A DNA stretch of 64,000 bases. Origin: Pseudarthrobacter sp. NBSH8 (GTDB lineage: Bacteria; Actinomycetota; Actinomycetes; Actinomycetales; Micrococcaceae). Under the pieces are notes generated by a model. The model saw nothing but the letters and a program-made list of their open reading frames with translations, ran no database searches and was not told the DNA's origin. The stretch is taken from NCBI RefSeq assembly GCF_014217545.1, contig NZ_CP043178.1:1736001-1800000 (forward strand). The letters run 5' to 3'. The translations under genes were made by a program, and so were the position numbers. Positions 1 through 64,000 of the stretch are shown here, in pieces (the first letter of the stretch is position 1; every line of letters begins with the position of its first letter).

Positions 1-931
1 TCCGTTCATTAAGCAGGGGCGCGGCCGGTGGCAGGGCGGCGTCGCGCAGGGCCTCCACCATCCCGTATCCAGCCGGAACAAAAAGCGTCCCGGGCTTGGT
101 GCAGAATTGCCCGGCCCCCATGGTGAAGGAGCCCACGAACCCCTGGGCGATCTCCGCACCACGCTGGCTTGCTGCGGCTTCGGTGACGAAGGCCGGGTTG
201 TTGCTGCCCAGTTCCCCGAAGAAGGGGATCGGTTCCGGCCGGGAATTCGCGATATCGAACAGTGCGCGGCCGCCAGGGATGGACCCCGTGAAGGCGCCGG
301 CTTTGACCCGAGGGTCGCGCAGGGCTGCGGCTCCCGCGGCAGTCCCGGCGATGAGGGCGAACGTGCCGTCCGGAGCGCCAGCCTCGCGAAGCGCGGAGGT
401 CACCACCTCGGCTGTGAGCCGGGACAGTCCGGGGTGGCCGGAGTGGGCCTTGAGCAGCACCGGGCTGCCTGCAGCCAGGGCTGAAGCGGTGTCGCCGCCG
501 GCAACGGAGAACGCGAAGGGAAAGTTGCTGGCCGCGAACACTACTACGGGGCCCACGGGCACGCGAACTCGCCGCAGGTCCGGTCGCGGCGCGCCCATTG
601 GCCACTCGGCGTCGGCGTGGTCGATGCGGGCGTCAAGGTAGCCGCCGTCGCGCAGCTCTTCCCCGAAGAGGCGCAGCTGGAAGGTAGTGCGTTTGAGCTC
701 TCCGCGCAGGCGCGCCCCGGGCAGGTGGGTTTCCTGTTCGGCTTCGGGAATGAGCTGGTCGGCTGCGGCATCCAAGCGGTCCGCGACGGCGTCGAGCAGC
801 CGGGCGCGCTCGGCGGGACGGAGTGCGGCCAGTGGCGCCGCGGCCGTTTGGGCCGCTGCCAGCAGTTGTTCCAGCTCGGCGTCGGTGGTGGGCTGGAGTG
901 CGACGGCGGAGGCCGGGGCGATCGTGGTCAT
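1..931 (-). CDS. alpha-ketoglutarate semialdehyde (2,5-dioxovalerate) dehydrogenase, 3' part outside window
   Basis: Aldehyde dehydrogenase superfamily, expected to oxidise 2-oxoglutarate semialdehyde to 2-oxoglutarate, the last step of 4-hydroxyproline breakdown. The frame is open from an ATG at 931 to the window edge (310 codons seen, of roughly 500 expected). Visible family motifs are the cofactor/substrate stretch FAASNFPFAFS near residue 150, the general-base region ELGSNNPAF and the catalytic cysteine in GQFCTKPG near residue 290. The sequence style matches the KGSADH branch rather than betaine or succinate semialdehyde dehydrogenases. It lies 40 bases downstream of the dehydrogenase alpha subunit on the same strand, so it is probably the next gene of the operon. 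Product call is strong at family level; substrate is inferred from neighbours. Confidence 0.88.
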   Translation of the reverse strand, partial: MTTIAPASAVALQPTTDAELEQLLAAAQTAAAPLAALRPAERARLLDAVADRLDAAADQLIPEAEQETHLPGARLRGELKRTTFQLRLFGEELRDGGYLDARIDHADAEWPMGAPRPDLRRVRVPVGPVVVFAASNFPFAFSVAGGDTASALAAGSPVLLKAHSGHPGLSRLTAEVVTSALREAGAPDGTFALIAGTAAGAAALRDPRVKAGAFTGSIPGGRALFDIANSRPEPIPFFGELGSNNPAFVTEAAASQRGAEIAQGFVGSFTMGAGQFCTKPGTLFVPAGYGMVEALRDAALPPAAPLLNER

Positions 932-971
932 GCGCAGTCTCCTTTCGGGAGGCAGGGTCAGAAGGGGAAGT

Positions 972-2435
972 TCAGTCGTCCGTAGTTTGGAGGGCGGCGA
1001 GTTCGCCGATCCCCACGGGTGCAGCCAATGGTCGTTTTGCGGCGGCGGACAGGCTTTCAATGGTGGGAGCACCACCCGGGCCTGCGCCCAGGCAGGCGGC
1101 CGCGAAACCGCAGACGCGGCCCTGGCACCAGCCCATTCCGGCGCGGGTGAAGGATTTGAGTGTGCGGGCGTCGCGGGCTCCCAGGTCGTCCCGGGCCCCG
1201 GTGATCTCGCCGGCCGTGACCTCTTCGCAGCGGCATACGGTGGTCTGCGGAGCGAGCCAGTCCTGCCAGGCGGCGGGCACAGGGTGGGCACGGTGCATGG
1301 CCTCGGCGAAGCGCCGGTGCCGCACCATGGCACGCAGGCCCTGCAGTGCCGCGGCGGGTTCCGGAGCGGCTGCTGCGGAGGTGCCGGCAGTGAGGCCCTC
1401 GAGCACCGCCAGGGTAGCGCCTCCGACACCGGTGACCTCCCCGGCAAGGAACAGGCCGGGAATGCTGGATTCCTGGCGGTCGGTGACGACGCCGACCAGG
1501 GAGCCATCGGCATCCAGGCGGGTTTCAACTCCGAGGGACAGGGGCAGCTCCATCTGCGGCGTGAAACCCCAGCCGAAGCCGATGACGTCCACGTCCCGGT
1601 AAACGCGCTCCGTGCCGGGCCGGACCCGGCCGGCGGCGTCCACCTTGGCTGTGCGCACGCCGGAGGCGCGGCCGTCTCCCAGCACCTCCGTGACGATGGT
1701 CCGGATGCGGTACGGGATCCGGTGCCGGGCGAACACGGCCGCGTACTCCACTCCCTCGACGGCCTTCTCGGGCACACCCGCGGCTGCCTTGAGGTGCGGC
1801 AGCCAGGCCTTGGGTGAGGACGATTCGAGCACTGCGGGGACCTGTCCGCCGGCTTCGGCAATGCCCGCCGCCACCGGTAAAAGGAACGGGCCGGTGCCGG
1901 CGATGACGAAGCGCTTCCCCGGCAGGGCTCCGTTGCCCTTGATGAACGCCTGGATTCCGCCGGCGGCCATCACGCCGGGCAGGTTCCAGCCGGGAACCGG
2001 CAGCTGGCGGTCGTAGCCGCCGGGGCACAAGACCAGGCGGCGGGCGACGACGGTGCTGCCGCCGTCGGCCGTTCCGGACATCGGGCCGGCCGTCACGGTG
2101 GGCGTTGTGCGGACAACGAATCCGGCGTCGACCTTTTCCGCCATCCAGACCTGTTGGCCGGGCACGTACGTGATCCGGCCCGTGTGGCTGGCGGCGTCGA
2201 AACGGGCACGGAGGTCCCTGTAGGTCCGCCAACCATGGTGGCCTTTACCATCGGGGTTGGGCTCGACGGTTTCGGGGCGGTGCCGCCAGAACTGGCCGCC
2301 TGGTTGGGGGCCGGCATCCACAACCACGACGGCGGCTCCGGCCTCGGCTGCCGAAACGGCCGCTCCCAGCCCCGCCGGCCCCGCACCCACGACGGCAACA
2401 TCCGCTTCAACGATGCCCGGAACCGCGGCACTCAT
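972..2435 (-). CDS. D-hydroxyproline dehydrogenase, FAD/NAD(P)-binding subunit with BFD-like [2Fe-2S] domain
   Basis: About 487 aa. The N-terminus carries a Rossmann FAD motif (VVGAGPAGLG), a second nucleotide-binding region sits mid-protein (VIAGTGPFLL), and the C-terminus has a BFD-like iron-sulfur region with cysteines arranged as CRCEE and then WCQGRVCG. This layout is that of the large subunit of multi-subunit D-hydroxyproline/sarcosine/opine type dehydrogenases. The ATG at 2435 was chosen because it overlaps the stop of the upstream [2Fe-2S] gene by 4 bases (ATGA) and sits just before the FAD motif; the frame is open further upstream but that part is the antisense of nothing and overlaps the neighbour. 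With the two genes upstream it would form a heterotrimer that oxidises cis-4-hydroxy-D-proline to the pyrroline. Confidence 0.85.
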   Translation of the reverse strand: MSAAVPGIVEADVAVVGAGPAGLGAAVSAAEAGAAVVVVDAGPQPGGQFWRHRPETVEPNPDGKGHHGWRTYRDLRARFDAASHTGRITYVPGQQVWMAEKVDAGFVVRTTPTVTAGPMSGTADGGSTVVARRLVLCPGGYDRQLPVPGWNLPGVMAAGGIQAFIKGNGALPGKRFVIAGTGPFLLPVAAGIAEAGGQVPAVLESSSPKAWLPHLKAAAGVPEKAVEGVEYAAVFARHRIPYRIRTIVTEVLGDGRASGVRTAKVDAAGRVRPGTERVYRDVDVIGFGWGFTPQMELPLSLGVETRLDADGSLVGVVTDRQESSIPGLFLAGEVTGVGGATLAVLEGLTAGTSAAAAPEPAAALQGLRAMVRHRRFAEAMHRAHPVPAAWQDWLAPQTTVCRCEEVTAGEITGARDDLGARDARTLKSFTRAGMGWCQGRVCGFAAACLGAGPGGAPTIESLSAAAKRPLAAPVGIGELAALQTTDD

Positions 2436-2764
2436 TCCCGTCCCCCTTCGGATCCAGCCAATGGACGTACGTTGGGCTCGCAGGAACCCTTGATGTCCAT
2501 GCCCTCGCGCACTTCCACCAGGCAGGCGCGCTGGTTCGGTACGCCGTCGACCGCGACGAGACAGTCGAAGCACACGCCGATGCCGCAGAACAGCCCGCGG
2601 GGACGTGCGTGCTTGCGCGTATCGCGCCAGGCGGTGATGCCGTTGGTGACCAGCGCCGAGCCAACGCTTTGGCCCGCAGATGTCCTGATCGGACGGCCGT
2701 CAAAGCTGAGGGTTATCTCGCCCGGCGTGCCAGGCAAGTTGTCTCCTGATGTGTAGGCGCTCAT
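2432..2764 (-). CDS. D-hydroxyproline dehydrogenase, small [2Fe-2S] ferredoxin-like subunit
   Basis: A 110-aa protein with the cysteine pattern of the gamma subunits of heterotrimeric sarcosine/hydroxyproline dehydrogenases: FCGIGVCFDC followed by RACLVEV. It resembles the N-terminal ferredoxin-like domain that is fused to the large subunit in other opine or sarcosine oxidases. It overlaps the DAO-type subunit upstream and the FAD/BFD subunit downstream by 4 bases each, which implies translational coupling and equal stoichiometry. It should carry electrons between the two flavin subunits. No signal peptide is present, so it is cytoplasmic. Confidence 0.85.
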   Translation of the reverse strand: MSAYTSGDNLPGTPGEITLSFDGRPIRTSAGQSVGSALVTNGITAWRDTRKHARPRGLFCGIGVCFDCLVAVDGVPNQRACLVEVREGMDIKGSCEPNVRPLAGSEGGRE

Positions 2765-3945
2765 GCTGTGGCCTCCTCTCGGTGTGTTGTGCTGTTGGGG
2801 GCTTGTTCGCCGAACCGGGCCGGGGCAAACGGGGCCAGGTCAAGATCCGGAGACTGGCCGGCCAGGGCCTGTGCCAGGAGCTTGCCCGTTCCCGCGGAAA
2901 GGCCAATGCCGGCACCCTCATGGCCGGCCGCATGCCACAGTCCGGGGGCGCGATCGTCATGGCCTATCACCGGGAGGTGATCCGGGCAGTAGGGCCGGAA
3001 ACCGTGGTAGTGGCGGATGGCCTTAACGTGTTCGAGGAAAGGAAAGAGCGCCACGGCGTTACCCGCCAGGAGCCGGAGCGCGTCGGTGCTCACCGTGCGG
3101 TCGAAGCCGACGCGTTCGCGGGTGGAGCCGATGAGGATGGTGCCGCTGGGGGTTCCTTCGACCACTGGTGAGGCCTGGAGTCCGGCGTCGGAACTGCCCA
3201 CGTTGTCGATGTACTCGGCCGCATAGACCTTGTGGTGGACCATGGGCGGCAACGGCTCGGTGACCATAACGAAGCCGCGGCGGGGGAGGAAAGGTACGCT
3301 CACCCCGGCCAGCGCGGCGAGTTGGCCGGCCCACGTCCCGGTGCAGTTGACTACGGCCGCGGCGGAGAAGTCGCCGCGCGGAGTCTGGACGCCGGTGACG
3401 CGGTCTCCGCTCCTAAGGAAGCCGCTAACGGGCGTATCCGCAACGAAACGTGCCCCGGCCTGAGTCGCCAGCCGGACCAGGTGCCCAGCAACCAGCATGG
3501 GCTGCACCTGGCAGTCCTCCGGGTAGAACGCTCCGCCCACGGCGTCCGGTGTGATGTGCGGTTCGGCTTTCCGCAGCTCATCCGGGTCCAGCCTGTCCAC
3601 AAGAACGCCGTAGCCGGACTGGGAGGCCATCACACGGTTGAGCGATGCCAGACTGCTTTCGCGGGAGGCCACGATGATGCCGCCCTTGGACTCGAATTCC
3701 CAGAGCCGCTTGTGCTCAGCCAGGTCGCCATGCCACACGTCCAGGGAGTAGCGGGTCAGTTCAAGCTCGGGGCCGAGTTCCTTGTCAGAGACGAGGATGT
3801 TTCCTTCGCAGGCCGACGACGTGCCGCTGGCGGGGAGCCCCTTGTCCAGGACGGTCACGGTGAGGCCCTGTTGCGTTGCGAAATAGGCAGTGGCGGCCCC
3901 GATTACGCCTGCGCCGATGACAAGCACATCGCTCGCTGCGTTCAT
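2761..3945 (-). CDS. D-hydroxyproline dehydrogenase, DAO-type FAD subunit
   Basis: About 394 aa, a D-amino-acid oxidase/glycine oxidase family flavoprotein. An FAD-binding motif VLVIGAGVIGAATAY lies at the N-terminus, and the C-terminal FAD motif HEGAGIGLSAGTGKLLA is intact. The start ATG at 3945 overlaps the stop of the GntR gene by 4 bases. In hydroxyproline loci this subunit oxidises the D-isomer made by the epimerase to delta1-pyrroline-4-hydroxy-2-carboxylate. Position next to the [2Fe-2S] and FAD/BFD subunits supports a three-subunit enzyme. A role with another D-imino acid such as D-proline cannot be ruled out from sequence alone. Confidence 0.86.
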   Translation of the reverse strand: MNAASDVLVIGAGVIGAATAYFATQQGLTVTVLDKGLPASGTSSACEGNILVSDKELGPELELTRYSLDVWHGDLAEHKRLWEFESKGGIIVASRESSLASLNRVMASQSGYGVLVDRLDPDELRKAEPHITPDAVGGAFYPEDCQVQPMLVAGHLVRLATQAGARFVADTPVSGFLRSGDRVTGVQTPRGDFSAAAVVNCTGTWAGQLAALAGVSVPFLPRRGFVMVTEPLPPMVHHKVYAAEYIDNVGSSDAGLQASPVVEGTPSGTILIGSTRERVGFDRTVSTDALRLLAGNAVALFPFLEHVKAIRHYHGFRPYCPDHLPVIGHDDRAPGLWHAAGHEGAGIGLSAGTGKLLAQALAGQSPDLDLAPFAPARFGEQAPNSTTHREEATA

Positions 3946-4667
3946 GTCTGCTGCTCCTCGGCTGTCTCGGTCTCTCCGGTGGCCCAAAGGCCACGGGCGT
4001 GGCTGATGTGTTGGCGCATCAATTCAGTCGCCGCGGCTCCATCTCCGGCCTCGATGAGGTCCAGCAGGACGTGGTGTTCCTGGGCGGAATCGGCCAGCCG
4101 GTTGCTCTCGCTCAGGATCTTGAGGCCGTACAGGCGGGTTCGGGACCGGAGGCTGGTGGCCAATTCAACAAGCTGGCCGTTGCCGGCGTACCGCAGAAGC
4201 TCCGCGTGGAAGATGCGGTCCGCGGAAAGGTAGGCAGTGAGGTCGCCCTGCCGCGCAGCATCAACAATGTCGTCGGCCATGGACCGCAGGACCTTGACTC
4301 CGGATGGTGGAACAGTGCCGGCCACGTCGCCAACAACCGGCGGCTCGAGGAGCAGGCGGATCTCCGTAAGCTCGTCCAGCTCCCGGTCGCTCATGGTGGT
4401 GATCCGGAAGCCTTTGTTTTTGACTGTCTCCACCAGGCCTTCGCGCGTCAGGTCCATCATTGCCTCGCGCACGGGTGTGGCTGAGACACCGAAAGCGGCG
4501 GCAAGTGCCGGTGCGGAATAGAGGGTGCCCTCCTCCAACGTGCCGGCGATGATCGCTGTGCGCAGGGAATCGGTCACTGACTCGCGCAGGCTGTGCTGGC
4601 GGCCGAGCGGGGCGATCGGAAGCTGGTTGTTGGTTGGCACGGTGAGCACTCCTTGTACGGGATTCAT
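3942..4667 (-). CDS. GntR-family (FCD subfamily) transcriptional regulator
   Basis: 241 aa. An N-terminal winged helix occupies roughly residues 27-90 (PALAAAFGVSATPVREAMMDL is the recognition region). A C-terminal FCD ligand-binding domain follows, with the metal-ligand-like pattern around FHAELL and the last histidine in MRQHISHA. It is embedded inside the operon, overlapping both neighbours by 4 bases, so regulator levels would rise with the pathway. The likely role is sensing a hydroxyproline-derived metabolite and controlling this operon and the ABC importer. Candidate operators containing ATGTCAC lie upstream of the DapA-like gene and of the ATPase gene. Confidence 0.88.
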   Translation of the reverse strand: MNPVQGVLTVPTNNQLPIAPLGRQHSLRESVTDSLRTAIIAGTLEEGTLYSAPALAAAFGVSATPVREAMMDLTREGLVETVKNKGFRITTMSDRELDELTEIRLLLEPPVVGDVAGTVPPSGVKVLRSMADDIVDAARQGDLTAYLSADRIFHAELLRYAGNGQLVELATSLRSRTRLYGLKILSESNRLADSAQEHHVLLDLIEAGDGAAATELMRQHISHARGLWATGETETAEEQQT

Positions 4668-5620
4668 GATCGAGTGCCTCCTTCATACACCAGGCTGGCG
4701 ATCACGAGGTCTTCCCATGCCATCCCCACCCCGGCGTACAGGCAGGGCTTTCCTGCCGAGCGCCCGAAGTCGCCTTTCACAAGATCGCGGAGGTTGGCGG
4801 GACGGATCGCTTGCCACTCCTCTGCAGACCGTGCAGGTATCAGGTCCCCGGCTTCGCGCAGCGCCGAGGCCCGTCCCTCGACCACGACGTCGCTGCGCCG
4901 CACAAGGGCGGCATCGACCTCCCGGGCATCCAGGCCGTGCTGGCCCACCGCTGCCACTACGGCACCGGGGGCAACCAAGCCGCCGTCGAACAGCGGCGTA
5001 CGGGAGGAGGTTGCGCAGATCACCACATCGGCGTCGGGCACCTCCGCAGGGGTTCCGGGGCGGACTTCGATGCCCTCTGCGTCCAGCTGTTCGATCAGCG
5101 CCGACACCCGCTCCGGGCGCCGGCCGACGACGGCGAGGCTCGCCTCCGGGAGCACGGCGTGCGCGGCGCGAAGATGGTTGAGCGCTTGTACGCCGGTGCC
5201 GAACACGAGCACCCGGGTCGGGCCGGGGTGACGGGGAGCGGCGGGGCGGGGCGCCGAGGCAAGGATGTGCTTGATGGCCAGCAGCGTGGTGGCCGGTGTC
5301 CGGATGGCCGTGAGTTCGTTGCCATCCATCGTGGCCAAAGGGGTTGACGTGTCTGAATGGAAGAGAATATAGACCCCCTGGATCTTTTCCAGCCCCCGTG
5401 CCGGGTTGGCTGGGGCCACGGTGAGCGCCTTGATCCCGCTGTACTCGCGGTTTGTTGCAGGCATGAGCAGGAATTCGCCGTTTGGCGCGGGGCTGAACAA
5501 CCGCGGGCTGTCGTCCTCAGGGTCAACCACGTTCAGGAGCGCCTGCTCAATGGCATCGATGGCCGTTGTCCAGGGAGCAGCAGCCCGCACCGACGCCGAA
5601 TCAAAGTAAGGAATGTTCAC
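4664..5620 (-). CDS. ornithine cyclodeaminase / mu-crystallin family protein (probable pyrroline-2-carboxylate reductase type)
   Basis: About 318 aa. A Rossmann motif (VLVFGTGVQALNHL) and the conserved stretch DGNELTAIRTPATTLLA identify the OCD/mu-crystallin family. In hydroxyproline gene clusters such proteins act as NAD(P)H-dependent delta1-pyrroline-2-carboxylate reductases, for example in trans-3-hydroxyproline or D-proline use, so this gene may widen substrate range or salvage a cyclic imine. The GTG start at 5620 was chosen because it overlaps the epimerase stop by 4 bases; a longer upstream reading would run far into that gene. It overlaps the GntR gene by 4 bases downstream. True cyclodeaminase or alanine dehydrogenase activity is less likely here. 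Confidence 0.8.
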   Translation of the reverse strand: MNIPYFDSASVRAAAPWTTAIDAIEQALLNVVDPEDDSPRLFSPAPNGEFLLMPATNREYSGIKALTVAPANPARGLEKIQGVYILFHSDTSTPLATMDGNELTAIRTPATTLLAIKHILASAPRPAAPRHPGPTRVLVFGTGVQALNHLRAAHAVLPEASLAVVGRRPERVSALIEQLDAEGIEVRPGTPAEVPDADVVICATSSRTPLFDGGLVAPGAVVAAVGQHGLDAREVDAALVRRSDVVVEGRASALREAGDLIPARSAEEWQAIRPANLRDLVKGDFGRSAGKPCLYAGVGMAWEDLVIASLVYEGGTRS

Positions 5621-6618
5621 AGCAGGAACCCCGCAGGAAAGGGATCGGTGGGATCGAGGAAATACTGTGCGGTGCCGGTCAGCCAGGCCCGTCCTGTGAC
5701 GGTGGGGATCACCGCTGGACGGCCGGCGACTTCCGTCTCCTCGACTAGGCGGCCGATGAAACGCGAACCTATGTAGGACTCGTTGACGAAGTCCGTGCCC
5801 AAGGCCAGCTCGCCGCGGGCGTGCAGCTGGGCCATCCGGGCGCTTGTTCCTGTGCCGCAGGGTGAGCGGTCGAACCAACCAGGGTGGATGGCCATCGCGT
5901 GGCGGGAATGCTCCGCTGTGGACCCCTGCGCCTTGAGATACACGTGATGGCAGCCGCGGATGTCGTCGCGCTCCGGGTGGACCGGTTCGTCCGTGGCGTT
6001 GATCGCGTCCATGATCGCCAGTCCGGCCTTGAGCAGGTCATCCTTGCGTCCGCGCTCGAACGGCAAATTCAGGCTGTCTAGGTCTACGATCGCGTAGAAG
6101 TTTCCGCCGAACGCCAGGTCGTAGGACACCGGACGGAACCCGGGCACTTCGACCTTGGCGTCGAGCCGCTCAACGAACGATGGCACGTTGCGGATGGTCA
6201 CGGACTCGGCCTGCCCGTCTTTGACTGCCACCTCTGCGATCACCAGGCCGGCAGGAGTGTCGAGCCGTACGGTGGTAACGGGCTCGACGACGTCGACCAT
6301 GCCGGTCTCCACCAGGACGGTTGCGACCCCGATGGTGCCGTGGCCGCACATCGGCAGCAGACCGGAAACCTCGATAAACAGCACGCCGAAGTCCGCGTCC
6401 GGACGCGTGGATGGCTGGAGGATGGCCCCGCTCATCGAGGCGTGGCCGCGCGGCTCGGTCATCAGGAGGGTACGGATCCAATCGCTGTTCTCCATGAACC
6501 ACAAGCGGCGCTCAGCCATCGTGTCACCGGGGATCGTCCCGATTCCGCCGGTGATGACCCGCGTGGGCATGCCTTCGGTGTGCGAGTCCACGGCGTGGAA
6601 GATGCGGCTGGTTCTCAT
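5617..6618 (-). CDS. 4-hydroxyproline 2-epimerase (proline racemase family)
   Basis: 333 aa, full length for the proline racemase family. Both catalytic cysteines are visible: LPMCGHGTIG near residue 90 and RSPCGTGTSAR near residue 250. The presence of the second cysteine, rather than a threonine, argues against a trans-3-hydroxyproline dehydratase. With the DapA-like, DAO-type and semialdehyde dehydrogenase genes around it, the expected reaction is trans-4-hydroxy-L-proline to cis-4-hydroxy-D-proline. A purine-rich site (GAGGGAG) lies a few bases before the ATG. It follows a strong intercistronic hairpin and overlaps the OCD-family gene by 4 bases. Confidence 0.9.
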   Translation of the reverse strand: MRTSRIFHAVDSHTEGMPTRVITGGIGTIPGDTMAERRLWFMENSDWIRTLLMTEPRGHASMSGAILQPSTRPDADFGVLFIEVSGLLPMCGHGTIGVATVLVETGMVDVVEPVTTVRLDTPAGLVIAEVAVKDGQAESVTIRNVPSFVERLDAKVEVPGFRPVSYDLAFGGNFYAIVDLDSLNLPFERGRKDDLLKAGLAIMDAINATDEPVHPERDDIRGCHHVYLKAQGSTAEHSRHAMAIHPGWFDRSPCGTGTSARMAQLHARGELALGTDFVNESYIGSRFIGRLVEETEVAGRPAVIPTVTGRAWLTGTAQYFLDPTDPFPAGFLL

Positions 6619-6649
6619 GGAATACTCCCTCTTTGTTCCATCTGTTGCT

Positions 6650-6687
6650 CCGTAACTGCCCCTTGGCGTCCCAAGGGGCAGTTACGG
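6650..6687 (-). other. perfect 17-bp intercistronic hairpin
   Basis: A perfect inverted repeat with arms CCGTAACTGCCCCTTGG (6650-6666) and its complement (6671-6687) around a 4-base loop, in the 90-base gap between the DapA-like and epimerase genes. In the direction of transcription no run of T follows, so it is more likely a weak attenuator or an mRNA-stabilising/processing hairpin than a full terminator. It would separate expression of the first gene from the six tightly coupled genes behind it. Confidence 0.75.
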
Positions 6688-6708
6688 AACTGGCGGTGAG
6701 CTGGTCGG

Positions 6709-7614
6709 TTATTTGTAGCCCTTGGCGAGTGCTGCTTCGGTGTCACGGATGACGGCGTCGCGCACGGCCGGGGTGAGCGGACCGCGCGGCGGGCGGCAGG
6801 CGCCGCCGCGGAGGCCAACGACGTCCATGGACAGCTTGATGGCCTGGACGAACTCCGTCTTGCTGTCCCAGCGGAGCAGCGAGTGCAGGTCGCGATAGAT
6901 TTCGCGGGCCCGCTCGAGGTCTGCGACATCGCCGGAGGTGGAGAGCCGGTAGAGCTCGAGGGTGGCTTCCGGAATGGCGTTCGGGTAGCCCGCCACCCAG
7001 CCCACGGCACCTGCCAGGCCCATTTCGACGACGGTATCGTCGGTCCCGATCAGGAGGTCCACTTCGGGAGCGAGTTCCTTGATCTCGTAGGCGCGGCGGA
7101 CATCGCCGGTGAACTCCTTGACGCCGACGATCAGGCCTTCGCCGTGCAACCGGGCGATCAGCTGCGGGGTCAGGTCCACCTTCGTGTCGATCGGGTTGTT
7201 GTACGCCACGATGGGCAGCCCGACGGCGGCCGCGAGGCGGTAGTGGTCCACTACCTCGTCATCGGTGGCCCGGTAGGAGTTCGGGGGGAGCAGCATCAGG
7301 GCGCCGGCGCCGGCTTCGGCGGCCTGTTCCGCCCATTTGCGGGTTTGCAGGCCACCGTAGGCGCCCACGCCGGCCATGACGGTAAAGCCTTCGGGGGCGG
7401 CGTCGACTGCCGTGGTGATTACCCGGGCGCGTTCTTCTTCGCTGAGGGTCTGGTATTCACCCAATGAACCATTCGGGGCCACACCGTGGCAGCCTGCGTT
7501 TGCCAGGAATCGGACGTGCTCGGCGTAGGCGTCGTAGTCCACACTCAAGTCGTCATTGAACGGCAGTGAGGTAGCGACGAGCACTCCATGCCACGGCTTA
7601 CGGGTTTCAGTCAT
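6709..7614 (-). CDS. DapA/DHDPS-family lyase, probable pyrroline-4-hydroxy-2-carboxylate deaminase
   Basis: 301 aa, a class I aldolase-fold protein of the dihydrodipicolinate synthase family. The active-site tyrosine region (IVAYNNP) and the Schiff-base lysine (VGVKEFTGD) are present, and the phosphate/carboxylate loop reads NGSLGEYQ. In this context it should deaminate delta1-pyrroline-4-hydroxy-2-carboxylate to 2-oxoglutarate semialdehyde and ammonia, feeding the terminal dehydrogenase. The ATG at 7614 has an AAAGGA ribosome site about 9 bases upstream. It is the first gene after the ABC importer and has its own 150-base leader. Confidence 0.85.
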   Translation of the reverse strand: MTETRKPWHGVLVATSLPFNDDLSVDYDAYAEHVRFLANAGCHGVAPNGSLGEYQTLSEEERARVITTAVDAAPEGFTVMAGVGAYGGLQTRKWAEQAAEAGAGALMLLPPNSYRATDDEVVDHYRLAAAVGLPIVAYNNPIDTKVDLTPQLIARLHGEGLIVGVKEFTGDVRRAYEIKELAPEVDLLIGTDDTVVEMGLAGAVGWVAGYPNAIPEATLELYRLSTSGDVADLERAREIYRDLHSLLRWDSKTEFVQAIKLSMDVVGLRGGACRPPRGPLTPAVRDAVIRDTEAALAKGYK

Positions 7615-7687
7615 GATGGATGATCCTTTCGGTTGGCACGCTTGGCGCGTGTGCTGCAGCCGTGACGTACCTCACGGCCAAACTTAC

Positions 7688-7697
7688 CATGTGACAT
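7688..7697. promoter_or_regulatory. candidate GntR/FCD operator upstream of the DapA-like gene
   Basis: The stretch CATGTGACAT lies in the 150-base leader of the hydroxyproline genes and contains the reverse complement of the heptamer ATGTCAC, which occurs twice in the leader of the ABC ATPase gene. Sharing between the two likely promoters of one pathway suggests a common regulator site. This is inference from a short motif. Confidence 0.3.
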
Positions 7698-7766
7698 TGC
7701 ACAGGTTGCTAAAAATGGGTGATGGATTTCGTTGAGGTCAGGTTCCGATGCGATCGGGCACCGGGG

Positions 7767-8639
7767 CTAGCTGGCCGGAACCACGTACTGTTCGGCGGCG
7801 ACCTTGCCAAGCCCCTCGGACAGGCCGGCGTCGATCAGTAGTTTCGCGATCGTTCCGTCTTCGCGCTGGGCGACAATTCCGGCGTCGAGCGCTTCCTTAA
7901 GGCTTGTGTTGCCTTTGGTGATCGGGAAGGCAGCCTCGGGGGCATTCTTGATGGCGCCGACGCGCGGATCCGGCTTCTCGTTGGAAAGGGCCACGGTCAC
8001 ACCCTGGGCATCCTTGAACTGGAGCACCTGCACGCCATAGGCGTCGACGTCAGCGTCGAGCCGACCGGCGTCGAAATCGGCCTTCAGCTCCACGCTGCTG
8101 GGGTACGTCACCAGGCGGTCGCCCAGGATCTTCTTGAGGTCCTCGACCCAGAGGTAGCCGTCGATGGTGCCGACCTTGTTCATCTTTTCAAGGTCGGTCA
8201 CTGTGGTGGCGCCGGACTTGGAGACGATGCCCATGCCGTCAAGGTACGTGGAGGCGGAGAAATCAACAGCCTTGAGACGCTTCTCGGTGGCGTCGATCGT
8301 GCCGAGGGCGAGGTCGATGTTTCCGCCCGAGATGGACTGGACGGCGTCGGCATAGGTGGCCTGCTGGTACACCGGGGTCAGGCACTCATCCGTGGCGATC
8401 TTGTTGACGATCTGGATGTCGATGCCTGTCGGGGTGCCCGAGCCATAGCTGCTGAACGGCGGGATATCGATGACTCCGATAGTGAGCTTTCCCGGGGCGA
8501 CGGTATGGATGTCTGTGTGCTTAGGCGTGCACCCTGAATTGCTGGCATCCGAGGTCCCTCCGCAGGCAGAGAGGCTGAGGCCCAGTGTGAGTGCGCTCGC
8601 GGTCAGGAGTCCGGCTGTCTTGATGCGATTGTTGATCAT
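7767..8639 (-). CDS. amino-acid ABC transporter substrate-binding lipoprotein
   Basis: 290 aa, solute-binding protein family 3. The N-terminus is a lipoprotein signal peptide with the lipobox LSAC around residue 26, so the mature protein should be anchored on the outer face of the membrane. The ligand domain begins at KLTIGVIDIPPFSSYG, the usual family opening. A GGGAG site lies about 6 bases before the ATG. It sits between the permease genes and the hydroxyproline catabolic genes on the same strand, making hydroxyproline or proline the most likely ligand. Confidence 0.88.
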   Translation of the reverse strand: MINNRIKTAGLLTASALTLGLSLSACGGTSDASNSGCTPKHTDIHTVAPGKLTIGVIDIPPFSSYGSGTPTGIDIQIVNKIATDECLTPVYQQATYADAVQSISGGNIDLALGTIDATEKRLKAVDFSASTYLDGMGIVSKSGATTVTDLEKMNKVGTIDGYLWVEDLKKILGDRLVTYPSSVELKADFDAGRLDADVDAYGVQVLQFKDAQGVTVALSNEKPDPRVGAIKNAPEAAFPITKGNTSLKEALDAGIVAQREDGTIAKLLIDAGLSEGLGKVAAEQYVVPAS

Positions 8640-8702
8640 GATTGCTCCCGTGGTGGTTGGTTGGGGGACTGATGGAACGTTGACGATGATGCGGGAAAAC
8701 GG

Positions 8703-9356
8703 TCAGGCGTGGCGGGCCATGCGTTTTTCGAAGAAGACGGTGATCCAGGTGGCGGGCATTGAGATGGCGGCGTAGCAAAGACCGGCGAGGGCGAAGATCT
8801 GCAGGTAATTGAAGTCCTGGCTGCCGATGTTGTAGGCGGACTTCATCAGCTCGGGGACTGCGATGGCGTATGCCAGGGACGTTCCTTGGAACATTTGAAT
8901 GGCAACACCCATGAGCCCGGGGATTGCCGAGCGCATGCCTTGGGGCATGATGACCCGCCAGAAGGTGTGCCGCTGGGCGAGCCCCAGGGCGCTGGAAGCC
9001 TCGAGCTGTCCGCGGCCCACAGACTGGATGCCGGCCCGCATGATCTCGGACGAGTAAGCGGCCGAGTTCCAGATCAGTGCCAGGCACGCGGCGGTGATGC
9101 TTTCGAAGGCGATGCCGAACTTCGGCAGGCCGTAGTAGAAGAGGTAGAGGATCACCAATGCCGGTGCCCCCCGGCCGATTTCGACGACGGCAAGCGCCAG
9201 GGTGCGGACGGCCAGATTATTTGCGCTCACCATGACGCTGAGGACCAGGCCCAGCGGGTAGCCGGCGACGATTGATACCCCTGCGATCAGAAGGCTGACG
9301 CCAAGGCCGGACATCATCTGCGGCAGGTATGCTGCCCATTCGGTAAGCCAGGTCAT
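8703..9356 (-). CDS. amino-acid ABC transporter permease (HisM-like)
   Basis: About 217 aa, a polar amino-acid type inner-membrane permease with about five membrane segments. The EAA loop, which contacts the ATPase, reads EASSALGLAQRHTFWRVIMP. The ATG at 9356 overlaps the stop of the preceding permease by 4 bases, which decides this start over longer readings. It pairs with the permease encoded upstream to form the membrane channel of the importer. Confidence 0.88.
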   Translation of the reverse strand: MTWLTEWAAYLPQMMSGLGVSLLIAGVSIVAGYPLGLVLSVMVSANNLAVRTLALAVVEIGRGAPALVILYLFYYGLPKFGIAFESITAACLALIWNSAAYSSEIMRAGIQSVGRGQLEASSALGLAQRHTFWRVIMPQGMRSAIPGLMGVAIQMFQGTSLAYAIAVPELMKSAYNIGSQDFNYLQIFALAGLCYAAISMPATWITVFFEKRMARHA

Positions 9357-9997
9357 GCGTAAACAGCCTTCCTCATGCGGGAATCGAGTCTGCGGGACAG
9401 GTAGGCGACCGGCAGGCTGAGCACGATGTAGAGAATGCCCACCAGCATGTAGGGCAGGATCCCCTCGACGGTGGGGTGCTGCCGGGCGAAGGACTGGGAC
9501 TGGAAGACCATCTCGGCAACGATGATCGTCGAGGCGATCGAGGAGTCCTTGAGTAGACCGGTCAGGTAGGTGGCGATGGACGGCGACACTATCCGGAAGG
9601 CCTGGGGGACCATCACGCCGTAGAACGTGGTTCCGCGGGTCAGGCCCAGTGCGTGGGCAGCTTCGCCCTGTCCACGCGGAACTGCTTGGAGTCCGCCACG
9701 ATAGATTTCGGCGAGATAGGCCATGGAAACCACACCCAGTCCGACTATCGCTGCGGCAACGGGGTTGAACTTGAAGGTTCCGATCTGGATGCCGAACTTG
9801 AGCAGGAACAGCCAAACGATGATCGGCACACCCCGGACCAGGTCGACGAAGAGCCGCGACGCCAGCCGGATAAGCATGTTCGACGACGACAGGCCTACGG
9901 CCAGTGGGACGGCGCCTACTATGCCGATGGCGAATGCCGACAGGGTCAGCGCGATGGTCATGGGCAAGCCTTGGAGTACTGCTGAAAGGGCGTCCAT
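9353..9997 (-). CDS. amino-acid ABC transporter permease (HisQ/GlnP-like)
   Basis: 214 aa, first permease of the importer. Membrane segments begin at residue 10, and the EAA loop is seen as EAAHALGLTRGTTFYGVMVP. The start codon lies one base downstream of the ATPase stop, and the gene overlaps the second permease by 4 bases, so the transporter is one transcription unit. Family-typical length. Confidence 0.88.
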   Translation of the reverse strand: MDALSAVLQGLPMTIALTLSAFAIGIVGAVPLAVGLSSSNMLIRLASRLFVDLVRGVPIIVWLFLLKFGIQIGTFKFNPVAAAIVGLGVVSMAYLAEIYRGGLQAVPRGQGEAAHALGLTRGTTFYGVMVPQAFRIVSPSIATYLTGLLKDSSIASTIIVAEMVFQSQSFARQHPTVEGILPYMLVGILYIVLSLPVAYLSRRLDSRMRKAVYA

Positions 9998-9998
9998 A

Positions 9999-10784
9999 TC
10001 AGCGCTCCAGCACAGCTCGCAGGAAGCGGCGGGTCCGGGCCTCCCGCGGGTCGCTCATGATGGCGTCCGGGTCGCCCTGTTCGATGATCTTGCAATCGGC
10101 CATGACCACGAGCGTGTCGGAAACGTCCCGGGCGAACTGCATCTCATGCGTGACCACGATCATCGTCATTCCATCGGCCGCCAGTTCGCGCATGACGGCC
10201 AGGACCTCGAGCCCCACTTCGGGGTCCAATGCCGACGTCGGCTCATCGAACAGCATGATGCTCGGATCAAGTGCCAGGGCGCGGGCGATGGCGATGCGTT
10301 GTTGCTGGCCGCCGGAGCACCTCCCCGGGTGTTGGTTCGCCTTCTCCCTGAGGCCAACCCGTTCCAGCAGCTCCAACGAGCGCGCGTCGGCCGCTTCCTT
10401 GGTGCGCCCCAGTACTTTCTGCTGCGGAAAGCTGATGTTTTTCATTGCGGACATGTGCGGGAACAGGTTGAAGGACTGGAACACCATGCCCACAGTGCTG
10501 CGCAGGGCGGCAAGGTCCTTGTTGTTGACCACCTTGCCCGGTTCGATGGTGTGCCCGGCAACCTGGATGGTGCCGGAATCGGGACGCTCCAAGAGGTTGA
10601 TGCACCTCAGGAACGTGCTCTTGCCGGCACCCGAGGGGCCGATAAGTGCTGTGACCGTACCCGGCTCGACGTGCAGGGACACGTCGTCGAGGACAGTGTG
10701 GTCGCCGTAGCGCTTGGAAATGTTGTCTAACTTGATGCCCGTACGGGGCGCGAGCTTGCCGTCTGCAATTTCTGAAAGGGTCAT
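9999..10784 (-). CDS. amino-acid ABC transporter ATP-binding protein
   Basis: About 261 aa. Walker A is GPSGAGKS, the signature region is degenerate CSGGQQQR, Walker B is IMLFDEP and the switch histidine lies in VVTHEMQ. The ATG at 10784 was chosen because GGAAG lies 6 bases upstream and the protein then has the usual GlnQ/HisP length; the open frame continues about 30 codons further. It is the first gene of the transporter operon and follows a leader with repeated ATGTCAC motifs. Confidence 0.9.
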   Translation of the reverse strand: MTLSEIADGKLAPRTGIKLDNISKRYGDHTVLDDVSLHVEPGTVTALIGPSGAGKSTFLRCINLLERPDSGTIQVAGHTIEPGKVVNNKDLAALRSTVGMVFQSFNLFPHMSAMKNISFPQQKVLGRTKEAADARSLELLERVGLREKANQHPGRCSGGQQQRIAIARALALDPSIMLFDEPTSALDPEVGLEVLAVMRELAADGMTMIVVTHEMQFARDVSDTLVVMADCKIIEQGDPDAIMSDPREARTRRFLRAVLER

Positions 10785-10830
10785 AGCGATCTTCCATGTG
10801 GGGACCAAAGGGCCATCGGTCGATGTGGGC

Positions 10831-10864
10831 CATGTCACGTGATATGTGAAATGGTACATGTCAC
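10831..10864. promoter_or_regulatory. candidate operator region of the hydroxyproline importer
   Basis: CATGTCAC occurs at 10831-10838 and again at 10857-10864, with ATGGTACAT between them, 47-80 bases upstream of the ATPase start. TGGTACA resembles half-sites bound by FCD-type GntR regulators. The same heptamer appears inverted at 7691. Binding by the embedded GntR protein is inferred. Confidence 0.35.
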
Positions 10865-11689
10865 AGGGTCTCAATGGAAGAGGGGTTTTCGAATTTACGG
10901 ACGCGCGGGTCGACGGCCCTCGCTATGGCGCTCCGCCGGTAGGGAGCGACAATCGTGCTGGAAGCATTCAGCGTAGCGTCCCACGAGGTTCTCTTAAATT
11001 TGCAGTACGGGTTGGCCTGCCGACCCTGACTGCACACCGCGCCGGTCCCGAGATGACGATTCCAAGGCCCATTAGGATCCCAGAGGAGCCGACAGCACTC
11101 CTTTTCGTCAGCCTGCAGGAGAAGTAATCCTGACCACTGAATACGGCCACGCAGGGCGGTTGCCCGCGCAAGGGGCGGAAACCAAAACGAACGGTCCAGG
11201 ACGTGGGACTGGACACCCAAATCATGAAGGGATAGTGACCTGCCGATAACAATGATTCGTCATGGCGGCCCCCGTCGCGGTAACGCCTGGCTGCGCGCGG
11301 GTTTCGCCCAAGGTCCTGGGTTCCGCGATGGCAAGGGCGGATCATACTTGTCAGTCAGGGGTGGTTTTGGCAAACCGGCAAGGCAGCGGTCGGTCGGCGC
11401 CGGTGCTCATGGTGTTCAGCGTCTGGCCTCCTCGTGTTTGATCAGGCGTGGTCCGACTCCTTAAGGCATGGCATGTTCGGAGGGAGGGACAAGCCGCGAT
11501 GTCGTTTTCCATTCCCAGCCTGCGAGTTGCCCCGTATTGGGGGTACTCGATGGCGGCCGTCGGCGGGGCCACGCCGCGGCGCTGGAACAACGTATTCAGA
11601 ACGGTATAAGCGCACGCACACGACAGAACTGCCTCGGCCGGAGGGTCGCGGCAGTCGCTTGGAAGAGCAGCAAAGTGGGCAAAAAAGAA
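10865..11689. other. gene-free stretch
   Basis: No reading frame in this 825-base stretch has coding character or a recognisable product. It is the left margin of the plasticity zone; it may hold unrecognisable remnants. The repeated palindromic element begins at its right end. Confidence 0.5.
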
Positions 11690-11903
11690 GTGTGGACACT
11701 GTCCACACATTCGGCTTCGGACTGGGCCGTACCGCTGCCGGACTAGGCCGGATTCCGTATGTTTCCGCGGGAGCCCAGTGTTTGCAAGGGTTGGAATGCA
11801 GTTCGAGTCCCACCTCGGGCACGTGTTTCCCCTGTTCAGGGGCCGGTGGGCCTCTGAGTGTGCACAAGCTGTTCACTTACGGGCCCCTTCGGGGGCCTTT
11901 TTT
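11690..11903 (+). repeat. palindrome-headed repeat element, copy 1
   Basis: A 214-base non-coding unit that recurs at 24188-24402 in the same orientation. It starts with the 19-base palindrome GTGTGGACACTGTCCACAC (arms of 9), preceded by an A-rich tract. It then has a nearly invariant core around GCAGTTCGAGTCCCACCTCG (11801-11820), a small hairpin (CCCCTG/CAGGGG at 11829-11842), a second degenerate palindrome at 11858-11876 and an intrinsic terminator. The two copies differ at scattered sites but have almost the same length, as expected for an old repeat or a structured RNA gene. Confidence 0.75.
11882..11903 (+). terminator. intrinsic terminator ending repeat element copy 1
   Basis: Stem GGCCCC / GGGGCC around the tetraloop TTCG, followed directly by six T. 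It terminates plus-strand transcription coming through the repeat element, for which no protein-coding gene is visible. Confidence 0.8.
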
Positions 11904-12273
11904 GGTGGTGGCCGTCGCGGCTCCTACGTTGCTTGCGAGTGGTGTTGCTTGTCACTTGTTCATGGCAGGAGGCGCCAGGAACTGCATGACCGGTCGGTCC
12001 CGTGCGGGCGGTTTGCCTTGGATGTACCCATTCCTGATGTCACGACTGCTCATGGGGGAGTTTCAAGGTGACTGCATGACCGAATGACTCAGCCTGCGGA
12101 AAGTTGTGGCGTGGCGGGTTCTGGAAGAGTCCTTATGACTCGCTCAGGGCTGTTGCCAATGGTGATTTCTGCCGCTGCCCGAGGTGGACCTGCTGTAGTC
12201 GAGGCACGGACCCCGCTCGGTTTAGAGCCATCGCCGTCTTCCAGTCAAGGAAGAAAAAGACTCTGGCCTGCCG
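11904..12273. other. gene-free stretch
   Basis: 370 bases between repeat copy 1 and the adk remnant. No convincing coding frame. The first part weakly resembles the sequence downstream of repeat copy 2 (around ATGACCG and GATGTACC), so the repeat may extend beyond its terminator. Confidence 0.4.
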
Positions 12274-12432
12274 GATGACACGCTCGGTGACCTCATCAAC
12301 GATGCCGATGCCGTCAACTCGGGTCAGGATGCCGCGCTCGGCGGATGTGGCCACCACGGCTTCCGTTTGCTCGTGGTAGAGGCCGAGGCGGTGGCGCATG
12401 ACGGCTTCGTTGTCGTCGCTGCGGCCCTGCTG
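12274..12432 (-). pseudogene. adk: adenylate kinase C-terminal remnant
   Basis: About 53 codons matching the last part of adenylate kinase: MRHRLGLYHEQTEAVVA, then ERGILTRVDG and VDEVTERVI. The N-terminal nucleotide-binding part is absent, and the family similarity stops at about 12274 where the frame runs on into unrelated sequence. The upstream edge abuts a DUF485 remnant on the opposite strand. It is a displaced fragment; a full adk must lie elsewhere in the genome. Confidence 0.7.
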
Positions 12433-12653
12433 GCTATTATGCCGCCGGATTCATGTCCATCAAGGTCTGGGGAAACATCAACATCGGGCTCATCATGGGC
12501 CTTCTTCAGTTTGTTTCCACCTTCGCCATTACGGGCTGGTATGTCAGCTACTCCAACCGGAAACTGGACCCCATCGCCGCCGAAATCCGCCACGAAATCG
12601 AAGGCCACGAGTTCGACCAATCCGGCAACCGAGTGGACGGAGCGGCGAAATGA
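12426..12653 (+). pseudogene. DUF485 family membrane protein, 3' remnant
   Basis: The frame reads GYYAAGFMSIKVWGNIN and then a membrane segment and a hydrophilic tail typical of the C-terminal half of DUF485 proteins, the small partners of acetate-type solute:sodium symporters. The first transmembrane half is missing and the frame merges into the adk remnant at about 12430. An internal ATG at 12453 could allow a 66-aa product, but no ribosome site supports it. With the acs remnant 1.1 kb away it suggests a decayed acetate-uptake locus. Confidence 0.6.
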
Positions 12654-12684
12654 GAGGGACCCGGTTCCTGTGAGAAGCCGTGTC

Positions 12685-13197
12685 TTACGGCTTGAGAGGC
12701 GGAATCCCGGCTTTTCCAGGGGTCTGCCCTTTCGCCTTGGAGCCCTTCCACAGATGATGGGAGCGGTGGCTGCTTTCGGCATGCAGCACCAAGACGGGGC
12801 AGTCCGCGTGGGCAACACACGCAGAGCTCACAGAGCCGAGGTGCATGCCAAGGAAACCCCCATGGCCCCGGCGTCCAACCACCAGCAATGAAGCGCCGGC
12901 CGCCACTTCCACGAGCTTCGCCGCAGCCGGTCCGCGGACCAGTTGCGAGGTCAGTCTTTCCGGAGTCTCCTCACCGAACGCCTTTTCCAAGGCGTCCGCA
13001 AGAGTCTTCGCCGCAGCCGCTTCAAACCGGGCGAAATCGGGTGGAACATATCCGGCGTAAATCTCCGGAAAATCCCAACAGGCAATAGCGACAATGGTGG
13101 CGTTCAGGGCCGGCGCCAGCTGTGCCCCCAGACGGAGCGCCTGGATGGACGATTCCGAACCGTCCACACCGACAAGAACGTTGGCTTCCGCATCCAT
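12685..13197 (-). CDS. universal stress protein (UspA family)
   Basis: About 170 aa, single Usp domain. The nucleotide-binding loop is intact (VVGRRGHGGFLGMHLGSVS), the family opening is VLVGVDGSESS and the strand CPVLVLH closes the fold. A tail of about 20 residues rich in Lys, Gly and Pro follows. Two start codons lie two codons apart; the second, ATG at 13197, has AAGGAG at 7 bases and is preferred over ATG at 13203, which is too close to it. Stand-alone gene between remnants; likely an ATP-binding stress protein. Confidence 0.88.
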   Translation of the reverse strand: MDAEANVLVGVDGSESSIQALRLGAQLAPALNATIVAIACWDFPEIYAGYVPPDFARFEAAAAKTLADALEKAFGEETPERLTSQLVRGPAAAKLVEVAAGASLLVVGRRGHGGFLGMHLGSVSSACVAHADCPVLVLHAESSHRSHHLWKGSKAKGQTPGKAGIPPLKP

Positions 13198-13377
13198 GAT
13201 CATTCTCCTTCGAAGGTGAATCCCCTGGGTTGTTCCTAGTCTGCAGCTCCCATTAGCGGTAGCTGTGTGCCGAGCATATGCGCACCCGCAGGCGAACGGA
13301 ACTGCCTACGGATGTTTCTCGGGTCTGTCCGGGAATCCGATGCTATTTAGGTCCAATCACCGAAGGAGCCGCATGGG

Positions 13378-13614
13378 CTAAAGCAGTGTCCACGGGTCCG
13401 TCCAAACCGTGTAACCACTCGCCTTATCGACAAATTCGCGGGAGCAAGAGCCTTGAGCTGCTATCCAGAGACCGGACGAGTCGGGCATGACATCTTCGAC
13501 CATGCCCCGTCGGTGAAGGTCATTGTCGAGATGAACGTCCACCACCCTTCCGGCCATGGATTCCCATTCATCCCTGCGGCGCATCTTTGGGATTGCAACG
13601 CGTCTGTTAATCAT
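13378..13614 (-). CDS. hypothetical protein, 78 aa
   Basis: Not recognised as a named family. It is hydrophilic with a central stretch VVDVHLDNDLHRRGMVEDVM that looks like a small beta-rich domain. A shorter version starting at the ATG at 13557 (MAGRVVDV) is possible and would remove a basic N-terminus. Ribosome sites are weak for both starts. Reading frame and composition fit a real actinobacterial small protein, but there is no operon partner. Confidence 0.45.
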   Translation of the reverse strand: MINRRVAIPKMRRRDEWESMAGRVVDVHLDNDLHRRGMVEDVMPDSSGLWIAAQGSCSREFVDKASGYTVWTDPWTLL

Positions 13615-13732
13615 TCTGTGTACGTCCTAAGTAGGGCCGGGTTCAATTCCTGCTGGCGTTGTGCGTGGGTGAGGAGTCCGTCCGTGCCCAGGCGGCTGGC
13701 TTCAGCTAAGCGTTTTTGAGGGTTGGGTGGGG

Positions 13733-14381
13733 CTATTTTTTCAGTGATTGGGCGATCTGGGTCATGACGGTGTTGTCGGCCAGGGTGGTGGCGTCACCGG
13801 ATTCGCGGCTCTCAGCGATGTCCTTGAGGAGGCGGCGGACGATCTTGCCGGAGCGGGTTTTGGGCAGTTCCGGGACCACGAGGATGGTTTTGGGTTTGGC
13901 GATGGGCCCGATTTCCTTGCCCACGTGGTTGCGGAGTTCGGCGATGGTGGCGTCGCCGGTGTCCACGGCGTCGCCGCGCAGGATAACAAACGCGACGACG
14001 GCCTGGCCGGTGGTTTCGTCCGCGGCGCCCACAACGGCGGCTTCGGCCACGGAGGGGTGGGACACCAGGGCGGATTCGATCTCGGTGGTGGAGAGCCGGT
14101 GCCCGGAGATGTTCATAACGTCATCCACGCGGCCCAGGAGCCAGATGTCGCCGTCCTCGTCCTTCTTGGCGCCGTCGCCGGCGAAGTACATGCCTTCGAA
14201 GCGGGACCAGTAGGTCTCCTTGAAACGTTCGGGGTCGCCCCAGATGCCGCGGAGCATGGCCGGCCAGGGTTCCCGGATCACCAGGAAGCCGCCATGGCCG
14301 TCCGGCACGGATTCGCCCTGCTCATCGACGACGTCCACGGCGATGCCGGGCAGCGGGACCTGGGCGGAGCCGGGCTTTAAT
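13733..14381 (-). pseudogene. acs: acetyl-CoA synthetase, C-terminal remnant
   Basis: About 215 codons matching the C-terminal third of Acs: the adenylation motif region GMYFAGDGAKKDEDG, the hinge WLLGRVDDVMNISGHRLS and the acetylated-lysine motif PKTRSGKIVRR. The reading frame is intact to its stop but the N-terminal two thirds, including the P-loop, are missing. Similarity ends at about 14381 (LKPGSAQVPLPG), immediately next to a half copy of the repeat palindrome (GTGTGGACAT, 14382-14391). Confidence 0.85.
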
Positions 14382-14732
14382 GTGTGGACATTGACCCTTC
14401 TCGGGTCCCTCTGACACTGGCCGCGGGCGGTGCCTGGCGCCGCGGTGGCCTATGAAGTGATGTGGGTGACGGGTTGAGGGCTCTGGCTGGTGGGCGCTTC
14501 GCTGCTGGGATGTGGGGCGAATTGGTCTCCTTTCTAACCTTTTGATGTCCGTGGTTGGCCTTCACCTATTCATGTCCCGGCGTTGTGGTGAGGACATTAC
14601 TTGAGGGAACTTTCTTGAGGATTTTTCTCTTCGGTTCGCTTCTTTCTGTCGCCGCAAGGGGAGGACTTGGGGCCGTTTGTCCGTCCACAGGGGTGTCGAC
14701 GGTGTCCACACTTGGCTGCTAAGGCAAAAATG

Positions 14733-14751
14733 GTGTGCACAATGTGCACGC
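14733..14751 (+). repeat. solo copy of the repeat-element palindrome
   Basis: GTGTGCACAATGTGCACGC differs from the head palindrome of repeat copy 2 by one base. As in the full copies it is preceded by an A-rich tract (GCAAAAATG) and followed by CCTGGACCT. The rest of the 215-base element is absent here. Confidence 0.65.
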
Positions 14752-14770
14752 CCTGGACCTCGGCCACCGC

Positions 14771-15091
14771 TTAGACGTTGGCGGGGGAGAGTATGACCCC
14801 GAACCGGTAACGGCCCCAGGCCTGGTCGCCAAGGTCCGGGCCGTCGGGGGATGGGGTTCCGGCTGGCTGCGGTTCGAAGCGTTTGCCACCATCGGCGTCC
14901 TTGCACTTTTCTGCTCTCGCAGCCTCGTCTGCAAGTACCCCGGGCTCTGGGGGCGGCGAGCGGGGGCGCACGTCTTCTTCCGCGGTGAGTCGAGGTGCCA
15001 CAAAGCTTCGGGCTGCCGATCGGATGGTGTCAAGCCTTATCGTTTTGCCATTTGCAACAACCCGATCCTGACATATGGTGTTACGAACCAC
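14771..15091 (-). CDS. possible small hypothetical protein, 106 aa
   Basis: An open minus-strand frame starting GTG at 15091 that is rich in Pro, Arg and Glu and matches no family I recognise. The same DNA is also open on the plus strand, so it may be no gene at all. It starts divergently from the lmo0937-type gene and has no clear ribosome site. Listed only because the stretch is otherwise empty. Confidence 0.2.
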   Translation of the reverse strand: MVRNTICQDRVVANGKTIRLDTIRSAARSFVAPRLTAEEDVRPRSPPPEPGVLADEAARAEKCKDADGGKRFEPQPAGTPSPDGPDLGDQAWGRYRFGVILSPANV

Positions 15092-15123
15092 ACGATTTTC
15101 GCGGGGTATTAAAGGAGACTCTC

Positions 15124-15270
15124 ATGCTGCTCTGGATAGCTATCGTTATCGCAGTTCTCTGGCTTCTCGGCCTGCTCGGAAACATAGGCGGCGGGTTAAT
15201 TCACATACTTTTGGTCATCGCCGTGGTCGTATTGGTCATCCACTTCATTCGCGGCAGGTCACGCGTTTAA
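15124..15270 (+). CDS. lmo0937 family small membrane protein, 48 aa
   Basis: A 48-aa, almost entirely hydrophobic protein (MLLWIAIVIAVLWLLGLLG, then a second hydrophobic segment and a basic tail HFIRGRSRV), the layout of the lmo0937 family. Two membrane segments separated by a glycine-rich turn (GNIGGG). A strong AAAGGAGA site lies about 7 bases before the ATG. Function of the family is not known; members often respond to envelope stress. Confidence 0.8.
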   Translation: MLLWIAIVIAVLWLLGLLGNIGGGLIHILLVIAVVVLVIHFIRGRSRV

Positions 15271-15507
15271 TACGAAACTGTGGTCCGCCGATGCGGGACG
15301 GCGAGATGATCTGCCGCCGCGTTCTCGGGTAAGGCTCGGAAGTTGAACACATCCTTCAATCATTGCTGCCGGAGGGGTCCCGGCTCTCTACGTAAGGGCT
15401 GGATCGGGCCCTTCCGGGCTCCTTCTGCAACGCCGATAATGGACCCTTCGTCATCTGCCGGTACGCAGCAGAGGTGTTCTCCGAACAGTTTGATACCCTG
15501 AGGCGTC

Positions 15508-15524
15508 GGTACTGGTTTGGTACC
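15508..15524. promoter_or_regulatory. inverted repeat upstream of the antitoxin gene
   Basis: GGTAC and GTACC arms separated by 7 bases end 8 bases before the antitoxin start. Antitoxins with an RHH-like fold usually bind such repeats to repress their own operon, so this is a candidate operator. Confidence 0.35.
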
Positions 15525-15532
15525 ATAAATGT

Positions 15533-15739
15533 ATGGCTATGAATCTGCGTGTTCCCGCGGAGCTGGACCGGCGATTGGACCTGCTGGCTGACGAGGAACA
15601 TACCTCTAAGTCTGCGTTGCTGCTTCAGGGTGCAGAGCTTGTGCTGCAGCGCCACCGGAGCCGTCGGGACATCAGCGAGGGGCTGGATTTCGTTATGAGC
15701 CATGACGCGGAGCTCCTGACCCGCCTTGAGGATGCGTGA
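15533..15739 (+). CDS. RHH-type antitoxin of a Doc/Fic toxin system
   Basis: 68 aa. The first 45 residues (NLRVPAELDRRLDLLADEEH) resemble a ribbon-helix-helix DNA-binding fold, and the acidic C-terminus would wrap the toxin. Its stop overlaps the toxin GTG start by 4 bases (GTGA), the normal antitoxin-toxin coupling. The toxin gene behind it is broken, so the antitoxin now stands alone. Family assignment is by context plus fold impression. Confidence 0.7.
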   Translation: MAMNLRVPAELDRRLDLLADEEHTSKSALLLQGAELVLQRHRSRRDISEGLDFVMSHDAELLTRLEDA

Positions 15740-16103
15740 CCGCGAACCTCGAGATTGCGGATGCGCTGCAGGTCGTTGAACGGTACGGGTTCCATATCCG
15801 CGACATTGGGCTACTTGCCTCGGCTTAGGCCCGGCCGGCAACAACTGTCTTGGGTGCGGAGGCCTATCCGCAGTTGCCGACGAAGGCAGCTGTCCTCCTG
15901 GATTCGGTGGCCCGGTTCCATCCTCTAATCGACGGCAACAAACGCACGGCGTGGACGCTGATGGTTCTGATGCTCTGGATCAACGCTGCCGGCATGACTT
16001 CACCACTGATACGGCATTTGATCTCGTGGTGGGGGTGGCCGCCGGCGATGTCTCACTTGAAGTCAGCGCCGGGCTGATTGCCATGCATCTCGTCAGGCGC
16101 TAG
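15736..16103 (+). pseudogene. Doc-type (death on curing, Fic fold) toxin, inactivated
   Basis: The Fic/Doc motif HPLIDGNKRTAW is present and unmistakable, with the upstream stretch YPQLPTKAAVLLDSVARF. Two lesions break the gene: an in-frame TAG at 15826-15828 (codon 31) and a one-base deletion at about 15992, after LWIN, beyond which the family tail (HDFTTDTAFDLVV) continues in another frame to a stop at 16101-16103. An internal TTG could start a shortened protein containing the motif, but it would still end wrongly. Doc toxins phosphorylate EF-Tu; this copy should be dead. Confidence 0.8.
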
Positions 16104-16264
16104 TCGACGGTTTCGTGCGCTTGCCGGTTGCGTGGTTCCTGAGCCGTCATGTGATTCTGTACCCGTCGGGTCATGAGATGACTGACGCGCTCCTGGCGGC
16201 TCCCGGGCGGGTCGGCCGTTCCCCCAGGTCAGTGGAGCAGGAGCCGGCCGCGTCGGCGGGCGGC

Positions 16265-17083
16265 TTACATCCGCGCGACTTTGGCCTTAACCATCAGGTA
16301 GACGCCATAACAGATCAGACCGGCGCCGACGGCGGTCAGCATATAAACTCCGTAGGGCTGCTCGCGCAGGGCCTTCAATCCTCCGTCCAAGCCGGTGGAC
16401 TCCTGAGGGTGGGCGTTAACTGTGGCAATGATGACCAGCAGTCCCACCAGAAACAGTGCGATGCCCTCTGCTACGTAGCCGACCACGCCCAGCCCCGTCA
16501 CAACGGACCGGCCGGTGCCCGAGGACGGCAGCCGCAGATCCTTCCTGAACGATGCCTTGCATCCGAGGACCACGAAGACAATGCCGACGACGGCGACCGC
16601 GGCCCCGATGGCGATCAGCAGGAACGCACCCCCGGGTGCTTTCATTATTGAGACCGTGAAATCGCTGGTGGATTGTCCGCTGTTCTTGCTGTTTCCGCTT
16701 GCCGAGGCAGCGAACGTCAGCGCGATGACGGCGAACACCACCGCCTTGCCTGAGGCGGCAAGTTTGTTCCCCACCTTCTTCTTGGCTTCCAGCTGACCGT
16801 AGGCGAACACGGCGTTACCGGTTTGCCAGAGCGCCAGCGCCACACAGGCAGCGAATCCGGTCCACAGCAGCAGCAGTCCGCCGGGCTGGCCGGCGAGCTG
16901 GGCGACGGCCCCGCCCTGGTCCGCCTCTCCAGCCTTGCCGGAGGCCAACTGGATAGCGACGGACCCGGTCAGAACGTGCAACACGCCGCTGACGGCAAAA
17001 CCTGCCCTGGCGGCGATCACGAGAGCCCTGGAGTTCGATGCGTCCTCCACCGCGTCCGCGGCGTCCTTCAGCTCTTTCTTCAT
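16265..17083 (-). CDS. DUF1206 domain membrane protein
   Basis: About 272 aa with three repeated units of two membrane segments each, the DUF1206 layout (openings at ARAGFAVSGVLHVLTG, ASGKAVVFAVIALTFAAS and GLGVVGYVAEGIALFLVG). The ATG at 17083 is preferred because the stretch before it is basic and lacks hydrophobic character, and a GAGGA site lies about 8 bases upstream. Function of the family is unknown. It lies downstream of the DUF309 gene on the same strand. Confidence 0.8.
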   Translation of the reverse strand: MKKELKDAADAVEDASNSRALVIAARAGFAVSGVLHVLTGSVAIQLASGKAGEADQGGAVAQLAGQPGGLLLLWTGFAACVALALWQTGNAVFAYGQLEAKKKVGNKLAASGKAVVFAVIALTFAASASGNSKNSGQSTSDFTVSIMKAPGGAFLLIAIGAAVAVVGIVFVVLGCKASFRKDLRLPSSGTGRSVVTGLGVVGYVAEGIALFLVGLLVIIATVNAHPQESTGLDGGLKALREQPYGVYMLTAVGAGLICYGVYLMVKAKVARM

Positions 17084-17173
17084 TTTCCGATCCTCAGTGC
17101 CAGCGCGAGCAAATGCGGTGGTGTGCAACACGCCTATTTTCCCACGGGAACCCACGCTCAAACAGGCCCGGTC

Positions 17174-17210
17174 TGAGCCGGCGAAGACGAACTGACCCGG
17201 AGCCGGCTCA
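17174..17210 (-). other. hairpin at the end of the DUF309 gene
   Basis: TGAGCCGGC and GCCGGCTCA (9-base arms, 19-base spacer) overlap the DUF309 stop and precede the DUF1206 gene. No T run follows, so termination is uncertain. Confidence 0.35.
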
Positions 17211-17639
17211 GGGGCCGGTGCGCATGCGCTCGCGCGCGCAATTCACAACGGCGGACAAGTCGAGCCCGTAGGACGGCCCGTCGCCGGAACCGTACTCCTC
17301 GAGTCGGGCCGCACCGCGCTCGAAGAGCCGGTGCCCGCCAACACTGTTACCCCGGGCGGCGTGGGTGAGCCCGACGCAGATTTGGGCGAGTCCTTGCCAA
17401 AGGTTGCGTTCTTCGGCCGGTCCGGCTTTCCAGCGGGCCTCGAGTACCTCACTGGCGGCGAAGGGCCGGCCAGCTTCCACCAGGCTCCGGGCCGAGACCA
17501 ACGTCTGCGCCGGTGGCAGCGGCTCCTCCGAGACCGGTTCGACGCCAGCGCTTCCGTACGGCAGCGGCCGTCCAAGAGCGTCACGTGGCAGGGCCTGCCG
17601 GGGGCGCCTTGAAGCGTCCCGATCCCTGTCGCCGGTCAT
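17208..17639 (-). CDS. DUF309 domain protein
   Basis: 143 aa. The DUF309 signature of an all-helical domain is clear: EAGRPFAASEVLEARWK followed by LWQGLAQICVGLTHAARGN. The first 40 residues are Pro- and Arg-rich and probably disordered. The family is widespread in bacteria and has no settled function. It is the first gene of a possible two-gene unit with DUF1206. Confidence 0.82.
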   Translation of the reverse strand: MTGDRDRDASRRPRQALPRDALGRPLPYGSAGVEPVSEEPLPPAQTLVSARSLVEAGRPFAASEVLEARWKAGPAEERNLWQGLAQICVGLTHAARGNSVGGHRLFERGAARLEEYGSGDGPSYGLDLSAVVNCARERMRTGP

Positions 17640-17851
17640 TGCAGTTTCCGCCCTGGGCGTCCGTGGACCTTACTAACCTTCATCCGCCCAATCCTAAGAC
17701 CCCGGTCCTTCGAACATTCGTCACCGCGCTAAAGTCCGCTGGGTGGTCTCGTCGGCGTGTTCATCCACCAGACGCGAGGTGTCGCCACGGTCCATACCCA
17801 AAGCCGACTGCGCGGAATATACTTTAGCTCCCACCCCACACTGGGAGAGAA

Positions 17852-18067
17852 GTGATGATGCGCGGATTTGGCAGACGCAGATTGGGCGGACGCGGACTAG
17901 GTCTTATCGGGGTGATCTATCTGGTCATCGGACTGCTGGTTGCTGGAACTCACGGCTACCTCGTGGCCTGGAACATCCCGGGCAATGTTTTGGAAGGTCT
18001 GGCTGCCATACTTCTCTGGCCGCTCGTCGCGTTCTTCGCCGTCGATCTGCATGCCCTAATCGCTTGA
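17852..18067 (+). CDS. small two-segment membrane protein, 71 aa
   Basis: Starts with a Gly/Arg-rich cytoplasmic stretch, then a membrane segment (GLIGVIYLVIGLLVAGTHG) and a second one ending VAFFAVDLHALI. A GGAGAGAA site lies just before the ATG. Proteins of this layout are common in actinobacteria and have no assigned role. The gene ends 68 bases before the left end of the IS3 element. Confidence 0.65.
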   Translation: MMMRGFGRRRLGGRGLGLIGVIYLVIGLLVAGTHGYLVAWNIPGNVLEGLAAILLWPLVAFFAVDLHALIA

Positions 18068-18181
18068 ACCCAACAAGAATCAAGCCGCACGACGACAGGA
18101 CGTACGCAGCTACGCTTCGGTTGAGGTGAGGTGTATGAGGTGTACTACTGATGTGAGACACAGTTTGAAAGGATTGTGCCC

Positions 18182-18472
18182 ATGTCTTCCCGTCCCACTT
18201 ATTCCGATGAGTTCAAGGCCGATGCCGTGAATCTCGTCATCTCCTCCGGCCGTTCGCCCGCCTCGGTGGCCCCCGAGCTGGGGATCTCCGTGACCGCGCT
18301 GAAGCGGTGGGTCCAGCTGCATCGGGAAGGAGAGGCCGGCTCCGGCGGCAAGCCTGATGACCCCGTGGATCCCGCGAAATACAAGGCGTTGGAGGCCCGG
18401 CTGCGGGAGCTGGAACGGGAGAATGATTTCCTGAAAAAAGTTTCGGCGTTCTTCGCCAAAGAACAATGGTAG
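18182..18472 (+). CDS. IS3-family transposase OrfA
   Basis: About 96 aa. An N-terminal helix-turn-helix (SVAPELGISVTALKRWVQLH) binds the IS ends, and the C-terminal leucine-zipper-like helix reads LRELERENDFLKKVSAFF. AAAGGA lies 8 bases before the ATG at 18182. The A6G run at 18434-18440 is the normal site of programmed -1 frameshifting that makes the OrfAB transposase. Confidence 0.88.
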   Translation: MSSRPTYSDEFKADAVNLVISSGRSPASVAPELGISVTALKRWVQLHREGEAGSGGKPDDPVDPAKYKALEARLRELERENDFLKKVSAFFAKEQW

Positions 18473-19361
18473 AGGACCTCTACCGGCTTGTTCAGGAGAA
18501 GAACGCCGAATCCCTATCACCTGGATGTGCGCCCGGCTGGGCGTCCCGCGGGCCTCGTACTACCGGTGGCTGGACCACGAGGAATCACCGACGGCTGCCC
18601 GGCACCGGGAGCTGACCGGACTGGTAAAGGCGATGTTCGATTCCTCCGACGGGATCTTCGGCCACCGCATGGTCCACACCAAACTCTCCGCCGCCGGTGT
18701 GGAGATTTCCGTAGGGACGGTCGCTGCCATCATGGCGGAGAACGGCTGGGCGGCCAAGCGGATGCGCGCCTTCAAACGCACGACCATCCCCTCGGACCCG
18801 GACAAGGTCTTCGCGGACCTCATCGGCCGGGACTTCACCTCAGATACCCCCGGCACGAAGCTCGTCGGTGACATCACTTACCTGCGCACCGGCGAGGGCT
18901 GGCTGTACCTGGCCACCGTCATCGACCTGTGCACCCGCATGGTCGTCGGCTGGGCCATGGCCGATCACATGCGCGCCTCCCTGGTCACTGGCGCGCTGGC
19001 GATGGCCAGGGACCGCGGACACCTGGCCCCGGATGCCATTTTCCACAGCGACCGCGGCACCCAATACACCTCCCGGGAAATGGGCGCCTGGTGCACCGGC
19101 AACAGAGTCCGCCAGTCCATGGGGGCCACCGGGGTGTGCTGGGACAATGCCGTCGCCGAGTCGGCGTTCTCATCCCTGAAGAACGAGTTCTACCACCACC
19201 ACAGCTTCGCCACCCGCCAGGACGCCCGCCGGGCAACCATGCGCTACATCGAGGTGTTCTACAACCGCTGGCGGCCCCACACCAACAATGAGGGGCTGCC
19301 GCCGGCCACAGCAATGGCCAACTTCAAGACCAAAAACCAGCCGCTACCCGCGGCCGCCTAA
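18469..19361 (+). pseudogene. IS3-family transposase OrfB, frameshifted near its start
   Basis: The rve integrase domain is intact with the DDE residues in GDITYLRTGEGW, FHSDRGTQY and AESAFSSLKNEF. The OrfB frame entered from the slippery site reads VEDLYRLVQEKNAE to about 18510 and then fails; the remaining family sequence (PITWMCARLGVPRASYYRW) continues one frame over, so one base, probably a T, is missing near 18512. The catalytic part could still be made from the ATG at 18525, but the normal OrfAB fusion cannot. The element may therefore be stuck. Confidence 0.7.
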
Positions 19362-19408
19362 CCCCCAATAGAAACCAACCGGCTGTCTCACATCCTTGAC
19401 ACACCTCA

Positions 19409-20509
19409 ATTCAAGGTGAGACCCTTCCGACGGACAAGCCGGGCACACTCTCGATGACGGTGCGACAGCCCGCAGGCGTTGTTGTCAGCATGGCGCCCTG
19501 GAATGGAGCCGGCGTGCTCGCAGCCCGGGCCATTGCCTACCCCATCGTTTGCGGCAACACCGTGGTCTTCCGCGCTTCGGAAACCAGCCCGAAGACCCAT
19601 GCGATCATTGCGGAGGTCCTGCACGAGGCCGGTGTACCTGCCGGTGTCCTGAACTTTCTGACAAGCACGGCCGAGGACTCTGACCGGGTGGTGGAAGCCA
19701 TCATCGCGCACCCGGCGGTCCGCCGGATCAACTTCACCGGCTCAACAGCAGTGGGACGCATCATTGCCGAAAAAGCTGCCCGCTATCTTAAGCCGGTACT
19801 GCTTGAACTCGGCGGCAAGGCACCGTTTGTCGTCCTTGATGACGCCGACATTGATGGCGCCGTCAACGCGGCTGTCTTCGGGTCGTTCCTTTACCAGGGC
19901 CAGATCTGTATGTCGACCGAACGATTTGTGGTCGATGAGAGTGTCGCCGACGAGTTTGTTACGAAGTTTGCGGCCCGCGCAGCGCAGCTGACCGCCGGAG
20001 ACCCCGTCACGGACGAAACCTGCATCGTCGGACCGATGATCCGCGAAGAGTCTGGCGCGCGCATCAATGCATTGATCGATGATGCACTCGCGAAGGGCGG
20101 AGAACTTGTTGTCGGGGAGCGTGCCGATGGTGCTTCGATGCCTGCCACCATCATCGACAAAGTGCGGCCCGAGATGTCCATCTACGATCAGGAAACGTTC
20201 GGCCCGATCACCACGGTAGTCCGCGTTTCCGGCGTTGAAGAGGCAGTCCAGGTGGCCAATGACACCGAATACGGTCTCGCGGCCGCGGTCTTCGGGGCCG
20301 ACAGCACGCGTGCTCTGCAGGTAGCCATGCGCATCCAGGCCGGGCATGTTCATGTCAACGGAGCAACTGTACAGAATGAGGCCCAGGCTCCGTACGGCGG
20401 GATGAAGAACAGCGGGTTCGGCCGGTTCGATGGCAGGGCAGTTATCAACGAGTTCACGGAACTGAAGTGGATCACGGTGGAGCAGCCGGACCAGCAGTAC
20501 CCGTTCTGA
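19409..20509 (+). pseudogene. aldehyde dehydrogenase beheaded at the IS3 end
   Basis: The frame runs through the IS boundary as GETLPTDKPGTLSMTVRQP and continues to the normal end, so about 120 N-terminal residues are missing. The catalytic glutamate (ELGGKAPF) and cysteine (QGQICMSTERF) are retained. An ATG at 19454 could start a 351-aa product, but it would lack part of the cofactor-binding domain and has no good ribosome site. Sequence type is that of aromatic/salicylaldehyde or vanillin dehydrogenases. It is followed by an aryl-alcohol type dehydrogenase, a usual partner. Confidence 0.75.
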
Positions 20510-20541
20510 ATCCAACCCCTGACCCATCCTTGAGGAAAGAC

Positions 20542-21648
20542 ATGACTATGCAGGTAACCGCAGCAGTGGCCCGTGAACCCCGGCAGCCGCTCACGATTGA
20601 AAAACTCGAGCTGGACGATCTCCGTCCGAATGAAGTGCTAGTACGGATGGTGGCCACGGGTGTGTGCCACACGGACGCGATTGTGCGTGACCTAGTCTAT
20701 CCGACACCCTTGCCCGCCGTGCTTGGACACGAGGGCGCCGGAGTCGTGGAGAAGATCGGGGCTTCCGTCACGACCGTGCAACCGGGCGACCATGTCCTGC
20801 TCGCAGCCGCCTACTGCGGAAAGTGTGACCGCTGCCGCTCCGGCGAGATGGCGTACTGCGAGAACCTCTTCGCGGCAGACTTCGGTGGCAGGAGGCCCGA
20901 CGGAACAACAGCGCTGAGCAAGGACGGCGAAGTGATTTCCTCCCACTTCTTTGGCCAGTCGTCGTTTGCCTCGTACGCCAACGTCGTTGAGGAAAGCGTC
21001 GTCCGTGTCGGTTCCGACGTCCCGCTCGAGGTTGTTGCACCCCTGGGGTGCGGCATCCAGACCGGGGCCGGCGCCGTCCTCAACGAACTCAAACCCGCCC
21101 TGAACAGCACGCTCGTGGTCATCGGTACCGGCGCCGTGGGATCCGGGGCCATAATGGCCGGTGGGGTTGCGGGGTGCGGCCGCATTATCGCAGTGGACGT
21201 CCACACTTCCCGGCTCGACCTCGCCAAAGAACTGGGGGCGACGGACACCATCAACACCCAGGACGTGGACCTCACGGAAGAGATTCTTCGCCTGACGGAT
21301 GGCCGCGGAGCTGATTACGTCGTTGATACAACAGCCCGGCCGGAGTTGCTCCGCAAGGCAGCTGACGCTCTAGCTCTCCGCGGCACCTTGGCCCTGGTCG
21401 CCGCCGCCAAGCCCGGAACAGAGGTCTCCTTTGAGATCGGTCTTTCCCTGGTCAAGGGCTGGACGTTCAAAACCGTGATCCAAGGCAGCTCCGTGCCCCA
21501 GGTGTTCATTCCCAAGCTCATCGAGTTGTGGAAGGAAGGCCGTTTCCCCATGGACAAGCTGATGAGCAACTACAGCCTGGACGAGATCAATCAGGGCTTC
21601 GAGGACTCCGCCAATGGAACGGTCGTCAAGCCTGTCATTGTCTTCTAG
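20542..21648 (+). CDS. Zn-dependent alcohol dehydrogenase, aryl-alcohol type (MDR family)
   Basis: About 368 aa. Catalytic zinc ligands appear in ATGVCHTDAIV and GHEGAGVV, the structural-zinc cysteines in CGKCDRCRSGEMAYC, and the NAD motif in VVIGTGAVGSGAIM. The layout matches benzyl/aryl-alcohol dehydrogenases (XylB type). The ATG at 20542 has GAGGAAA about 7 bases upstream. It follows the truncated aldehyde dehydrogenase by 32 bases. Together the pair would once have converted an aromatic alcohol to its acid, possibly feeding the benzoate pathway further on. Confidence 0.85.
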   Translation: MTMQVTAAVAREPRQPLTIEKLELDDLRPNEVLVRMVATGVCHTDAIVRDLVYPTPLPAVLGHEGAGVVEKIGASVTTVQPGDHVLLAAAYCGKCDRCRSGEMAYCENLFAADFGGRRPDGTTALSKDGEVISSHFFGQSSFASYANVVEESVVRVGSDVPLEVVAPLGCGIQTGAGAVLNELKPALNSTLVVIGTGAVGSGAIMAGGVAGCGRIIAVDVHTSRLDLAKELGATDTINTQDVDLTEEILRLTDGRGADYVVDTTARPELLRKAADALALRGTLALVAAAKPGTEVSFEIGLSLVKGWTFKTVIQGSSVPQVFIPKLIELWKEGRFPMDKLMSNYSLDEINQGFEDSANGTVVKPVIVF

Positions 21649-21692
21649 CAGTCTGGTAGTCACCTGACGGCGAGGATTCGTGAACCTCACGC

Positions 21693-21738
21693 AGGAAGAG
21701 GACGACGGCGGGTGCGTACCCGCCGTCGTCCTCTTCCT
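21693..21738. terminator. bidirectional 21-bp hairpin between convergent genes
   Basis: A perfect inverted repeat with 21-base arms (21693-21713 and 21718-21738) and a GCGT loop, lying between the alcohol dehydrogenase stop and the convergent reductase remnant. There is no T run on either side, so it would act through stem strength alone. Confidence 0.7.
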
Positions 21739-21765
21739 GTGTCCGGGGGCTGTCGTCCGGTTAAA

Positions 21766-22446
21766 CTACTTGGTGACCAAGAGGCCAGTGTCCCAGTTGA
21801 AATCGGCGAACTCGGGGTTTGCCTGCATGGTCATGAGCACGAACTGGAAGCCCTCGAGTTCCCTTGCGCGTTTGAGTGGACCGACGACGAGCGGGCGCAT
21901 GCCGCCGCCGCTGACGAGGTTGCTGACGGCCGCGTTGGCACCCGCATTGTCTCCGGCGATGAAGACATCCAGCGGCTGTCTACCTGACTCGCCGGCAACC
22001 AGGGTGCCCGCAGAGGTCGTGTTGAAGGCCTTCACGACGTTCGAACCTACCGGCGTGAGTTGGGCGATTTCTTCGGCGGCTGAGTTGCCGGGTTCCACAA
22101 CGAGGGAATCGAAGGTATCGAAGTTCACGGGGTTGGTGATGTCCACGATGGTCTTGCCGGCCAAAGCTTCGCCATAGGCGCTGACGACCGACTTGGCGGC
22201 GTCGAAGGGCACGGCCAACACCACGATGTCACCCTGGGGGCATCGTCCGTCGTGCCGAAGGTGACGCCGGTGCCAAGCTCGGTGGCAAGCTTCCGCGCTT
22301 TGGTCCCGTCTTGTCCGAGGATCTCAATAGTGTGGCCGCCGGCGAGGGCGCGGGTGGCAATGCCACGAGCCATGGTGCCGTTTCCAACGGTCCGACCGGG
22401 CATATCGGAGGGCAGTGGTCTTCGTGACGGCCTTGCGTTCGCTCAT
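21766..22446 (-). pseudogene. NADPH-dependent F420 reductase-like protein, frameshifted
   Basis: Two halves of one NAD(P)-binding protein lie in different frames. The N-terminal part (MARGIATRALAGGHTIEILG) joins the C-terminal part (VVLAVPFDAAKSVVSAYG) only if a missing C is restored in the run at about 22236 (GATGCCCCCAGGG). The first 20 codons also look damaged. The C-terminal 152 codons are intact with the family stretch IVDITNPVNFDTF. It is convergent with the alcohol dehydrogenase and not likely to be functional. Confidence 0.7.
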
Positions 22447-22503
22447 CGAAACCTCCATGGCTCACAGTGCCGGGCCAGCGGATACCACCCCAGCAGACGC
22501 GCC

Positions 22504-22552
22504 GCTACGCGGGCATTACCAAATGATTCTTCGATAGCAGCTACGCGGGCAT
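22504..22552 (+). repeat. pair of 13-base direct repeats
   Basis: GCTACGCGGGCAT occurs at 22504-22516 and 22540-22552, with a third degenerate unit (AACGCGGGTAC) near 22565, just downstream of the RES toxin gene. Spacing is 36 bases. Role unknown. Confidence 0.5.
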
Positions 22553-22615
22553 CTTTGATGAGTCAACGCGGGTACTGGTGCCAAATTTCGGATACAGCTA
22601 ATCTGCTGGTGACGG

Positions 22616-23245
22616 CTAGAGCACGACGCTGGTCTGGTATCCGATCATCCCGGCAGCGGCGACGATGTCTCTCAGTACAGCGGGGGATTTCAAGGGGGCG
22701 GAGAACTCCGGGGCTGCGGGCATTGGATTGTCAGTCCAGAGCGCTGTGACCGGCCGGCCGCCGGCAATTGCGGACGGAGCTACGACGCCGTCCAGGTCCG
22801 ACCAGGCTTCATGAATGGCTCGGGCCCAGGCCCGGGTGCGGTCTTTCTGCTGCAGGGCGATCTGCGCTGATGCTCCGGCCCTGGTGAGCCACAGCCCTCG
22901 AAGGTCGGCGATCTCCACGTCACGGGTCGTCTTGAGTGCCGTCACGTATGGGTCGTCCCGGTCCACGTCGACGAACCTGGTTTGCTGGAACACCTCCGCC
23001 AGGCACGTCAGCACGTCGTCGCCGAGGTAGGCGGCTCCAAGAGGTGCGTGGTCGGCCTCGGGAAGAGGATGCGGTTCCCATCGGGCGCTTACGACCGGAC
23101 CCCAGGTTCGGACCCTGTTCCAGGGTGTGATGAACGCCGATGAGGTGAAGTGCACACGCCACAGGATACTGCCGGCAGGCAGAACCGCGGTCTCGCAGCC
23201 GAGTGTCCTGAGGTCATCAACGGAGGGCGGGTACTGGTCTGCCAT
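22616..23245 (-). CDS. RES-domain toxin
   Basis: About 209 aa, RES domain (NAD+-degrading or ADP-ribosylating toxin fold). Conserved family features are the early arginine in ILWRVHF, the RWEPHP stretch and the aromatic/acidic stretch AAYLGDDVLTCLAEVF. Start ATG at 23245 overlaps the antitoxin stop by one base (TGATG), the normal coupled arrangement. The preceding gene has an HTH and a DUF2384-like tail, the standard partner class. Confidence 0.8.
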   Translation of the reverse strand: MADQYPPSVDDLRTLGCETAVLPAGSILWRVHFTSSAFITPWNRVRTWGPVVSARWEPHPLPEADHAPLGAAYLGDDVLTCLAEVFQQTRFVDVDRDDPYVTALKTTRDVEIADLRGLWLTRAGASAQIALQQKDRTRAWARAIHEAWSDLDGVVAPSAIAGGRPVTALWTDNPMPAAPEFSAPLKSPAVLRDIVAAAGMIGYQTSVVL

Positions 23246-23853
23246 CAATATCCGGCCGCCAGTGCGGCGGCCATGTTGACGACCGGTTCTGCGGAGCCGC
23301 CGGCCTCCAGCCACACCTTCACTGTGACAGGCTCTCCGTCGAGCTGGAGGTCAGGTTGTGGCGTGAGGAAAAACCCTGCCACGGCCTGCGGGTGCAGGTC
23401 TTCCGGAAGGGCTCTTAGGACCACGTCAAGGCGAGGCGTGGCTTTGCCGGCGGGGGTGAACTGCCAGTCCGGGAAAACGAGGCGCCCGTTGACCAGATAG
23501 GAGTACAGCTTCCGTTCCGCCCTGTAGTGCCTGACGGTGGACGGCGACAGGCCAAGTCTGTCTGCGACGTCCGTGGCAGAGTGTGACGTGGCATCCGTCA
23601 GCACCCGGGCCGCGGTGCTGTTCGCCGAGGAGCGTGCCACGTCCTTCTGAGTGGCGGAAATCCCCGAATGAGTCTCCCAGAAGGTGCGGTCCCGCGCTGG
23701 CAGGTCGGCGCCCGAGAGCTTATTCTGCATGTCCTCCAGGGCGTCGATCAGTTCAGCGGGGGAAAACGAGAGGGACGTGTGTGAGAACCACTCCTCCACG
23801 CTTTGCGTGCGGGCATTTCCTTTGGTCCGGGTCTTCGAGTCCTTGACGGTCAT
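23245..23853 (-). CDS. HTH antitoxin partner of the RES toxin (MbcA/ParS/Xre-like)
   Basis: About 202 aa. An HTH lies near residues 100-125 (DVADRLGLSPSTVRHYRAE), followed by a short beta-hairpin (LVNGRLVFPDWQF) and a C-terminal domain with the layout of MbcA/ParS/Xre antitoxins (PQPDLQLDGEPVTVKVWLEA). The ATG at 23853 was chosen over an upstream GTG because AAAGGAG lies 5-6 bases before it and the GTG overlaps that site. The N-terminal 70 residues have no recognised domain and are longer than in typical RES antitoxins. Confidence 0.75.
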   Translation of the reverse strand: MTVKDSKTRTKGNARTQSVEEWFSHTSLSFSPAELIDALEDMQNKLSGADLPARDRTFWETHSGISATQKDVARSSANSTAARVLTDATSHSATDVADRLGLSPSTVRHYRAERKLYSYLVNGRLVFPDWQFTPAGKATPRLDVVLRALPEDLHPQAVAGFFLTPQPDLQLDGEPVTVKVWLEAGGSAEPVVNMAAALAAGY

Positions 23854-24187
23854 CGCGGCTCCTTTCACTTAACGCACAGTATATGCCAGTGCCGCTAATT
23901 GTGGGAAGGAGTCGCCCCTCCGCAGTGCGTCCTCGGGGGACTTAGTCATTGGGAAAACCTCAGGGGCGTAGTTGTAGAAGTCCACTAATTCGGTCAGCTG
24001 GGCAGCGCCCGTCATGCAGTGGTTCGGGCGCAGGCTAATGAATGTTGGAGGAGGTGATCTGTTGATGAAATGTGACCAGAGCTTGGCACTGGACGGGGTT
24101 CGCCGGCTTCCCGTGGGATCGGACATGGGCATGTGCACTGCGCCTGGGCTGGAGCCTGACCGCCGGCAACGGTGGAAAGAAAAGAGG
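23854..24187. other. gene-free stretch
   Basis: 334 bases between the antitoxin start and repeat copy 2. It presumably holds the promoter of the toxin-antitoxin operon. No coding frame is supported. Confidence 0.4.
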
Positions 24188-24402
24188 GTGTGCACAATGT
24201 GCACACCCTGGGCTTCGGATCGGGTCGTCCCGGGTTCGGTTCGGGACGGATTGGTGATGTTTTCGGGGGAGTTCAGTGTTTGCAGGGGCTGGAATGCAGT
24301 TCGAGTCCCACCTCGGGCACGTGTTTTCCCTGTTCAGAGGCTTGCGGGCCTCTAAGTGTGCACAAACTGTTCACATTTGGGCCCCTCCGGGGACCCTTTT
24401 TT
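24188..24402 (+). repeat. palindrome-headed repeat element, copy 2
   Basis: A 215-base unit in the same orientation as copy 1 at 11690. The head palindrome GTGTGCACAATGTGCACAC can be extended to 11-base arms. The invariant core containing GCAGTTCGAGTCCCACCTCG, a hairpin built from AGAGG/CCTCT, a second degenerate palindrome (24356-24374) and a terminator follow in the same order and spacing. Compensating changes between copies, such as the head palindrome switching GGAC to GCAC on both arms, argue for selection on symmetry. Confidence 0.75.
24379..24402 (+). terminator. intrinsic terminator ending repeat element copy 2
   Basis: GGGCCCC, loop TCC, GGGGACCC (one bulged A) followed by six T. 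It is the counterpart of the terminator at 11882-11903. Confidence 0.75.
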
Positions 24403-24597
24403 GTTGGTGGCCGTTGCTGTCGCCGGCGGCTGCTTGCCTACTTGGTCGATGGTTTTGGTGCGTGTTACCACTTCATTGTCGTTCACGGAGTGGGCTACAT
24501 GACCGCTTCCTGCAGGGACAAGACTGTGTGCGAACCGATGTACCTGGTGCCACCTGTGACCAGAAATTTCATGTACATCCTCATTGGGCGAAGACTA

Positions 24598-24639
24598 CCC
24601 CGACGTTCCGGCGGCTCCGGACATCGGGGAACGTCGGGG
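24598..24639 (-). terminator. hairpin downstream of the alpha-galactosidase gene
   Basis: Perfect 12-base arms CCCCGACGTTCC and its complement (24598-24609, 24628-24639) with an 18-base loop, 16 bases past the alpha-galactosidase stop. No strong T run follows. It likely ends the sugar-utilisation transcript and shields the region from the repeat element. Confidence 0.6.
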
Positions 24640-24654
24640 CAGTCATTCCCATTG

Positions 24655-26847
24655 CTACAGGGCGATGATTTTAAGCAGCAGTGCGTGTTCCGGGTTGAGG
24701 GCGGGCATGGGCAGGCCCACTTCGGCCAGGAATCGGCCGCGGGCTACTGCGCCGTCCGCTAGCCAGGCCGGGGGCTGGACCTGGGTGAAGGTGTTGGCGT
24801 AGTCTGCATCTGCCGGGGCTGGGAAGATGGCTTCCACCCGGTAGTCCCGGTCAGGTTCCAGGCCGGGGATGGCGATCCGTCCCGGCTGTTCTGCGAAGGC
24901 GGTGCCGGTGCTGACCAGGGCGAACAGGGCCGCCGTCGTTCCCTGTGTGGCACCACTGGGGGCCACCACACCGTGCAGCATCAGGGAATCGTCGGACATG
25001 TCCGCGCGGACCATGCGCCCGGAGTGGATCAGGGCGCGGTGTTCCTTGTAGAGGGCGATGAAGCGTTTGAGTTCCTCGCGCTCGGCGCCCTGGACGCTGC
25101 GGACGTCCCATTCCATGCCGAAGTGGCCGAACAGGGCGGTGATGGCGCGGAAGGACAGGTCGTGGGTACGGGCCGTGGTGTGCGAGGTGGTGGGGCCGAT
25201 GTGTCCGCCCACCAGCTCAGGCGGAACCACGACGCCGGTCCAGCGCTGGATGGTCTGGCGTTCCAGGGCGTCGTTGCAGTCCGAGGCCCAGATGCGGTCG
25301 GTGCGTTCCAGGATGCCGAGGTCCACCCGGGCGCCGCCGGAGGAGCAGCTTTCAATCTCGACGCCGGGATGCGCCTTGCGGAGTTCGTCGAAGAGCCGGT
25401 AGGCGGCAAGGGTCTGTTCGTGGACGGAGGAGCGGCCGCCGTGGCCGTGTTCGAGGAGGTCCCGGTTCTGGTCCCATTTGAGGTAGCTGATGTTGTTCTC
25501 GCGCAGCAGGGCGTCGACACGGTCGTAAATGTACTGCCATGCGTCCGGGTTCACGAGGTCGATCACATGCTGGTTCCGCCATTCAAGGGGCAGGCGGCCG
25601 CCGTCCTTGTAGCTGTGGACGGATGGACCAACGATCCATTCGGGGTGTGCGCGGGCAATATCGGAGTCCAGGTTGACCATTTCGGGTTCCACCCAGAGCC
25701 CGAATTCCATTCCGCGCGAGGTTACGGCGTCGATCAGGGGCGTGAGGCCGTCGGGCCAGAGGGTTTCGTCGACGTACCAGTCGCCGAGGCCGGCGTGGTC
25801 GTCGCGGCGGCCGCGGAACCAGCCGTCGTCGAGGACAAAGCGCTCGACGCCGAGTTCGGCGGCGGAGTCGGCCAGTTCGATCAGGGTGGACAGGTTGTGG
25901 TCGAAGTAGACCGCTTCCCAGACATTGAGCACTGCGGGGCGGGGCTTGCCGGCGGGCAGGCCGGTGGTGGCTGCGGGGAGCACGTGGTGGGGGCGGGATC
26001 GGAACCAGGTGTAGAACGCCTCGCTGATGCCGTCCAGGCCGTGGTCCGAGTACGCGGCAAAGAGCGCCGGTGTGGTGTAGCTGGCACCGGGTGCGAGGAT
26101 GACCTCGGCCGGGCCCAGGAGTTCGGAGCCGCCGATCATGGTGCGGCCATCGCCAATGCTGTCCGCGAACTGTTCGTGGTTGCCGCTCCAGGCCAGGTGC
26201 GTGGCCCAGACTTTCCCGTGGCGGTTGCCGAACCCTGCGGTGCCGGCGGCGAAGAGCAGTGAGGAATCGTGTCCGGTGCGGCCGTGCCGGCCGGTGCGGA
26301 CCCAGGTGCCCTGCTGGATGGGGCGGCGCTGCGGGTGGCGTTCCCGGCACCAGCGCCCGGTCAGGTCAAGGAGTTCGACGGCGTCGGGCGCCACCGGGAG
26401 GACGGTGGCCAGTTCGTCGAGTTGATAGGGTGTGGCGCCGTCGTTGGTGAGGGTGTGGCGCAGCTCCAGCAGGCCGCCGTCGTGCAGTGTCAGTGCGGAC
26501 GAGACGGTGAGGCCGGCGTCGGCATCGGTCTGGACGATGATGGCGGAAGTCCCCTGGGCACCGGCGCTCACGACGCGGAGGCGGGCTGAGAAATCGAGGC
26601 CGGAGACGCCGTCGGTGATGCGGTGGCCGCGGAGGGCGGGACGGCCGCGCCAACTGGACGATGCCTGCGGCAGGAGGCCGGCAGGCACATTGGCGTCGAT
26701 GGATGACGGCGGGATAGCGGCCGTGAGGATAGCGAGGTCCGGCAGCGTGCTGCCAAGATCCGCGCCCCAGTGGATGACCTCGGCCTCCCGGCTGTCGAAG
26801 CTGATCACCAGGCTGGTGCCGGCGGAACGGAGATGCAGGGGGTCCAT
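24655..26847 (-). CDS. alpha-galactosidase, GH36
   Basis: 730 aa, the usual GH36 length. The N-terminal beta-sandwich leads to a TIM barrel with the motif FGLWVEPEMVNLDSD, the nucleophile aspartate in YLKWDQNRD near residue 460 and the acid/base aspartate in WASDCNDALERQ near residue 525. It lacks a signal peptide, so it acts in the cytoplasm on imported alpha-galactosides (raffinose, stachyose, melibiose). It is the last gene after the ABC transporter, separated from it by a strong terminator-like hairpin that probably lowers its expression relative to the binding protein. Confidence 0.93.
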   Translation of the reverse strand: MDPLHLRSAGTSLVISFDSREAEVIHWGADLGSTLPDLAILTAAIPPSSIDANVPAGLLPQASSSWRGRPALRGHRITDGVSGLDFSARLRVVSAGAQGTSAIIVQTDADAGLTVSSALTLHDGGLLELRHTLTNDGATPYQLDELATVLPVAPDAVELLDLTGRWCRERHPQRRPIQQGTWVRTGRHGRTGHDSSLLFAAGTAGFGNRHGKVWATHLAWSGNHEQFADSIGDGRTMIGGSELLGPAEVILAPGASYTTPALFAAYSDHGLDGISEAFYTWFRSRPHHVLPAATTGLPAGKPRPAVLNVWEAVYFDHNLSTLIELADSAAELGVERFVLDDGWFRGRRDDHAGLGDWYVDETLWPDGLTPLIDAVTSRGMEFGLWVEPEMVNLDSDIARAHPEWIVGPSVHSYKDGGRLPLEWRNQHVIDLVNPDAWQYIYDRVDALLRENNISYLKWDQNRDLLEHGHGGRSSVHEQTLAAYRLFDELRKAHPGVEIESCSSGGARVDLGILERTDRIWASDCNDALERQTIQRWTGVVVPPELVGGHIGPTTSHTTARTHDLSFRAITALFGHFGMEWDVRSVQGAEREELKRFIALYKEHRALIHSGRMVRADMSDDSLMLHGVVAPSGATQGTTAALFALVSTGTAFAEQPGRIAIPGLEPDRDYRVEAIFPAPADADYANTFTQVQPPAWLADGAVARGRFLAEVGLPMPALNPEHALLLKIIAL

Positions 26848-26886
26848 AAATACAGTCCTTCTAAAGGGTGGGAGTAATAAAAACTA

Positions 26887-26928
26887 GGCTGTGCGCCGCG
26901 GGCAAGACGATGCCCGCGGCGCACAGCC
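26887..26928 (-). terminator. perfect 18-bp terminator/attenuator before the alpha-galactosidase gene
   Basis: Arms GGCTGTGCGCCGCGGGCA (26887-26904) and its exact complement (26911-26928) around a 6-base loop. In the minus direction it is followed by TAGTTTTTATT, so it has the features of an intrinsic terminator. It lies 15 bases after the binding-protein stop and 40 bases before the alpha-galactosidase start. Confidence 0.85.
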
Positions 26929-26943
26929 GGTCACGCGGGTGGC

Positions 26944-28284
26944 CTACTTGAAGAGGGCGTTGACCTTTTCGTTGGCCTGGGTGAGGGAACTGGCCGGGGC
27001 CTTGCCGGAGATCACTGCGTCCATGGCGGGGTTCATGATGCCGTCAACTTTGGCAGCATTGTCCGCGATCGGGAACAGGAACGTCGTGCCGTCCTTGACA
27101 TGCGTTGTGAAGGCGCTGACGTCGATGCCCTTTTCCTTGAAGGCCGCGGCGGCCTTTTCGGACGAGGAAGTGATGGCGGGGAAGACGACGGCCTTGGAGG
27201 CCACGACGTCCTGGCAGTCAGTCGAGGCGAGGTACTCGACCCATTTGACGGATGCGGCCGGGTTCTTGGTGCCGGCGTAGATGGAGTCGGCCAGGCCGTT
27301 GAACATGGACGCGCGTTTGCCGTCCGGTCCCGTCGGGGTGGGGGCGATGCCTGTGTCCACTCCCTTGTAGCTGGTGTACTGGCCGGTCGTCCAGTCGCCC
27401 GACGTGTTGATGGCGGCCTTTCCTGCGCCAAAGTTGTCCTGCATGCTGGCGCCTACCGTTGTTTCAAGTTTGGGCATGTAGCCCTTGTCCGCCAGCCCGG
27501 CCCACCAGGCGATGGTTTCCTGGAACTTGGGGTCGTCGTAGTTGAACTTTGTGCCCCAGGGGTTTTTGTCCGTGTGGGTCCAGCCGGTGGTGGCCGTCAG
27601 GAAGCTCCACTGTGTCTGGCCCTGGCCCGAGCCCGAGGACTCCAAACCCAGGCCGTAGACGGCCACTTGGTTTTTGTCGAAGCCGGCTTCGTCTCCGCGT
27701 TTACCGTTCTTGTCAACGGTCAGGTGGGCGATGGCCTTTTCGTAGCTGCCACCATCCGTGGGGTTCCAGTTCAGGGTGGCCATCTGTTCGGCCGTGATGC
27801 CGGCGGCGTCGGTCATGGCCTTGTTGTAGAACAGGCCCACGGTGTCCCAGTCCTTGGGCAGGCCGTAGCGCTTACCGTCCTGGCCCACCCACAGATCGGC
27901 GAGGCCCTTGTTATAGATGTCCACGTCGATCTTGTCGTTCTTGACGGCGTCGTCGAGGGCGAGGAGCTGCTTCTTGTCGGCGTGCTCGGGGTACTTGGAG
28001 AGGTGGTTCGTGAAGACATCAGGGGCGTTTCCGGCGACGAATCCGTTGGTCAGGGTGGTCCAGTAGTCACCCCAGCCGCGCTGGGTGATCTTGACCTTGA
28101 TGTCCGGGTTGGCCTTGGTGAAGTCTTCCGCGCACTGCTCGTAGGCGGGCAGCTGATTGGAATCCCACAGCCAATAGTCGATTTCGCCTTTGGCGTCACC
28201 GGCGGTGGTGGATCCGCCGCCGCAGGCGGAGAGGGAGATGGCGATGGCTGCGGCGGCAGCGACTGCGCCGAGGGATTTTTTCAT
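26944..28284 (-). CDS. sugar ABC transporter substrate-binding lipoprotein
   Basis: About 446 aa, extracellular solute-binding family 1. A lipoprotein signal peptide ends in the lipobox LSAC near residue 20, followed by a Gly/Ser/Thr linker. The domain opens EIDYWLWDSNQLPAYEQCA. The ATG at 28284 follows an AAAGG site; the open frame extends further upstream but lacks signal character there. It is the third gene of the transporter unit and should bind the oligosaccharide that the GH36 and GH32 enzymes split. Confidence 0.88.
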   Translation of the reverse strand: MKKSLGAVAAAAAIAISLSACGGGSTTAGDAKGEIDYWLWDSNQLPAYEQCAEDFTKANPDIKVKITQRGWGDYWTTLTNGFVAGNAPDVFTNHLSKYPEHADKKQLLALDDAVKNDKIDVDIYNKGLADLWVGQDGKRYGLPKDWDTVGLFYNKAMTDAAGITAEQMATLNWNPTDGGSYEKAIAHLTVDKNGKRGDEAGFDKNQVAVYGLGLESSGSGQGQTQWSFLTATTGWTHTDKNPWGTKFNYDDPKFQETIAWWAGLADKGYMPKLETTVGASMQDNFGAGKAAINTSGDWTTGQYTSYKGVDTGIAPTPTGPDGKRASMFNGLADSIYAGTKNPAASVKWVEYLASTDCQDVVASKAVVFPAITSSSEKAAAAFKEKGIDVSAFTTHVKDGTTFLFPIADNAAKVDGIMNPAMDAVISGKAPASSLTQANEKVNALFK

Positions 28285-28357
28285 GTTGGACCTTTCGAAC
28301 AGGGCATGAGGTTGCCCGGAGGGGAGTTGGTAAGGGTGAGTGGTTGGGGTTGGCGGT

Positions 28358-29260
28358 TTATTTGATGCCGGAGAATCCGATGGAGTTGACCACCTTCTTG
28401 CCGAACGCGATGAACAGGATGAGGATGGGCACTGCCGCAACGATGGTGGCGGCCATGAGTCCGGACCAGTCCGGGGCGCCCTGGGGGGACTGGGACTTGA
28501 AGACGCTAAGGCCCACGGTGAGGACGCGGATGCTCTCGTCGTTGCCGACCAGCAGGGGCCAGAAGTATTCGTTCCACTGGCCGATGAACGTCAGCAGCGC
28601 GAGCGTTGCCATGGGCGCGGCGGCGTTGGGCAAGACGATCTGGAAGAAGATACGCAGGCTCTTGGCCCCGTCGAGCATGGCTGCCTCTTCCACTTCGCGG
28701 GACATGCTCAGGAAGAACTGCCGCAGGAAGAAGATGGCGAACGCGGACATGAACAGGAAGGGCAGTGTCAAGCCGGCGAACGTGTTCAGCAGACCCAGGT
28801 TCTTGATCATGAGGAAGTTGGGCAGCGCGGTGAAGATCCCCGGAATCATCATGGTGGCCAGGAACACGGAGAAGACCACGTCACGCCCGGGCCAGCGGAG
28901 CCGGGCGAAGGCGTAGGCGGCAAGTGCGCTGAAAAAGACCTGGCCTGCGGTAGTCACTGTGGAAAAAAGTATCGAGTTGCGCAGGTACAGCCAGAAGTCG
29001 ATCGCTGCCCCGGAACCTCCTTCGGCGATGGCCTCTTCTGTGGTCTGCATTCCAAAGACACGCTTGAAGGCGCCCCAGGAGAAGTCGGCCGGCAGGAGAT
29101 TAGCCGAGTTGGAGGCCAGCGAGTGGTTGCTGGAGAGGGCCGTTCGGAGCATCCAGAGGAACGGGAAAATGGTGAGGGCCAGTGCGAGGGCGATGACGGC
29201 CCACGCACCGATGCGGTGCCAGTCGAGGGCTTTTCGTGTGGTGAGTGTTTGAGTGGTCAT
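28358..29260 (-). CDS. carbohydrate ABC transporter permease (MalG-like)
   Basis: 300 aa with six predicted membrane segments and the EAA loop EEAAMLDGAKSLRIFFQIVLP. Typical CUT1 inner-membrane partner length. It starts 12 bases after the first permease gene and precedes the binding protein. No ATPase is encoded in the cluster, so a shared MsiK-type ATPase elsewhere must energise it, as is usual in actinobacteria. Confidence 0.88.
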   Translation of the reverse strand: MTTQTLTTRKALDWHRIGAWAVIALALALTIFPFLWMLRTALSSNHSLASNSANLLPADFSWGAFKRVFGMQTTEEAIAEGGSGAAIDFWLYLRNSILFSTVTTAGQVFFSALAAYAFARLRWPGRDVVFSVFLATMMIPGIFTALPNFLMIKNLGLLNTFAGLTLPFLFMSAFAIFFLRQFFLSMSREVEEAAMLDGAKSLRIFFQIVLPNAAAPMATLALLTFIGQWNEYFWPLLVGNDESIRVLTVGLSVFKSQSPQGAPDWSGLMAATIVAAVPILILFIAFGKKVVNSIGFSGIK

Positions 29261-29272
29261 GGCTGGGGTTCC

Positions 29273-30217
29273 TTAGTCCAGATCCGATTCGTTGCCTTTG
29301 AGGAACTTCATCTGGAGGAAGGCCACGAGTGCAAGGATCACGAAGAGAATGACGGACAGGGCGGAGGCGTAGCCGAAGTCCGATTCGCCGAAGGCTTTTT
29401 GGTAGATGTACATCTGGATGACGCGGGTGGCGTTGACCGGACCGCCGCCGGTGGTGACTGCGACGGTGTCGAAGACCTGGAAAGATCCGATGACGGTGAC
29501 CACCAGGACCAGTGCCAGGACCGGACGAAGGAGCGGCATCGTGATGGACCAGAACGTCCTGGTTGGGGAAGCCCCGTCGAGTGAGGCGACCTCGTAGACG
29601 TGGTGGGGGATGGACTGGAGGCCGGCGAAGATCAGCAGAGCGGTGTAGCCCATATGGCGCCAGACGTTGACGAATGCGATGGTGGGAATGGCCCACTGCT
29701 CGCTTCCGAAGAACGCGATCCGAGGACCGCCTAGCCAGCTGATGATTTCGTTGACGATGCCCAGCTGGTAGTCGAGCATCCAGAACCACAGGAGAGCGAC
29801 AATCACGTTGGCCACCAGGAATGGCAGCAGCAGCGCTCCCCGGATGAACGTGGATTTAGCCACGCGGTGCATCAGCACCGCCAGGCCGAGGGCGATGACT
29901 GTCTGGAAGACGATGTTGATTGCGACGTACTGGATGGTCACAGCCATCGCATTCCAGAAGAGCTCATCCTTGAAGATCGCCGTGTAGTTGTCGACGCCGA
30001 CCCATTTGGGCTCTCCGAGGATGCTGTACTCGGTGAAACTCAGGTAGACGCCGCGGACGGTGGGAACCAAGCTAAAGGCCACGAGGCCGATCATCGCCGG
30101 CAGGATGAACAGAAACGCGATCCTGACGTCACGCAGTTTGGCCCTGCGACGGCCCCGGCTTGAACCCTGGGGCGCCTTGTGAGTGGCGCCGGGTGGGTGC
30201 TTGGTAATTGTGGTCAT
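29273..30217 (-). CDS. carbohydrate ABC transporter permease (MalF-like)
   Basis: About 314 aa. A basic cytoplasmic N-terminus (SSRGRRRAKLRD) precedes six membrane segments; the EAA loop is YEVASLDGASPTRTFWSITMP. The ATG at 30217 has GGAGAGGGA about 6 bases upstream and is preferred over an upstream start lying in the divergent promoter. First gene of the minus-strand sugar operon. Confidence 0.88.
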   Translation of the reverse strand: MTTITKHPPGATHKAPQGSSRGRRRAKLRDVRIAFLFILPAMIGLVAFSLVPTVRGVYLSFTEYSILGEPKWVGVDNYTAIFKDELFWNAMAVTIQYVAINIVFQTVIALGLAVLMHRVAKSTFIRGALLLPFLVANVIVALLWFWMLDYQLGIVNEIISWLGGPRIAFFGSEQWAIPTIAFVNVWRHMGYTALLIFAGLQSIPHHVYEVASLDGASPTRTFWSITMPLLRPVLALVLVVTVIGSFQVFDTVAVTTGGGPVNATRVIQMYIYQKAFGESDFGYASALSVILFVILALVAFLQMKFLKGNESDLD

Positions 30218-30261
30218 CTTTGATCCCTCTCCTGTGAGGTAGGTAACAATTGACCGCAACT

Positions 30262-30350
30262 CTACGCGCGTTGCAACGGAAAATGCAATACCCATTCGCT
30301 GGAATACGCAGGTTTACTGCTGGGCCAAAGAAAGACCTTGACGCGCGTAG
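30262..30350. promoter_or_regulatory. candidate LacI operator pair in the divergent promoter
   Basis: CTACGCGCGT at 30262-30271 and its reverse complement ACGCGCGTAG at 30341-30350 lie in the 156-base gap between the permease and the Gfo/Idh/MocA gene. CG-centred half-sites are typical of LacI-family operators, and the LacI gene is in the same cluster. Looping between the two sites, 79 bases apart, is possible. A nearby TTGCA/TGCAA pair (30271-30288) is a second candidate. Confidence 0.4.
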
Positions 30351-30373
30351 ATTCCATGCGCATACTTTCTTCC

Positions 30374-31606
30374 ATGACTTCTTCAATTGGAATCGTTGGT
30401 GCAGGACAGTTCGCAGGCGTGTTCGCCAAGCTCTTCGCTGCCCACCCGGGAATCTCAGACATCTATTTCACCGACCTCATCACTGATCGTGCAGAGACCC
30501 AAAGCAGCAGCGCCGGCGCGGCAGGGACGTTCGAGAGTTTCGAGGCAATGCTTGAAAGCGACGTCGACGCCGTTGCGATCTTCACCCAGCGCTGGACCCA
30601 CGGACCCCTGGTGGTGCAGGCGCTGCGCGCCGGCAAGCACGTCTACTCCGCCGTGCCCATGGCGATCTCCGAAGAGGAGATCGCAGAAATTATCGAAGCA
30701 GTCCGGGAGACCGGGCTGACGTACATGATGGGCGAGACCAGCTACTACAACCCCGCCACAGTATTCGCCCGCAAGAAGAATGCCGAGGGTGCCTTTGGCC
30801 GAATCTTCTACGCGGAGGGCGACTACGTCCACGACATGGACCTCGGCTTCTACGACGCCTACCAGTACAGCGGCGGAGATAACTGGAAGCGCACCGCCAG
30901 CTACCCGCCCATGCTCTACCCCACCCACTCCGTGGGCGGGGTGCTCGGAGCAACCGGCTCCCACGCCGTCAGCGTCAGCTGCATCGGCTACCGGGATGAG
31001 CGCGGCGATGGCGTCTTCGACCGCGAGGTAAGCATGTTCGACAACGACTTCTCCAACGCCAGCGCCCTGTTCGAACTCGCCGGCGGCGGGTCCATGCGCA
31101 TCAACGAGTTCCGCAGGGTGGGCTACCCCTCCCACCTGCGCGAGAGCCGCTTCCGCTACTTCGGCACCGAGGCAAGCATGGAACAGCTCGCCCTGGTCAG
31201 CGTCTGGCAGGACAAACACGCCGTGACCGACATCAGTGACCAGCTCGAGACCCAGGCCACCATGGACGTGGATGACCCCATGCTGGCCGACGTCGCCCCC
31301 GCACTGCGTGATGCCTTTATCTCCGGCATGGCATCCGTGCACGACGCCGGACGCCTGCCGGCAGAGTTCCGCGGCCTGCCCAACGGCCACGAGGGCAGCC
31401 ACCACTTCCTCGTGGACGACTTCGTCACCGCCATGAACACCGGCACCCTGCCTCCGGTCAACGCCTGGGAAGCCGCCCGCTATACCCTTCCCGGCATCGT
31501 TGCCCACCAGTCCGCCCTGCGCGGCGGCGAACGCCTGCCGGTGTCCGACTTCGGCGACGCCCCGGCAGGGCTGCCCCGCCCGGTACTTCGCGAGTCCGCC
31601 AACTGA
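30374..31606 (+). CDS. Gfo/Idh/MocA family oxidoreductase
   Basis: About 410 aa. The Rossmann motif (IGIVGAGQFAGVF) starts almost at the N-terminus, which favours the ATG at 30374 over upstream in-frame starts at 30338 and 30356. The second domain begins near residue 120 (YMMGETSYYNPATVF). It has no standard EKP motif; the corresponding stretch reads YSAVPMAISEEE. Its substrate is unknown. Position between the transporter and the LacI/GH32 genes suggests oxidation or NAD-assisted cleavage of an imported sugar. Confidence 0.8.
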   Translation: MTSSIGIVGAGQFAGVFAKLFAAHPGISDIYFTDLITDRAETQSSSAGAAGTFESFEAMLESDVDAVAIFTQRWTHGPLVVQALRAGKHVYSAVPMAISEEEIAEIIEAVRETGLTYMMGETSYYNPATVFARKKNAEGAFGRIFYAEGDYVHDMDLGFYDAYQYSGGDNWKRTASYPPMLYPTHSVGGVLGATGSHAVSVSCIGYRDERGDGVFDREVSMFDNDFSNASALFELAGGGSMRINEFRRVGYPSHLRESRFRYFGTEASMEQLALVSVWQDKHAVTDISDQLETQATMDVDDPMLADVAPALRDAFISGMASVHDAGRLPAEFRGLPNGHEGSHHFLVDDFVTAMNTGTLPPVNAWEAARYTLPGIVAHQSALRGGERLPVSDFGDAPAGLPRPVLRESAN

Positions 31607-31618
31607 AACGCCGCTAGC

Positions 31619-32734
31619 ATGGTTGTCATGCCGCACCCGACCTCACAAGCCAAGCCGATCACACGCGACGATGTCGCCAGGCTGGCAGGGGTCAGCCCCG
31701 CCGTCGTCAGTTACGTGGTCAACGGCGGGCCCAGGGCCGTTTCTCCTGCGAACGAGGCCAAGGTGCGGCAGGCAATCAGGGCGCTGGGTTACCGGCCCAA
31801 CGCGGCAGCCCGGGCACTTGCCTTGGGCTCCAGTGAGATGCTCGCCATGATCGTCCCCGATGCCATAAATCCGTTCTACGCCTCGCTCGCCCGCGCCGTC
31901 GAAAACGCCGCGGCCGAGCGGGGCTACACCCTCCTGCTGGCGGATTCCCAGGACTCGCTGCGCACAGAGCGCCGCCTGATCAAGAACTTCGCCGCACGGA
32001 GGGTGGACGGCCTGTTCCTCTCCAGTGTGCTGTTCGAACCTGATCTGATGGACCTTGAACAGTCAGACATTCCCGTTGTGCTCCTGAACCACCCCGCCGA
32101 CCTCGCCACGGCAGGCAGTCCCGCTGTGAAGAAAGACGGTGCGGGGGGCCGCGGTCCTTATGCCGTTGGAGTGGCCTTCCGGGAGGGGGCACGCATGGCG
32201 GTCGAGCACCTCATCAGCCACGGCCACGAACGGATCGGGCTGGTCATAGGCGGCAATGCCGACAGTGAGCTTGACGCACGCGAGGTCGGATGGCAGCAGG
32301 GCATCCAGGCTGCCGGCCTCACGGAGGGCCCGATCATTCGGGTGCCGTTTACCCGCGAGGGCGGGTACCGTGCCGGACAGGAGCTGCTGGCCCGCAGCGA
32401 GCGGCCCACCGCCGTATTCGTAAGCTCCGACCAGCAGGCTGCGGGCCTGCTCTGCGCCCTCCACGAGGGCGGCCTCCGGCTACCGGAGGACCTCGCCGTG
32501 TTCTCCTTCGACGGCGCACCCGAATCTGAATACACCTGGCCCCGGCTCAGCACAGTCGCCCAGCCCTTGAAGGACTTGGCACAGGGCGCCCTGAACGCCC
32601 TCCTAGCCTCGGGGCCCGGACAAGAACCCCACACCAAAATCTTCCCCGCCGAACTGGTATTCCGCGCATCCTGCGGCTGCCACACGCCCGCGGCGTACCC
32701 CACCGATTACCCATTAAGGCACCCAACGTCATGA
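31619..32734 (+). CDS. LacI-family transcriptional regulator
   Basis: About 371 aa. The HTH and hinge are clear: ITRDDVARLAGVSPAVVSYV, then LGYRPNAAARALA. The effector domain opens MLAMIVPDAINPFYASL. The start may be the ATG at 31619 or that at 31628. It overlaps the GH32 gene by 4 bases, so regulator and fructosidase are co-translated. It most likely represses the divergent sugar operon until a galactosyl or fructosyl sugar is present. Confidence 0.9.
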   Translation: MVVMPHPTSQAKPITRDDVARLAGVSPAVVSYVVNGGPRAVSPANEAKVRQAIRALGYRPNAAARALALGSSEMLAMIVPDAINPFYASLARAVENAAAERGYTLLLADSQDSLRTERRLIKNFAARRVDGLFLSSVLFEPDLMDLEQSDIPVVLLNHPADLATAGSPAVKKDGAGGRGPYAVGVAFREGARMAVEHLISHGHERIGLVIGGNADSELDAREVGWQQGIQAAGLTEGPIIRVPFTREGGYRAGQELLARSERPTAVFVSSDQQAAGLLCALHEGGLRLPEDLAVFSFDGAPESEYTWPRLSTVAQPLKDLAQGALNALLASGPGQEPHTKIFPAELVFRASCGCHTPAAYPTDYPLRHPTS

Positions 32735-34278
32735 CTGCCACTTCCGCCCACGAGGATGACATCTTCAGGCCCGCCATCCACTACACGGCCAAAAACACCT
32801 GGCTGAACGACCCGAACGGACTGGTCTACCACGAGGGCATTTATCACCTCTACTACCAGAACAACCCCTTCGGGAACGTTTGGGGCAACATGTCCTGGGG
32901 CCACGCCACCTCGGTGGACCTGGTCAACTGGGACGAGCAGCCCGTGGCCATCCTCTGCGACGCGGAAGAGGACATCTTCTCCGGCAGCATCGTCATCGAC
33001 CAGCACAACACCAGCGGCCTCGGCAACGGGCAGACCGCCCCACTGGTGGCAATTTACACCAGTGCCTACAAAGACAGCTCAGCCCGCAGGGGCACACAGG
33101 CCCAGTCCCTGGCCTGGAGCTCCGACGGCGGCTACACCTGGGCCAAGCACCAGGGCAACCCCGTCCTCGACAGGAACTCCGCAGACTTCCGCGATCCGAA
33201 GGTGTTCCGCTACGACGGGCCTCCGGGCAGCTATTGGGTCATGGTGGCCGTCGAAGCAAACGAGCACAAGGTGGTCATCTATGGCTCCGATAACCTTAGG
33301 GACTGGCACTACCTCAGCAGCTTCGGACCCGCCAACGCCACCGGCGGCGTCTGGGAGTGCCCTGACCTTTTCCCTTTGCCGTTAGACGGCGATGAAGAGC
33401 AGACCAAGTGGATTCTCACCGTGAATCTCAACCCCGGCGGGCCCAATGGCGGGTCAGGGGGCCAATACTTTGTCGGCCAATTCGACGGTGTGGCCTTCAC
33501 ATCCGAAACAACCGTCACCGACGGCGGCAGCCAAGCGGGCGAGCTCGACGCCTATCACTGGCTCGATTGGGGACGGGACTACTACGCGGCCGTGTCTTTC
33601 AACAACGCACCCGACGGGCGCCGTCTTATGGTCGGCTGGATGAACAACTGGCAATATGGGGCCGTCATCCCGACTTGGCCGTGGCGCAGTTCGATGTCTC
33701 TCGTACGCGAAATGTCCCTGGTCACAGACCACGGCCAGCCCCGGCTGTCCCAACGGGTCGCCGACGAATATCGAAAGGGCAACTCACAGTTGGTGAGCGC
33801 CTGGTCTGATCTTGAAATAGATGAAGGAACGTGCCAGCTGGACGCCGGAGCACCGGTAGACATAATCGACGTGACCTTCATCCCGGGAGCCGCAGAGGAA
33901 TTCGGACTCATCATTCGAGGCAAGGGCACCGACGGAACACGCATCGGCATCCGCCCCTCCGAGAACCGGCTCATCATGGACCGGACAAGCTCCGGCAACA
34001 CGGAATTCCATGACGCCTTTGCCTCCACCGATACGGCCCCACTGAAACCGGCCTCCGACGGGTCATACACTCTCAGCCTCTTCATCGATCGCTGTTCAGT
34101 GGAAGTCTTCGCCCAAAACGGCCAGGTCACCATGACAGGGCTTATATTTCCCAGGCCGGACAGCACCAGCCTGTCGCTTTACGCAAAAGGGGGGACCGCC
34201 GCCGCCCCCTTTCTGAAAGTGACACGACCCGCGGAGCCACCGGTGCGAATCGCAGAGCCACTGGTCATGAGCCGGTAG
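32731..34278 (+). CDS. GH32 beta-fructosidase (levanase/invertase type)
   Basis: 515 aa. The three GH32 catalytic motifs are present: nucleophile in WLNDPNGL near residue 30, transition-state stabiliser in FRDPKVF near residue 155 and acid/base in WECPDLF near residue 210. A C-terminal beta-sandwich ends with the family stretch DRCSVEVFAQNG. There is no signal peptide, so it acts inside the cell on sucrose, raffinose or short fructans. With GH36 it would take raffinose fully to galactose, glucose and fructose. Confidence 0.92.
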   Translation: MTATSAHEDDIFRPAIHYTAKNTWLNDPNGLVYHEGIYHLYYQNNPFGNVWGNMSWGHATSVDLVNWDEQPVAILCDAEEDIFSGSIVIDQHNTSGLGNGQTAPLVAIYTSAYKDSSARRGTQAQSLAWSSDGGYTWAKHQGNPVLDRNSADFRDPKVFRYDGPPGSYWVMVAVEANEHKVVIYGSDNLRDWHYLSSFGPANATGGVWECPDLFPLPLDGDEEQTKWILTVNLNPGGPNGGSGGQYFVGQFDGVAFTSETTVTDGGSQAGELDAYHWLDWGRDYYAAVSFNNAPDGRRLMVGWMNNWQYGAVIPTWPWRSSMSLVREMSLVTDHGQPRLSQRVADEYRKGNSQLVSAWSDLEIDEGTCQLDAGAPVDIIDVTFIPGAAEEFGLIIRGKGTDGTRIGIRPSENRLIMDRTSSGNTEFHDAFASTDTAPLKPASDGSYTLSLFIDRCSVEVFAQNGQVTMTGLIFPRPDSTSLSLYAKGGTAAAPFLKVTRPAEPPVRIAEPLVMSR

Positions 34279-35283
34279 CGCCTAACTGACCAAGGAGTAA
34301 GGCTTGCCAAGGTTCAGAGTGTGTCTTCGTGGATGTCGGCCGCCCACCCCGAAACAGACACCGTGTGGACAATGTCCACCCCCTTGACCTGCAGGGTCTG
34401 CCGGCACCACTTCATGCGTCTGGACGTTCCATGCGACATGACCTGGAGGGAATCGGGCGTCCCTCGCCTCGTGACGGTTTGATCGGCTGCCCAACTGGCC
34501 ATCTCGTTGGTCCTTTCCTCTGCTCGTCCGGATTGTGATGGCACGTATCCATGTTCTGCGTCGACGATTCTGATATGACCTGCTGGGGGAGGCCGGGCGT
34601 GGAAGCTCATTTCGGATTGTGCTCCGCGACCTCGCGCTGTCACCTCTCCATGCCATCCGCCCGCGGTTCCGACATGACCCTGCGAAGAGATGTTCGCGAA
34701 GCCCTGCGGTGGACGCATGCGCTATGGGGCTGTGGGATCGCCACGTCGATCAATGCCCTGTCGGCGTGGCTGCTTGCCGGCACAGGCCTGGCATGCAGCC
34801 CGAGGGCACAGCCGACAGAGTCCCGACACGGCGTCGGAGGGATGTGGGACCGCGCCACGCCTGCAGCTGAGCAGTGTTGTCACAGCTCAGGAGCATTTGA
34901 ACCCCTGTGTGCGGACAAATTTCCGAAGAAAGTGCGGACACGCGCACGGTCTTCGGCAAGTCACCAAACGCATCACGCAAATGTGCGGGTTCGCGCGCTT
35001 TCGCCTCCGGCCGCGGGCAAACGACATCTTCGAGTTGTCGGATGCCGCCACCGGCGTCCAGTCGTCCTGGGCTGAGTCGGTTGTTACCATCCCCTGTCTG
35101 TCTGGGTTTTGGCGGTCTTAGCTAGGCCCACCGGTACTGACGGGGTCGAATCGTGGCCTTGCCTTGAAATTACGACGGCCAGCACCCTTCGCAGCTTCAA
35201 GGGCCGTCTGGTTGGAGCGTTGGGGCTACCACGGCGTGATTCCGGTGATGGGCCGAGGGGGTTCTGCGGCTACCACGACCGCG
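34279..35283. other. 1-kb gene-free stretch
   Basis: No frame here has coding character on either strand. It contains a solo copy of the repeat palindrome at 34363-34381. It separates the sugar cluster from the convergent benzoate/catechol cluster and may be an old insertion scar. Confidence 0.5.
34363..34381 (+). repeat. solo copy of the repeat-element palindrome
   Basis: GTGTGGACAATGTCCACCC shares the head palindrome of the 215-base element, with one mismatch at the end of the right arm, and is followed by CCTTGACCT as at 14752. The rest of the element is absent. Confidence 0.6.
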
Positions 35284-36579
35284 TCAGGTCGCGGCGTGGT
35301 CCTGTCGCTCGAGCAGGCGGGACAAGGCGTAGCCGATGAGCACACCCCAGAAAGCGGCATGGATGTTGAACAGATCCAGGCCGGAGATGGTTACGACGAA
35401 AGTCACTAAAGCTCCCAGGGTGAAGTTCGTGGCAAAAGCGGTCACGAAGGCCTGTTGGAGGGCACGCATCATGGCGATTCCCCCCAGGGCCAGAACGAAA
35501 GCTTCGGGGGTGGCCAGCATGAGGCGGGTGAGTGTGGGCGCTAGTAGGGCGCAGACCAGGGATAGCAGTGCGTAGATCACCGCGGCCGTGTACTGGCGGT
35601 TTTTCTGTCCGGAGGCGGTCAACAGGGCGTTGGTGGGCCCAGTGACACAGGCGGAGACCGCGCCGAGTGTGGCGTTGAGCAGTGAGAAGACGCCCGAGAT
35701 CATGGCGAAGGCATTGATCGGAGGCTGGTGTCCTGCGGCCCGGAGCACAGCTGTGCCTTGTCCGTTCTGTACCACCAGGACCGTGAGCGCCAACGGGATC
35801 ACGAGTTCCAGTTGTGCGGCCCACGTGAACGCGGGGGCTGTGAACACGGGCATGGCCAGGATCGGTCCGCCCTGGGACATCGCGAACCGGCCACTGAGCA
35901 CGACGGCTACGACGCCTGCCGCCAAACTACCCAGTACCGGAGGGAGGCGTCGGCCCAGGGAGGGCACGGCGGTGAGAACAAGGAACGCCACCACCATGGG
36001 TGCCGCCACTGCGGGGTCGGCCCGTGTGGAGGAGACGATGTCCGTCCCGAACCGCAGGAACACGGCGGCAACCATGGCCATGACGATCGGAACGGGGATC
36101 GCGGCCATGATTGGACGGACTACTCCGGATAAGCCGAGGGCGAGAATCAGCACTCCGGCGGAGAAGAACGCCCCTACGACTTCGGGAAACGACAGATGCT
36201 GCAGCGACGGCCCCAACAGCACGGTCCCTGGGATGGACCAGGCGAAGCCCAACGGCTGGCGATAGATCAGCGACATGACCAGGGTCGCCGCGCCGGCGGA
36301 GAGGAAGATGGCGAAGACCCAGGATGCGAGCTGGGCCTCTGTCAGTCCGCCGAGCGAGCCGACGGTAAGAGTGACTGCTACGGGCCCGGATGCGGAGAAT
36401 GCCAGTCCGACGACGCCGTTCGAGGCGTAGTGTGGGCCGATGTCCCGCAGGATGTCCCGCAGGATGTCGCGCAGGCCGGCCGGACGGAGCGTGGGCCGTT
36501 CGAAGCGTGGGTGGGCTCCATGGCCCGGGCCGGTTCGCGATCCGATGGTCAGAGGTGCGGCCCTTGGGGCGCGGGGCAT
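35284..36579 (-). CDS. benE: benzoate/H+ symporter, BenE family
   Basis: About 431 aa with around twelve membrane segments, matching the BenE family (early stretch GVVGLAFSASGPVAVTL, later GAVSACVTGPTNALL). ATG at 36579 has AGGAGA about 5 bases upstream. The N-terminal region contains LRDI three times in a row, encoded by a 12-base tandem repeat. Last gene of the catA-catB-catC-benE unit; supplies benzoate to the dioxygenase encoded nearby. Confidence 0.88.
   Translation of the reverse strand: MPRAPRAAPLTIGSRTGPGHGAHPRFERPTLRPAGLRDILRDILRDIGPHYASNGVVGLAFSASGPVAVTLTVGSLGGLTEAQLASWVFAIFLSAGAATLVMSLIYRQPLGFAWSIPGTVLLGPSLQHLSFPEVVGAFFSAGVLILALGLSGVVRPIMAAIPVPIVMAMVAAVFLRFGTDIVSSTRADPAVAAPMVVAFLVLTAVPSLGRRLPPVLGSLAAGVVAVVLSGRFAMSQGGPILAMPVFTAPAFTWAAQLELVIPLALTVLVVQNGQGTAVLRAAGHQPPINAFAMISGVFSLLNATLGAVSACVTGPTNALLTASGQKNRQYTAAVIYALLSLVCALLAPTLTRLMLATPEAFVLALGGIAMMRALQQAFVTAFATNFTLGALVTFVVTISGLDLFNIHAAFWGVLIGYALSRLLERQDHAAT
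36439..36474 (-). repeat. 12-base tandem repeat inside benE
   Basis: GATGTCCCGCAG is present three times (36439-36450, 36451-36462, and with one change 36463-36474), encoding LRDI repeated before the first membrane segment. Copy number may vary between strains without breaking the frame. Confidence 0.8.
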
Positions 36580-36645
36580 GAGGTCTCCTGAGCGATGACG
36601 GGGGTGGAGCTTCGTGAGCAAGGTCGCTGTAGTGCCTTAGAATCC

Positions 36646-36924
36646 TCAGCGGATGGAGTTCGGGTGCTTGGCCAACGGTGTGACCTTAATTTTCATGAAG
36701 GGGTACATCGGGAAGCTGCTCAGGATCTGGTGCAGCTCGTCGTTGGATTCGACGTCGAACACCGAACAGTTCGCGTACTCGCCGACCACTCGCCAGATTG
36801 AGGCAAGGCGCCCTTCCTGTTGCAGGGCCTGGGAATATTCTTTCTCCAACCCCTGCATGCGGGTGACGTCCTCAGCGGAGAGGTGCGCTGGGAAGTGCAC
36901 GTCCATACGGGCCAAAAACAACAT
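36646..36924 (-). CDS. catC: muconolactone delta-isomerase
   Basis: 92 aa, the normal CatC length. Family features include MLFLARMDVHFP at the start, the catalytic-region glutamate/lysine stretch GLEKEYSQALQQ and WRVVGEYANCSVFDV. It converts muconolactone to beta-ketoadipate enol-lactone. It lies 20 bases downstream of catB on the same strand. Confidence 0.93.
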   Translation of the reverse strand: MLFLARMDVHFPAHLSAEDVTRMQGLEKEYSQALQQEGRLASIWRVVGEYANCSVFDVESNDELHQILSSFPMYPFMKIKVTPLAKHPNSIR

Positions 36925-36944
36925 TTTTCTCCTTGATGGTCGGG

Positions 36945-38045
36945 TTAGGACAGGCGGTAGGCCGCGAGTTTGTCCTCGTCGACCTCTGCTCCGACCCCGG
37001 GCAGATCGCGCACGGAGATCGTGCCGTCGACTATCCGGAGCGGATCAGCCAACAGGTCATCGGCCATATCGAGAAAGTTGGACAGTTCCCCGGCTCGACG
37101 GCTTGTGGCCTCGTGGGCGGCGCCGAAGGTTACAGTCGCAAGGGAGCCGATCTGGGTGTCGATCTGGTTGCCCATGGTCACGTCCACACCGAGACCAGTG
37201 CACAGTCCCAGTATCTCGGTGGCCTCGGTGAAGCCGGAACGGGCGGTTTTGATACAGATGGCATTGCAGCCGCCGGAAAGCAGTTCCCGGGATACGTCCC
37301 CGGCTGTGGGGACGGATTCATCGCCCACCACCGGGATTGGCGATTTATCGACCAGGCGGCGGCGGCTCAAGGCTTCCTTGGCATCGCACGGTTCCTCGAG
37401 CATGGTAAGCCCAAGCCCCTCCGTCCTCCGGAGCACCTCGAGGGCTTCGTTAGCGGTCCAGCCGCGGTTCGCGTCAAGGTAAATCTCCACGTCTTCGCCC
37501 AGTCCCTCGCGCAGCACATGGCAGGCCTCCACGTCCAGAGACAGCGGCCGACGGCCCACTTTAAGCTTGAAAGTCGTGATGCCATACTCCTGACCGAAAC
37601 GCAGGGCCTCGTCGAGAAGTTCCTGCGCCGGCCGGAAGCCGAGCATGTGACTGACCCGCATTCTGTCGGTATACCCACCCAGTAGCTTGTGCACAGGAGT
37701 GGCGAGCGTCTTGCCGATCGCATCCCATACGGCGATGTCTACGGCGCCTTTGGCCACCTGGTTGTGAATGGTCCTGCGCATCACTGCCTGGATCTGCTCC
37801 CGGTCCACAATCTCGAGTCCGGTCAGCTGTGGGGCGAATGTCTTCTCGATGATCGTCCCGATGGACTCTTGCGTCTCGCCGTAGGTATAAGGACGGGGAG
37901 GTGCGTCCGCAACTCCTACGACGCCGTCGTCGGTGTACACGCGAACCAGAACGTGGTCAGCGTTTGCCACCTCGCCGCTGGCGAACTTCAGCGGGTGCGT
38001 GTACGGGATGGAGTACGGGATCACTTCGATCCGCTCGATCTTCAA
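36945..38045 (-). CDS. catB: muconate cycloisomerase
   Basis: About 366 aa, enolase superfamily. The catalytic lysine pair is in TFKLKVG, metal ligands in YLDANRGW, MLEEP and VGDES, and the opposite-face lysine in CIKTARSG. The frame is open to an ATG at 38126, but that codon lies inside a terminator-like hairpin and the extra residues have no family match. The TTG at 38045 has AAAGGA 9 bases upstream and gives the standard start KIERIEVIPY, so it is preferred. It turns cis,cis-muconate into muconolactone. Confidence 0.9.
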   Translation of the reverse strand: MKIERIEVIPYSIPYTHPLKFASGEVANADHVLVRVYTDDGVVGVADAPPRPYTYGETQESIGTIIEKTFAPQLTGLEIVDREQIQAVMRRTIHNQVAKGAVDIAVWDAIGKTLATPVHKLLGGYTDRMRVSHMLGFRPAQELLDEALRFGQEYGITTFKLKVGRRPLSLDVEACHVLREGLGEDVEIYLDANRGWTANEALEVLRRTEGLGLTMLEEPCDAKEALSRRRLVDKSPIPVVGDESVPTAGDVSRELLSGGCNAICIKTARSGFTEATEILGLCTGLGVDVTMGNQIDTQIGSLATVTFGAAHEATSRRAGELSNFLDMADDLLADPLRIVDGTISVRDLPGVGAEVDEDKLAAYRLS

Positions 38046-38096
38046 CGGCTCGGTTCCTTTCGATTGTGCCAGGCAGTCCAGTAGTACAGGGAGAAC

Positions 38097-38127
38097 GGTG
38101 CCCCAGGGCTCATTGCCCTGGGGCACC
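38097..38127 (-). terminator. 13-bp hairpin between catA and catB
   Basis: Perfect arms GGTGCCCCAGGGC and GCCCTGGGGCACC with a 5-base loop, 43 bases after the catA stop. No T run follows in the direction of transcription, so it probably attenuates or processes the catABC mRNA rather than ending it. Confidence 0.65.
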
Positions 38128-38170
38128 TCAGTGGACGGAAATCATGAACCCGACCATGTCAAAGGAGCCA

Positions 38171-39055
38171 CTATTTGGACTGTCCCACTTTGGCGAGGAC
38201 ATAGTCATATGAGGCTTCTTCGCCGGCAGCGCCGTCTGCCCGCGGTGTGGTGTTGAGCATCAGTTCCGGCTTGACAGCCGAAGCAATGTCATCCGCATTG
38301 TGCGGGTCGCCGGGGAAGTAGAGCTGCTGGGTTACAGACTGGTAGCCGGGCGCTGAAACCTTGATGTGAATGTGGGCCGGGCGCCAGGCGTGCCAGCCCG
38401 CAGCACTGATCAGCTGCCCACAGGCTCCATCAGTGGGGATCTGGTACGGAGCCGGGCGCATGGTGTGGACGACGAATTGTCCATTGCTGTCGGCCTGCAC
38501 GTTGGCGCGGAACAGCCAGTCCGGCAGGCCTGGGGCGTATTGGGAGTAGAAGCCCGCCGAGTCCGCATGCCAAATCTCGAGCTGTGCACCTTGGATCGGG
38601 TGGCCGTCGGTGTCGGTGAACTGGCCGCTGAACTGCAACGGAACGCCACCTTCGTCATCACGCATCTCAACCGTGGCGGGGGAATCCAGCACAGGGGAGT
38701 TCGGGACGTAATAGGGTCCCTCGATGGTGCCTTTCGTACCGGGCCGGTCCTGGGAGTTGACATCCTCCACGGTGTGCTCGAGCCACACATCGAGGAATAG
38801 CGGCCACTCGCCGTCGTTGCCCACCTTGATTAGCCAGGCTTTCAGGGCGTTGTACTCCTCGTAGGTGACTTCGTGTTGGACGATAATGTCGTTAGCCGCT
38901 TTGATGAGGGCACCGGCGAGCAAGCTCACACGCTCCATGGGTACTCCCGTTCCCGTGGGCTTGCCCGAAGCGGCGAAGCGCTCGGTCGCCTTCGAGCCGG
39001 CCTCCACAGCGCTACCCTGATTCTCCTGGCGGGTGTCCAACTGATTCTCAGTCAT
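38171..39055 (-). CDS. catA: catechol 1,2-dioxygenase
   Basis: About 294 aa, intradiol dioxygenase. Iron ligands are visible as tyrosines in GPYYVPNSP and GFYSQYAPG and histidines in WRPAHIHIK. An N-terminal helical dimerisation region precedes the catalytic beta-sandwich. The ATG at 39055 has GGAGA about 6 bases upstream and is preferred over upstream frame extension. Divergent from benA; cleaves catechol made by BenABCD to cis,cis-muconate. Confidence 0.93.
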   Translation of the reverse strand: MTENQLDTRQENQGSAVEAGSKATERFAASGKPTGTGVPMERVSLLAGALIKAANDIIVQHEVTYEEYNALKAWLIKVGNDGEWPLFLDVWLEHTVEDVNSQDRPGTKGTIEGPYYVPNSPVLDSPATVEMRDDEGGVPLQFSGQFTDTDGHPIQGAQLEIWHADSAGFYSQYAPGLPDWLFRANVQADSNGQFVVHTMRPAPYQIPTDGACGQLISAAGWHAWRPAHIHIKVSAPGYQSVTQQLYFPGDPHNADDIASAVKPELMLNTTPRADGAAGEEASYDYVLAKVGQSK

Positions 39056-39390
39056 AGTGATCTCCACACTCCTCTGTGCATTGGGAACGCGAGATATCCC
39101 GTTCCTTGAACGCGCCGGCCGCGGGCTGTGCACCCGCAGGTTCACCGACTTCGCGTGACGTCCATCTCATGCTAGTCACAGGATAAGGACGAAACAAGGA
39201 CATATATTGCACTCATTATGTCGCCTAGGGTACATAAAAGAACCCTTGGGCGGCACTAGGGTTTTGCCTGATGTGAGCACTGTCACCTTGCGGCAGACTG
39301 GGTGGGACACATTCATTCCGCCGAGGGATTCAGATGTGGCCGCACAGTCGCTGCCCGCCTCCCGCACCCTCTCCAAAGAAGGAGCACACC
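39056..39390. promoter_or_regulatory. catA-benA divergent promoter region
   Basis: 335 bases hold the promoters of both aromatic operons. AGGGT and ACCCT arms (around CCTAGGGTACATAAAAGAAC, 39224-39243) and a related CACTAGGG nearby form imperfect inverted repeats that could bind the LuxR- or LysR-type regulator of the cluster. No gene is present. Confidence 0.5.
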
Positions 39391-40773
39391 ATGACCGAGC
39401 ATCTGACGCGGGTCCGTGAGGTCCTGGCTGACGCCGTCGTTGACGATCGAGAGAACGGCGTTATCCGGGCGAAGCGTGAAATCTTCACCGACCAGGAGAT
39501 CTTTGAATTGGAGATGAAGCACATCTTCGAGGGCAACTGGGTTTACCTTGCCCATGAGTCCCAGATCCCCAACGTGGGGGACTATTTCACCACGTATATT
39601 GGCCGGACCCCCGTCGTCCTTACCCGGGACAGGGACGAGAAGATCAACTGCATTGTCAACGCCTGCTCCCACCGTGGCGCCATGCTGTGCAGGCGCAAGA
39701 CCGATAACAGGACCACCTTCACATGTCCTTTCCACGGCTGGACATTCAAGAACTCCGGAGAGCTCCTTAAGGTCAAGGATTCACGCAATGCCGGCTACCC
39801 GGAATCCTTCAACAAGGAGGGCTCGCACGACCTCACCAAGGTGGCCCGCTTCGACTCCTACCGTGGCTTCCTGTTCGGCTCATTGAATGCTGACGTCCTC
39901 CCGCTGGAAGAGCATTTGGGAGATGCCACCAAGGTCATCGATTCGATTGTGGACCAGTCCCCGGAGGGGCTCGAGGTCCTGCGCGGGGCTTCCACCTACA
40001 CCTATGACGGCAACTGGAAGGTCCAGGCGGAGAACGGCGCCGACGGCTACCACGTCACCGCCGTGCACTGGAACTACGCCGCGACAACCGCCCGCCGCAC
40101 CGCCGGTGACTCCGCTAACAAGACCAAGGCCATGGACGCCGGCAAATGGGGCAAGGTCAAAGGCGGCTTCTATTCCTACGATCACGGGCACCTGCTGCTG
40201 TGGCAGGAGTGGACCAACCCCGAGGACCGTCCCCTGTGGGACCGCCGCGACGAGCTCGTCGAAAAGTACGGCGAGGAAATGGCTAACTTCATGATCAACA
40301 TCTCACGCAACCTCTGCCTGTACCCGAACGTGTACATCATGGACCAGTTCTCGTCGCAGATCCGTCACTTCCGCCCCATTTCAGCGGACCAGACCGAGGT
40401 GACGATCTACTGCATCGCGCCGAAGGGTGAATCGCAGGAAAACCGCTCAAAGCGCATCCGCCAGTATGAGGACTTCTTCAACGCAACCGGCATGGCCACG
40501 CCGGACGACCTCGAGGAGTTCCGATCCTGCAACAAGACCTACTGGGCCACCTCCGCCCCGTGGAACGACATGACGCGCGGCTCCACCCATGAGATTGCGG
40601 GTCCTGACGAGCAGGCTACCGCGCTGGGCATGTCGCGGGTGATCGCCTCCGGTGTGCGCACCGAAGACGAGGGTCTCTACCCGATCCAGCACGGGTACTG
40701 GAAGGAAGTAATGGATAAGGCCCTCGCCGAGGCGGAATCCGTTGCCCAGGAATCCGTCCCGGTCACGGCGTAA
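39391..40773 (+). CDS. benA: benzoate 1,2-dioxygenase, alpha subunit
   Basis: 460 aa. The Rieske cluster is bound by CSHRGAML and CPFHGW; the mononuclear iron site is in [13 protein letters not shown]. Start ATG at 39391 has AAGGAG 7 bases upstream. First gene of benABCD. With BenB it forms the oxygenase that turns benzoate into the cis-1,2-dihydrodiol. Length and motifs match BenA/XylX rather than toluate- or anthranilate-specific forms, though close substrates cannot be excluded. Confidence 0.93.
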
Positions 40774-40800
40774 TCGATCCTTACAGAGAGTGCTGAACCA

Positions 40801-41337
40801 ATGGCCAACTTCATTAACTCCTTGATCGCGCTCAAGAGCGCCGATGAAATCGCGACCCTTGAGACTGTTCGCGCCTTCCTTTACCGGGAAGCCCGGCTGC
40901 TGGACGACCGGCAGTTCGACGAGTGGCTCCAGTGCTACCACCCGGACTCCGAGTACTGGATGCCGGCGTGGGACGTCGATGACCGGCTCACTGTGGACCC
41001 TCAGAACGAGATCTCGCTCATCTATTACGACAACCGTGGCGGCATCGAGGACCGGGTATTCCGGATCAAGACTGACCGCTCCTCCGCTACCTCCCTCCCG
41101 GAGCCGCGCACCGGGCACAACATCACGGACGTTGAAGTCCTGGAGCACGACGGCGGCCAGGTCAAGGTCCGTTTCAACTGGTTCACCCTGTACTTCCGGT
41201 ACAACACCACCGACACCTATTTCGGCACGAGCTTCTACACCATCGATCTCTCCGGCGAGCAGCCGGTGATCCTGAAAAAGAAGGTCGTACTGAAGAACGA
41301 CTACATCCACCATGTGGTGGATGTCTACATGATCTGA
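40801..41337 (+). CDS. benB: benzoate 1,2-dioxygenase, beta subunit
   Basis: 178 aa, small subunit of the ring-hydroxylating oxygenase, with the family stretch LLDDRQFDEWLQCYHPDSEYWMP shortened here to its core RQFDEWLQCYHP. It has no cofactor and completes the alpha3-beta3 hexamer. Lies 27 bases after benA. Confidence 0.92.
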   Translation: MANFINSLIALKSADEIATLETVRAFLYREARLLDDRQFDEWLQCYHPDSEYWMPAWDVDDRLTVDPQNEISLIYYDNRGGIEDRVFRIKTDRSSATSLPEPRTGHNITDVEVLEHDGGQVKVRFNWFTLYFRYNTTDTYFGTSFYTIDLSGEQPVILKKKVVLKNDYIHHVVDVYMI

Positions 41338-41338
41338 C

Positions 41339-41362
41339 GGCACCCCGGCACCCCGGCACCCC
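41339..41362 (+). repeat. three tandem copies of GGCACCCC
   Basis: Directly after the benB stop, in the 153-base gap before benC. Followed by further GC-rich imperfect repeats. Probably a slippage-prone spacer; it could form secondary structure that tunes benC expression. Confidence 0.7.
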
Positions 41363-41490
41363 GCCACGCCGGCACGCGTACGGCGCGGCCGTAGCGGCGT
41401 CGCACGGCCCGCCGCCAGATCTGCTCGCAAGAGATATCCGCACTAACTTTCCGGGGGTTGCGAGGATGCGACCCCCAACCAGGAGGAATC

Positions 41491-43065
41491 ATGGGCCATC
41501 AGGTAGCCCTCAGTTTCGAAGATGGCGTCACCAAAGTCATCAAAGTCGGCGACTATGAGACCGTCATGGACGCGGCGTACAAGGCGCGCATCAACATCCC
41601 TTCCGACTGTCGGGATGGCGCCTGCGGCACGTGTAAGGCGTTTTGCGACTCCGGCTCGTTCGACCCGGGCGACTATATCGACGACGCCATGACCGAAGAG
41701 GAGCTTGAGAAGGGCTACCTGCTCACCTGCCAGGCCGTTCCGGAATCGGACCTCGCCATCCAGATCCCGGCGACCTCCGAATCCGCGAAAACCTCAGCTG
41801 CCACTTTTGCTTCCACGCTGAAGGAACTCGACAAGCACTCGGAGTCCACCATCTCCTTCGCCCTGGAGGTGCAGAACCGGGAAGCACTGGCTTTCCTGCC
41901 CGGCCAGTACGTCAACATCAAGGTCCCGGGCACCGACGCGGAGCGCTCGTACTCGTTCAGCAACGGCCCCGAAGGGATGGATGCATCCTTCATGGTGCGC
42001 ATCACGCCGCAGGGCGCGATGTCCGAGTACCTGCGTGACCGCGCTGCAGTAGGGGACGCCATCGAGTTCACAGGCCCGTACGGCTCCTTCTTCCTTCGCG
42101 ACCCCAAGCGCCCCCTGCTCCTGCTGGCAGGCGGCACCGGCTTGGCCCCGCTCCTGTCCATTCTGGAGAAGTTGTCCGGGAACCCCCCGGCCACGCCGGT
42201 CCACCTGATTTATGGCGTCTCCCGTGAAGCCGACATCGTAGGACTGGACTGGCTGCGCACCTACGCAGCGAAGTTGCCGACCTTCACCTGGGATTACATT
42301 GCCTCCGATTCGGATACCTCCGCCCCGCACACGGGATACGTCACACAGATCATCCAGCCGTCCCACCTCAACGATGGCGACGTCGATATCTACCTCTGCG
42401 GGCCGCCGCCCATGGTCAATGCCGTCTCCAAGTGGCTGGACACCGAGGGCATCCAGCCAGCCAACTTCTACTTTGAACGTTTCGCTCCCAAGGAAACCAC
42501 CGGCGGGGACGCCGAGACGGGCGCGCCCGCCACAGCGGACAAGGTGGAGACCGCAGGCGACACCATCAGCCGGGTGGAAGCCATTTCATCCATGGAAACC
42601 GGCCGGCTCGAGTTCCGTACCGAAGACAGCTTCGCGCACCTGGACGCCCGCATGGGCCTTGAACTTGCCGTGACCGAGCTGATGTTGGACCGCCTGAGCA
42701 CAGAGCAGTTGCACCAGTTCCGTCGCATTGCCGAAGCGACCACCCGGGCGGTGGACGCCGGAAGGGTTCTCGACCCGGAAGAGTATGTCAGGACCAATGA
42801 AGAGTTCCACGAGTACCTGTTCATGATCTCCGACAACCCCATGCTGCTGGAGTCCTACCGTCGGCTCGACGTCCACGCCCAAATGGCAGCCACTTTTGCA
42901 GAGGGCACGCATATCTTTGACCGGGTCGCCCAGGACCACCTTGATGTCGTGGACGCGTTTGAACGCGGCGACAAAGAGCGGGCCCGGGAAGTGATCATGG
43001 CTCACACCCGCGATGCAAAAGGAACCATGGCCGAAGCGATCAACGCCACGGTCAAGGGCTTCTGA
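41491..43065 (+). CDS. benC: benzoate dioxygenase reductase with C-terminal FCD-like domain
   Basis: About 524 aa. Residues 1-95 are a plant-type ferredoxin (CRDGACGTCKAFC, then LLTCQ), followed by an FAD domain (RSYSFSNGP) and an NAD domain (LLLLAGGTGLAPLLS) ending CGPPPMV near residue 320. A further 170 residues resemble the all-helical FCD ligand domain of GntR regulators (NEEFHEYLFMIS, and a late MAHTRDAKG). Classical BenC has about 340 residues. The start ATG has AGGAGG 4 bases upstream. It supplies electrons from NADH to BenAB; the extra domain is of unknown role. Confidence 0.9.
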   Translation: MGHQVALSFEDGVTKVIKVGDYETVMDAAYKARINIPSDCRDGACGTCKAFCDSGSFDPGDYIDDAMTEEELEKGYLLTCQAVPESDLAIQIPATSESAKTSAATFASTLKELDKHSESTISFALEVQNREALAFLPGQYVNIKVPGTDAERSYSFSNGPEGMDASFMVRITPQGAMSEYLRDRAAVGDAIEFTGPYGSFFLRDPKRPLLLLAGGTGLAPLLSILEKLSGNPPATPVHLIYGVSREADIVGLDWLRTYAAKLPTFTWDYIASDSDTSAPHTGYVTQIIQPSHLNDGDVDIYLCGPPPMVNAVSKWLDTEGIQPANFYFERFAPKETTGGDAETGAPATADKVETAGDTISRVEAISSMETGRLEFRTEDSFAHLDARMGLELAVTELMLDRLSTEQLHQFRRIAEATTRAVDAGRVLDPEEYVRTNEEFHEYLFMISDNPMLLESYRRLDVHAQMAATFAEGTHIFDRVAQDHLDVVDAFERGDKERAREVIMAHTRDAKGTMAEAINATVKGF

Positions 43066-43067
43066 CG

Positions 43068-43892
43068 GTGGCGGCGTACTCAGGTCAGTTCATCACGCCC
43101 GGCCGCTTCGCCGGCAAAGTGGCCGTGGTCACTGGCGCGGCCCAGGGAATCGGGCAGAAAGTCGCGGAGAGGATCGGGGCTGAAGGAGGCTCGGTGGTCC
43201 TGGTTGACCGCGCCGACCTTGTTCAGGACGTTGCAAAGGGAATCCAGGAAGCCGCCCAGGGGGCTGGCTGCGGCGGGTCAGCCAGCTCCGTCACGGCGGA
43301 CCTGGAAAGCTTCGCCGGAGCAGAACAGGCAGTGAACGCCGCCTTGGCCCTCCACGGAAGGGTTGACGTGCTCGTCAATAACGTGGGAGGAACCATTTGG
43401 GCCCGCCCTTTCGAAGAATACGACGAGGAGAAGATTGAGCGGGAGATCCGCCGTTCGCTGTTTCCCACCCTGTGGTCCTGCCGCGCCGTCCTCCCGGCGA
43501 TGCTCGCCCAGGGCTCGGGCACCATCGTGAACGTCTCCTCAGTGGCCACCCGCGGAATGCACCGCGTCCCCTACGCCGCAGCGAAGGGCGGTGTCAACGC
43601 ATTGACCCAGTCCCTGGCCATGGAGGTTGCCGTGCGCGGCATCCGCGTGGTTGCTACCGCCCCGGGCGGCACTGAGGCTCCGCCACGAATGGTCAAGCGC
43701 GGACCGGAAGCCGAGTCAGCTACCGAAAAGGCGTGGCACCAGGCCATTGTGGACCAGACCGTTGAATCATCCTTTTTAAAGCGGTACGGCACACTGGATG
43801 AACAGGCTGCGCCTATCGTATTCCTGGCCTCCGACGAAGCATCGTATGTCACTGGCAGCATCCTTCCGGTGGCAGGCGGAGACCTGGGCTGA
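43068..43892 (+). CDS. benD: benzoate cis-diol dehydrogenase (1,6-dihydroxycyclohexa-2,4-diene-1-carboxylate dehydrogenase)
   Basis: 274 aa, classical short-chain dehydrogenase. NAD motif TGAAQGIG, catalytic serine in VNVSSVATRG and the YAAAK motif PYAAAKGG are all present. GTG start lies 2 bases after the benC stop. It oxidises the benzoate diol with loss of CO2 to give catechol, the substrate of CatA. Confidence 0.92.
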   Translation: MAAYSGQFITPGRFAGKVAVVTGAAQGIGQKVAERIGAEGGSVVLVDRADLVQDVAKGIQEAAQGAGCGGSASSVTADLESFAGAEQAVNAALALHGRVDVLVNNVGGTIWARPFEEYDEEKIEREIRRSLFPTLWSCRAVLPAMLAQGSGTIVNVSSVATRGMHRVPYAAAKGGVNALTQSLAMEVAVRGIRVVATAPGGTEAPPRMVKRGPEAESATEKAWHQAIVDQTVESSFLKRYGTLDEQAAPIVFLASDEASYVTGSILPVAGGDLG

Positions 43893-43953
43893 GCCCCCTG
43901 TGACTGCAACCCGCTGGGGTGGCCGTGACCCGCGGTCGAGTAAGCTTGCCAGC

Positions 43954-46785
43954 ATGATTCCGGGCCACCACCACGGCAACCCCGAGGAGGACTTGGCGCT
44001 GCTCGGCCATGCCGAGGTCTTCGAGGAGTTGCTGGAGACGCTCCGCACTGTGCGTAAAGGCAACGTACGTACGGTGGTACTCAGCGGCCCCCGGGGATCC
44101 GGGAAAACGGCGGTGTTGGACTTTTTCCTGGAGCACTGCCGGGGCGTCACGCGTGGCGTGCGGGTGCTGTCCGCCACGGGCGATGAATGGGAAGCGCAGC
44201 TCCCGCTTGCCGGCTACTCCCAGCTCATGGTCACCCCGCCGCTGCGCTCGGCAAAGGACCCTGGCAGAGGAAACGGCAGTTCCGGGGAGCTAGGCGGCAT
44301 ACTCAACCCCGCCCAGGCCGCCAACTATGCGTCGACTCTGGGTGCACACCTCGACGGGCTTCAATTGCACGGGAGCGTGGTGGTTGCCGTTGACGACGTT
44401 CAGCATCTGGACGCAGAAACTCTCCACGTCCTCGTCTTCGTCATGCGCCGGCTGCGCAGCAAAAGAGTCCTGTTCCTGGTCACCTTGGATCCCGCTCAGG
44501 CCCGGCTGGTGCCAGCCGGCGTATTGGCCTTCCTCACTGGGCATCAGGTTTCCCGTCTTCCACTGGATCCCCTGTCACCGCAGCGGGTCCAGGAGCTCGC
44601 ACGACGGTGGTTTGGCATCGACCTGAACGCGACTGCCGCCCACGAGATCGTGCGGCATACCGGCGGATGGCCGCAGCCGGTTGTCGAACTTCTCGGCGAG
44701 CTTCCACCGGAAACCTGGCAGACATGGTTCTCGTCCTTGCCTCCGAGTTCACGCGTGCGGGCCCAAGTGCGTAGCCTCCTCGCTGCCGCGTCCCCCGACC
44801 TGGTAGCTGTGGCTGAGGCCACGTCCGTACTCGGCCGCAATGCCGGGATGGCTGAGGTTGCCCGTGTCAGCGGGGTCGAATACGTGATGGATGCCCTCGA
44901 CGAGGGCCACCGGGCCGGACTGCTGGGCCTCTCAGTGGACCAGGCCAACTCGCTGGTGACATTCTTCGAAACGGGAACGACCGAGTCCGTCTACGAGCAG
45001 ATTGCACCCAGCCAGCGCATGCGCCTGCACCGCAGGGCTGCGGACTCGGTGCAGAATGAGGGCGACCGCCTGGGTCACCGGGTGTCGGCTACCCCGGGAC
45101 CAGACGAGGCCCTGGCCTCCGAGCTTGAAGAGTACGCCCGGCAACAGGCCCTCGTAGGTGCCTGGCACGATGTCTCGACCGCATTGTTTTCCGCGTCCCG
45201 GCTCTCGGGTGATGTCCGGGTCGGCAACGATCGCCAGCTGAGAGCAGTAGATGCCCTCGTGGGGTCCGGCAACATTGCCCAGGCCCAAATGTGGGCCGCC
45301 GCCGTCGACGCCATGGCACCCTCGCCACTGCGTTCCTCCGTTCTTGGCTACCTCTCCACTGCGTCCGGACAGAACCACAGCGCCCAAAGCCAGTTGGAAA
45401 TGGCCTGGCGAACAAGCAACCCACAACGGGACCCGACTGCCGCGGCCCAAGTGGCCCAGCGCCTGGTCCTGCACGGGGTGGCCTCCTGGGATGGCCCTGT
45501 CATCACCCGTTGGGCGGAGCAGGCCATGTCACTGACAACGGCGGGCACCCCCGCCTACATCGAATCCGAAGCCATCTACGGGCTGGGACTTTACGCCCAA
45601 GGCAGGCTGGCTGAAGCCGAGGCCTCCTATCGCCAGGCTTTCGAACGCGCTTCCGAAAACGCCCAAAAGCAACGTGTGCAGATGGGAGCCGGATGGCTGG
45701 CCCTGCGGCTGGATGACGCGGAGACAGCGCTTGTAAATTTCGAAGCCGCTGCCCCGACTGAGTTCCGCGGTGGCTCGTTGCGGATCTCGCTGTGGGCAGA
45801 GGCGTGGTTGGCCCGCACCCAACTCGTGCTCGGCAACTGGGACGCGGCCGCGGACACGGTTGCACGCGCCTCGGTTCGGCTGGAGACCTCCCGGATGCCG
45901 CTGATCCGCCCCTTGCTGTATTGGACTGCCGCTGAGCTGTGGTCCATGCGTGGGGATTGGGACCGTGCACGGTACTACGTCTCCCAGGCGGCGGTGCAGC
46001 CGGGCACCTACCGCGCCATGCAGGTACCTGCCAGCCTTGCCCGGGCGCGCTTCCATGAGGCGCGGGCGGACTATGAAAGCGCTTTGGCTGTGCTGCAGCC
46101 ACTGACGGAGCTGGACCCCTGGACAGAGAACAGGGTGTCGTTTTGGCCGTGGCAGGACTCCTACGTTAACGCTTTGGTCATGACCGACCAGCTGGATACG
46201 GCCGACGCTTTCCTTACCGCCTTCGAGCAGGTGCCGCGGGAGCGGGCCGTGCCGTCAGATCTGGCAAGAATGGCGTGGGCGCGGGGCCGGCTCGTTGCCG
46301 CGCAGGGGGATCCAGACACAGCCCGTGAGCATTTCGAGATGTCGCTGGGACATCTGCGGGGTCTCAACCGGCCATATCTGCGGGCCCGGGTGAGCTTTGC
46401 CTTCGGGCAAAGCATGCGGCGCGCCGGAAAAAGACGCCTGGCATCCTCCGTGCTGCGCGTAGCGAGGGATCTCTATGATTCCCTGGGCGCTGCCACGTAC
46501 GTCGACAGGTGCGATCGAGAGCTGAAGGCGACAGGCCTTGACGTCGGCAACATGCCCGATCCATCTGACGCAGTGCTCGTAGCCGTAACAGGACCGCAGG
46601 TCCAGCTCACGGCCCAGGAGCAGTCAGTGGCGGAACTCGTGGCGGCCGGGGCCACCAACAAGGAGGCTGCCCGTGCACTGTTCCTGGCCGACAAGACTGT
46701 CCAATACCACCTGACCCGCATCTATGGGAAGTTCGGGATCCGCTCCCGGAGCGAACTGGCCGCACGTTTCCGCCCCAAGGACTGA
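43954..46785 (+). CDS. LuxR-family ATP-binding (LAL) regulator, probable benzoate operon activator
   Basis: About 943 aa. An N-terminal P-loop (SGPRGSGKTAVLDFF) and Walker B (VVVAVDDVQHLD) form a STAND-type ATPase; a long TPR-like helical middle follows; a C-terminal LuxR HTH is visible in AELVAAGATNKEAARALFLA with VQYHLTRIYGK. The ATG at 43954 is preferred over frame extension into benD. Its place directly after benD matches the benR position in Corynebacterium glutamicum, so it probably activates the ben genes with benzoate as ligand. Exact start is uncertain. Confidence 0.88.
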   Translation: MIPGHHHGNPEEDLALLGHAEVFEELLETLRTVRKGNVRTVVLSGPRGSGKTAVLDFFLEHCRGVTRGVRVLSATGDEWEAQLPLAGYSQLMVTPPLRSAKDPGRGNGSSGELGGILNPAQAANYASTLGAHLDGLQLHGSVVVAVDDVQHLDAETLHVLVFVMRRLRSKRVLFLVTLDPAQARLVPAGVLAFLTGHQVSRLPLDPLSPQRVQELARRWFGIDLNATAAHEIVRHTGGWPQPVVELLGELPPETWQTWFSSLPPSSRVRAQVRSLLAAASPDLVAVAEATSVLGRNAGMAEVARVSGVEYVMDALDEGHRAGLLGLSVDQANSLVTFFETGTTESVYEQIAPSQRMRLHRRAADSVQNEGDRLGHRVSATPGPDEALASELEEYARQQALVGAWHDVSTALFSASRLSGDVRVGNDRQLRAVDALVGSGNIAQAQMWAAAVDAMAPSPLRSSVLGYLSTASGQNHSAQSQLEMAWRTSNPQRDPTAAAQVAQRLVLHGVASWDGPVITRWAEQAMSLTTAGTPAYIESEAIYGLGLYAQGRLAEAEASYRQAFERASENAQKQRVQMGAGWLALRLDDAETALVNFEAAAPTEFRGGSLRISLWAEAWLARTQLVLGNWDAAADTVARASVRLETSRMPLIRPLLYWTAAELWSMRGDWDRARYYVSQAAVQPGTYRAMQVPASLARARFHEARADYESALAVLQPLTELDPWTENRVSFWPWQDSYVNALVMTDQLDTADAFLTAFEQVPRERAVPSDLARMAWARGRLVAAQGDPDTAREHFEMSLGHLRGLNRPYLRARVSFAFGQSMRRAGKRRLASSVLRVARDLYDSLGAATYVDRCDRELKATGLDVGNMPDPSDAVLVAVTGPQVQLTAQEQSVAELVAAGATNKEAARALFLADKTVQYHLTRIYGKFGIRSRSELAARFRPKD

Positions 46786-46824
46786 GGCGCATGCAACCTG
46801 GCACTAAACCGGCGGCGGCCCTAA

Positions 46825-47736
46825 TCAGGATCCGGGCGGGCTGGGAGTGCGGTTGGGCAGGTCCTTGGTAGCAGCGCCGACGACATCCAAGAAGCTTTGG
46901 AGCAGTGATGACCGGTCCTCACGTCGCCACGCCACGGCCAGCTCCACCTCGGGGGCCTGTTCGATATCGCGGTAAACGACGCCCTCAAGCTGCAGGGCAC
47001 GGACGCTCGCCGGAAGGATGGCAACTCCACTACCGGCAGCCACAAAGGAGAGCATCGTGGACGTCTCACTGATGACTTGGGTGATGCGTGGCTGGAAGCC
47101 GGCCTCGCGGCAAAGTCCTGCGGTGGTGCGGTAAAGCACCGACTCCGGTGGATAGGAGATAAATTCCTGGTCCTGGAGTTCGTGCACGGCCACTGGCCGG
47201 TCCAGCGCCAGGGCGCTGAAGGACGGCAACGCCACGATGAGCGCCTCGCGTGTCACGATGCGGTATTCGATGTCCTGGGAGGCAATGGGCGGGCGCAATA
47301 GGGCCGCATCCAAGGTGCCGTCCCTTAGACCGGCCTCCATGGCCGGGGTGAGCATCTCGCCATGTAGATTCAGCGACAGCCCAGGGAGTACCTGCTTGGC
47401 GCGTCGAACGATCGGGGGCATGACTCCGTAGGTCGCTGAGCCGGAGAAGCCCACGCGCAGAACACCCGACGCGCCCTGTCCCACCTGATATACGTCAGCC
47501 CGGAGTGTTCCGACCGCATTGACGATCTGCCGGCCCCGGTCCAGCAGCGCCTGCCCCGCGGCCGTGAGTTCCACTCGGCGGGTGGTGCGGTTCAGCAGGC
47601 GCACACCCAGTTGCTCTTCCAGCTGGCGGATCTGCTGGGACAGGGGTGGCTGGGCCATATGCAGGCGTTTGGCGGCACGGCCGAAGTGGCGCTCCTCCGC
47701 TACGGCAATAAAGTAGTTCAGCTGCCTGATCTCCAT
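46825..47736 (-). CDS. LysR-family transcriptional regulator
   Basis: 303 aa. N-terminal HTH reads FGRAAKRLHMAQPPLSQQIR, near residues 18-37, in the style of the CatR/BenM/CbnR group. The ligand domain opens GVLRVGFSGSATYGVMP. It is convergent with the LuxR-type gene and lies downstream of the MFS transporter. It may respond to cis,cis-muconate or benzoate and control the cat or transporter genes. Confidence 0.88.
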   Translation of the reverse strand: MEIRQLNYFIAVAEERHFGRAAKRLHMAQPPLSQQIRQLEEQLGVRLLNRTTRRVELTAAGQALLDRGRQIVNAVGTLRADVYQVGQGASGVLRVGFSGSATYGVMPPIVRRAKQVLPGLSLNLHGEMLTPAMEAGLRDGTLDAALLRPPIASQDIEYRIVTREALIVALPSFSALALDRPVAVHELQDQEFISYPPESVLYRTTAGLCREAGFQPRITQVISETSTMLSFVAAGSGVAILPASVRALQLEGVVYRDIEQAPEVELAVAWRREDRSSLLQSFLDVVGAATKDLPNRTPSPPGS

Positions 47737-47947
47737 TGGTTGTGCCGTCCCTCCGTATGGCGCTTCCGGTCGCGCGCCGTATTGATTCAGAAATCAAGTA
47801 TAAAGCGCACCACTCGTGTCAGCGTCAGACATAATGGCAGGCTTCGCAGGGCTAACTGTCCGACGACGGCTGGCCGGGTGCCCAGGCCTGGCCTGGGCAC
47901 CCTCTCCGTGGATCGGCTCATTTCTGGCAGCCGCCAACCGGGCTGCG

Positions 47948-49342
47948 TCAGAGGCGCACCGGGGGAGTGGCGGTGCTAAGTTCCTCTTCCACGGGCCGCT
48001 CCACGATTTCCTCGGCCCTGTGCTCGGCTTCTTCCAGTTTGCGCTGACGGGGGACCAAGACCGTGACAATTGCACCCAGCAGGGCGACGCCGCCGTAGAT
48101 GTAAAACGCGGTGGCTCCGCCGATTCCCGCCGCCGCCAGCCAGCCGCCGATGATTGGTCCGAGAATGCCGCCCAAGCGGCCCACGCTGGCACACCAGGCC
48201 ACACCGGCCGCCCGGGCGTTAGTGGTGAAGTAGTTGGACTGGAAACCGTAAACCAGCACCTGGGTGCCGAGGGTGCCCACTCCGGCGATGGCGATGCACA
48301 GGAACAACATCGGCAGGGGGAAGCCGAAGGTCATCAGCACCAGTGAGATAGTGGCCAGGACGAAGGTGCTGGCAATGACCCGCTGGGGACCGGCCTTGTC
48401 GGCGTAGCGCGAGAGCAGCAAACCTCCCGCCACCGCACCGAGGTTCAACGCCAGGGGAAAGAACAGGGCGTATGTCCGCCCGTAGCCGTATCCCTCCATG
48501 ATCTTCGGCAGCCACGTGTTCAAGCCGTAGGTCAACAGCAGGCCGGAGAAGGACATCAAGCCCAGAAGGACGGAAGCCACCGCGAATTGTTTGGAAAATA
48601 CGGCCGCGAAGCCAGTCTTCTGCGGGGCCGCGCCTGTCTGCCGAATGACCTGTTCTTCAAGGAGCGAGACGCCGGTCCGCTGCGAAGCAGCCAGGGCCTC
48701 ATCCTCACGGCCGCGGGCCAGCAACCAGCGGGGGGACTCCGGAAGTTTGAACCAGGCGATGGGCACGAGCAGGACGAGGGGCAGGGCACCGATCATGAAG
48801 AGTCCGCGCCATCCAATGTTATTGAGGAGCAGTATGCCCATGACGGAGGCGAACACACCGCCAGCGGGGACGCCAGAGTAGACGATCGCGTTGTAGAACT
48901 GTCGCCGGCCGGCTGGCGCGAATTCTGCCATCGTGGCGCCTGCGGTGGCGATGACGACACCGAGGCCCACGCCCGTGATGAAACGCAAAGCGCCGAAGGA
49001 CGCCACGGTTGTGGTCAGGGCCGTGACGAACATCCCCACCGAGAACCAGGCGATGCCCAGGAGCATAAGACGGCGGCGGCCGAAGAAGTCGCCGACCGCG
49101 CCGCAGATCAATGATCCGACCAGCACGCCAACGAGCGCCCACGAGCCCAAGAGGCCGGCGGTAGCGGCGTCGAAGGCACCAATCTGGCTTGGGTCGGCCA
49201 GCAGTCCCGGCAGGACGGTGCCGTAGACAACAAGATCGTAGCCATCGAATAACAGTGCGGTGCAGATGACGAAGGCCACCCAGTTTGCGGTGCGCGCCTC
49301 TTTGCGCGGGTCTTCGGCGATGACGGTGTGGAGCGTAGCCAT
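47948..49342 (-). CDS. benK: aromatic acid:H+ symporter (MFS, AAHS family)
   Basis: About 464 aa with twelve membrane segments. The AAHS signature is visible: LLFDGYDLVVYGTVLPGLL in the first segment and the loop motif GDFFGRRR. ATG at 49342 follows GAGGACAGG; an upstream extension lacks membrane character. Benzoate uptake is the likely role given the ben genes, in parallel with BenE. PcaK-like uptake of hydroxybenzoates cannot be excluded. Confidence 0.87.
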   Translation of the reverse strand: MATLHTVIAEDPRKEARTANWVAFVICTALLFDGYDLVVYGTVLPGLLADPSQIGAFDAATAGLLGSWALVGVLVGSLICGAVGDFFGRRRLMLLGIAWFSVGMFVTALTTTVASFGALRFITGVGLGVVIATAGATMAEFAPAGRRQFYNAIVYSGVPAGGVFASVMGILLLNNIGWRGLFMIGALPLVLLVPIAWFKLPESPRWLLARGREDEALAASQRTGVSLLEEQVIRQTGAAPQKTGFAAVFSKQFAVASVLLGLMSFSGLLLTYGLNTWLPKIMEGYGYGRTYALFFPLALNLGAVAGGLLLSRYADKAGPQRVIASTFVLATISLVLMTFGFPLPMLFLCIAIAGVGTLGTQVLVYGFQSNYFTTNARAAGVAWCASVGRLGGILGPIIGGWLAAAGIGGATAFYIYGGVALLGAIVTVLVPRQRKLEEAEHRAEEIVERPVEEELSTATPPVRL

Positions 49343-49580
49343 ATACCTGTCCTCTCTGACGGAGCATGGAAGTAGTGCCGTGGGGTGAACCTGCGTCCCT
49401 TGGCCTTGCTCCAGTGTTCCAGAGGTGTGATGTCCGCCATATGCGGTAAATGCCCGGGTTTGGGCCGGGGTGCGATCCATACTTATCAGATATCAGTCGG
49501 ACGTGGATATGAGAATTTTTGAAAAAGTAGCAGCAAGTGCCGGTACAGGCATGCGCCCGCAGTGAGGAAGCGCGAGCGGT

Positions 49581-49890
49581 TTAGCTTTCCGCTGCGGAGG
49601 ATTTGCGGAACTCCGACGGCGCCATGCCAAACTCGGACTTGAAAGCCTTGGCGAGCCACTGGGCGTCATGGATGCACCATCTCGCCGCTACTTCCGCGAT
49701 GGTGAGATGGGCGGTGCGGTTAGCAGCAAGGTCACGACGGACGGCCTGCAAGCGTCTCTGCCGTACCAGGCCGGTCAGCCCCATCCCGCTTCCTACGAAT
49801 AGCCGCTGAACCGTTCGCACGGAGACGTGGTGCGAGGATGCGATCTGCTGCAGGCCCAGGTTCGGGTCCTGTAGGTTTCGATTGACATAT
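49581..49890 (-). pseudogene. AraC-family regulator, C-terminal remnant
   Basis: About 100 codons of the double-HTH DNA-binding domain: LGLQQIASSHHVSVRTVQRL, then LTIAEVAARWCIHDAQWLAK and FGMAPSEFRK. The sensory N-terminal domain is missing, and the match stops at about 49890, where a plus-strand aldehyde dehydrogenase remnant begins. The two were probably divergent neighbours before a deletion. Confidence 0.8.
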
Positions 49891-50765
49891 CGCGAGGGTG
49901 TTCGAGGAAGCGGGATGGCGACCCGGAGTGCTCAACGTGGTGGTGGGCGCCGGATCCGAGATCGGTGATGACTTCGTCACCCATCCTGTCCCTGGCTTGA
50001 TTTCGTTCACGGGGTCGACGCCGATCGGGCAGAACGTTGGCAAACTTGCCGCCGGTGGAAAGCACCTCAAGCACGTTGCCTTGGAACTCGGCGGTAACGC
50101 GACCCTGGTGGTCCTTGCGGATGCCAATCTGGATGCTGCAGTGGAGGCTGCCGTCATGGGCAAGTTCCTGCATCAGGGACAGATCTGCATGGCGGTCAAC
50201 CGCATCATTGTTGAGGCCCCGCTCTACGATGAGTTTGTGGAGCGTTTCACCGCAGCGGCCTCCGGAGTAGCCTTCGGCGACCCTGCTTCTGAGCAGACCC
50301 TGGTGGGTCCGGTGGTTAACGACAGCCAGCTTGAAGGGCTTAAAACGAAAATCGCAACAGCCAAGGCTGAGGGCGCCCGCACCGTCCTTGACGGCGAAAT
50401 CACAGGCGGGTCGTCCCGCCGCATGTACTCGCCGACGTCAGTCCCGACATGGAGATTGCCCGCGAGGAGATCTTTGGACCGTTGGTGGGAATCCTCAAGG
50501 CCAACGCCGACGCCCACGCCCTGGAATTGGCCAACGCCACCGAATTCGGGCTTTCCAGTTCCGTGTTCACACAGGACCTCGATCTCGGCGTGCAGTTCGG
50601 ACTTGGCATCAAGGCCGGCATGACGCATATCAATGAGATGCCTGTCCATGACGAATCACACGTGCCTTTCGGCGGCGAGGCAACTCCGGGCTGGGCCGGT
50701 TCAACGGCGACTGGGCTACTGCCGAATTCACCACCGACCACACGGTTGGAGTCAAGCGACTCTAA
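49886..50765 (+). pseudogene. aromatic aldehyde dehydrogenase remnant, frameshifted twice
   Basis: Begins mid-gene ([17 protein letters not shown]); the first 180 or so residues are absent. The catalytic glutamate ([11 protein letters not shown]) and cysteine ([11 protein letters not shown]) remain. One base is missing at about 50408, where the frame shifts before [13 protein letters not shown], and another at about 50680 (GAGGCAACT), after which the normal tail ([19 protein letters not shown]) ends at 50763-50765. It resembles benzaldehyde/vanillin dehydrogenases and may once have fed the benzoate pathway. Confidence 0.8.
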
Positions 50766-50930
50766 CGCCGGGTGCCCCGCCGATGCACGGTTAGCGTGCA
50801 TCGGCAGGGCACTTCCGTTTCCATCGTGCCGCTTACAGCCATCACGGACGGTATGGATCGGTACGATTTCGATATGAATCATTGGCCCGGAGTGTCCGCC
50901 GGCATCCGGGCCAATGGATAAGGTGAATTT

Positions 50931-51629
50931 ATGATCAATCCCGCACGCCTGCACTCGGACCTGTCCCGCCTGGGCCGGGAGACCGATATGTTCATGGCCA
51001 CCGTAGAGTCGCTGTCCGACGACGAAATGGCCGCCCCATCCTTGTGTAAGGGTTGGACCCGGGCAGATGTCATCGCCCACATCGCCTCGAACGGTGTGGC
51101 CTTGGTCAAGCTCATCGACTGGGCAACCTCCGGCGAAGAGCAGCAGCTCTATGCCTCGCAGGAGGCCCGCGTCCAGGAAATAGCCGAGCTGGCCAGCCTG
51201 CCCCGCCAGGAACTGCTGGGCAAAGTCCGCCAGTCCTCCGCCTATTTCGCCGAACGGGCCCTTCGGCTCGGCGGGGAGATCGCCGTCGAGGAAGTGCACT
51301 TACACGGTAAGCAGATTCCCGCGACGTCCATTGTGGCGTTGCGGATCGCCGAGGTCGTGGTGCACCACCACGACCTCGACACCGCATGGACCATAGAGGA
51401 GGCAGACCCGGACTCTGTGCTCAACGCCCTGGAAGCCGCCGTGCGCACCATGCGCGCCCAGGGGGCGCCGGGGATGACCCTGGTGACCGAGGAACGCGAC
51501 GAGTGGGTGATCGGTGACGGCGCATTGCGCGTCATTTCCGACAGAGAGGGACTGCTCGAATGGCTGGCCCGCGGTGTCACCGACAACGTCGACGCTGACG
51601 GTCCGCTGCCCGTACTGCCATCCTGGTAA
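50931..51629 (+). CDS. maleylpyruvate isomerase family protein (mycothiol-dependent, DinB-like fold)
   Basis: 232 aa. N-terminal MDMPI domain with the typical SLCKGWTRADVIAHIASN near residue 40 and the histidine-rich AEVVVHHHDLDTAW near residue 145, which would bind a divalent metal. The C-terminal part has the small SCP2-like layout. Such proteins use mycothiol, an actinobacterial thiol. No gentisate pathway gene is nearby, so the reaction is unknown. AAGGTGA lies a few bases before the ATG. Confidence 0.8.
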   Translation: MINPARLHSDLSRLGRETDMFMATVESLSDDEMAAPSLCKGWTRADVIAHIASNGVALVKLIDWATSGEEQQLYASQEARVQEIAELASLPRQELLGKVRQSSAYFAERALRLGGEIAVEEVHLHGKQIPATSIVALRIAEVVVHHHDLDTAWTIEEADPDSVLNALEAAVRTMRAQGAPGMTLVTEERDEWVIGDGALRVISDREGLLEWLARGVTDNVDADGPLPVLPSW

Positions 51630-51694
51630 GCTCTGTACCCTTCGCGCCGGCTTTCCGCAGGACCCACGAAATGAGGGGCCGCAGGTTCCTCGTG

Positions 51695-52945
51695 TTACCT
51701 GGACGCAGCAAGCCGTGCATCCAGCAAGCCGGCCGCGACTGCTGGAGCAAGCCCTGGTGCCAGTGGAAGTCGCGGGACCACCAGGCAGTGCCAGAGGTGA
51801 TAGATGTCCGCCTTGCCTGACCACACGGTCGAGGTGACATTGCCATTCTCGTCCAGTTCCTGCTTCCAGGACCCGTGCTCGTAGTCGATGAACCAATCGC
51901 GGGCGTGGTCCCAGATTCGCTCGTACCAGTCCGCGTACTTCTGGTCACCGGTGGCGATGTAGAGGGCTGCCGCGCCTCCAATTGCCTCGGCGGGAACCCA
52001 GCGGATGCGGGTGGTGACAACCGGCTTGCCGTCCCAGTCGACGGTGTATACAAATCCCGGATGACCGTCCGGTTGCCAGGCGTCGCGAATTGCGGCGTCG
52101 AACAAGCCCCGTGCATCGTCCAGCAGCCAGGGCGGAACCTCCATGCCGCGGGCTTCGAGCCCGGCACGGACATGCAGGAGCAGGCGTGCCCACTCAACCC
52201 AGTGGCCGGGGGTTCCGCCGTACGCGCGGAACTGGCTGGCCCGGTCATCGGTGTTGTACTCCGGCATGGGGTTCCACTCCGGGTCGAAGTGCTCGAAAAC
52301 CCGGTAGTTGTTGTTGCGCGCAAATTCGTGGATGAGCACCTCGGCGATATGGAGGGCCCGTTCGAGCCAGCGGTTCTCCCCGGTCACATCGGCGACGATG
52401 AGGTACGCCTCGACGGAGTGCATGCTCGCGTTCCCACCACGGTAGGCTTCGGTTTCCGTGAACTCCCGGTTCCAGGAGTCGAAGCACATGCCGGCGTCGT
52501 GGTCCCAGAACCTCGTGTCAGCGATTCGCAGCGCCTCGTCGAGCAATTCCCTGGCGCCCGGGCGCTTGGCGGCGACGGCGCTGGCAGCAGCGAGCAGCAC
52601 GAATGAGTGCTGGTAGCCGGACTTGGTGTCGTTTACCGGTCCGTTCCCGTCTATCTCGGCATACCAACCGCCGAACTCATCATCGTGGAAGACTCCGTTG
52701 AGCGCAGTGATGCCGTGGTCGACGAGCGCCGCAGCACCAGGTCGTCCCATGAGGGCAGCGACGGCGAAACTATGGATCATGCGCGCAGTAATCCAGAGGT
52801 GGGTCGGCTTGTCGGTGAACACGGCGCCGTTGTTGTCGAGCCAGCCGAATCCTGTGGGCACCTTTGAACCCGCGGCGAAATTGATCAGCCGATCGGTTTC
52901 GGCCTCGAGCCATCGTGCGTGAGCGGCACTGTTCAGCCACGTCAT
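51695..52945 (-). CDS. AGE-family aldose-ketose isomerase, probable sulfoquinovose isomerase
   Basis: About 416 aa, an (alpha/alpha)6 barrel of the N-acylglucosamine 2-epimerase family. Conserved stretches are THLWITARMIHSFAVAALM, NASMHSVEAYL near residue 190 and the closing KADIYHLWHCLVVPRLPLAP, with the histidines expected to act as acid and base. The ATG at 52945 follows GAGAGGAAA. It is the last gene of an operon with YihT-like aldolase and PfkB kinase, so sulfoquinovose to sulfofructose is the most likely reaction; a mannose isomerase is the alternative on sequence alone. Confidence 0.82.
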   Translation of the reverse strand: MTWLNSAAHARWLEAETDRLINFAAGSKVPTGFGWLDNNGAVFTDKPTHLWITARMIHSFAVAALMGRPGAAALVDHGITALNGVFHDDEFGGWYAEIDGNGPVNDTKSGYQHSFVLLAAASAVAAKRPGARELLDEALRIADTRFWDHDAGMCFDSWNREFTETEAYRGGNASMHSVEAYLIVADVTGENRWLERALHIAEVLIHEFARNNNYRVFEHFDPEWNPMPEYNTDDRASQFRAYGGTPGHWVEWARLLLHVRAGLEARGMEVPPWLLDDARGLFDAAIRDAWQPDGHPGFVYTVDWDGKPVVTTRIRWVPAEAIGGAAALYIATGDQKYADWYERIWDHARDWFIDYEHGSWKQELDENGNVTSTVWSGKADIYHLWHCLVVPRLPLAPGLAPAVAAGLLDARLAASR

Positions 52946-52991
52946 GTTATTTCCTCTCCATGGTGCGGGTGCAATTGAGAATGATGCCTGA

Positions 52992-53177
52992 TTAGCGGGT
53001 GCCGAAGTCGGAATCTGTGTAGGCGCCTGCGCCACGGGCAGCGCCCCGGCAGTTGCATTGGTCTCCTACTTCGAGCTGGATGGTCACCGGAGCGCCCGCA
53101 TCAATCGTCAGGGAGACGGTCTCGCCCTTTATGGTGGACACGCGCAGGAGGTTTTCTTGCGGAGAAACGACTGTCAT
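52992..53177 (-). CDS. 61-aa protein of unknown function in the sulfoquinovose operon
   Basis: Not recognised. It begins with a hydrophilic stretch, has a beta-like middle (GAPVTIQLEVGDQ) and then the only cysteines as CNC, followed by a Gly/Arg-rich tail. A GAAAGG site lies about 8 bases before the ATG. It sits in a 256-base space between the TauE exporter and the isomerase, on the same strand and with 46-60 base gaps, so it is probably transcribed with them. It could be a small metal- or ligand-binding protein or a mutarotase-like helper, but nothing in the sequence proves this. Confidence 0.6.
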   Translation of the reverse strand: MTVVSPQENLLRVSTIKGETVSLTIDAGAPVTIQLEVGDQCNCRGAARGAGAYTDSDFGTR

Positions 53178-53237
53178 AGCCGGCCTTTCGTTGGTGGTTC
53201 GGTGGATGGGATGGGGGGATGGGTGCCGCAGCGGCTG

Positions 53238-53981
53238 CTAGACGACGACATCGAGCACGCCGCGGATGATGGTGGCAGCCGCTCCGAGGTACGCCAGGAC
53301 GATCAGCAGGACCTGGGCGGTCCGGGCCGGGACGTACCGGGCAGCGACGTCGCCCAGCACCAGGCCTGCGAGGCAGGCCACGGCGACGGCCACCCACATT
53401 CCCCATGGCAGCGCGGGGAACGTCTCCGGGGCAGTGAGGGCTTTGGAGATCAGGGAGAACACGCCGATGGTGAAAAAGTACGGTTGCATGGTGGCAGCGA
53501 ACGATTTGTGCTGCCACCGGGTGGCGATGGAGTACATGCTGACGGCAGGCCCGCCCACCCCGGCCGCCGTATTCATAAACCCGCTCAGGCCGCCGGCCGT
53601 GAAAAGGTAGCGGCGGCGTGGAGTGAGCGTGGCGGACTTGAGGCCAAGTAAAATGGTGAGCCCAACGGCGAGGAGCACCCCGATGGAGATCTCCAGCACC
53701 GCCGGCGGGATGAGCCGGATCAGGAAGGCCGCCGGGATGATCCCCAGCAGCGCCGACGCCGCCAACGCCACGTACCGCTTCCAGTCGATGTCCCGCGCCA
53801 CCCGGAAGATGATGGCTCCCGCCGTCACGGCGCCGCAGAGGTTCACCAGCACCACCCCTTCCACCGGGCCAAGGAGCAGGACCAGGAAGGGAGCAGCCAC
53901 CAGCGCGAAGCCCATGCCGGTGATGCGCTGCATCCCGGCTCCCATGACGACGGCGCCCAGCACCAATCCGGTGGTCAGCAT
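53238..53981 (-). CDS. TauE/SafE family sulfonate exporter
   Basis: 247 aa with about eight membrane segments in two related halves, the TauE/SafE layout (MLTTGLVLGAVVMGAGMQRI, then FLVLLLGPVEGVVLVN). Its ATG directly follows the stop of the aldehyde dehydrogenase gene. In sulfoglycolytic operons such proteins export the C3 sulfonate end product, here most likely sulfolactate. Confidence 0.85.
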   Translation of the reverse strand: MLTTGLVLGAVVMGAGMQRITGMGFALVAAPFLVLLLGPVEGVVLVNLCGAVTAGAIIFRVARDIDWKRYVALAASALLGIIPAAFLIRLIPPAVLEISIGVLLAVGLTILLGLKSATLTPRRRYLFTAGGLSGFMNTAAGVGGPAVSMYSIATRWQHKSFAATMQPYFFTIGVFSLISKALTAPETFPALPWGMWVAVAVACLAGLVLGDVAARYVPARTAQVLLIVLAYLGAAATIIRGVLDVVV

Positions 53982-55421
53982 TTACGGCTTCCAGGCCACG
54001 TACTGGACCTCCTCGAACTCCTCGAGCCCGAGGCTTGATCCTTCGCGGCCCAGGCCGGACTGCTTGGCACCGCCCATGGGAGCGAAGGCCACGGAGGGGA
54101 GGGGATCGTTGACCCCTACGATGCCGGCTTCCAGGCGTTCGGGGATGTCCCAGGCGCGCTTGGGATCGCGGCTCCAGAGGTACGCGGCGAGGCCCATCTC
54201 GGTGGCGTTCGCCTTGCGGATGGCGTCCCCATCCGAGGTGAAGGTCACGACGCCGGCCGCCGGGCCGAACACTTCTTCGCTCACCAGGGGTGCGTCGTCG
54301 GGGACGTCCGTGAGCAGTGTGGGGGCCATGAACGCGCCGCGCGCCGGAACCTCGGTCCGCTGCGTGACGCGGCGGGCGCCGCGCGCGAGGGCGTCGTCCA
54401 CCAGGGCCTGGACGGCGGCTACCCGATCGGCCTCGATCATGGGGCCGAGGTCCGGAACGTCCGAACCGTCGTCGGGAACGCCGTGGCCGATGCTCATGGC
54501 GTCGAACCGTGCCGCCAGTTTCTGTGAAAATTCCTCGGCGATGCTGTCCTGGACCAGGAACCGGTTGGCGGCCACGCAGGACTGGCCGGTGTTGCGGAGC
54601 CGGCCCAGGACCGCGCCGTCGACGGCTGCGTCCAGGTCCGCGTCCTCAAAGACGATGAACGGTGCGTTGCCGCCCAGTTCAAGCAGCGGACGGACCACGC
54701 GTTCTGCGGCGGAGGCCATGATCTGCTGGCCCACGCCGGTGGATCCGGTGAAGCTGACGGCCCGCACGGCGGGGTGCTGGAGCAGGGCGGCGGTGATTTC
54801 GCGCGAGGGTCCGTGAACCAGGTTGACGACGCCGGCGGGGAACCCGGCGTCGTGCAGGACCTCGAACAGGCCGGCGGCGGCGAGTGGCGCCTTTTCGGAC
54901 ACCCGGCCCACCACGGTGCAGCCTGCGGCCAGCATTGCGGCGAGCTTGCGGGCCTGGATGGATACGGGAAAGTTCCAAGGGGTGAGGCTCAGTGCAACGC
55001 CGATGGGTTTGCGGAGGCTGAGGTGGCGCCGGCCGTGGAGTTCGGGCGGGCTGACGGTGCCGGTGGAGCGGCGGGCTTCCTCGGCGAACCAGCGGAAGTA
55101 CTCCACCGAGAAGTCCACCTCACCCTGGGCTTCCGGGAGCCGTTTTCCGGCTTCCAGGGCCAGGGTGTGGGCCAGTTCGTCGCGGCGTTCGGCCAGCAGG
55201 CCGGCGGCGTTCAGGAGCAGGTCTGCCCGGTTGCGCGCGGTGGTCCGGGACCAGGAACCGAAGGCGTCGGCCGCGGCGTCTGCGGCCGCAGTGGCATCGT
55301 CGGCGGTGCCCCAGGCCACTTCGCCGACCGTGCTGCCGTTTCCGGGGTCGGTCACGTCCTTGGAACTGCCGGCTGAGAGCCAGGTTCCGTTCACCAGGTG
55401 TCGGGCTGATTTCAGGTTCAC
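53982..55421 (-). CDS. NAD(P)-dependent aldehyde dehydrogenase, probable sulfolactaldehyde dehydrogenase
   Basis: 479 aa, succinate-semialdehyde dehydrogenase-like class. Catalytic glutamate in LELGGNAPF near residue 255 and cysteine in GQSCVAANRF near residue 288. GTG start at 55421 with GAAAGG upstream. It lies between the ABC importer and the exporter of the sulfoquinovose operon; oxidation of 3-sulfolactaldehyde to sulfolactate would fit the following TauE exporter. Substrate is inferred. Confidence 0.82.
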   Translation of the reverse strand: MNLKSARHLVNGTWLSAGSSKDVTDPGNGSTVGEVAWGTADDATAAADAAADAFGSWSRTTARNRADLLLNAAGLLAERRDELAHTLALEAGKRLPEAQGEVDFSVEYFRWFAEEARRSTGTVSPPELHGRRHLSLRKPIGVALSLTPWNFPVSIQARKLAAMLAAGCTVVGRVSEKAPLAAAGLFEVLHDAGFPAGVVNLVHGPSREITAALLQHPAVRAVSFTGSTGVGQQIMASAAERVVRPLLELGGNAPFIVFEDADLDAAVDGAVLGRLRNTGQSCVAANRFLVQDSIAEEFSQKLAARFDAMSIGHGVPDDGSDVPDLGPMIEADRVAAVQALVDDALARGARRVTQRTEVPARGAFMAPTLLTDVPDDAPLVSEEVFGPAAGVVTFTSDGDAIRKANATEMGLAAYLWSRDPKRAWDIPERLEAGIVGVNDPLPSVAFAPMGGAKQSGLGREGSSLGLEEFEEVQYVAWKP

Positions 55422-55523
55422 GTGTGTTGCCTTTCGTTGGGCTGGTGGAGGTCCGGAACCGCCGGACGGGCGAAGCGGTCCTCCGTCCAGGAGGGCGTCG
55501 CCGGAACAGTCATGGCTGCTGCC

Positions 55524-56339
55524 TCATCCCTTGCTTGCTCCGGCGGTGATCCCGGCAACGAAGTAGCGCTGCAGGAAGACGTAGGCCACCACCACGGGCA
55601 GGGATGCCAGGATGACTCCGGCGAACAGCAGCGGGTAGTTGGTCTGGAACTCGCCCTGGAAGCTGAGCAGTGCCAGCGGCAGGGTCCGGTTGCCCGGGGA
55701 CTGGATGAACAGCAGCGGGTAGAGCAGTTCGTTCCAGTGGATCACGAACAGGAAGATGGCCGCGGCAGCAACGGACGGGGCGGACAGGGGGAGCGCGATG
55801 GACACGTACGTCCGCCACGGGCCGGTGCCGTCAATGGAGGATGCCTCGTACAGCTCCTTGGGCAGGGTCCGCATGAACCCACCGAGGATAAAGACGGCGA
55901 TGGGCAGGGTGGACACGACATTGGCCAGCACCAGGCCTGCCAGGCTGTCCAGCAGACCCAGCCGGCCGAACAGGACATACAAAGGCACCATGTTGGCCTG
56001 CGCCGGGATGGCCATGCCCAGGACCAGGAAGCCGAAGATGGCCCAGCCCATGAACCCCTTGAGCCGGGAGATGGCGTATCCGGCGAGGCTGGCCAGGAAC
56101 AGGGTGAGCGGCACGGAGATGGCGGTGACAATCACGCTGTTCGTGAAGGACGAGCCCAGGTCCTGGCCTCCGATCACCTCGGCGTAGTTGGCCGGGGAGA
56201 GGGACTGCGGCAGGCTGAACGGTCCGGCGAAGAGTTCCTGCGTGGACTTGAAGCTGCCGAACCCAACCACGGTCAGCGGAACGATGATGATGACCGCGTA
56301 GATTCCAAGAATTGCGCGGCGGCTTAGTGAAGCGAGCAT
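55524..56339 (-). CDS. carbohydrate ABC transporter permease (MalG-like)
   Basis: 271 aa, six membrane segments, EAA loop YEASSIDGTGPWRTYVSIALP. Starts 4 bases after the partner permease. No ATPase gene is in the operon, again implying a shared MsiK-type ATPase. Likely imports sulfoquinovose or its glycosides. Confidence 0.87.
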   Translation of the reverse strand: MLASLSRRAILGIYAVIIIVPLTVVGFGSFKSTQELFAGPFSLPQSLSPANYAEVIGGQDLGSSFTNSVIVTAISVPLTLFLASLAGYAISRLKGFMGWAIFGFLVLGMAIPAQANMVPLYVLFGRLGLLDSLAGLVLANVVSTLPIAVFILGGFMRTLPKELYEASSIDGTGPWRTYVSIALPLSAPSVAAAAIFLFVIHWNELLYPLLFIQSPGNRTLPLALLSFQGEFQTNYPLLFAGVILASLPVVVAYVFLQRYFVAGITAGASKG

Positions 56340-56343
56340 GCTG

Positions 56344-57306
56344 TCATTCCCCCTTCGGGGTCAGCCGGAGCAACCGGCGCTGGAGCCAGGTGACCAGGGC
56401 GATCATCGCCATGAAGATGATCGACTGGGCGGCGGCGTAGCCGAACTCCGAGTTGGCAAAGGTGCTGTAGATGCGGGTGGAGAGGATGTCCAGGGACTGC
56501 TTGGGCGGGTTCCCCGCGATGCCCAGGATCAGGTCGAAGGCCTTGAACGACTGGACGGTGGTGTAGGCCACCACGATGGACGTTGCCGGGGCCACAAACG
56601 GCCAGGTGATGGATTTGAACTGCTGCCATTTGCCGGCGCCGTCCATTTCCGCCGCCTCGTAAAGTTCCCGGGGGATGGCCTGCAGGCCGGCGATATAGAC
56701 CACCATCATCTGCCCGGCGTGGAACCAGACCTGCGTCACGGCCACCCAGGACAGGGCCTGGGCATTGTTGCCGAGGTAGGAACCCTGCAGGGCTTCGAGC
56801 CCCACGCCGCCCAGGACCGCGTTGGCGAGGCCGAAGTTGGGGTCGTAAATGAACTTCCAGATGAAGGCCACGGAGACGGAGGACAGGATGGTGGGGAAGA
56901 AGAACAGGGCCCGGAGCAGGATGCTGCCGCGCGAGTTCTTCGTCAGGAGCAGGGCCAGCACCAGCGAAAAAGCGGTCTGCGCGATCACCACCAAAAGCAC
57001 AAACTTCAGGTTGTTGGTCAGCGCGTTGGTGAAGAGCGAGTCCTTGGTGAAGGCACGGACGAAGTTGTCCAGCCCCACGTAGTTGAACGCCGCCGAGAAG
57101 CCGTTCCAATCCGTGATGGCGTACTGAAACGCCTGCAGGGTGGGCATCACCAGGAAGAACGCAATGATGGCGACGGCGGGAAGCGGGAAGAGGTACAGTG
57201 CTGGATTCACCCGCGTGGGGGAGCGGCGGCGCCCCTTCGCGGCGCCGGTTTCAGTCCCGCCGTCCGGGGCCTTCCGTTCGTCAGCCATTTTGGTGTGGGT
57301 GCTCAT
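56344..57306 (-). CDS. carbohydrate ABC transporter permease (MalF-like)
   Basis: 320 aa. A hydrophilic, Lys/Arg-rich N-terminus of 30 residues precedes six membrane segments; EAA loop YEAAEMDGAGKWQQFKSITWP. ATG at 57306 overlaps the binding-protein stop by 4 bases, which supports this start over the second methionine at residue 7. Confidence 0.87.
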   Translation of the reverse strand: MSTHTKMADERKAPDGGTETGAAKGRRRSPTRVNPALYLFPLPAVAIIAFFLVMPTLQAFQYAITDWNGFSAAFNYVGLDNFVRAFTKDSLFTNALTNNLKFVLLVVIAQTAFSLVLALLLTKNSRGSILLRALFFFPTILSSVSVAFIWKFIYDPNFGLANAVLGGVGLEALQGSYLGNNAQALSWVAVTQVWFHAGQMMVVYIAGLQAIPRELYEAAEMDGAGKWQQFKSITWPFVAPATSIVVAYTTVQSFKAFDLILGIAGNPPKQSLDILSTRIYSTFANSEFGYAAAQSIIFMAMIALVTWLQRRLLRLTPKGE

Positions 57307-58589
57307 AGCCGTTCGTCAACGATCTTCTGGGCGGCTTCGGCGGCCTGCTCGGGGCTGGTGCCCGAGATGACAGCCGTGGCGCTGGCCTCCACCGCGTTGC
57401 GGACATCGAGGTTCTGGAACTGGAAGCGGGCGGCCAGCGCGGTCTTTTTGTCCAGCCAGGGGCTGAGGCGCTTTAGGTCCGGGTTGGTGTACTCCACGTT
57501 GCTCACGGCCACGTGCTGGGCTGTTTTGTTGGCGTAGTAGCCGGCGTTCTCGGGCTCGGAGAGGAAGTCGATCCACGCCGCGGAGGCGGCCTGGTTCTTG
57601 CTTGCTGAGTTGACGCCCAGGATGAACGTCGCGTTGTAGGCGCCCTCGAACTTGCCGCTGCCGTCGGAGGTGTTGGGGAACACCAGCTCGATGGGGAACG
57701 TCGCGCCCAGGCCGCGGACGGCGGCGATGTGGTACGAACCGGTGGCCAGCATGGCGGCCTTCCCCTGGGAGAACAGGTTCTGCGCCGGCTCCACGGCGGT
57801 GCCTGTGGCGTTGGGCTGCAAGTACGGGACCAGTTCCTTGTACTGGCCCAGCATTCTCAGGAACCAGTCGTCGGTGCACTTGAGCTTGCCCTGCTCAATC
57901 TGGGCGCACATGTCGTCCACGGGGGCGTTGTTGGCGATCATGCAGTTGAACAGCTGGCCGCCATTTCCGACGTCGCCGCCCGGCCAGGAGATGGGAATGA
58001 CGCCGGAGGCCGCGAGCTTCTCGCACATGGCCAGGAAGCCGTCCCAGTCCTTCGGCGCGATCTCCGCGCCGGCCTTATCGAACAGGTCGGCGTTGGCCAT
58101 GGGCATGGGGAAGACCACCTGGTATGGCAGGCCCAGTTGGCTGTCACCGGACTGCCCGGCGGTCAGCAGGCCCGGCTGGTAGCTGGCGGCGGCCTTGCTG
58201 CCTTTGAGTTCGGCGTAGATCCCGGCCTCGGTGAAGTTCTTGAACTGGGCGCCACGGAAGGTAGCGAACGCGTCGCCGATGGCTGCACCGCGGACCTTCT
58301 GAAGGCCCTGGGCGTTGTAGTCGTTGGAGGTGGAGATGTCCTGGACCACCTCCACGCCGTCGTGCAGCGCCGCGAAGCGCTTGATCAGTTCGTCGAATAC
58401 CACCTTGTCCTCGCCGCGCCAGTGGGCGAAGGAGACCTTTCCCGTGACGGCGCCTGTGGAGGGGGCCGCCGGTCCAGTGGCGCCACCGGGGGCCGTGCTG
58501 CCGCCCGGCCCGGCGCACGCTGCCGCGGTTGCTCCGAAGCCCAGGGCTCCGAGAATCGCGATGGCCTGCCTGCGTGAAATCTGACTCAC
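57303..58589 (-). CDS. sugar ABC transporter substrate-binding lipoprotein (Tat-type signal)
   Basis: 428 aa. The signal peptide contains a twin arginine (SRRQAIAILGALGFG) and a lipobox AAAC near residue 24, so export may be by Tat. The domain opens GKVSFAHWRGEDKVVFDEL, typical of CUT1 binding proteins. GTG start with GAGGAG 6 bases upstream. Ligand is inferred as sulfoquinovose or sulfoquinovosyl glycerol from the operon. Confidence 0.85.
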   Translation of the reverse strand: MSQISRRQAIAILGALGFGATAAACAGPGGSTAPGGATGPAAPSTGAVTGKVSFAHWRGEDKVVFDELIKRFAALHDGVEVVQDISTSNDYNAQGLQKVRGAAIGDAFATFRGAQFKNFTEAGIYAELKGSKAAASYQPGLLTAGQSGDSQLGLPYQVVFPMPMANADLFDKAGAEIAPKDWDGFLAMCEKLAASGVIPISWPGGDVGNGGQLFNCMIANNAPVDDMCAQIEQGKLKCTDDWFLRMLGQYKELVPYLQPNATGTAVEPAQNLFSQGKAAMLATGSYHIAAVRGLGATFPIELVFPNTSDGSGKFEGAYNATFILGVNSASKNQAASAAWIDFLSEPENAGYYANKTAQHVAVSNVEYTNPDLKRLSPWLDKKTALAARFQFQNLDVRNAVEASATAVISGTSPEQAAEAAQKIVDERL

Positions 58590-58678
58590 AATATTCTCCT
58601 CGTTGAGTGTGTTGCTGTGCCTTGCTTGTTGCCTACGGAATGGCTGTCACCAGGAAGCGCTTGGCGCGTCGGGACTGC

Positions 58679-59563
58679 TCATGCACTGGTCTTTTGCGCC
58701 GAGACAACGTCGTCCACCACGGCGCAGAGGCGCTGCAGCCGCCGGACGGCGTCCATGGAGAGGGATTCGACGACGTCGGGGGCACCGATGCAGGACGCCC
58801 AGACGGCGCGTCCGGAGAGGAAGCCGCTGGCGCCTTCGAGGCAGGCCCACCGGACCGCGTCGGGGAAAACATCTTCGGGGACGCCGGAGGAGAGGACCAC
58901 CCACGGGCCGTCGATGGCCCGGGTCAGGTCGGCGCAGGCTGCGCGCACCTCGGCTTCGGGGGCTTGGCCGTGGAAGGGGACCTCGGCCTTGTAGAGGTCC
59001 GCTCCGAGGCTGCCGAGTTCCTGCGCGGCGGCGAGGATGCCTGCGTTCCAGTCAAAGTCATCGCCGGAGAGCGGTTTGCGCGAAACAGGCTCGATAATGC
59101 TGATGAGCCCGGCGGATCGGCAGATCTCCACGAATTCGCGCACCATGGCCACGCGGCCGTCGGCGGGCTCGTCCGGGCGGTATAGCACCAGCAGCTTGAG
59201 GGCCTTGACGCCCAGCGCGGCGTATTTGTGCGGGTCCACCAGCCGGTCGATGGTGACCTCGCCCACCAGCTCGCCGTGCGCGGATTCAAAGTGGTCGGCG
59301 GAGGCGATGAGCCCGCAGCCGGGGTCCACCACGTCGTCCTCGATGGCCTGGTCCAGCGCGAACTGCCGGTCGATCAGGACGCCGGAGGCGTACGGGGTGA
59401 GGATTCTGGCGGCCTGGAGCTTGAAGTCCTGGAGGTCCTGGTCCGTGACGGGGGCATCCTGGTGTTCGGCGATCATGTTGCGCATCGCCTCGCGCTGGTC
59501 GACGGCGAGCATCGCGAAGGCGCCTGACGGGCGCTGCAGGGGTGAAAGATCGGTGGAGGTCAT
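58679..59563 (-). CDS. 6-deoxy-6-sulfofructose-1-phosphate aldolase (class I, YihT-like)
   Basis: 294 aa, close in length and motif order to E. coli YihT: GAFAMLAVDQREAMR at residue 14, VKALKLLVLYRPDE near 130, LISIIEPVSRKP near 165, the Schiff-base lysine in GADLYKAEVP near 200, and GASGFLSGRAVWAS near 255. It should split sulfofructose-1-phosphate into dihydroxyacetone phosphate and 3-sulfolactaldehyde. Tagatose-bisphosphate aldolases of the LacD class are related, but the match to YihT is more specific. It follows the kinase gene by 12 bases. Confidence 0.9.
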   Translation of the reverse strand: MTSTDLSPLQRPSGAFAMLAVDQREAMRNMIAEHQDAPVTDQDLQDFKLQAARILTPYASGVLIDRQFALDQAIEDDVVDPGCGLIASADHFESAHGELVGEVTIDRLVDPHKYAALGVKALKLLVLYRPDEPADGRVAMVREFVEICRSAGLISIIEPVSRKPLSGDDFDWNAGILAAAQELGSLGADLYKAEVPFHGQAPEAEVRAACADLTRAIDGPWVVLSSGVPEDVFPDAVRWACLEGASGFLSGRAVWASCIGAPDVVESLSMDAVRRLQRLCAVVDDVVSAQKTSA

Positions 59564-59575
59564 GGGTTGCTTCTT

Positions 59576-60493
59576 TCAGCTAGGGGTGAGGTTGGAGGCA
59601 AGGGCGGGGGTGATGTTCTGGTGTGGGATGCCGGAGCGGCCGTCCAGTCGCCCGCAGGAGGCGGCTGCGGTGCGGCCGGCGAAGGCTGCCGCGTCCACCA
59701 GCGGCAGGCCGGCGGCAACGGCGGCGAGCAGGGCGCCGTGGTAAACGTCGCCCGCGCCCAGGGTGGACACGATGGTGGCGGGCGTCGCGGGCACGTGCAC
59801 GGTGTCGGTGTGGCCGGTTTTGACCCAGGCCCCTTCGGACCCGGCGGTCGCGACGACGGCGGAGGCGCCGTCGTCGATGGCTTTCTGGAGCAGCGCCGCA
59901 ACACTGTGGTGGTCGCCGTAGTCGGCGCGGAGCCGCTCGATGGTGGGGACATACAGGGCGACGCCGCGCGGACTGAAGGACGGGATGGGGTTGCCGGCGT
60001 CCACACTGAGGTTCAGGTTTCCGTGGTTGAGCCCGGGGAGGTTGGCGACGGCGCTCCAGCCCAGGTGGTCCACGTGCACCCACGCCGAGGAGTCCAGGAG
60101 TTCGCGGAAGCGCCCCTCGGCAGGGAAGCTGACCGGCGGCACCGGGCGGGTGACGATGGCGCGGCTTTCGGTGGCCTTGCTGACCACGATGACGCTGGCT
60201 CCGGTTTTGACGCCGGGATCGCGGACCACGGCTGAGGTGTCCACGCCTTCAGCCTGCAGACCGCTGATGATACGGTCGCCTTCCTCGTCGGTGCCGATGA
60301 CTCCGGCGAAAGCGGCCTGCGCGCCTGCCCTGGCGGCAGCAACGGCGGCGGTGGCAGCCGGCCCGCCTCCCGCCGTCGTAAAGTCTGTGGCGACAGTGCG
60401 GCTGTCTGCAGCGGGATAATCCTGAACCAGGGCTATGGAGTCCAGGGTGGCGGAGCCTATAAAGAGTAGGGTTCCGGTTGATGGTTGGGACAC
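59576..60493 (-). CDS. PfkB-family sugar kinase, probable sulfofructose kinase (YihV-like)
   Basis: About 305 aa. PfkB motifs: GGGPAATAAVAAARAGAQ near residue 38 and the ATP/anion-hole motif GAGDVYHGALLAAV near 250. The tail DGRSGIPHQ resembles YihV. The GTG at 60493 was chosen because GAGGTGGA lies just upstream and the family opening (GTLLFIGSATLDSIALV) follows; further upstream the frame runs through the divergent promoter. First gene of the minus-strand operon. Expected reaction: sulfofructose to sulfofructose-1-phosphate. Confidence 0.85.
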   Translation of the reverse strand: MSQPSTGTLLFIGSATLDSIALVQDYPAADSRTVATDFTTAGGGPAATAAVAAARAGAQAAFAGVIGTDEEGDRIISGLQAEGVDTSAVVRDPGVKTGASVIVVSKATESRAIVTRPVPPVSFPAEGRFRELLDSSAWVHVDHLGWSAVANLPGLNHGNLNLSVDAGNPIPSFSPRGVALYVPTIERLRADYGDHHSVAALLQKAIDDGASAVVATAGSEGAWVKTGHTDTVHVPATPATIVSTLGAGDVYHGALLAAVAAGLPLVDAAAFAGRTAAASCGRLDGRSGIPHQNITPALASNLTPS

Positions 60494-60542
60494 GTTCCAC
60501 CTCGTTGTAGTCGGCTTGTACTGAAGAAATATACACACGCTA

Positions 60543-61771
<1,229 letters not shown>

Positions 61772-61779
61772 GTAGATTT

Positions 61780-61797
61780 GTGTTGGAATTGCAACAC
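61780..61797. promoter_or_regulatory. candidate DeoR operator before deoR
   Basis: GTGTTGGAATTGCAACAC: 6-base arms GTGTTG/CAACAC around a nearly symmetric centre, 48 bases before the deoR start. Shares TGTTGGAAT and CAACA with the site at 60543-60558, so autoregulation by the DeoR protein is likely. Confidence 0.65.
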
Positions 61798-61844
61798 CCC
61801 GGCAGGCCAAATTCGCCCGGTTAAGGGAAGCAGGAGAAGGGTTT

Positions 61845-62627
61845 ATGAGCAGCTCACCGAAAGAGGCGCCGTTGACGCCCCGCCAGCGCACCATCCTGGA
61901 CCAGCTCGAGCAGCGGGGCTTCATCTCCACGATGGACCTCGCCGAAACGTTCGCGGTCTCGGACATGACGGTGCGCCGGGACACCCGAGTGCTGTCCCAA
62001 AAGGGGCTGGCGCGGGTGGTTCACGGCGGCGTCAGCGCCGTCAACGCCAGCGGGCAGAACGCGGACTTCGCGGCCCGGGCCCGGGAGGATGCTGACGCCA
62101 AGCAGCGGGTGGCCCGGGCCTGCGTGTCCATGATCGGCGAGCGGGACGCCATCATCTTGGACGCCGGGACCACCACGTACCAGATTGCTCTGGAGCTGCC
62201 GCCGACGTTCGCGGGCACCATCATCACCCACTCCGCGCCCGCCATCCAGCGCTGCCTGCAACTGTCGGCGGCGCGGACCATCTGCCTCGGCGGTGAGCTG
62301 CTCCTGGACAGCCAGGCGTTCAATGGCCCCATGACGGTGAGTGCCGCCGCCGGCCTCCGGGCCAAAACGGCGTTTATAGGGGTCAGCGGGCTCCACGACG
62401 AGGCGTTCTACATTGAGCGGGACGTGGAGCGCGCCACCAAGAACGCCCTTATGGACGCAGCCGAACAGGTGGTGGTGGTGGCAACGCACCAGAAAATGCT
62501 GCGGTACGCGCTGGCGCGGCTCGCCGCATTCGACGCCGTGGACGTGCTGGTGACGGACGCGCCGCCGCCCCGGGAGATCGAGGACGCACTGCGTGCCGCC
62601 AACGTCAAGGTCGTGGTGGCCGCGTGA
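61845..62627 (+). CDS. DeoR-family transcriptional regulator of the sulfoquinovose genes
   Basis: 260 aa. N-terminal HTH (FISTMDLAETFAVSDMTVRR, residues 26-45) then the DeoR sensor domain with the phosphosugar-binding stretch DAIILDAGTTTYQIALEL. AGGAGAAGG lies just before the ATG. In E. coli the sulfoquinovose genes are also controlled by a DeoR protein (YihW). Its stop overlaps the next gene by 4 bases. The TGTTG-N6-CAACA sites at 60543 and 61780 are its likely targets. Confidence 0.88.
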   Translation: MSSSPKEAPLTPRQRTILDQLEQRGFISTMDLAETFAVSDMTVRRDTRVLSQKGLARVVHGGVSAVNASGQNADFAARAREDADAKQRVARACVSMIGERDAIILDAGTTTYQIALELPPTFAGTIITHSAPAIQRCLQLSAARTICLGGELLLDSQAFNGPMTVSAAAGLRAKTAFIGVSGLHDEAFYIERDVERATKNALMDAAEQVVVVATHQKMLRYALARLAAFDAVDVLVTDAPPPREIEDALRAANVKVVVAA

Positions 62628-63544
62628 GCGCGCCGCTCCGGGTGGCCCTACCCGACCGGAAGATGCTGGACGCGCTCGAGCCGATTGCCGGCGTCGAGTT
62701 TGTCCTGTGGGACCTCAGCGGCCCGCCGCCGTCGGGCCGTTTCGACCTGCTGGTGCCTCCCTACATGGGCAAGCCTGCGGCGCTGGCCGCGCTGGACTGC
62801 GTTGAGGTGGGGCTGGTGCAGAGCCAGTCGATCGGGTACGACGGCGTAGCTGCAGTTCTGCCCGGCGGCTGCCTTTTCGCCAACGCGGCCGGGGTCCATG
62901 AGACGTCGACGGCGGAACTCGCGTTGGGCATGATGATCGCCAGCCAGCGCGGGATGCCAGACTTTGCCCGGAACCAGGTGTCCGGGACGTGGGACAACAG
63001 CCATCGGCCCAGCCTCGCGGACCGGCGCGTGCTGCTGGTGGGCTACGGGGGAGTGGGGAAGGCCATCGAGGCCAGGCTCCTGCCGTTCGAAACCCACGTG
63101 ACGCGGATGGCCAGCCGGGAACGCGACGACCAGCGGGGCCGGATCCACGGGATCGACGCACTCTACGAACAGTTGCCGCTGCACGACATCGTGGTGATCA
63201 GCGTCCCCCTGAGTGAGCGCACACACCAGCTGGTGGACCGGAAGTTCCTGGCCGCGATGCCGGACGGAGCGCTGCTGGTGAATGTGGCCCGAGGCCCCGT
63301 GGCGAACACGGATGCCCTGCGGGCCGAGACGTCGTCCGGGCGGCTGCGGGCCGCACTGGACGTCACCGACCCCGAGCCGTTGCCGGCCAGCCACCCGCTG
63401 TGGACTACTCCCGGCGTGCTCATCACCCCGCACGTGGGCGGGGCAAGCTCGGCGATGTTCCCGCGGATGGTCCGGCTGGTCAGGCAGCAGATCTCGCTGC
63501 TGCTGGCGGGCGGGGAACCGGTGAACGTGGTGCTGGGCCGCTAG
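62624..63544 (+). CDS. D-isomer specific 2-hydroxyacid dehydrogenase family protein
   Basis: 306 aa. NAD motif VLLVGYGGVGKAIEARLLPF near residue 140, catalytic arginine in LVNVARGPVANTDAL near 225 and the acid/base histidine in ITPHVGGASSAMF near 270. It starts with GTG overlapping the deoR stop by 4 bases. Whether it acts on sulfolactate or another 2-hydroxyacid, or is simply a housekeeping neighbour, cannot be decided. The stop overlaps the convergent mutase stop. Confidence 0.85.
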   Translation: MSAPLRVALPDRKMLDALEPIAGVEFVLWDLSGPPPSGRFDLLVPPYMGKPAALAALDCVEVGLVQSQSIGYDGVAAVLPGGCLFANAAGVHETSTAELALGMMIASQRGMPDFARNQVSGTWDNSHRPSLADRRVLLVGYGGVGKAIEARLLPFETHVTRMASRERDDQRGRIHGIDALYEQLPLHDIVVISVPLSERTHQLVDRKFLAAMPDGALLVNVARGPVANTDALRAETSSGRLRAALDVTDPEPLPASHPLWTTPGVLITPHVGGASSAMFPRMVRLVRQQISLLLAGGEPVNVVLGR

Positions 63545-64000
63545 GCCCGGATCTGCTGCAGGACGGCGTCGCGCACCTGGGCCATGGTGGCGGCGTCGGT
63601 GGCTTCGACGTTAAGCCGCAGCAGTTCCTCCGTGTTGGAGGCCCTCAGGTTGAACCACCAGTCCCCGCCCTTGCTGCTGACGCTGAGCCCGTCGAGTTCG
63701 TCGATCACGGCACCGTTCGCGTAGCTGGCCCGCACGTCCGCCACCTTGCCGTCGACGCCGTCCACGGATGAGTTGATTTCGCCGCTGGCTGCGTACGGGT
63801 CGAACTCGCGAACCAGTTCGGACAGGGGCAGCTCCTGCTCGCCGAGGGCGGCCAGGACGTGCATTGCGGCAAGCATGCCCGTGTCCGCGTTGTAGAAGTC
63901 GCGGAAGTAGTAGTGGGCCGAGTGTTCGCCGCCGAACACGGCGCCCTCCTCGGCCATCCGGGCCTTGATAAAGGAATGCCCCACCCGGGTCCGGACCGGC
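63541..64000 (-). CDS. manB: phosphomannomutase/phosphoglucomutase, C-terminal part (gene continues outside)
   Basis: The last 150 or so codons of an alpha-D-phosphohexomutase. The sugar-binding loop GEHSAHYYF and the C-terminal phosphate-binding loop NLRASNTEELLRLNVEA are clear. The frame is open to the window edge. It interconverts mannose-6- and mannose-1-phosphate for GDP-mannose synthesis. Probably a core gene marking the right edge of the catabolic region. Confidence 0.9.
   Translation of the reverse strand, partial: PVRTRVGHSFIKARMAEEGAVFGGEHSAHYYFRDFYNADTGMLAAMHVLAALGEQELPLSELVREFDPYAASGEINSSVDGVDGKVADVRASYANGAVIDELDGLSVSSKGGDWWFNLRASNTEELLRLNVEATDAATMAQVRDAVLQQIRA

Follow-up and report, generated by a model that had tools for sequence, protein, structure and literature searches.

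A sulfoquinovose locus of Pseudarthrobacter sp. NBSH8 and a predicted DeoR palindrome that recurs before a second phosphohexomutase gene

Introduction

Does a cluster of ten genes in Pseudarthrobacter sp. NBSH8 encode a whole route for the breakdown of sulfoquinovose (SQ), a plant sulfosugar whose amount is put at 10 billion tons a year (PMC10755693), and which further genes would be regulated with it? The cluster lies at 51695-62627 of the stretch of DNA analysed here, 64,000 nucleotides of contig NZ_CP043178.1 (the window). It is of the sulfo-EMP cluster type already published for Arthrobacter, so the core of the locus is not new; the predicted addition to that core is a palindrome-defined regulon that includes a second phosphohexomutase, PGM2. 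We consider it very probable that the window holds the sulfo-EMP locus of a Pseudarthrobacter/Arthrobacter-type actinobacterium and that one DeoR palindrome serves it at three places, two in the locus and the third before PGM2, just past the window end.

Gene content of the locus

The ten genes are open frames whose order, strands and domains all match the first-pass annotation, and the ORF list has the first eight on the minus strand and sqgA and deoR on the plus strand. In gene order their Pfam domains are GlcNAc_2-epim, TauE, Aldedh, two BPD_transp_1, SBP_bac, DeoC/LacD, PfkB, GFO_IDH_MocA and DeoR. The features are as follows, with predicted substrates:

51695..53035, minus: sulfoquinovose-sulfofructose isomerase (YihS type); PF07221; best PDB matches YihS/sulfoquinovose isomerase, 580-590 bits
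53238..53981, minus: TauE/TSUP permease, probable sulfolactate exporter; PF01925, 81 bits
53982..55421, minus: sulfolactaldehyde dehydrogenase (GabD type); PF00171; R158, R276 and C282 kept
55524..56339, minus: ABC permease 1; PF00528
56344..57306, minus: ABC permease 2; PF00528
57303..58589, minus: ABC solute-binding protein, probable SQ/SQ-glycerol binder from its context; PF01547
58679..59563, minus: sulfofructose-1-phosphate aldolase, class I (YihT type); 7ag1/1to3/7ag7, 272-278 bits
59576..60493 (probable GTG start ~60493), minus: sulfofructose kinase (YihV type); best PDB match 7ag6
60543..60558, no strand: predicted DeoR operator 1 (TGTTGGAATAACAACA), kinase/sqgA gap; palindrome match
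60629..61771, plus: sqgA, GH188 NAD+-dependent sulfoquinovosidase; 8qc2/8qc3, 762-763 bits; contact residues kept
61781..61796, no strand: predicted DeoR operator 2 (TGTTGGAATTGCAACA), sqgA/deoR gap; palindrome match
61845..62627, plus: regulator of the DeoR family that probably represses the locus; PF08220 and PF00455
62624..63544, plus: D-isomer 2-hydroxyacid dehydrogenase; 4-nt overlap with the deoR frame
63541..64000, minus: PGM2, a second phosphomannomutase/phosphoglucomutase, 3' part only; the full gene spans G000:C1:1799541-1800929 (L152:2542-3930, minus)
G000:C1:1800983-1800998, no strand: predicted operator 3, upstream of PGM2, just beyond the window end

In a comparison of ten Arthrobacter/Pseudarthrobacter loci (L009-L018), nine of the ten genes occur together in nine, at 65-96% identity; the exception, L011, is rearranged or cut and has five of the nine genes, of the kinase no more than a 38-residue piece. 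The isomerase was found in six of the ten (L009, L010, L013-L015, L018), and in the other four it may lie beyond the compared stretch. Across 61 genomes of the genus, the 20 with sqgA are the very ones that have a close aldolase, and the gene cluster is therefore not a chance arrangement. The description of the locus as complete has two limits: an ABC ATPase is absent from the ten genes (one MalK-type gene lies elsewhere in the genome), and PGM2, which has the same predicted operator and lies partly beyond the window, had been missed.

The glycosidase and the pathway enzymes

The Gfo/Idh/MocA protein had been put forward as the enzyme that releases SQ, and homology supports its assignment as the GH188 NAD+-dependent sulfoquinovosidase SqgA. 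In the PDB it comes closest to the GH188 structures 8qc2 and 8qc3 (762-763 bits, E ~4e-229 and 7e-229, spanning residues 1-372 or more), followed by 8zn9 ("oxidoreductase, putative") at 357.6 bits and then an inositol dehydrogenase at 83 bits. Of the substrate and sulfonate contacts named in PMC10755693, the eight checked are all kept under the same numbers (K107, Y136, R166, L170, K172, E189, H193 and H321); at the position of Glu163 of that paper SqgA has a valine, with a glutamate at 164, and the segment in 8qc2 and 8qc3 is identical and in register. An ordinary sugar or inositol dehydrogenase would share the superfamily, and the best NCBIfam match is indeed the inositol dehydrogenase model TIGR04380, but below its cut-off (123.9 vs 355 bits); with the GH188 structures best by far and the eight contacts in place, SqgA is almost certainly not such an enzyme. 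In the comparison it showed no difference of consequence from ArSqgA and FlSqgA (PDB 8qc2, 8qc3, 8qc5, 8qc6, 8qc8), and this glycosidase has already been published for AK01, U41 and others (PMC10755693).

The claim that a GH31 sulfoquinovosidase is missing held up as well, as a PF01055 profile search of the genome recognised none. Its sole match is partial (34.9 bits against a Pfam cut-off of 23.5), and we rejected it as a YihQ-type enzyme because the protein scores better as Melibiase (45.5 vs 32.1 bits) and under half of the GH31 model is aligned. For the AK01/AK04 clusters, too, neither a GH31 nor a mutarotase gene is reported (PMC8873060, PMC10755693). The galM and ROK genes beyond the window, at L152:5157-7323, were set aside as a source of SQ mutarotase, since they adjoin an apparent xylose isomerase and xylulokinase and a role in xylose use is likelier. 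An alpha/beta hydrolase (possible lipase) at L152:4344-5108 is found at one of 45 loci compared, most of them with only ~1.5 kb of flank.

The aldolase, likewise proposed beforehand to be YihT-like rather than of the LacD tagatose type, matches YihT/sulfofructosephosphate aldolase structures at 272-278 bits, whereas the next structures, mostly tagatose-bisphosphate aldolases, reach at most 54 bits. By Pfam it belongs to the class I DeoC/LacD family, which separates it from sulfo-EMP2 with its class II aldolase SqiA (PMC12890257). The kinase has a moderate best match in 7ag6, sulfofructose kinase (112 bits; runner-up 83 bits); its frame as listed, 59576-60607, is probably overlong at the 5' end. 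A literature search found no sulfonate-contact residues for YihS, YihV or YihT, and these three enzymes, which occur together in the locus, are therefore judged by overall homology only. The sulfolactaldehyde (SLA) dehydrogenase keeps, as R158 and R276, both of the arginines to which sulfonate binding is ascribed by proposal in RlGabD, and also the catalytic cysteine C282; the second cysteine is absent, as already reported for Arthrobacter dehydrogenases. The PDB matches of the solute-binding protein are distant, other sugar or solute binders (best 43.7 bits). The TauE/TSUP permease is the probable sulfolactate exporter, a role proposed in PMC8873060.

The locus resembles the clusters of Arthrobacter AK01 and AK04 in its isomerase, kinase, class I aldolase, SLA dehydrogenase and ABC importer (PMC8873060, PMC10755693), and further in having the GH188 SqgA of AK01 and the TauE of AK04. 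With the E. coli yih cassette it shares the YihS-, YihT- and YihV-type steps; that cassette has GH31 and an SLA reductase, and the window locus GH188 and an SLA dehydrogenase, no SLA reductase being found among its ten genes. It also differs in its ABC importer and in its expected end product, sulfolactate and not DHPS (PMC8873060).

In the pathway that we propose, sulfoquinovosyl glycerol or free SQ would enter through the ABC importer, and SqgA, using NAD+ to oxidise C3 transiently, would cleave the glycoside. From SQ the isomerase would form sulfofructose, the kinase sulfofructose 1-phosphate and the aldolase dihydroxyacetone phosphate and SLA, which the dehydrogenase would oxidise to sulfolactate for probable export by TauE.

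The fate of sulfolactate

An alternative is that the strain mineralises sulfolactate itself, the 2-hydroxyacid dehydrogenase giving sulfopyruvate, which would be decarboxylated and then desulfonated by Xsc. The relatives AK01 and AK04 excrete sulfolactate (PMC8873060), a point against it. A strong Xsc is encoded in the genome (1037.6 bits, over the cut-off), but its neighbours, on an ORF reading, look like taurine dissimilation genes (aminotransferase, alanine dehydrogenase, phosphotransacetylase-like and TauE-like), and the genome profile search gave no match over the cut-off to TIGR03846, the sulfopyruvate decarboxylase beta subunit model. The 4-nt overlap with deoR would suit the alternative, and the 2-hydroxyacid dehydrogenase is probably co-transcribed with deoR, yet it is not specific to the locus: close full-length relatives (at least 78% identity) occur in 32 of the 61 genomes, 15 with sqgA and 17 without, a count that excludes the split, partial copy of G030. 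Given those 17, we rejected it as a pathway enzyme and judge it a gene of the genus beside which the locus sits; it adjoins deoR in 14 of the 15 genomes with sqgA and lies elsewhere in G016. In G020 the gene is in pieces. Mineralisation in the same cell is thus unsupported and in our view very improbable.

A palindrome at three places

CsqR/YihW of E. coli is a DeoR-family protein. It is a local regulator of the yih cassette (PMC10991401), and in having such a regulator the cassette resembles the window locus. For the DeoR protein of the window, the PDB offers one weak match, a deoxyribose operon repressor (27.2 bits), and its role is assigned by location and co-occurrence with a palindrome. 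In the genome of 4.06 Mb this palindrome, TGTTGNAATNNCAACA, has three sites at up to one mismatch, namely the kinase/sqgA gap, the sqgA/deoR gap and before PGM2, against one match for the reversed pattern; at two mismatches, the match count of the window is equalled by one out of 100 shuffled sequences. Exact copies occur in 18 of the 20 genomes with sqgA and in none of the 41 without it, and the reversed pattern has a match in 1/61.

Scored locus by locus (18 of the 20, L100 and L101 being excluded where detection of the sqgA start failed), the palindrome lies upstream of sqgA at up to one mismatch in 15, the other three having it with three mismatches only, and in the sqgA-deoR gap in 17, with none in the remaining one. 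In L100 and L101 a one-mismatch site upstream of sqgA is seen by eye, and their genomes, G011 and G017, carry exact sites. With these per-unit exceptions, a predicted operator precedes each unit, and among the genomes sampled the exact palindrome is confined to those with sqgA. DeoR most likely acts through this one palindrome, which it is predicted to bind, presumably as a repressor: the sites would control the leftward pathway operon and sqgA from between them, deoR from before it, and the duplicated PGM2. A literature search on operators or repressors of sulfoglycolysis gave 175 papers, and the 20 of them listed nowhere contain that word; "mutase" and "DeoR" are absent from the main texts of PMC8873060 and PMC10755693, whose figures or supplements could still show a mutase, and "operator" from the main text of PMC8873060.

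The second phosphohexomutase

PGM2 passes the NF007088 phosphomannomutase/phosphoglucomutase equivalog (676.5 bits, cut-off 618), matches PDB 5kl0 at 296 bits and shares 70% identity with the housekeeping mutase of the same genome, which lies at G000:C1:666997-668382. It occurs in nine of the 61 genomes, all with sqgA, at 2.1-8.8 kb from that gene (8.8 kb in G023, G039 and G060), and in all nine the palindrome, at 0-2 mismatches, begins 50-69 bp upstream; none of the 22 housekeeping mutases compared has it (up to three mismatches, 300 bp).

The phosphohexomutase family has as its signature a phosphate loop, SNTEP. Although it passes the cut-off, PGM2 differs from other actinobacterial NF007088 mutases in the upstream palindrome and in this loop, where its clade has SNTE(E/A). 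All 94 rows outside the clade have SNTEP and none of the 65 within it (94 and 55 distinct sequences). The window PGM2 reads RASNTEE rather than the canonical form; of the residues ahead of the substitution, R, S, N, T and E are conserved. Only proline 435 separates the clade, with Glu or Ala in the members seen, from other mutases; P430A was rejected as a diagnostic, with Ala there in 62 of the 94 others. The tree omits the mutase of L012, cut by the locus end, and P0073, overlong at 596 aa; the loop of the former is RPSNTEP and that of the latter, by counts, SNTEP.

What would a second mutase do here? It is improbable that PGM2 is a mere chromosomal neighbour and the palindrome beside it has another function. 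The 2-hydroxyacid dehydrogenase gene does separate deoR from PGM2 in the window genome, an ordinary-loop mutase adjoins the locus of Arthrobacter sp. B6 (L012), and 11 of the 20 genomes with sqgA are without PGM2, so that the pathway does not depend on it. Yet its side differs among genomes, that of deoR in some and beside tauE in others (L013-L015), while linkage and palindrome persist in 9/9, and the exact palindrome is missing from all 41 genomes sampled without sqgA.

PGM2 may quite plausibly, though we would not presume it, provide extra glucose/mannose 1-phosphate during gluconeogenic growth on the C3 half of SQ, its chemistry unaltered. Cells grown on SQ must build hexose phosphates from dihydroxyacetone phosphate, and the score over the equivalog cut-off agrees with such a role; against it, a housekeeping-type mutase is already present in 60 of the 61 genomes (two as partial matches), and each linked-clade member seen has another residue in place of the loop proline. 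A more tentative and rather doubtful proposal is a phosphohexomutase that tolerates or acts on sulfosugars and is induced with sulfoglycolysis. As candidate mechanism, SQ and its side product sulforhamnose, which resemble glucose and mannose 6-phosphate, both substrates of the housekeeping mutase, would possibly occupy or dephosphorylate that enzyme, for which reason cells would keep a second copy controlled by the predicted DeoR repressor of the locus, its proline-to-Glu/Ala loop discriminating phosphate from sulfonate.

Implications

In Arthrobacter-like bacteria the palindrome could serve as a marker for loci of the sqgA type. If the regulon does include a dedicated mutase, sulfoglycolysis may burden normal sugar-phosphate metabolism and force bacteria to compensate; and should the sulfosugar-tolerant mutase prove true, it would be a case of resistant-target duplication within a catabolic pathway.

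The sulfoquinovose locus and its enzymes

The first-pass annotation had described a complete sulfo-EMP locus for sulfoquinovose (SQ), and all ten of its genes (51695-62627) were found where it placed them, on the expected strands and with domains in agreement; the window covers positions 1736001-1800000 of a genome of 4.06 Mb on one contig. That interpretation stands, and most of it was already known. A cluster of this type, ending in sulfolactate and lacking any SQase candidate, was described for Arthrobacter AK01 and AK04 (PMC8873060, in the sections available), and SqgA was later identified as the glycosidase (PMC10755693, likewise), so that the locus is a further member of the published cluster. 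In a GTDB-based collection, sqgA was 80-92% identical in the ten closest loci, all from Arthrobacter or Pseudarthrobacter, and the remaining 70 of the 80 loci retained from 538 relatives came mostly from proteobacteria, at 47-60% identity. Within the genus sqgA was present in 20 of 61 genomes, our own included, and a set comparison placed an aldolase of at least 86% identity in the same 20 (two additional weak matches, at 31-32%, were left out of the count). As had been claimed, nothing in the genome was recognised as a GH31 sulfoquinovosidase. There was no ABC ATPase among the ten genes; a MalK-type OB domain is present in one gene elsewhere in the genome.

The assignment of the Gfo/Idh/MocA protein (60629-61771, +) to GH188 was borne out by matches to 8qc2 (763.1 bits) and 8qc3 (762.3 bits), the remaining Gfo/Idh/MocA structures scoring at most 83 bits except for 8zn9, at 357.6 bits. 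Eight SQ contacts given in the available text of PMC10755693 were all present (K107, Y136, R166, L170, K172, E189, H193 and H321), and L170 sets this SqgA apart from the Tyr variants in the accessible part of PMC11465081. The Glu163 of ArSqgA printed in PMC10755693 corresponds to E164 here, with V at position 163; the aligned PDB sequences share this register, so the number in print may be wrong by one. The aldolase was indeed YihT-like (272-278 bits to YihT-type structures), the isomerase was YihS-like (580-590 bits), and the top structure match of the kinase was sulfofructose kinase (112 bits). The dehydrogenase had the catalytic cysteine and both arginines proposed for the sulfonate and was missing the second cysteine, matching what PMC10599462, in the portion available, states for Arthrobacter.

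Neighbouring genes

Several other features of the window and genome were recorded:

24655-26847, -, GH36 alpha-galactosidase-type protein
32731-34278, +, GH32 enzyme, with a LacI regulator at 31619-32734
39334-40773, Rieske oxygenase
41458-43065, +, single frame with Fer2, FAD_binding_6 and NAD_binding_1 reductase domains, then an FCD regulator domain
49898-50877, +, aldehyde dehydrogenase remnant
62624-63544, D-2-hydroxyacid dehydrogenase

The GH36 and GH32/LacI genes are an oligosaccharide-use region separate from the SQ locus, and the reductase-FCD frame, near the oxygenase, is either an unusual fusion or an artefact caused by a frameshift. The remnant near the locus looks like a decayed gene: its 241-residue frame covers just the central part of PF00171 (175-353 of 461) and apparently continues in another frame. 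The D-2-hydroxyacid dehydrogenase overlaps deoR by 4 nt and adjoins it in 14 of the 20 sqgA-positive genomes (in G020 it is in pieces), and it has close relatives in 17 genomes that lack the locus. Elsewhere in the chromosome (3705000-3724900) one gene strongly matches sulfoacetaldehyde acetyltransferase (Xsc, 1037.6 bits) and lies among genes read as taurine dissimilation, and the strain therefore probably also handles C2 sulfonates.

A palindrome shared with a second mutase

Alignment of the divergent region of the loci revealed a conserved palindrome, TGTTGNAATNNCAACA, which at up to one mismatch occurs at three places in the genome (a reversed-pattern control gave one match):

window 60543
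window 61781
genome position 1800983, 983 bases beyond the window end

Within the window, at up to two mismatches, there were 4 strand-matches (two places on both strands) against 0.49 expected, and 1 of 100 shuffles reached 4. The exact palindrome was found in 18 of the 61 genomes, all sqgA-positive, and in none of the 41 sqgA-negative ones; G026 and G035 are sqgA-positive and lack it, but have 1-mismatch sites. The reversed pattern matched in one of the 61 (G045). Because the palindrome co-occurs with the locus and has an autoregulatory position before deoR (61845-62627, +), DeoR is likely the binder of this predicted operator.

The third palindrome precedes a second mutase, its near and far ends 53 and 69 bases from the start codon:

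63541-64000 (3' end), PGM2, 462-residue phosphomannomutase/phosphoglucomutase (NF007088, 676.5 bits against a cut-off of 618)

Copies of PGM2 (at least 75% identity) were present in nine of the 61 genomes, all sqgA-positive and 2.1-8.8 kb from sqgA, on a side of the locus that differs between lineages; random placement among the 61 genomes would have a probability of about 1e-5, a value that is indicative only, the genomes being related. All nine have the palindrome upstream, starting 50-69 bases away (two with no mismatch, six with one, one with two). L013, L015 and L017, three more loci, all of named genomes, agree with this; L011 and L014 seem to duplicate the records G014 and G060. In 60 of the 61 genomes there is a mutase with 69-72% identity, which we regard as the housekeeping gene (partial in G030 and G053), and in G060 PGM2 was the sole mutase found. 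Of about 60 housekeeping genes seen, 22 were compared, and none of these had the palindrome within 300 bases at up to three mismatches.

In a midpoint-rooted tree built from 119 of the 120 best homologues out of 6,998 and from 40 locus copies with some duplicates among them (159 mutases in all), the linked PGM2 copies fell in one clade of 65 rows (support 1.0). All 65 (55 distinct sequences) have SNTEE or SNTEA in the loop to which the superfamily literature gives a phosphate-binding role, and in this sample of close homologues all 94 rows outside (94 distinct sequences) have SNTEP. As an exception, Arthrobacter sp. B6 has an ordinary-loop mutase (RPSNTEP; L012:4-1128, +) beside its SQ locus. 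A clade member (P0018) is present in Arthrobacter sp. U41, the source of the crystallised ArSqgA according to the text available of PMC10755693.

Possible role of PGM2

In the literature collection searched, papers pairing SQ with phosphoglucomutase or phosphomannomutase were, judged by title, not about SQ degradation; the word mutase is absent from the main text of PMC8873060 and PMC10755693, and phosphomannomutase and phosphoglucomutase from the part available of the main text of PMC12890257. Sulforhamnose is a side product of YihS (PMC9594981, in its accessible part), and SQ-grown cells may therefore contain mimics of glucose 6-phosphate as well as of mannose 6-phosphate. A regulated duplicate with an altered phosphate loop would fit a sulfosugar-tolerant isozyme; it would also fit a PGM2 that simply raises the supply of hexose 1-phosphate, and we rate this second role above the tolerant isozyme. 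What is added to the known locus is a predicted regulon of three operators that takes in a specialised mutase.
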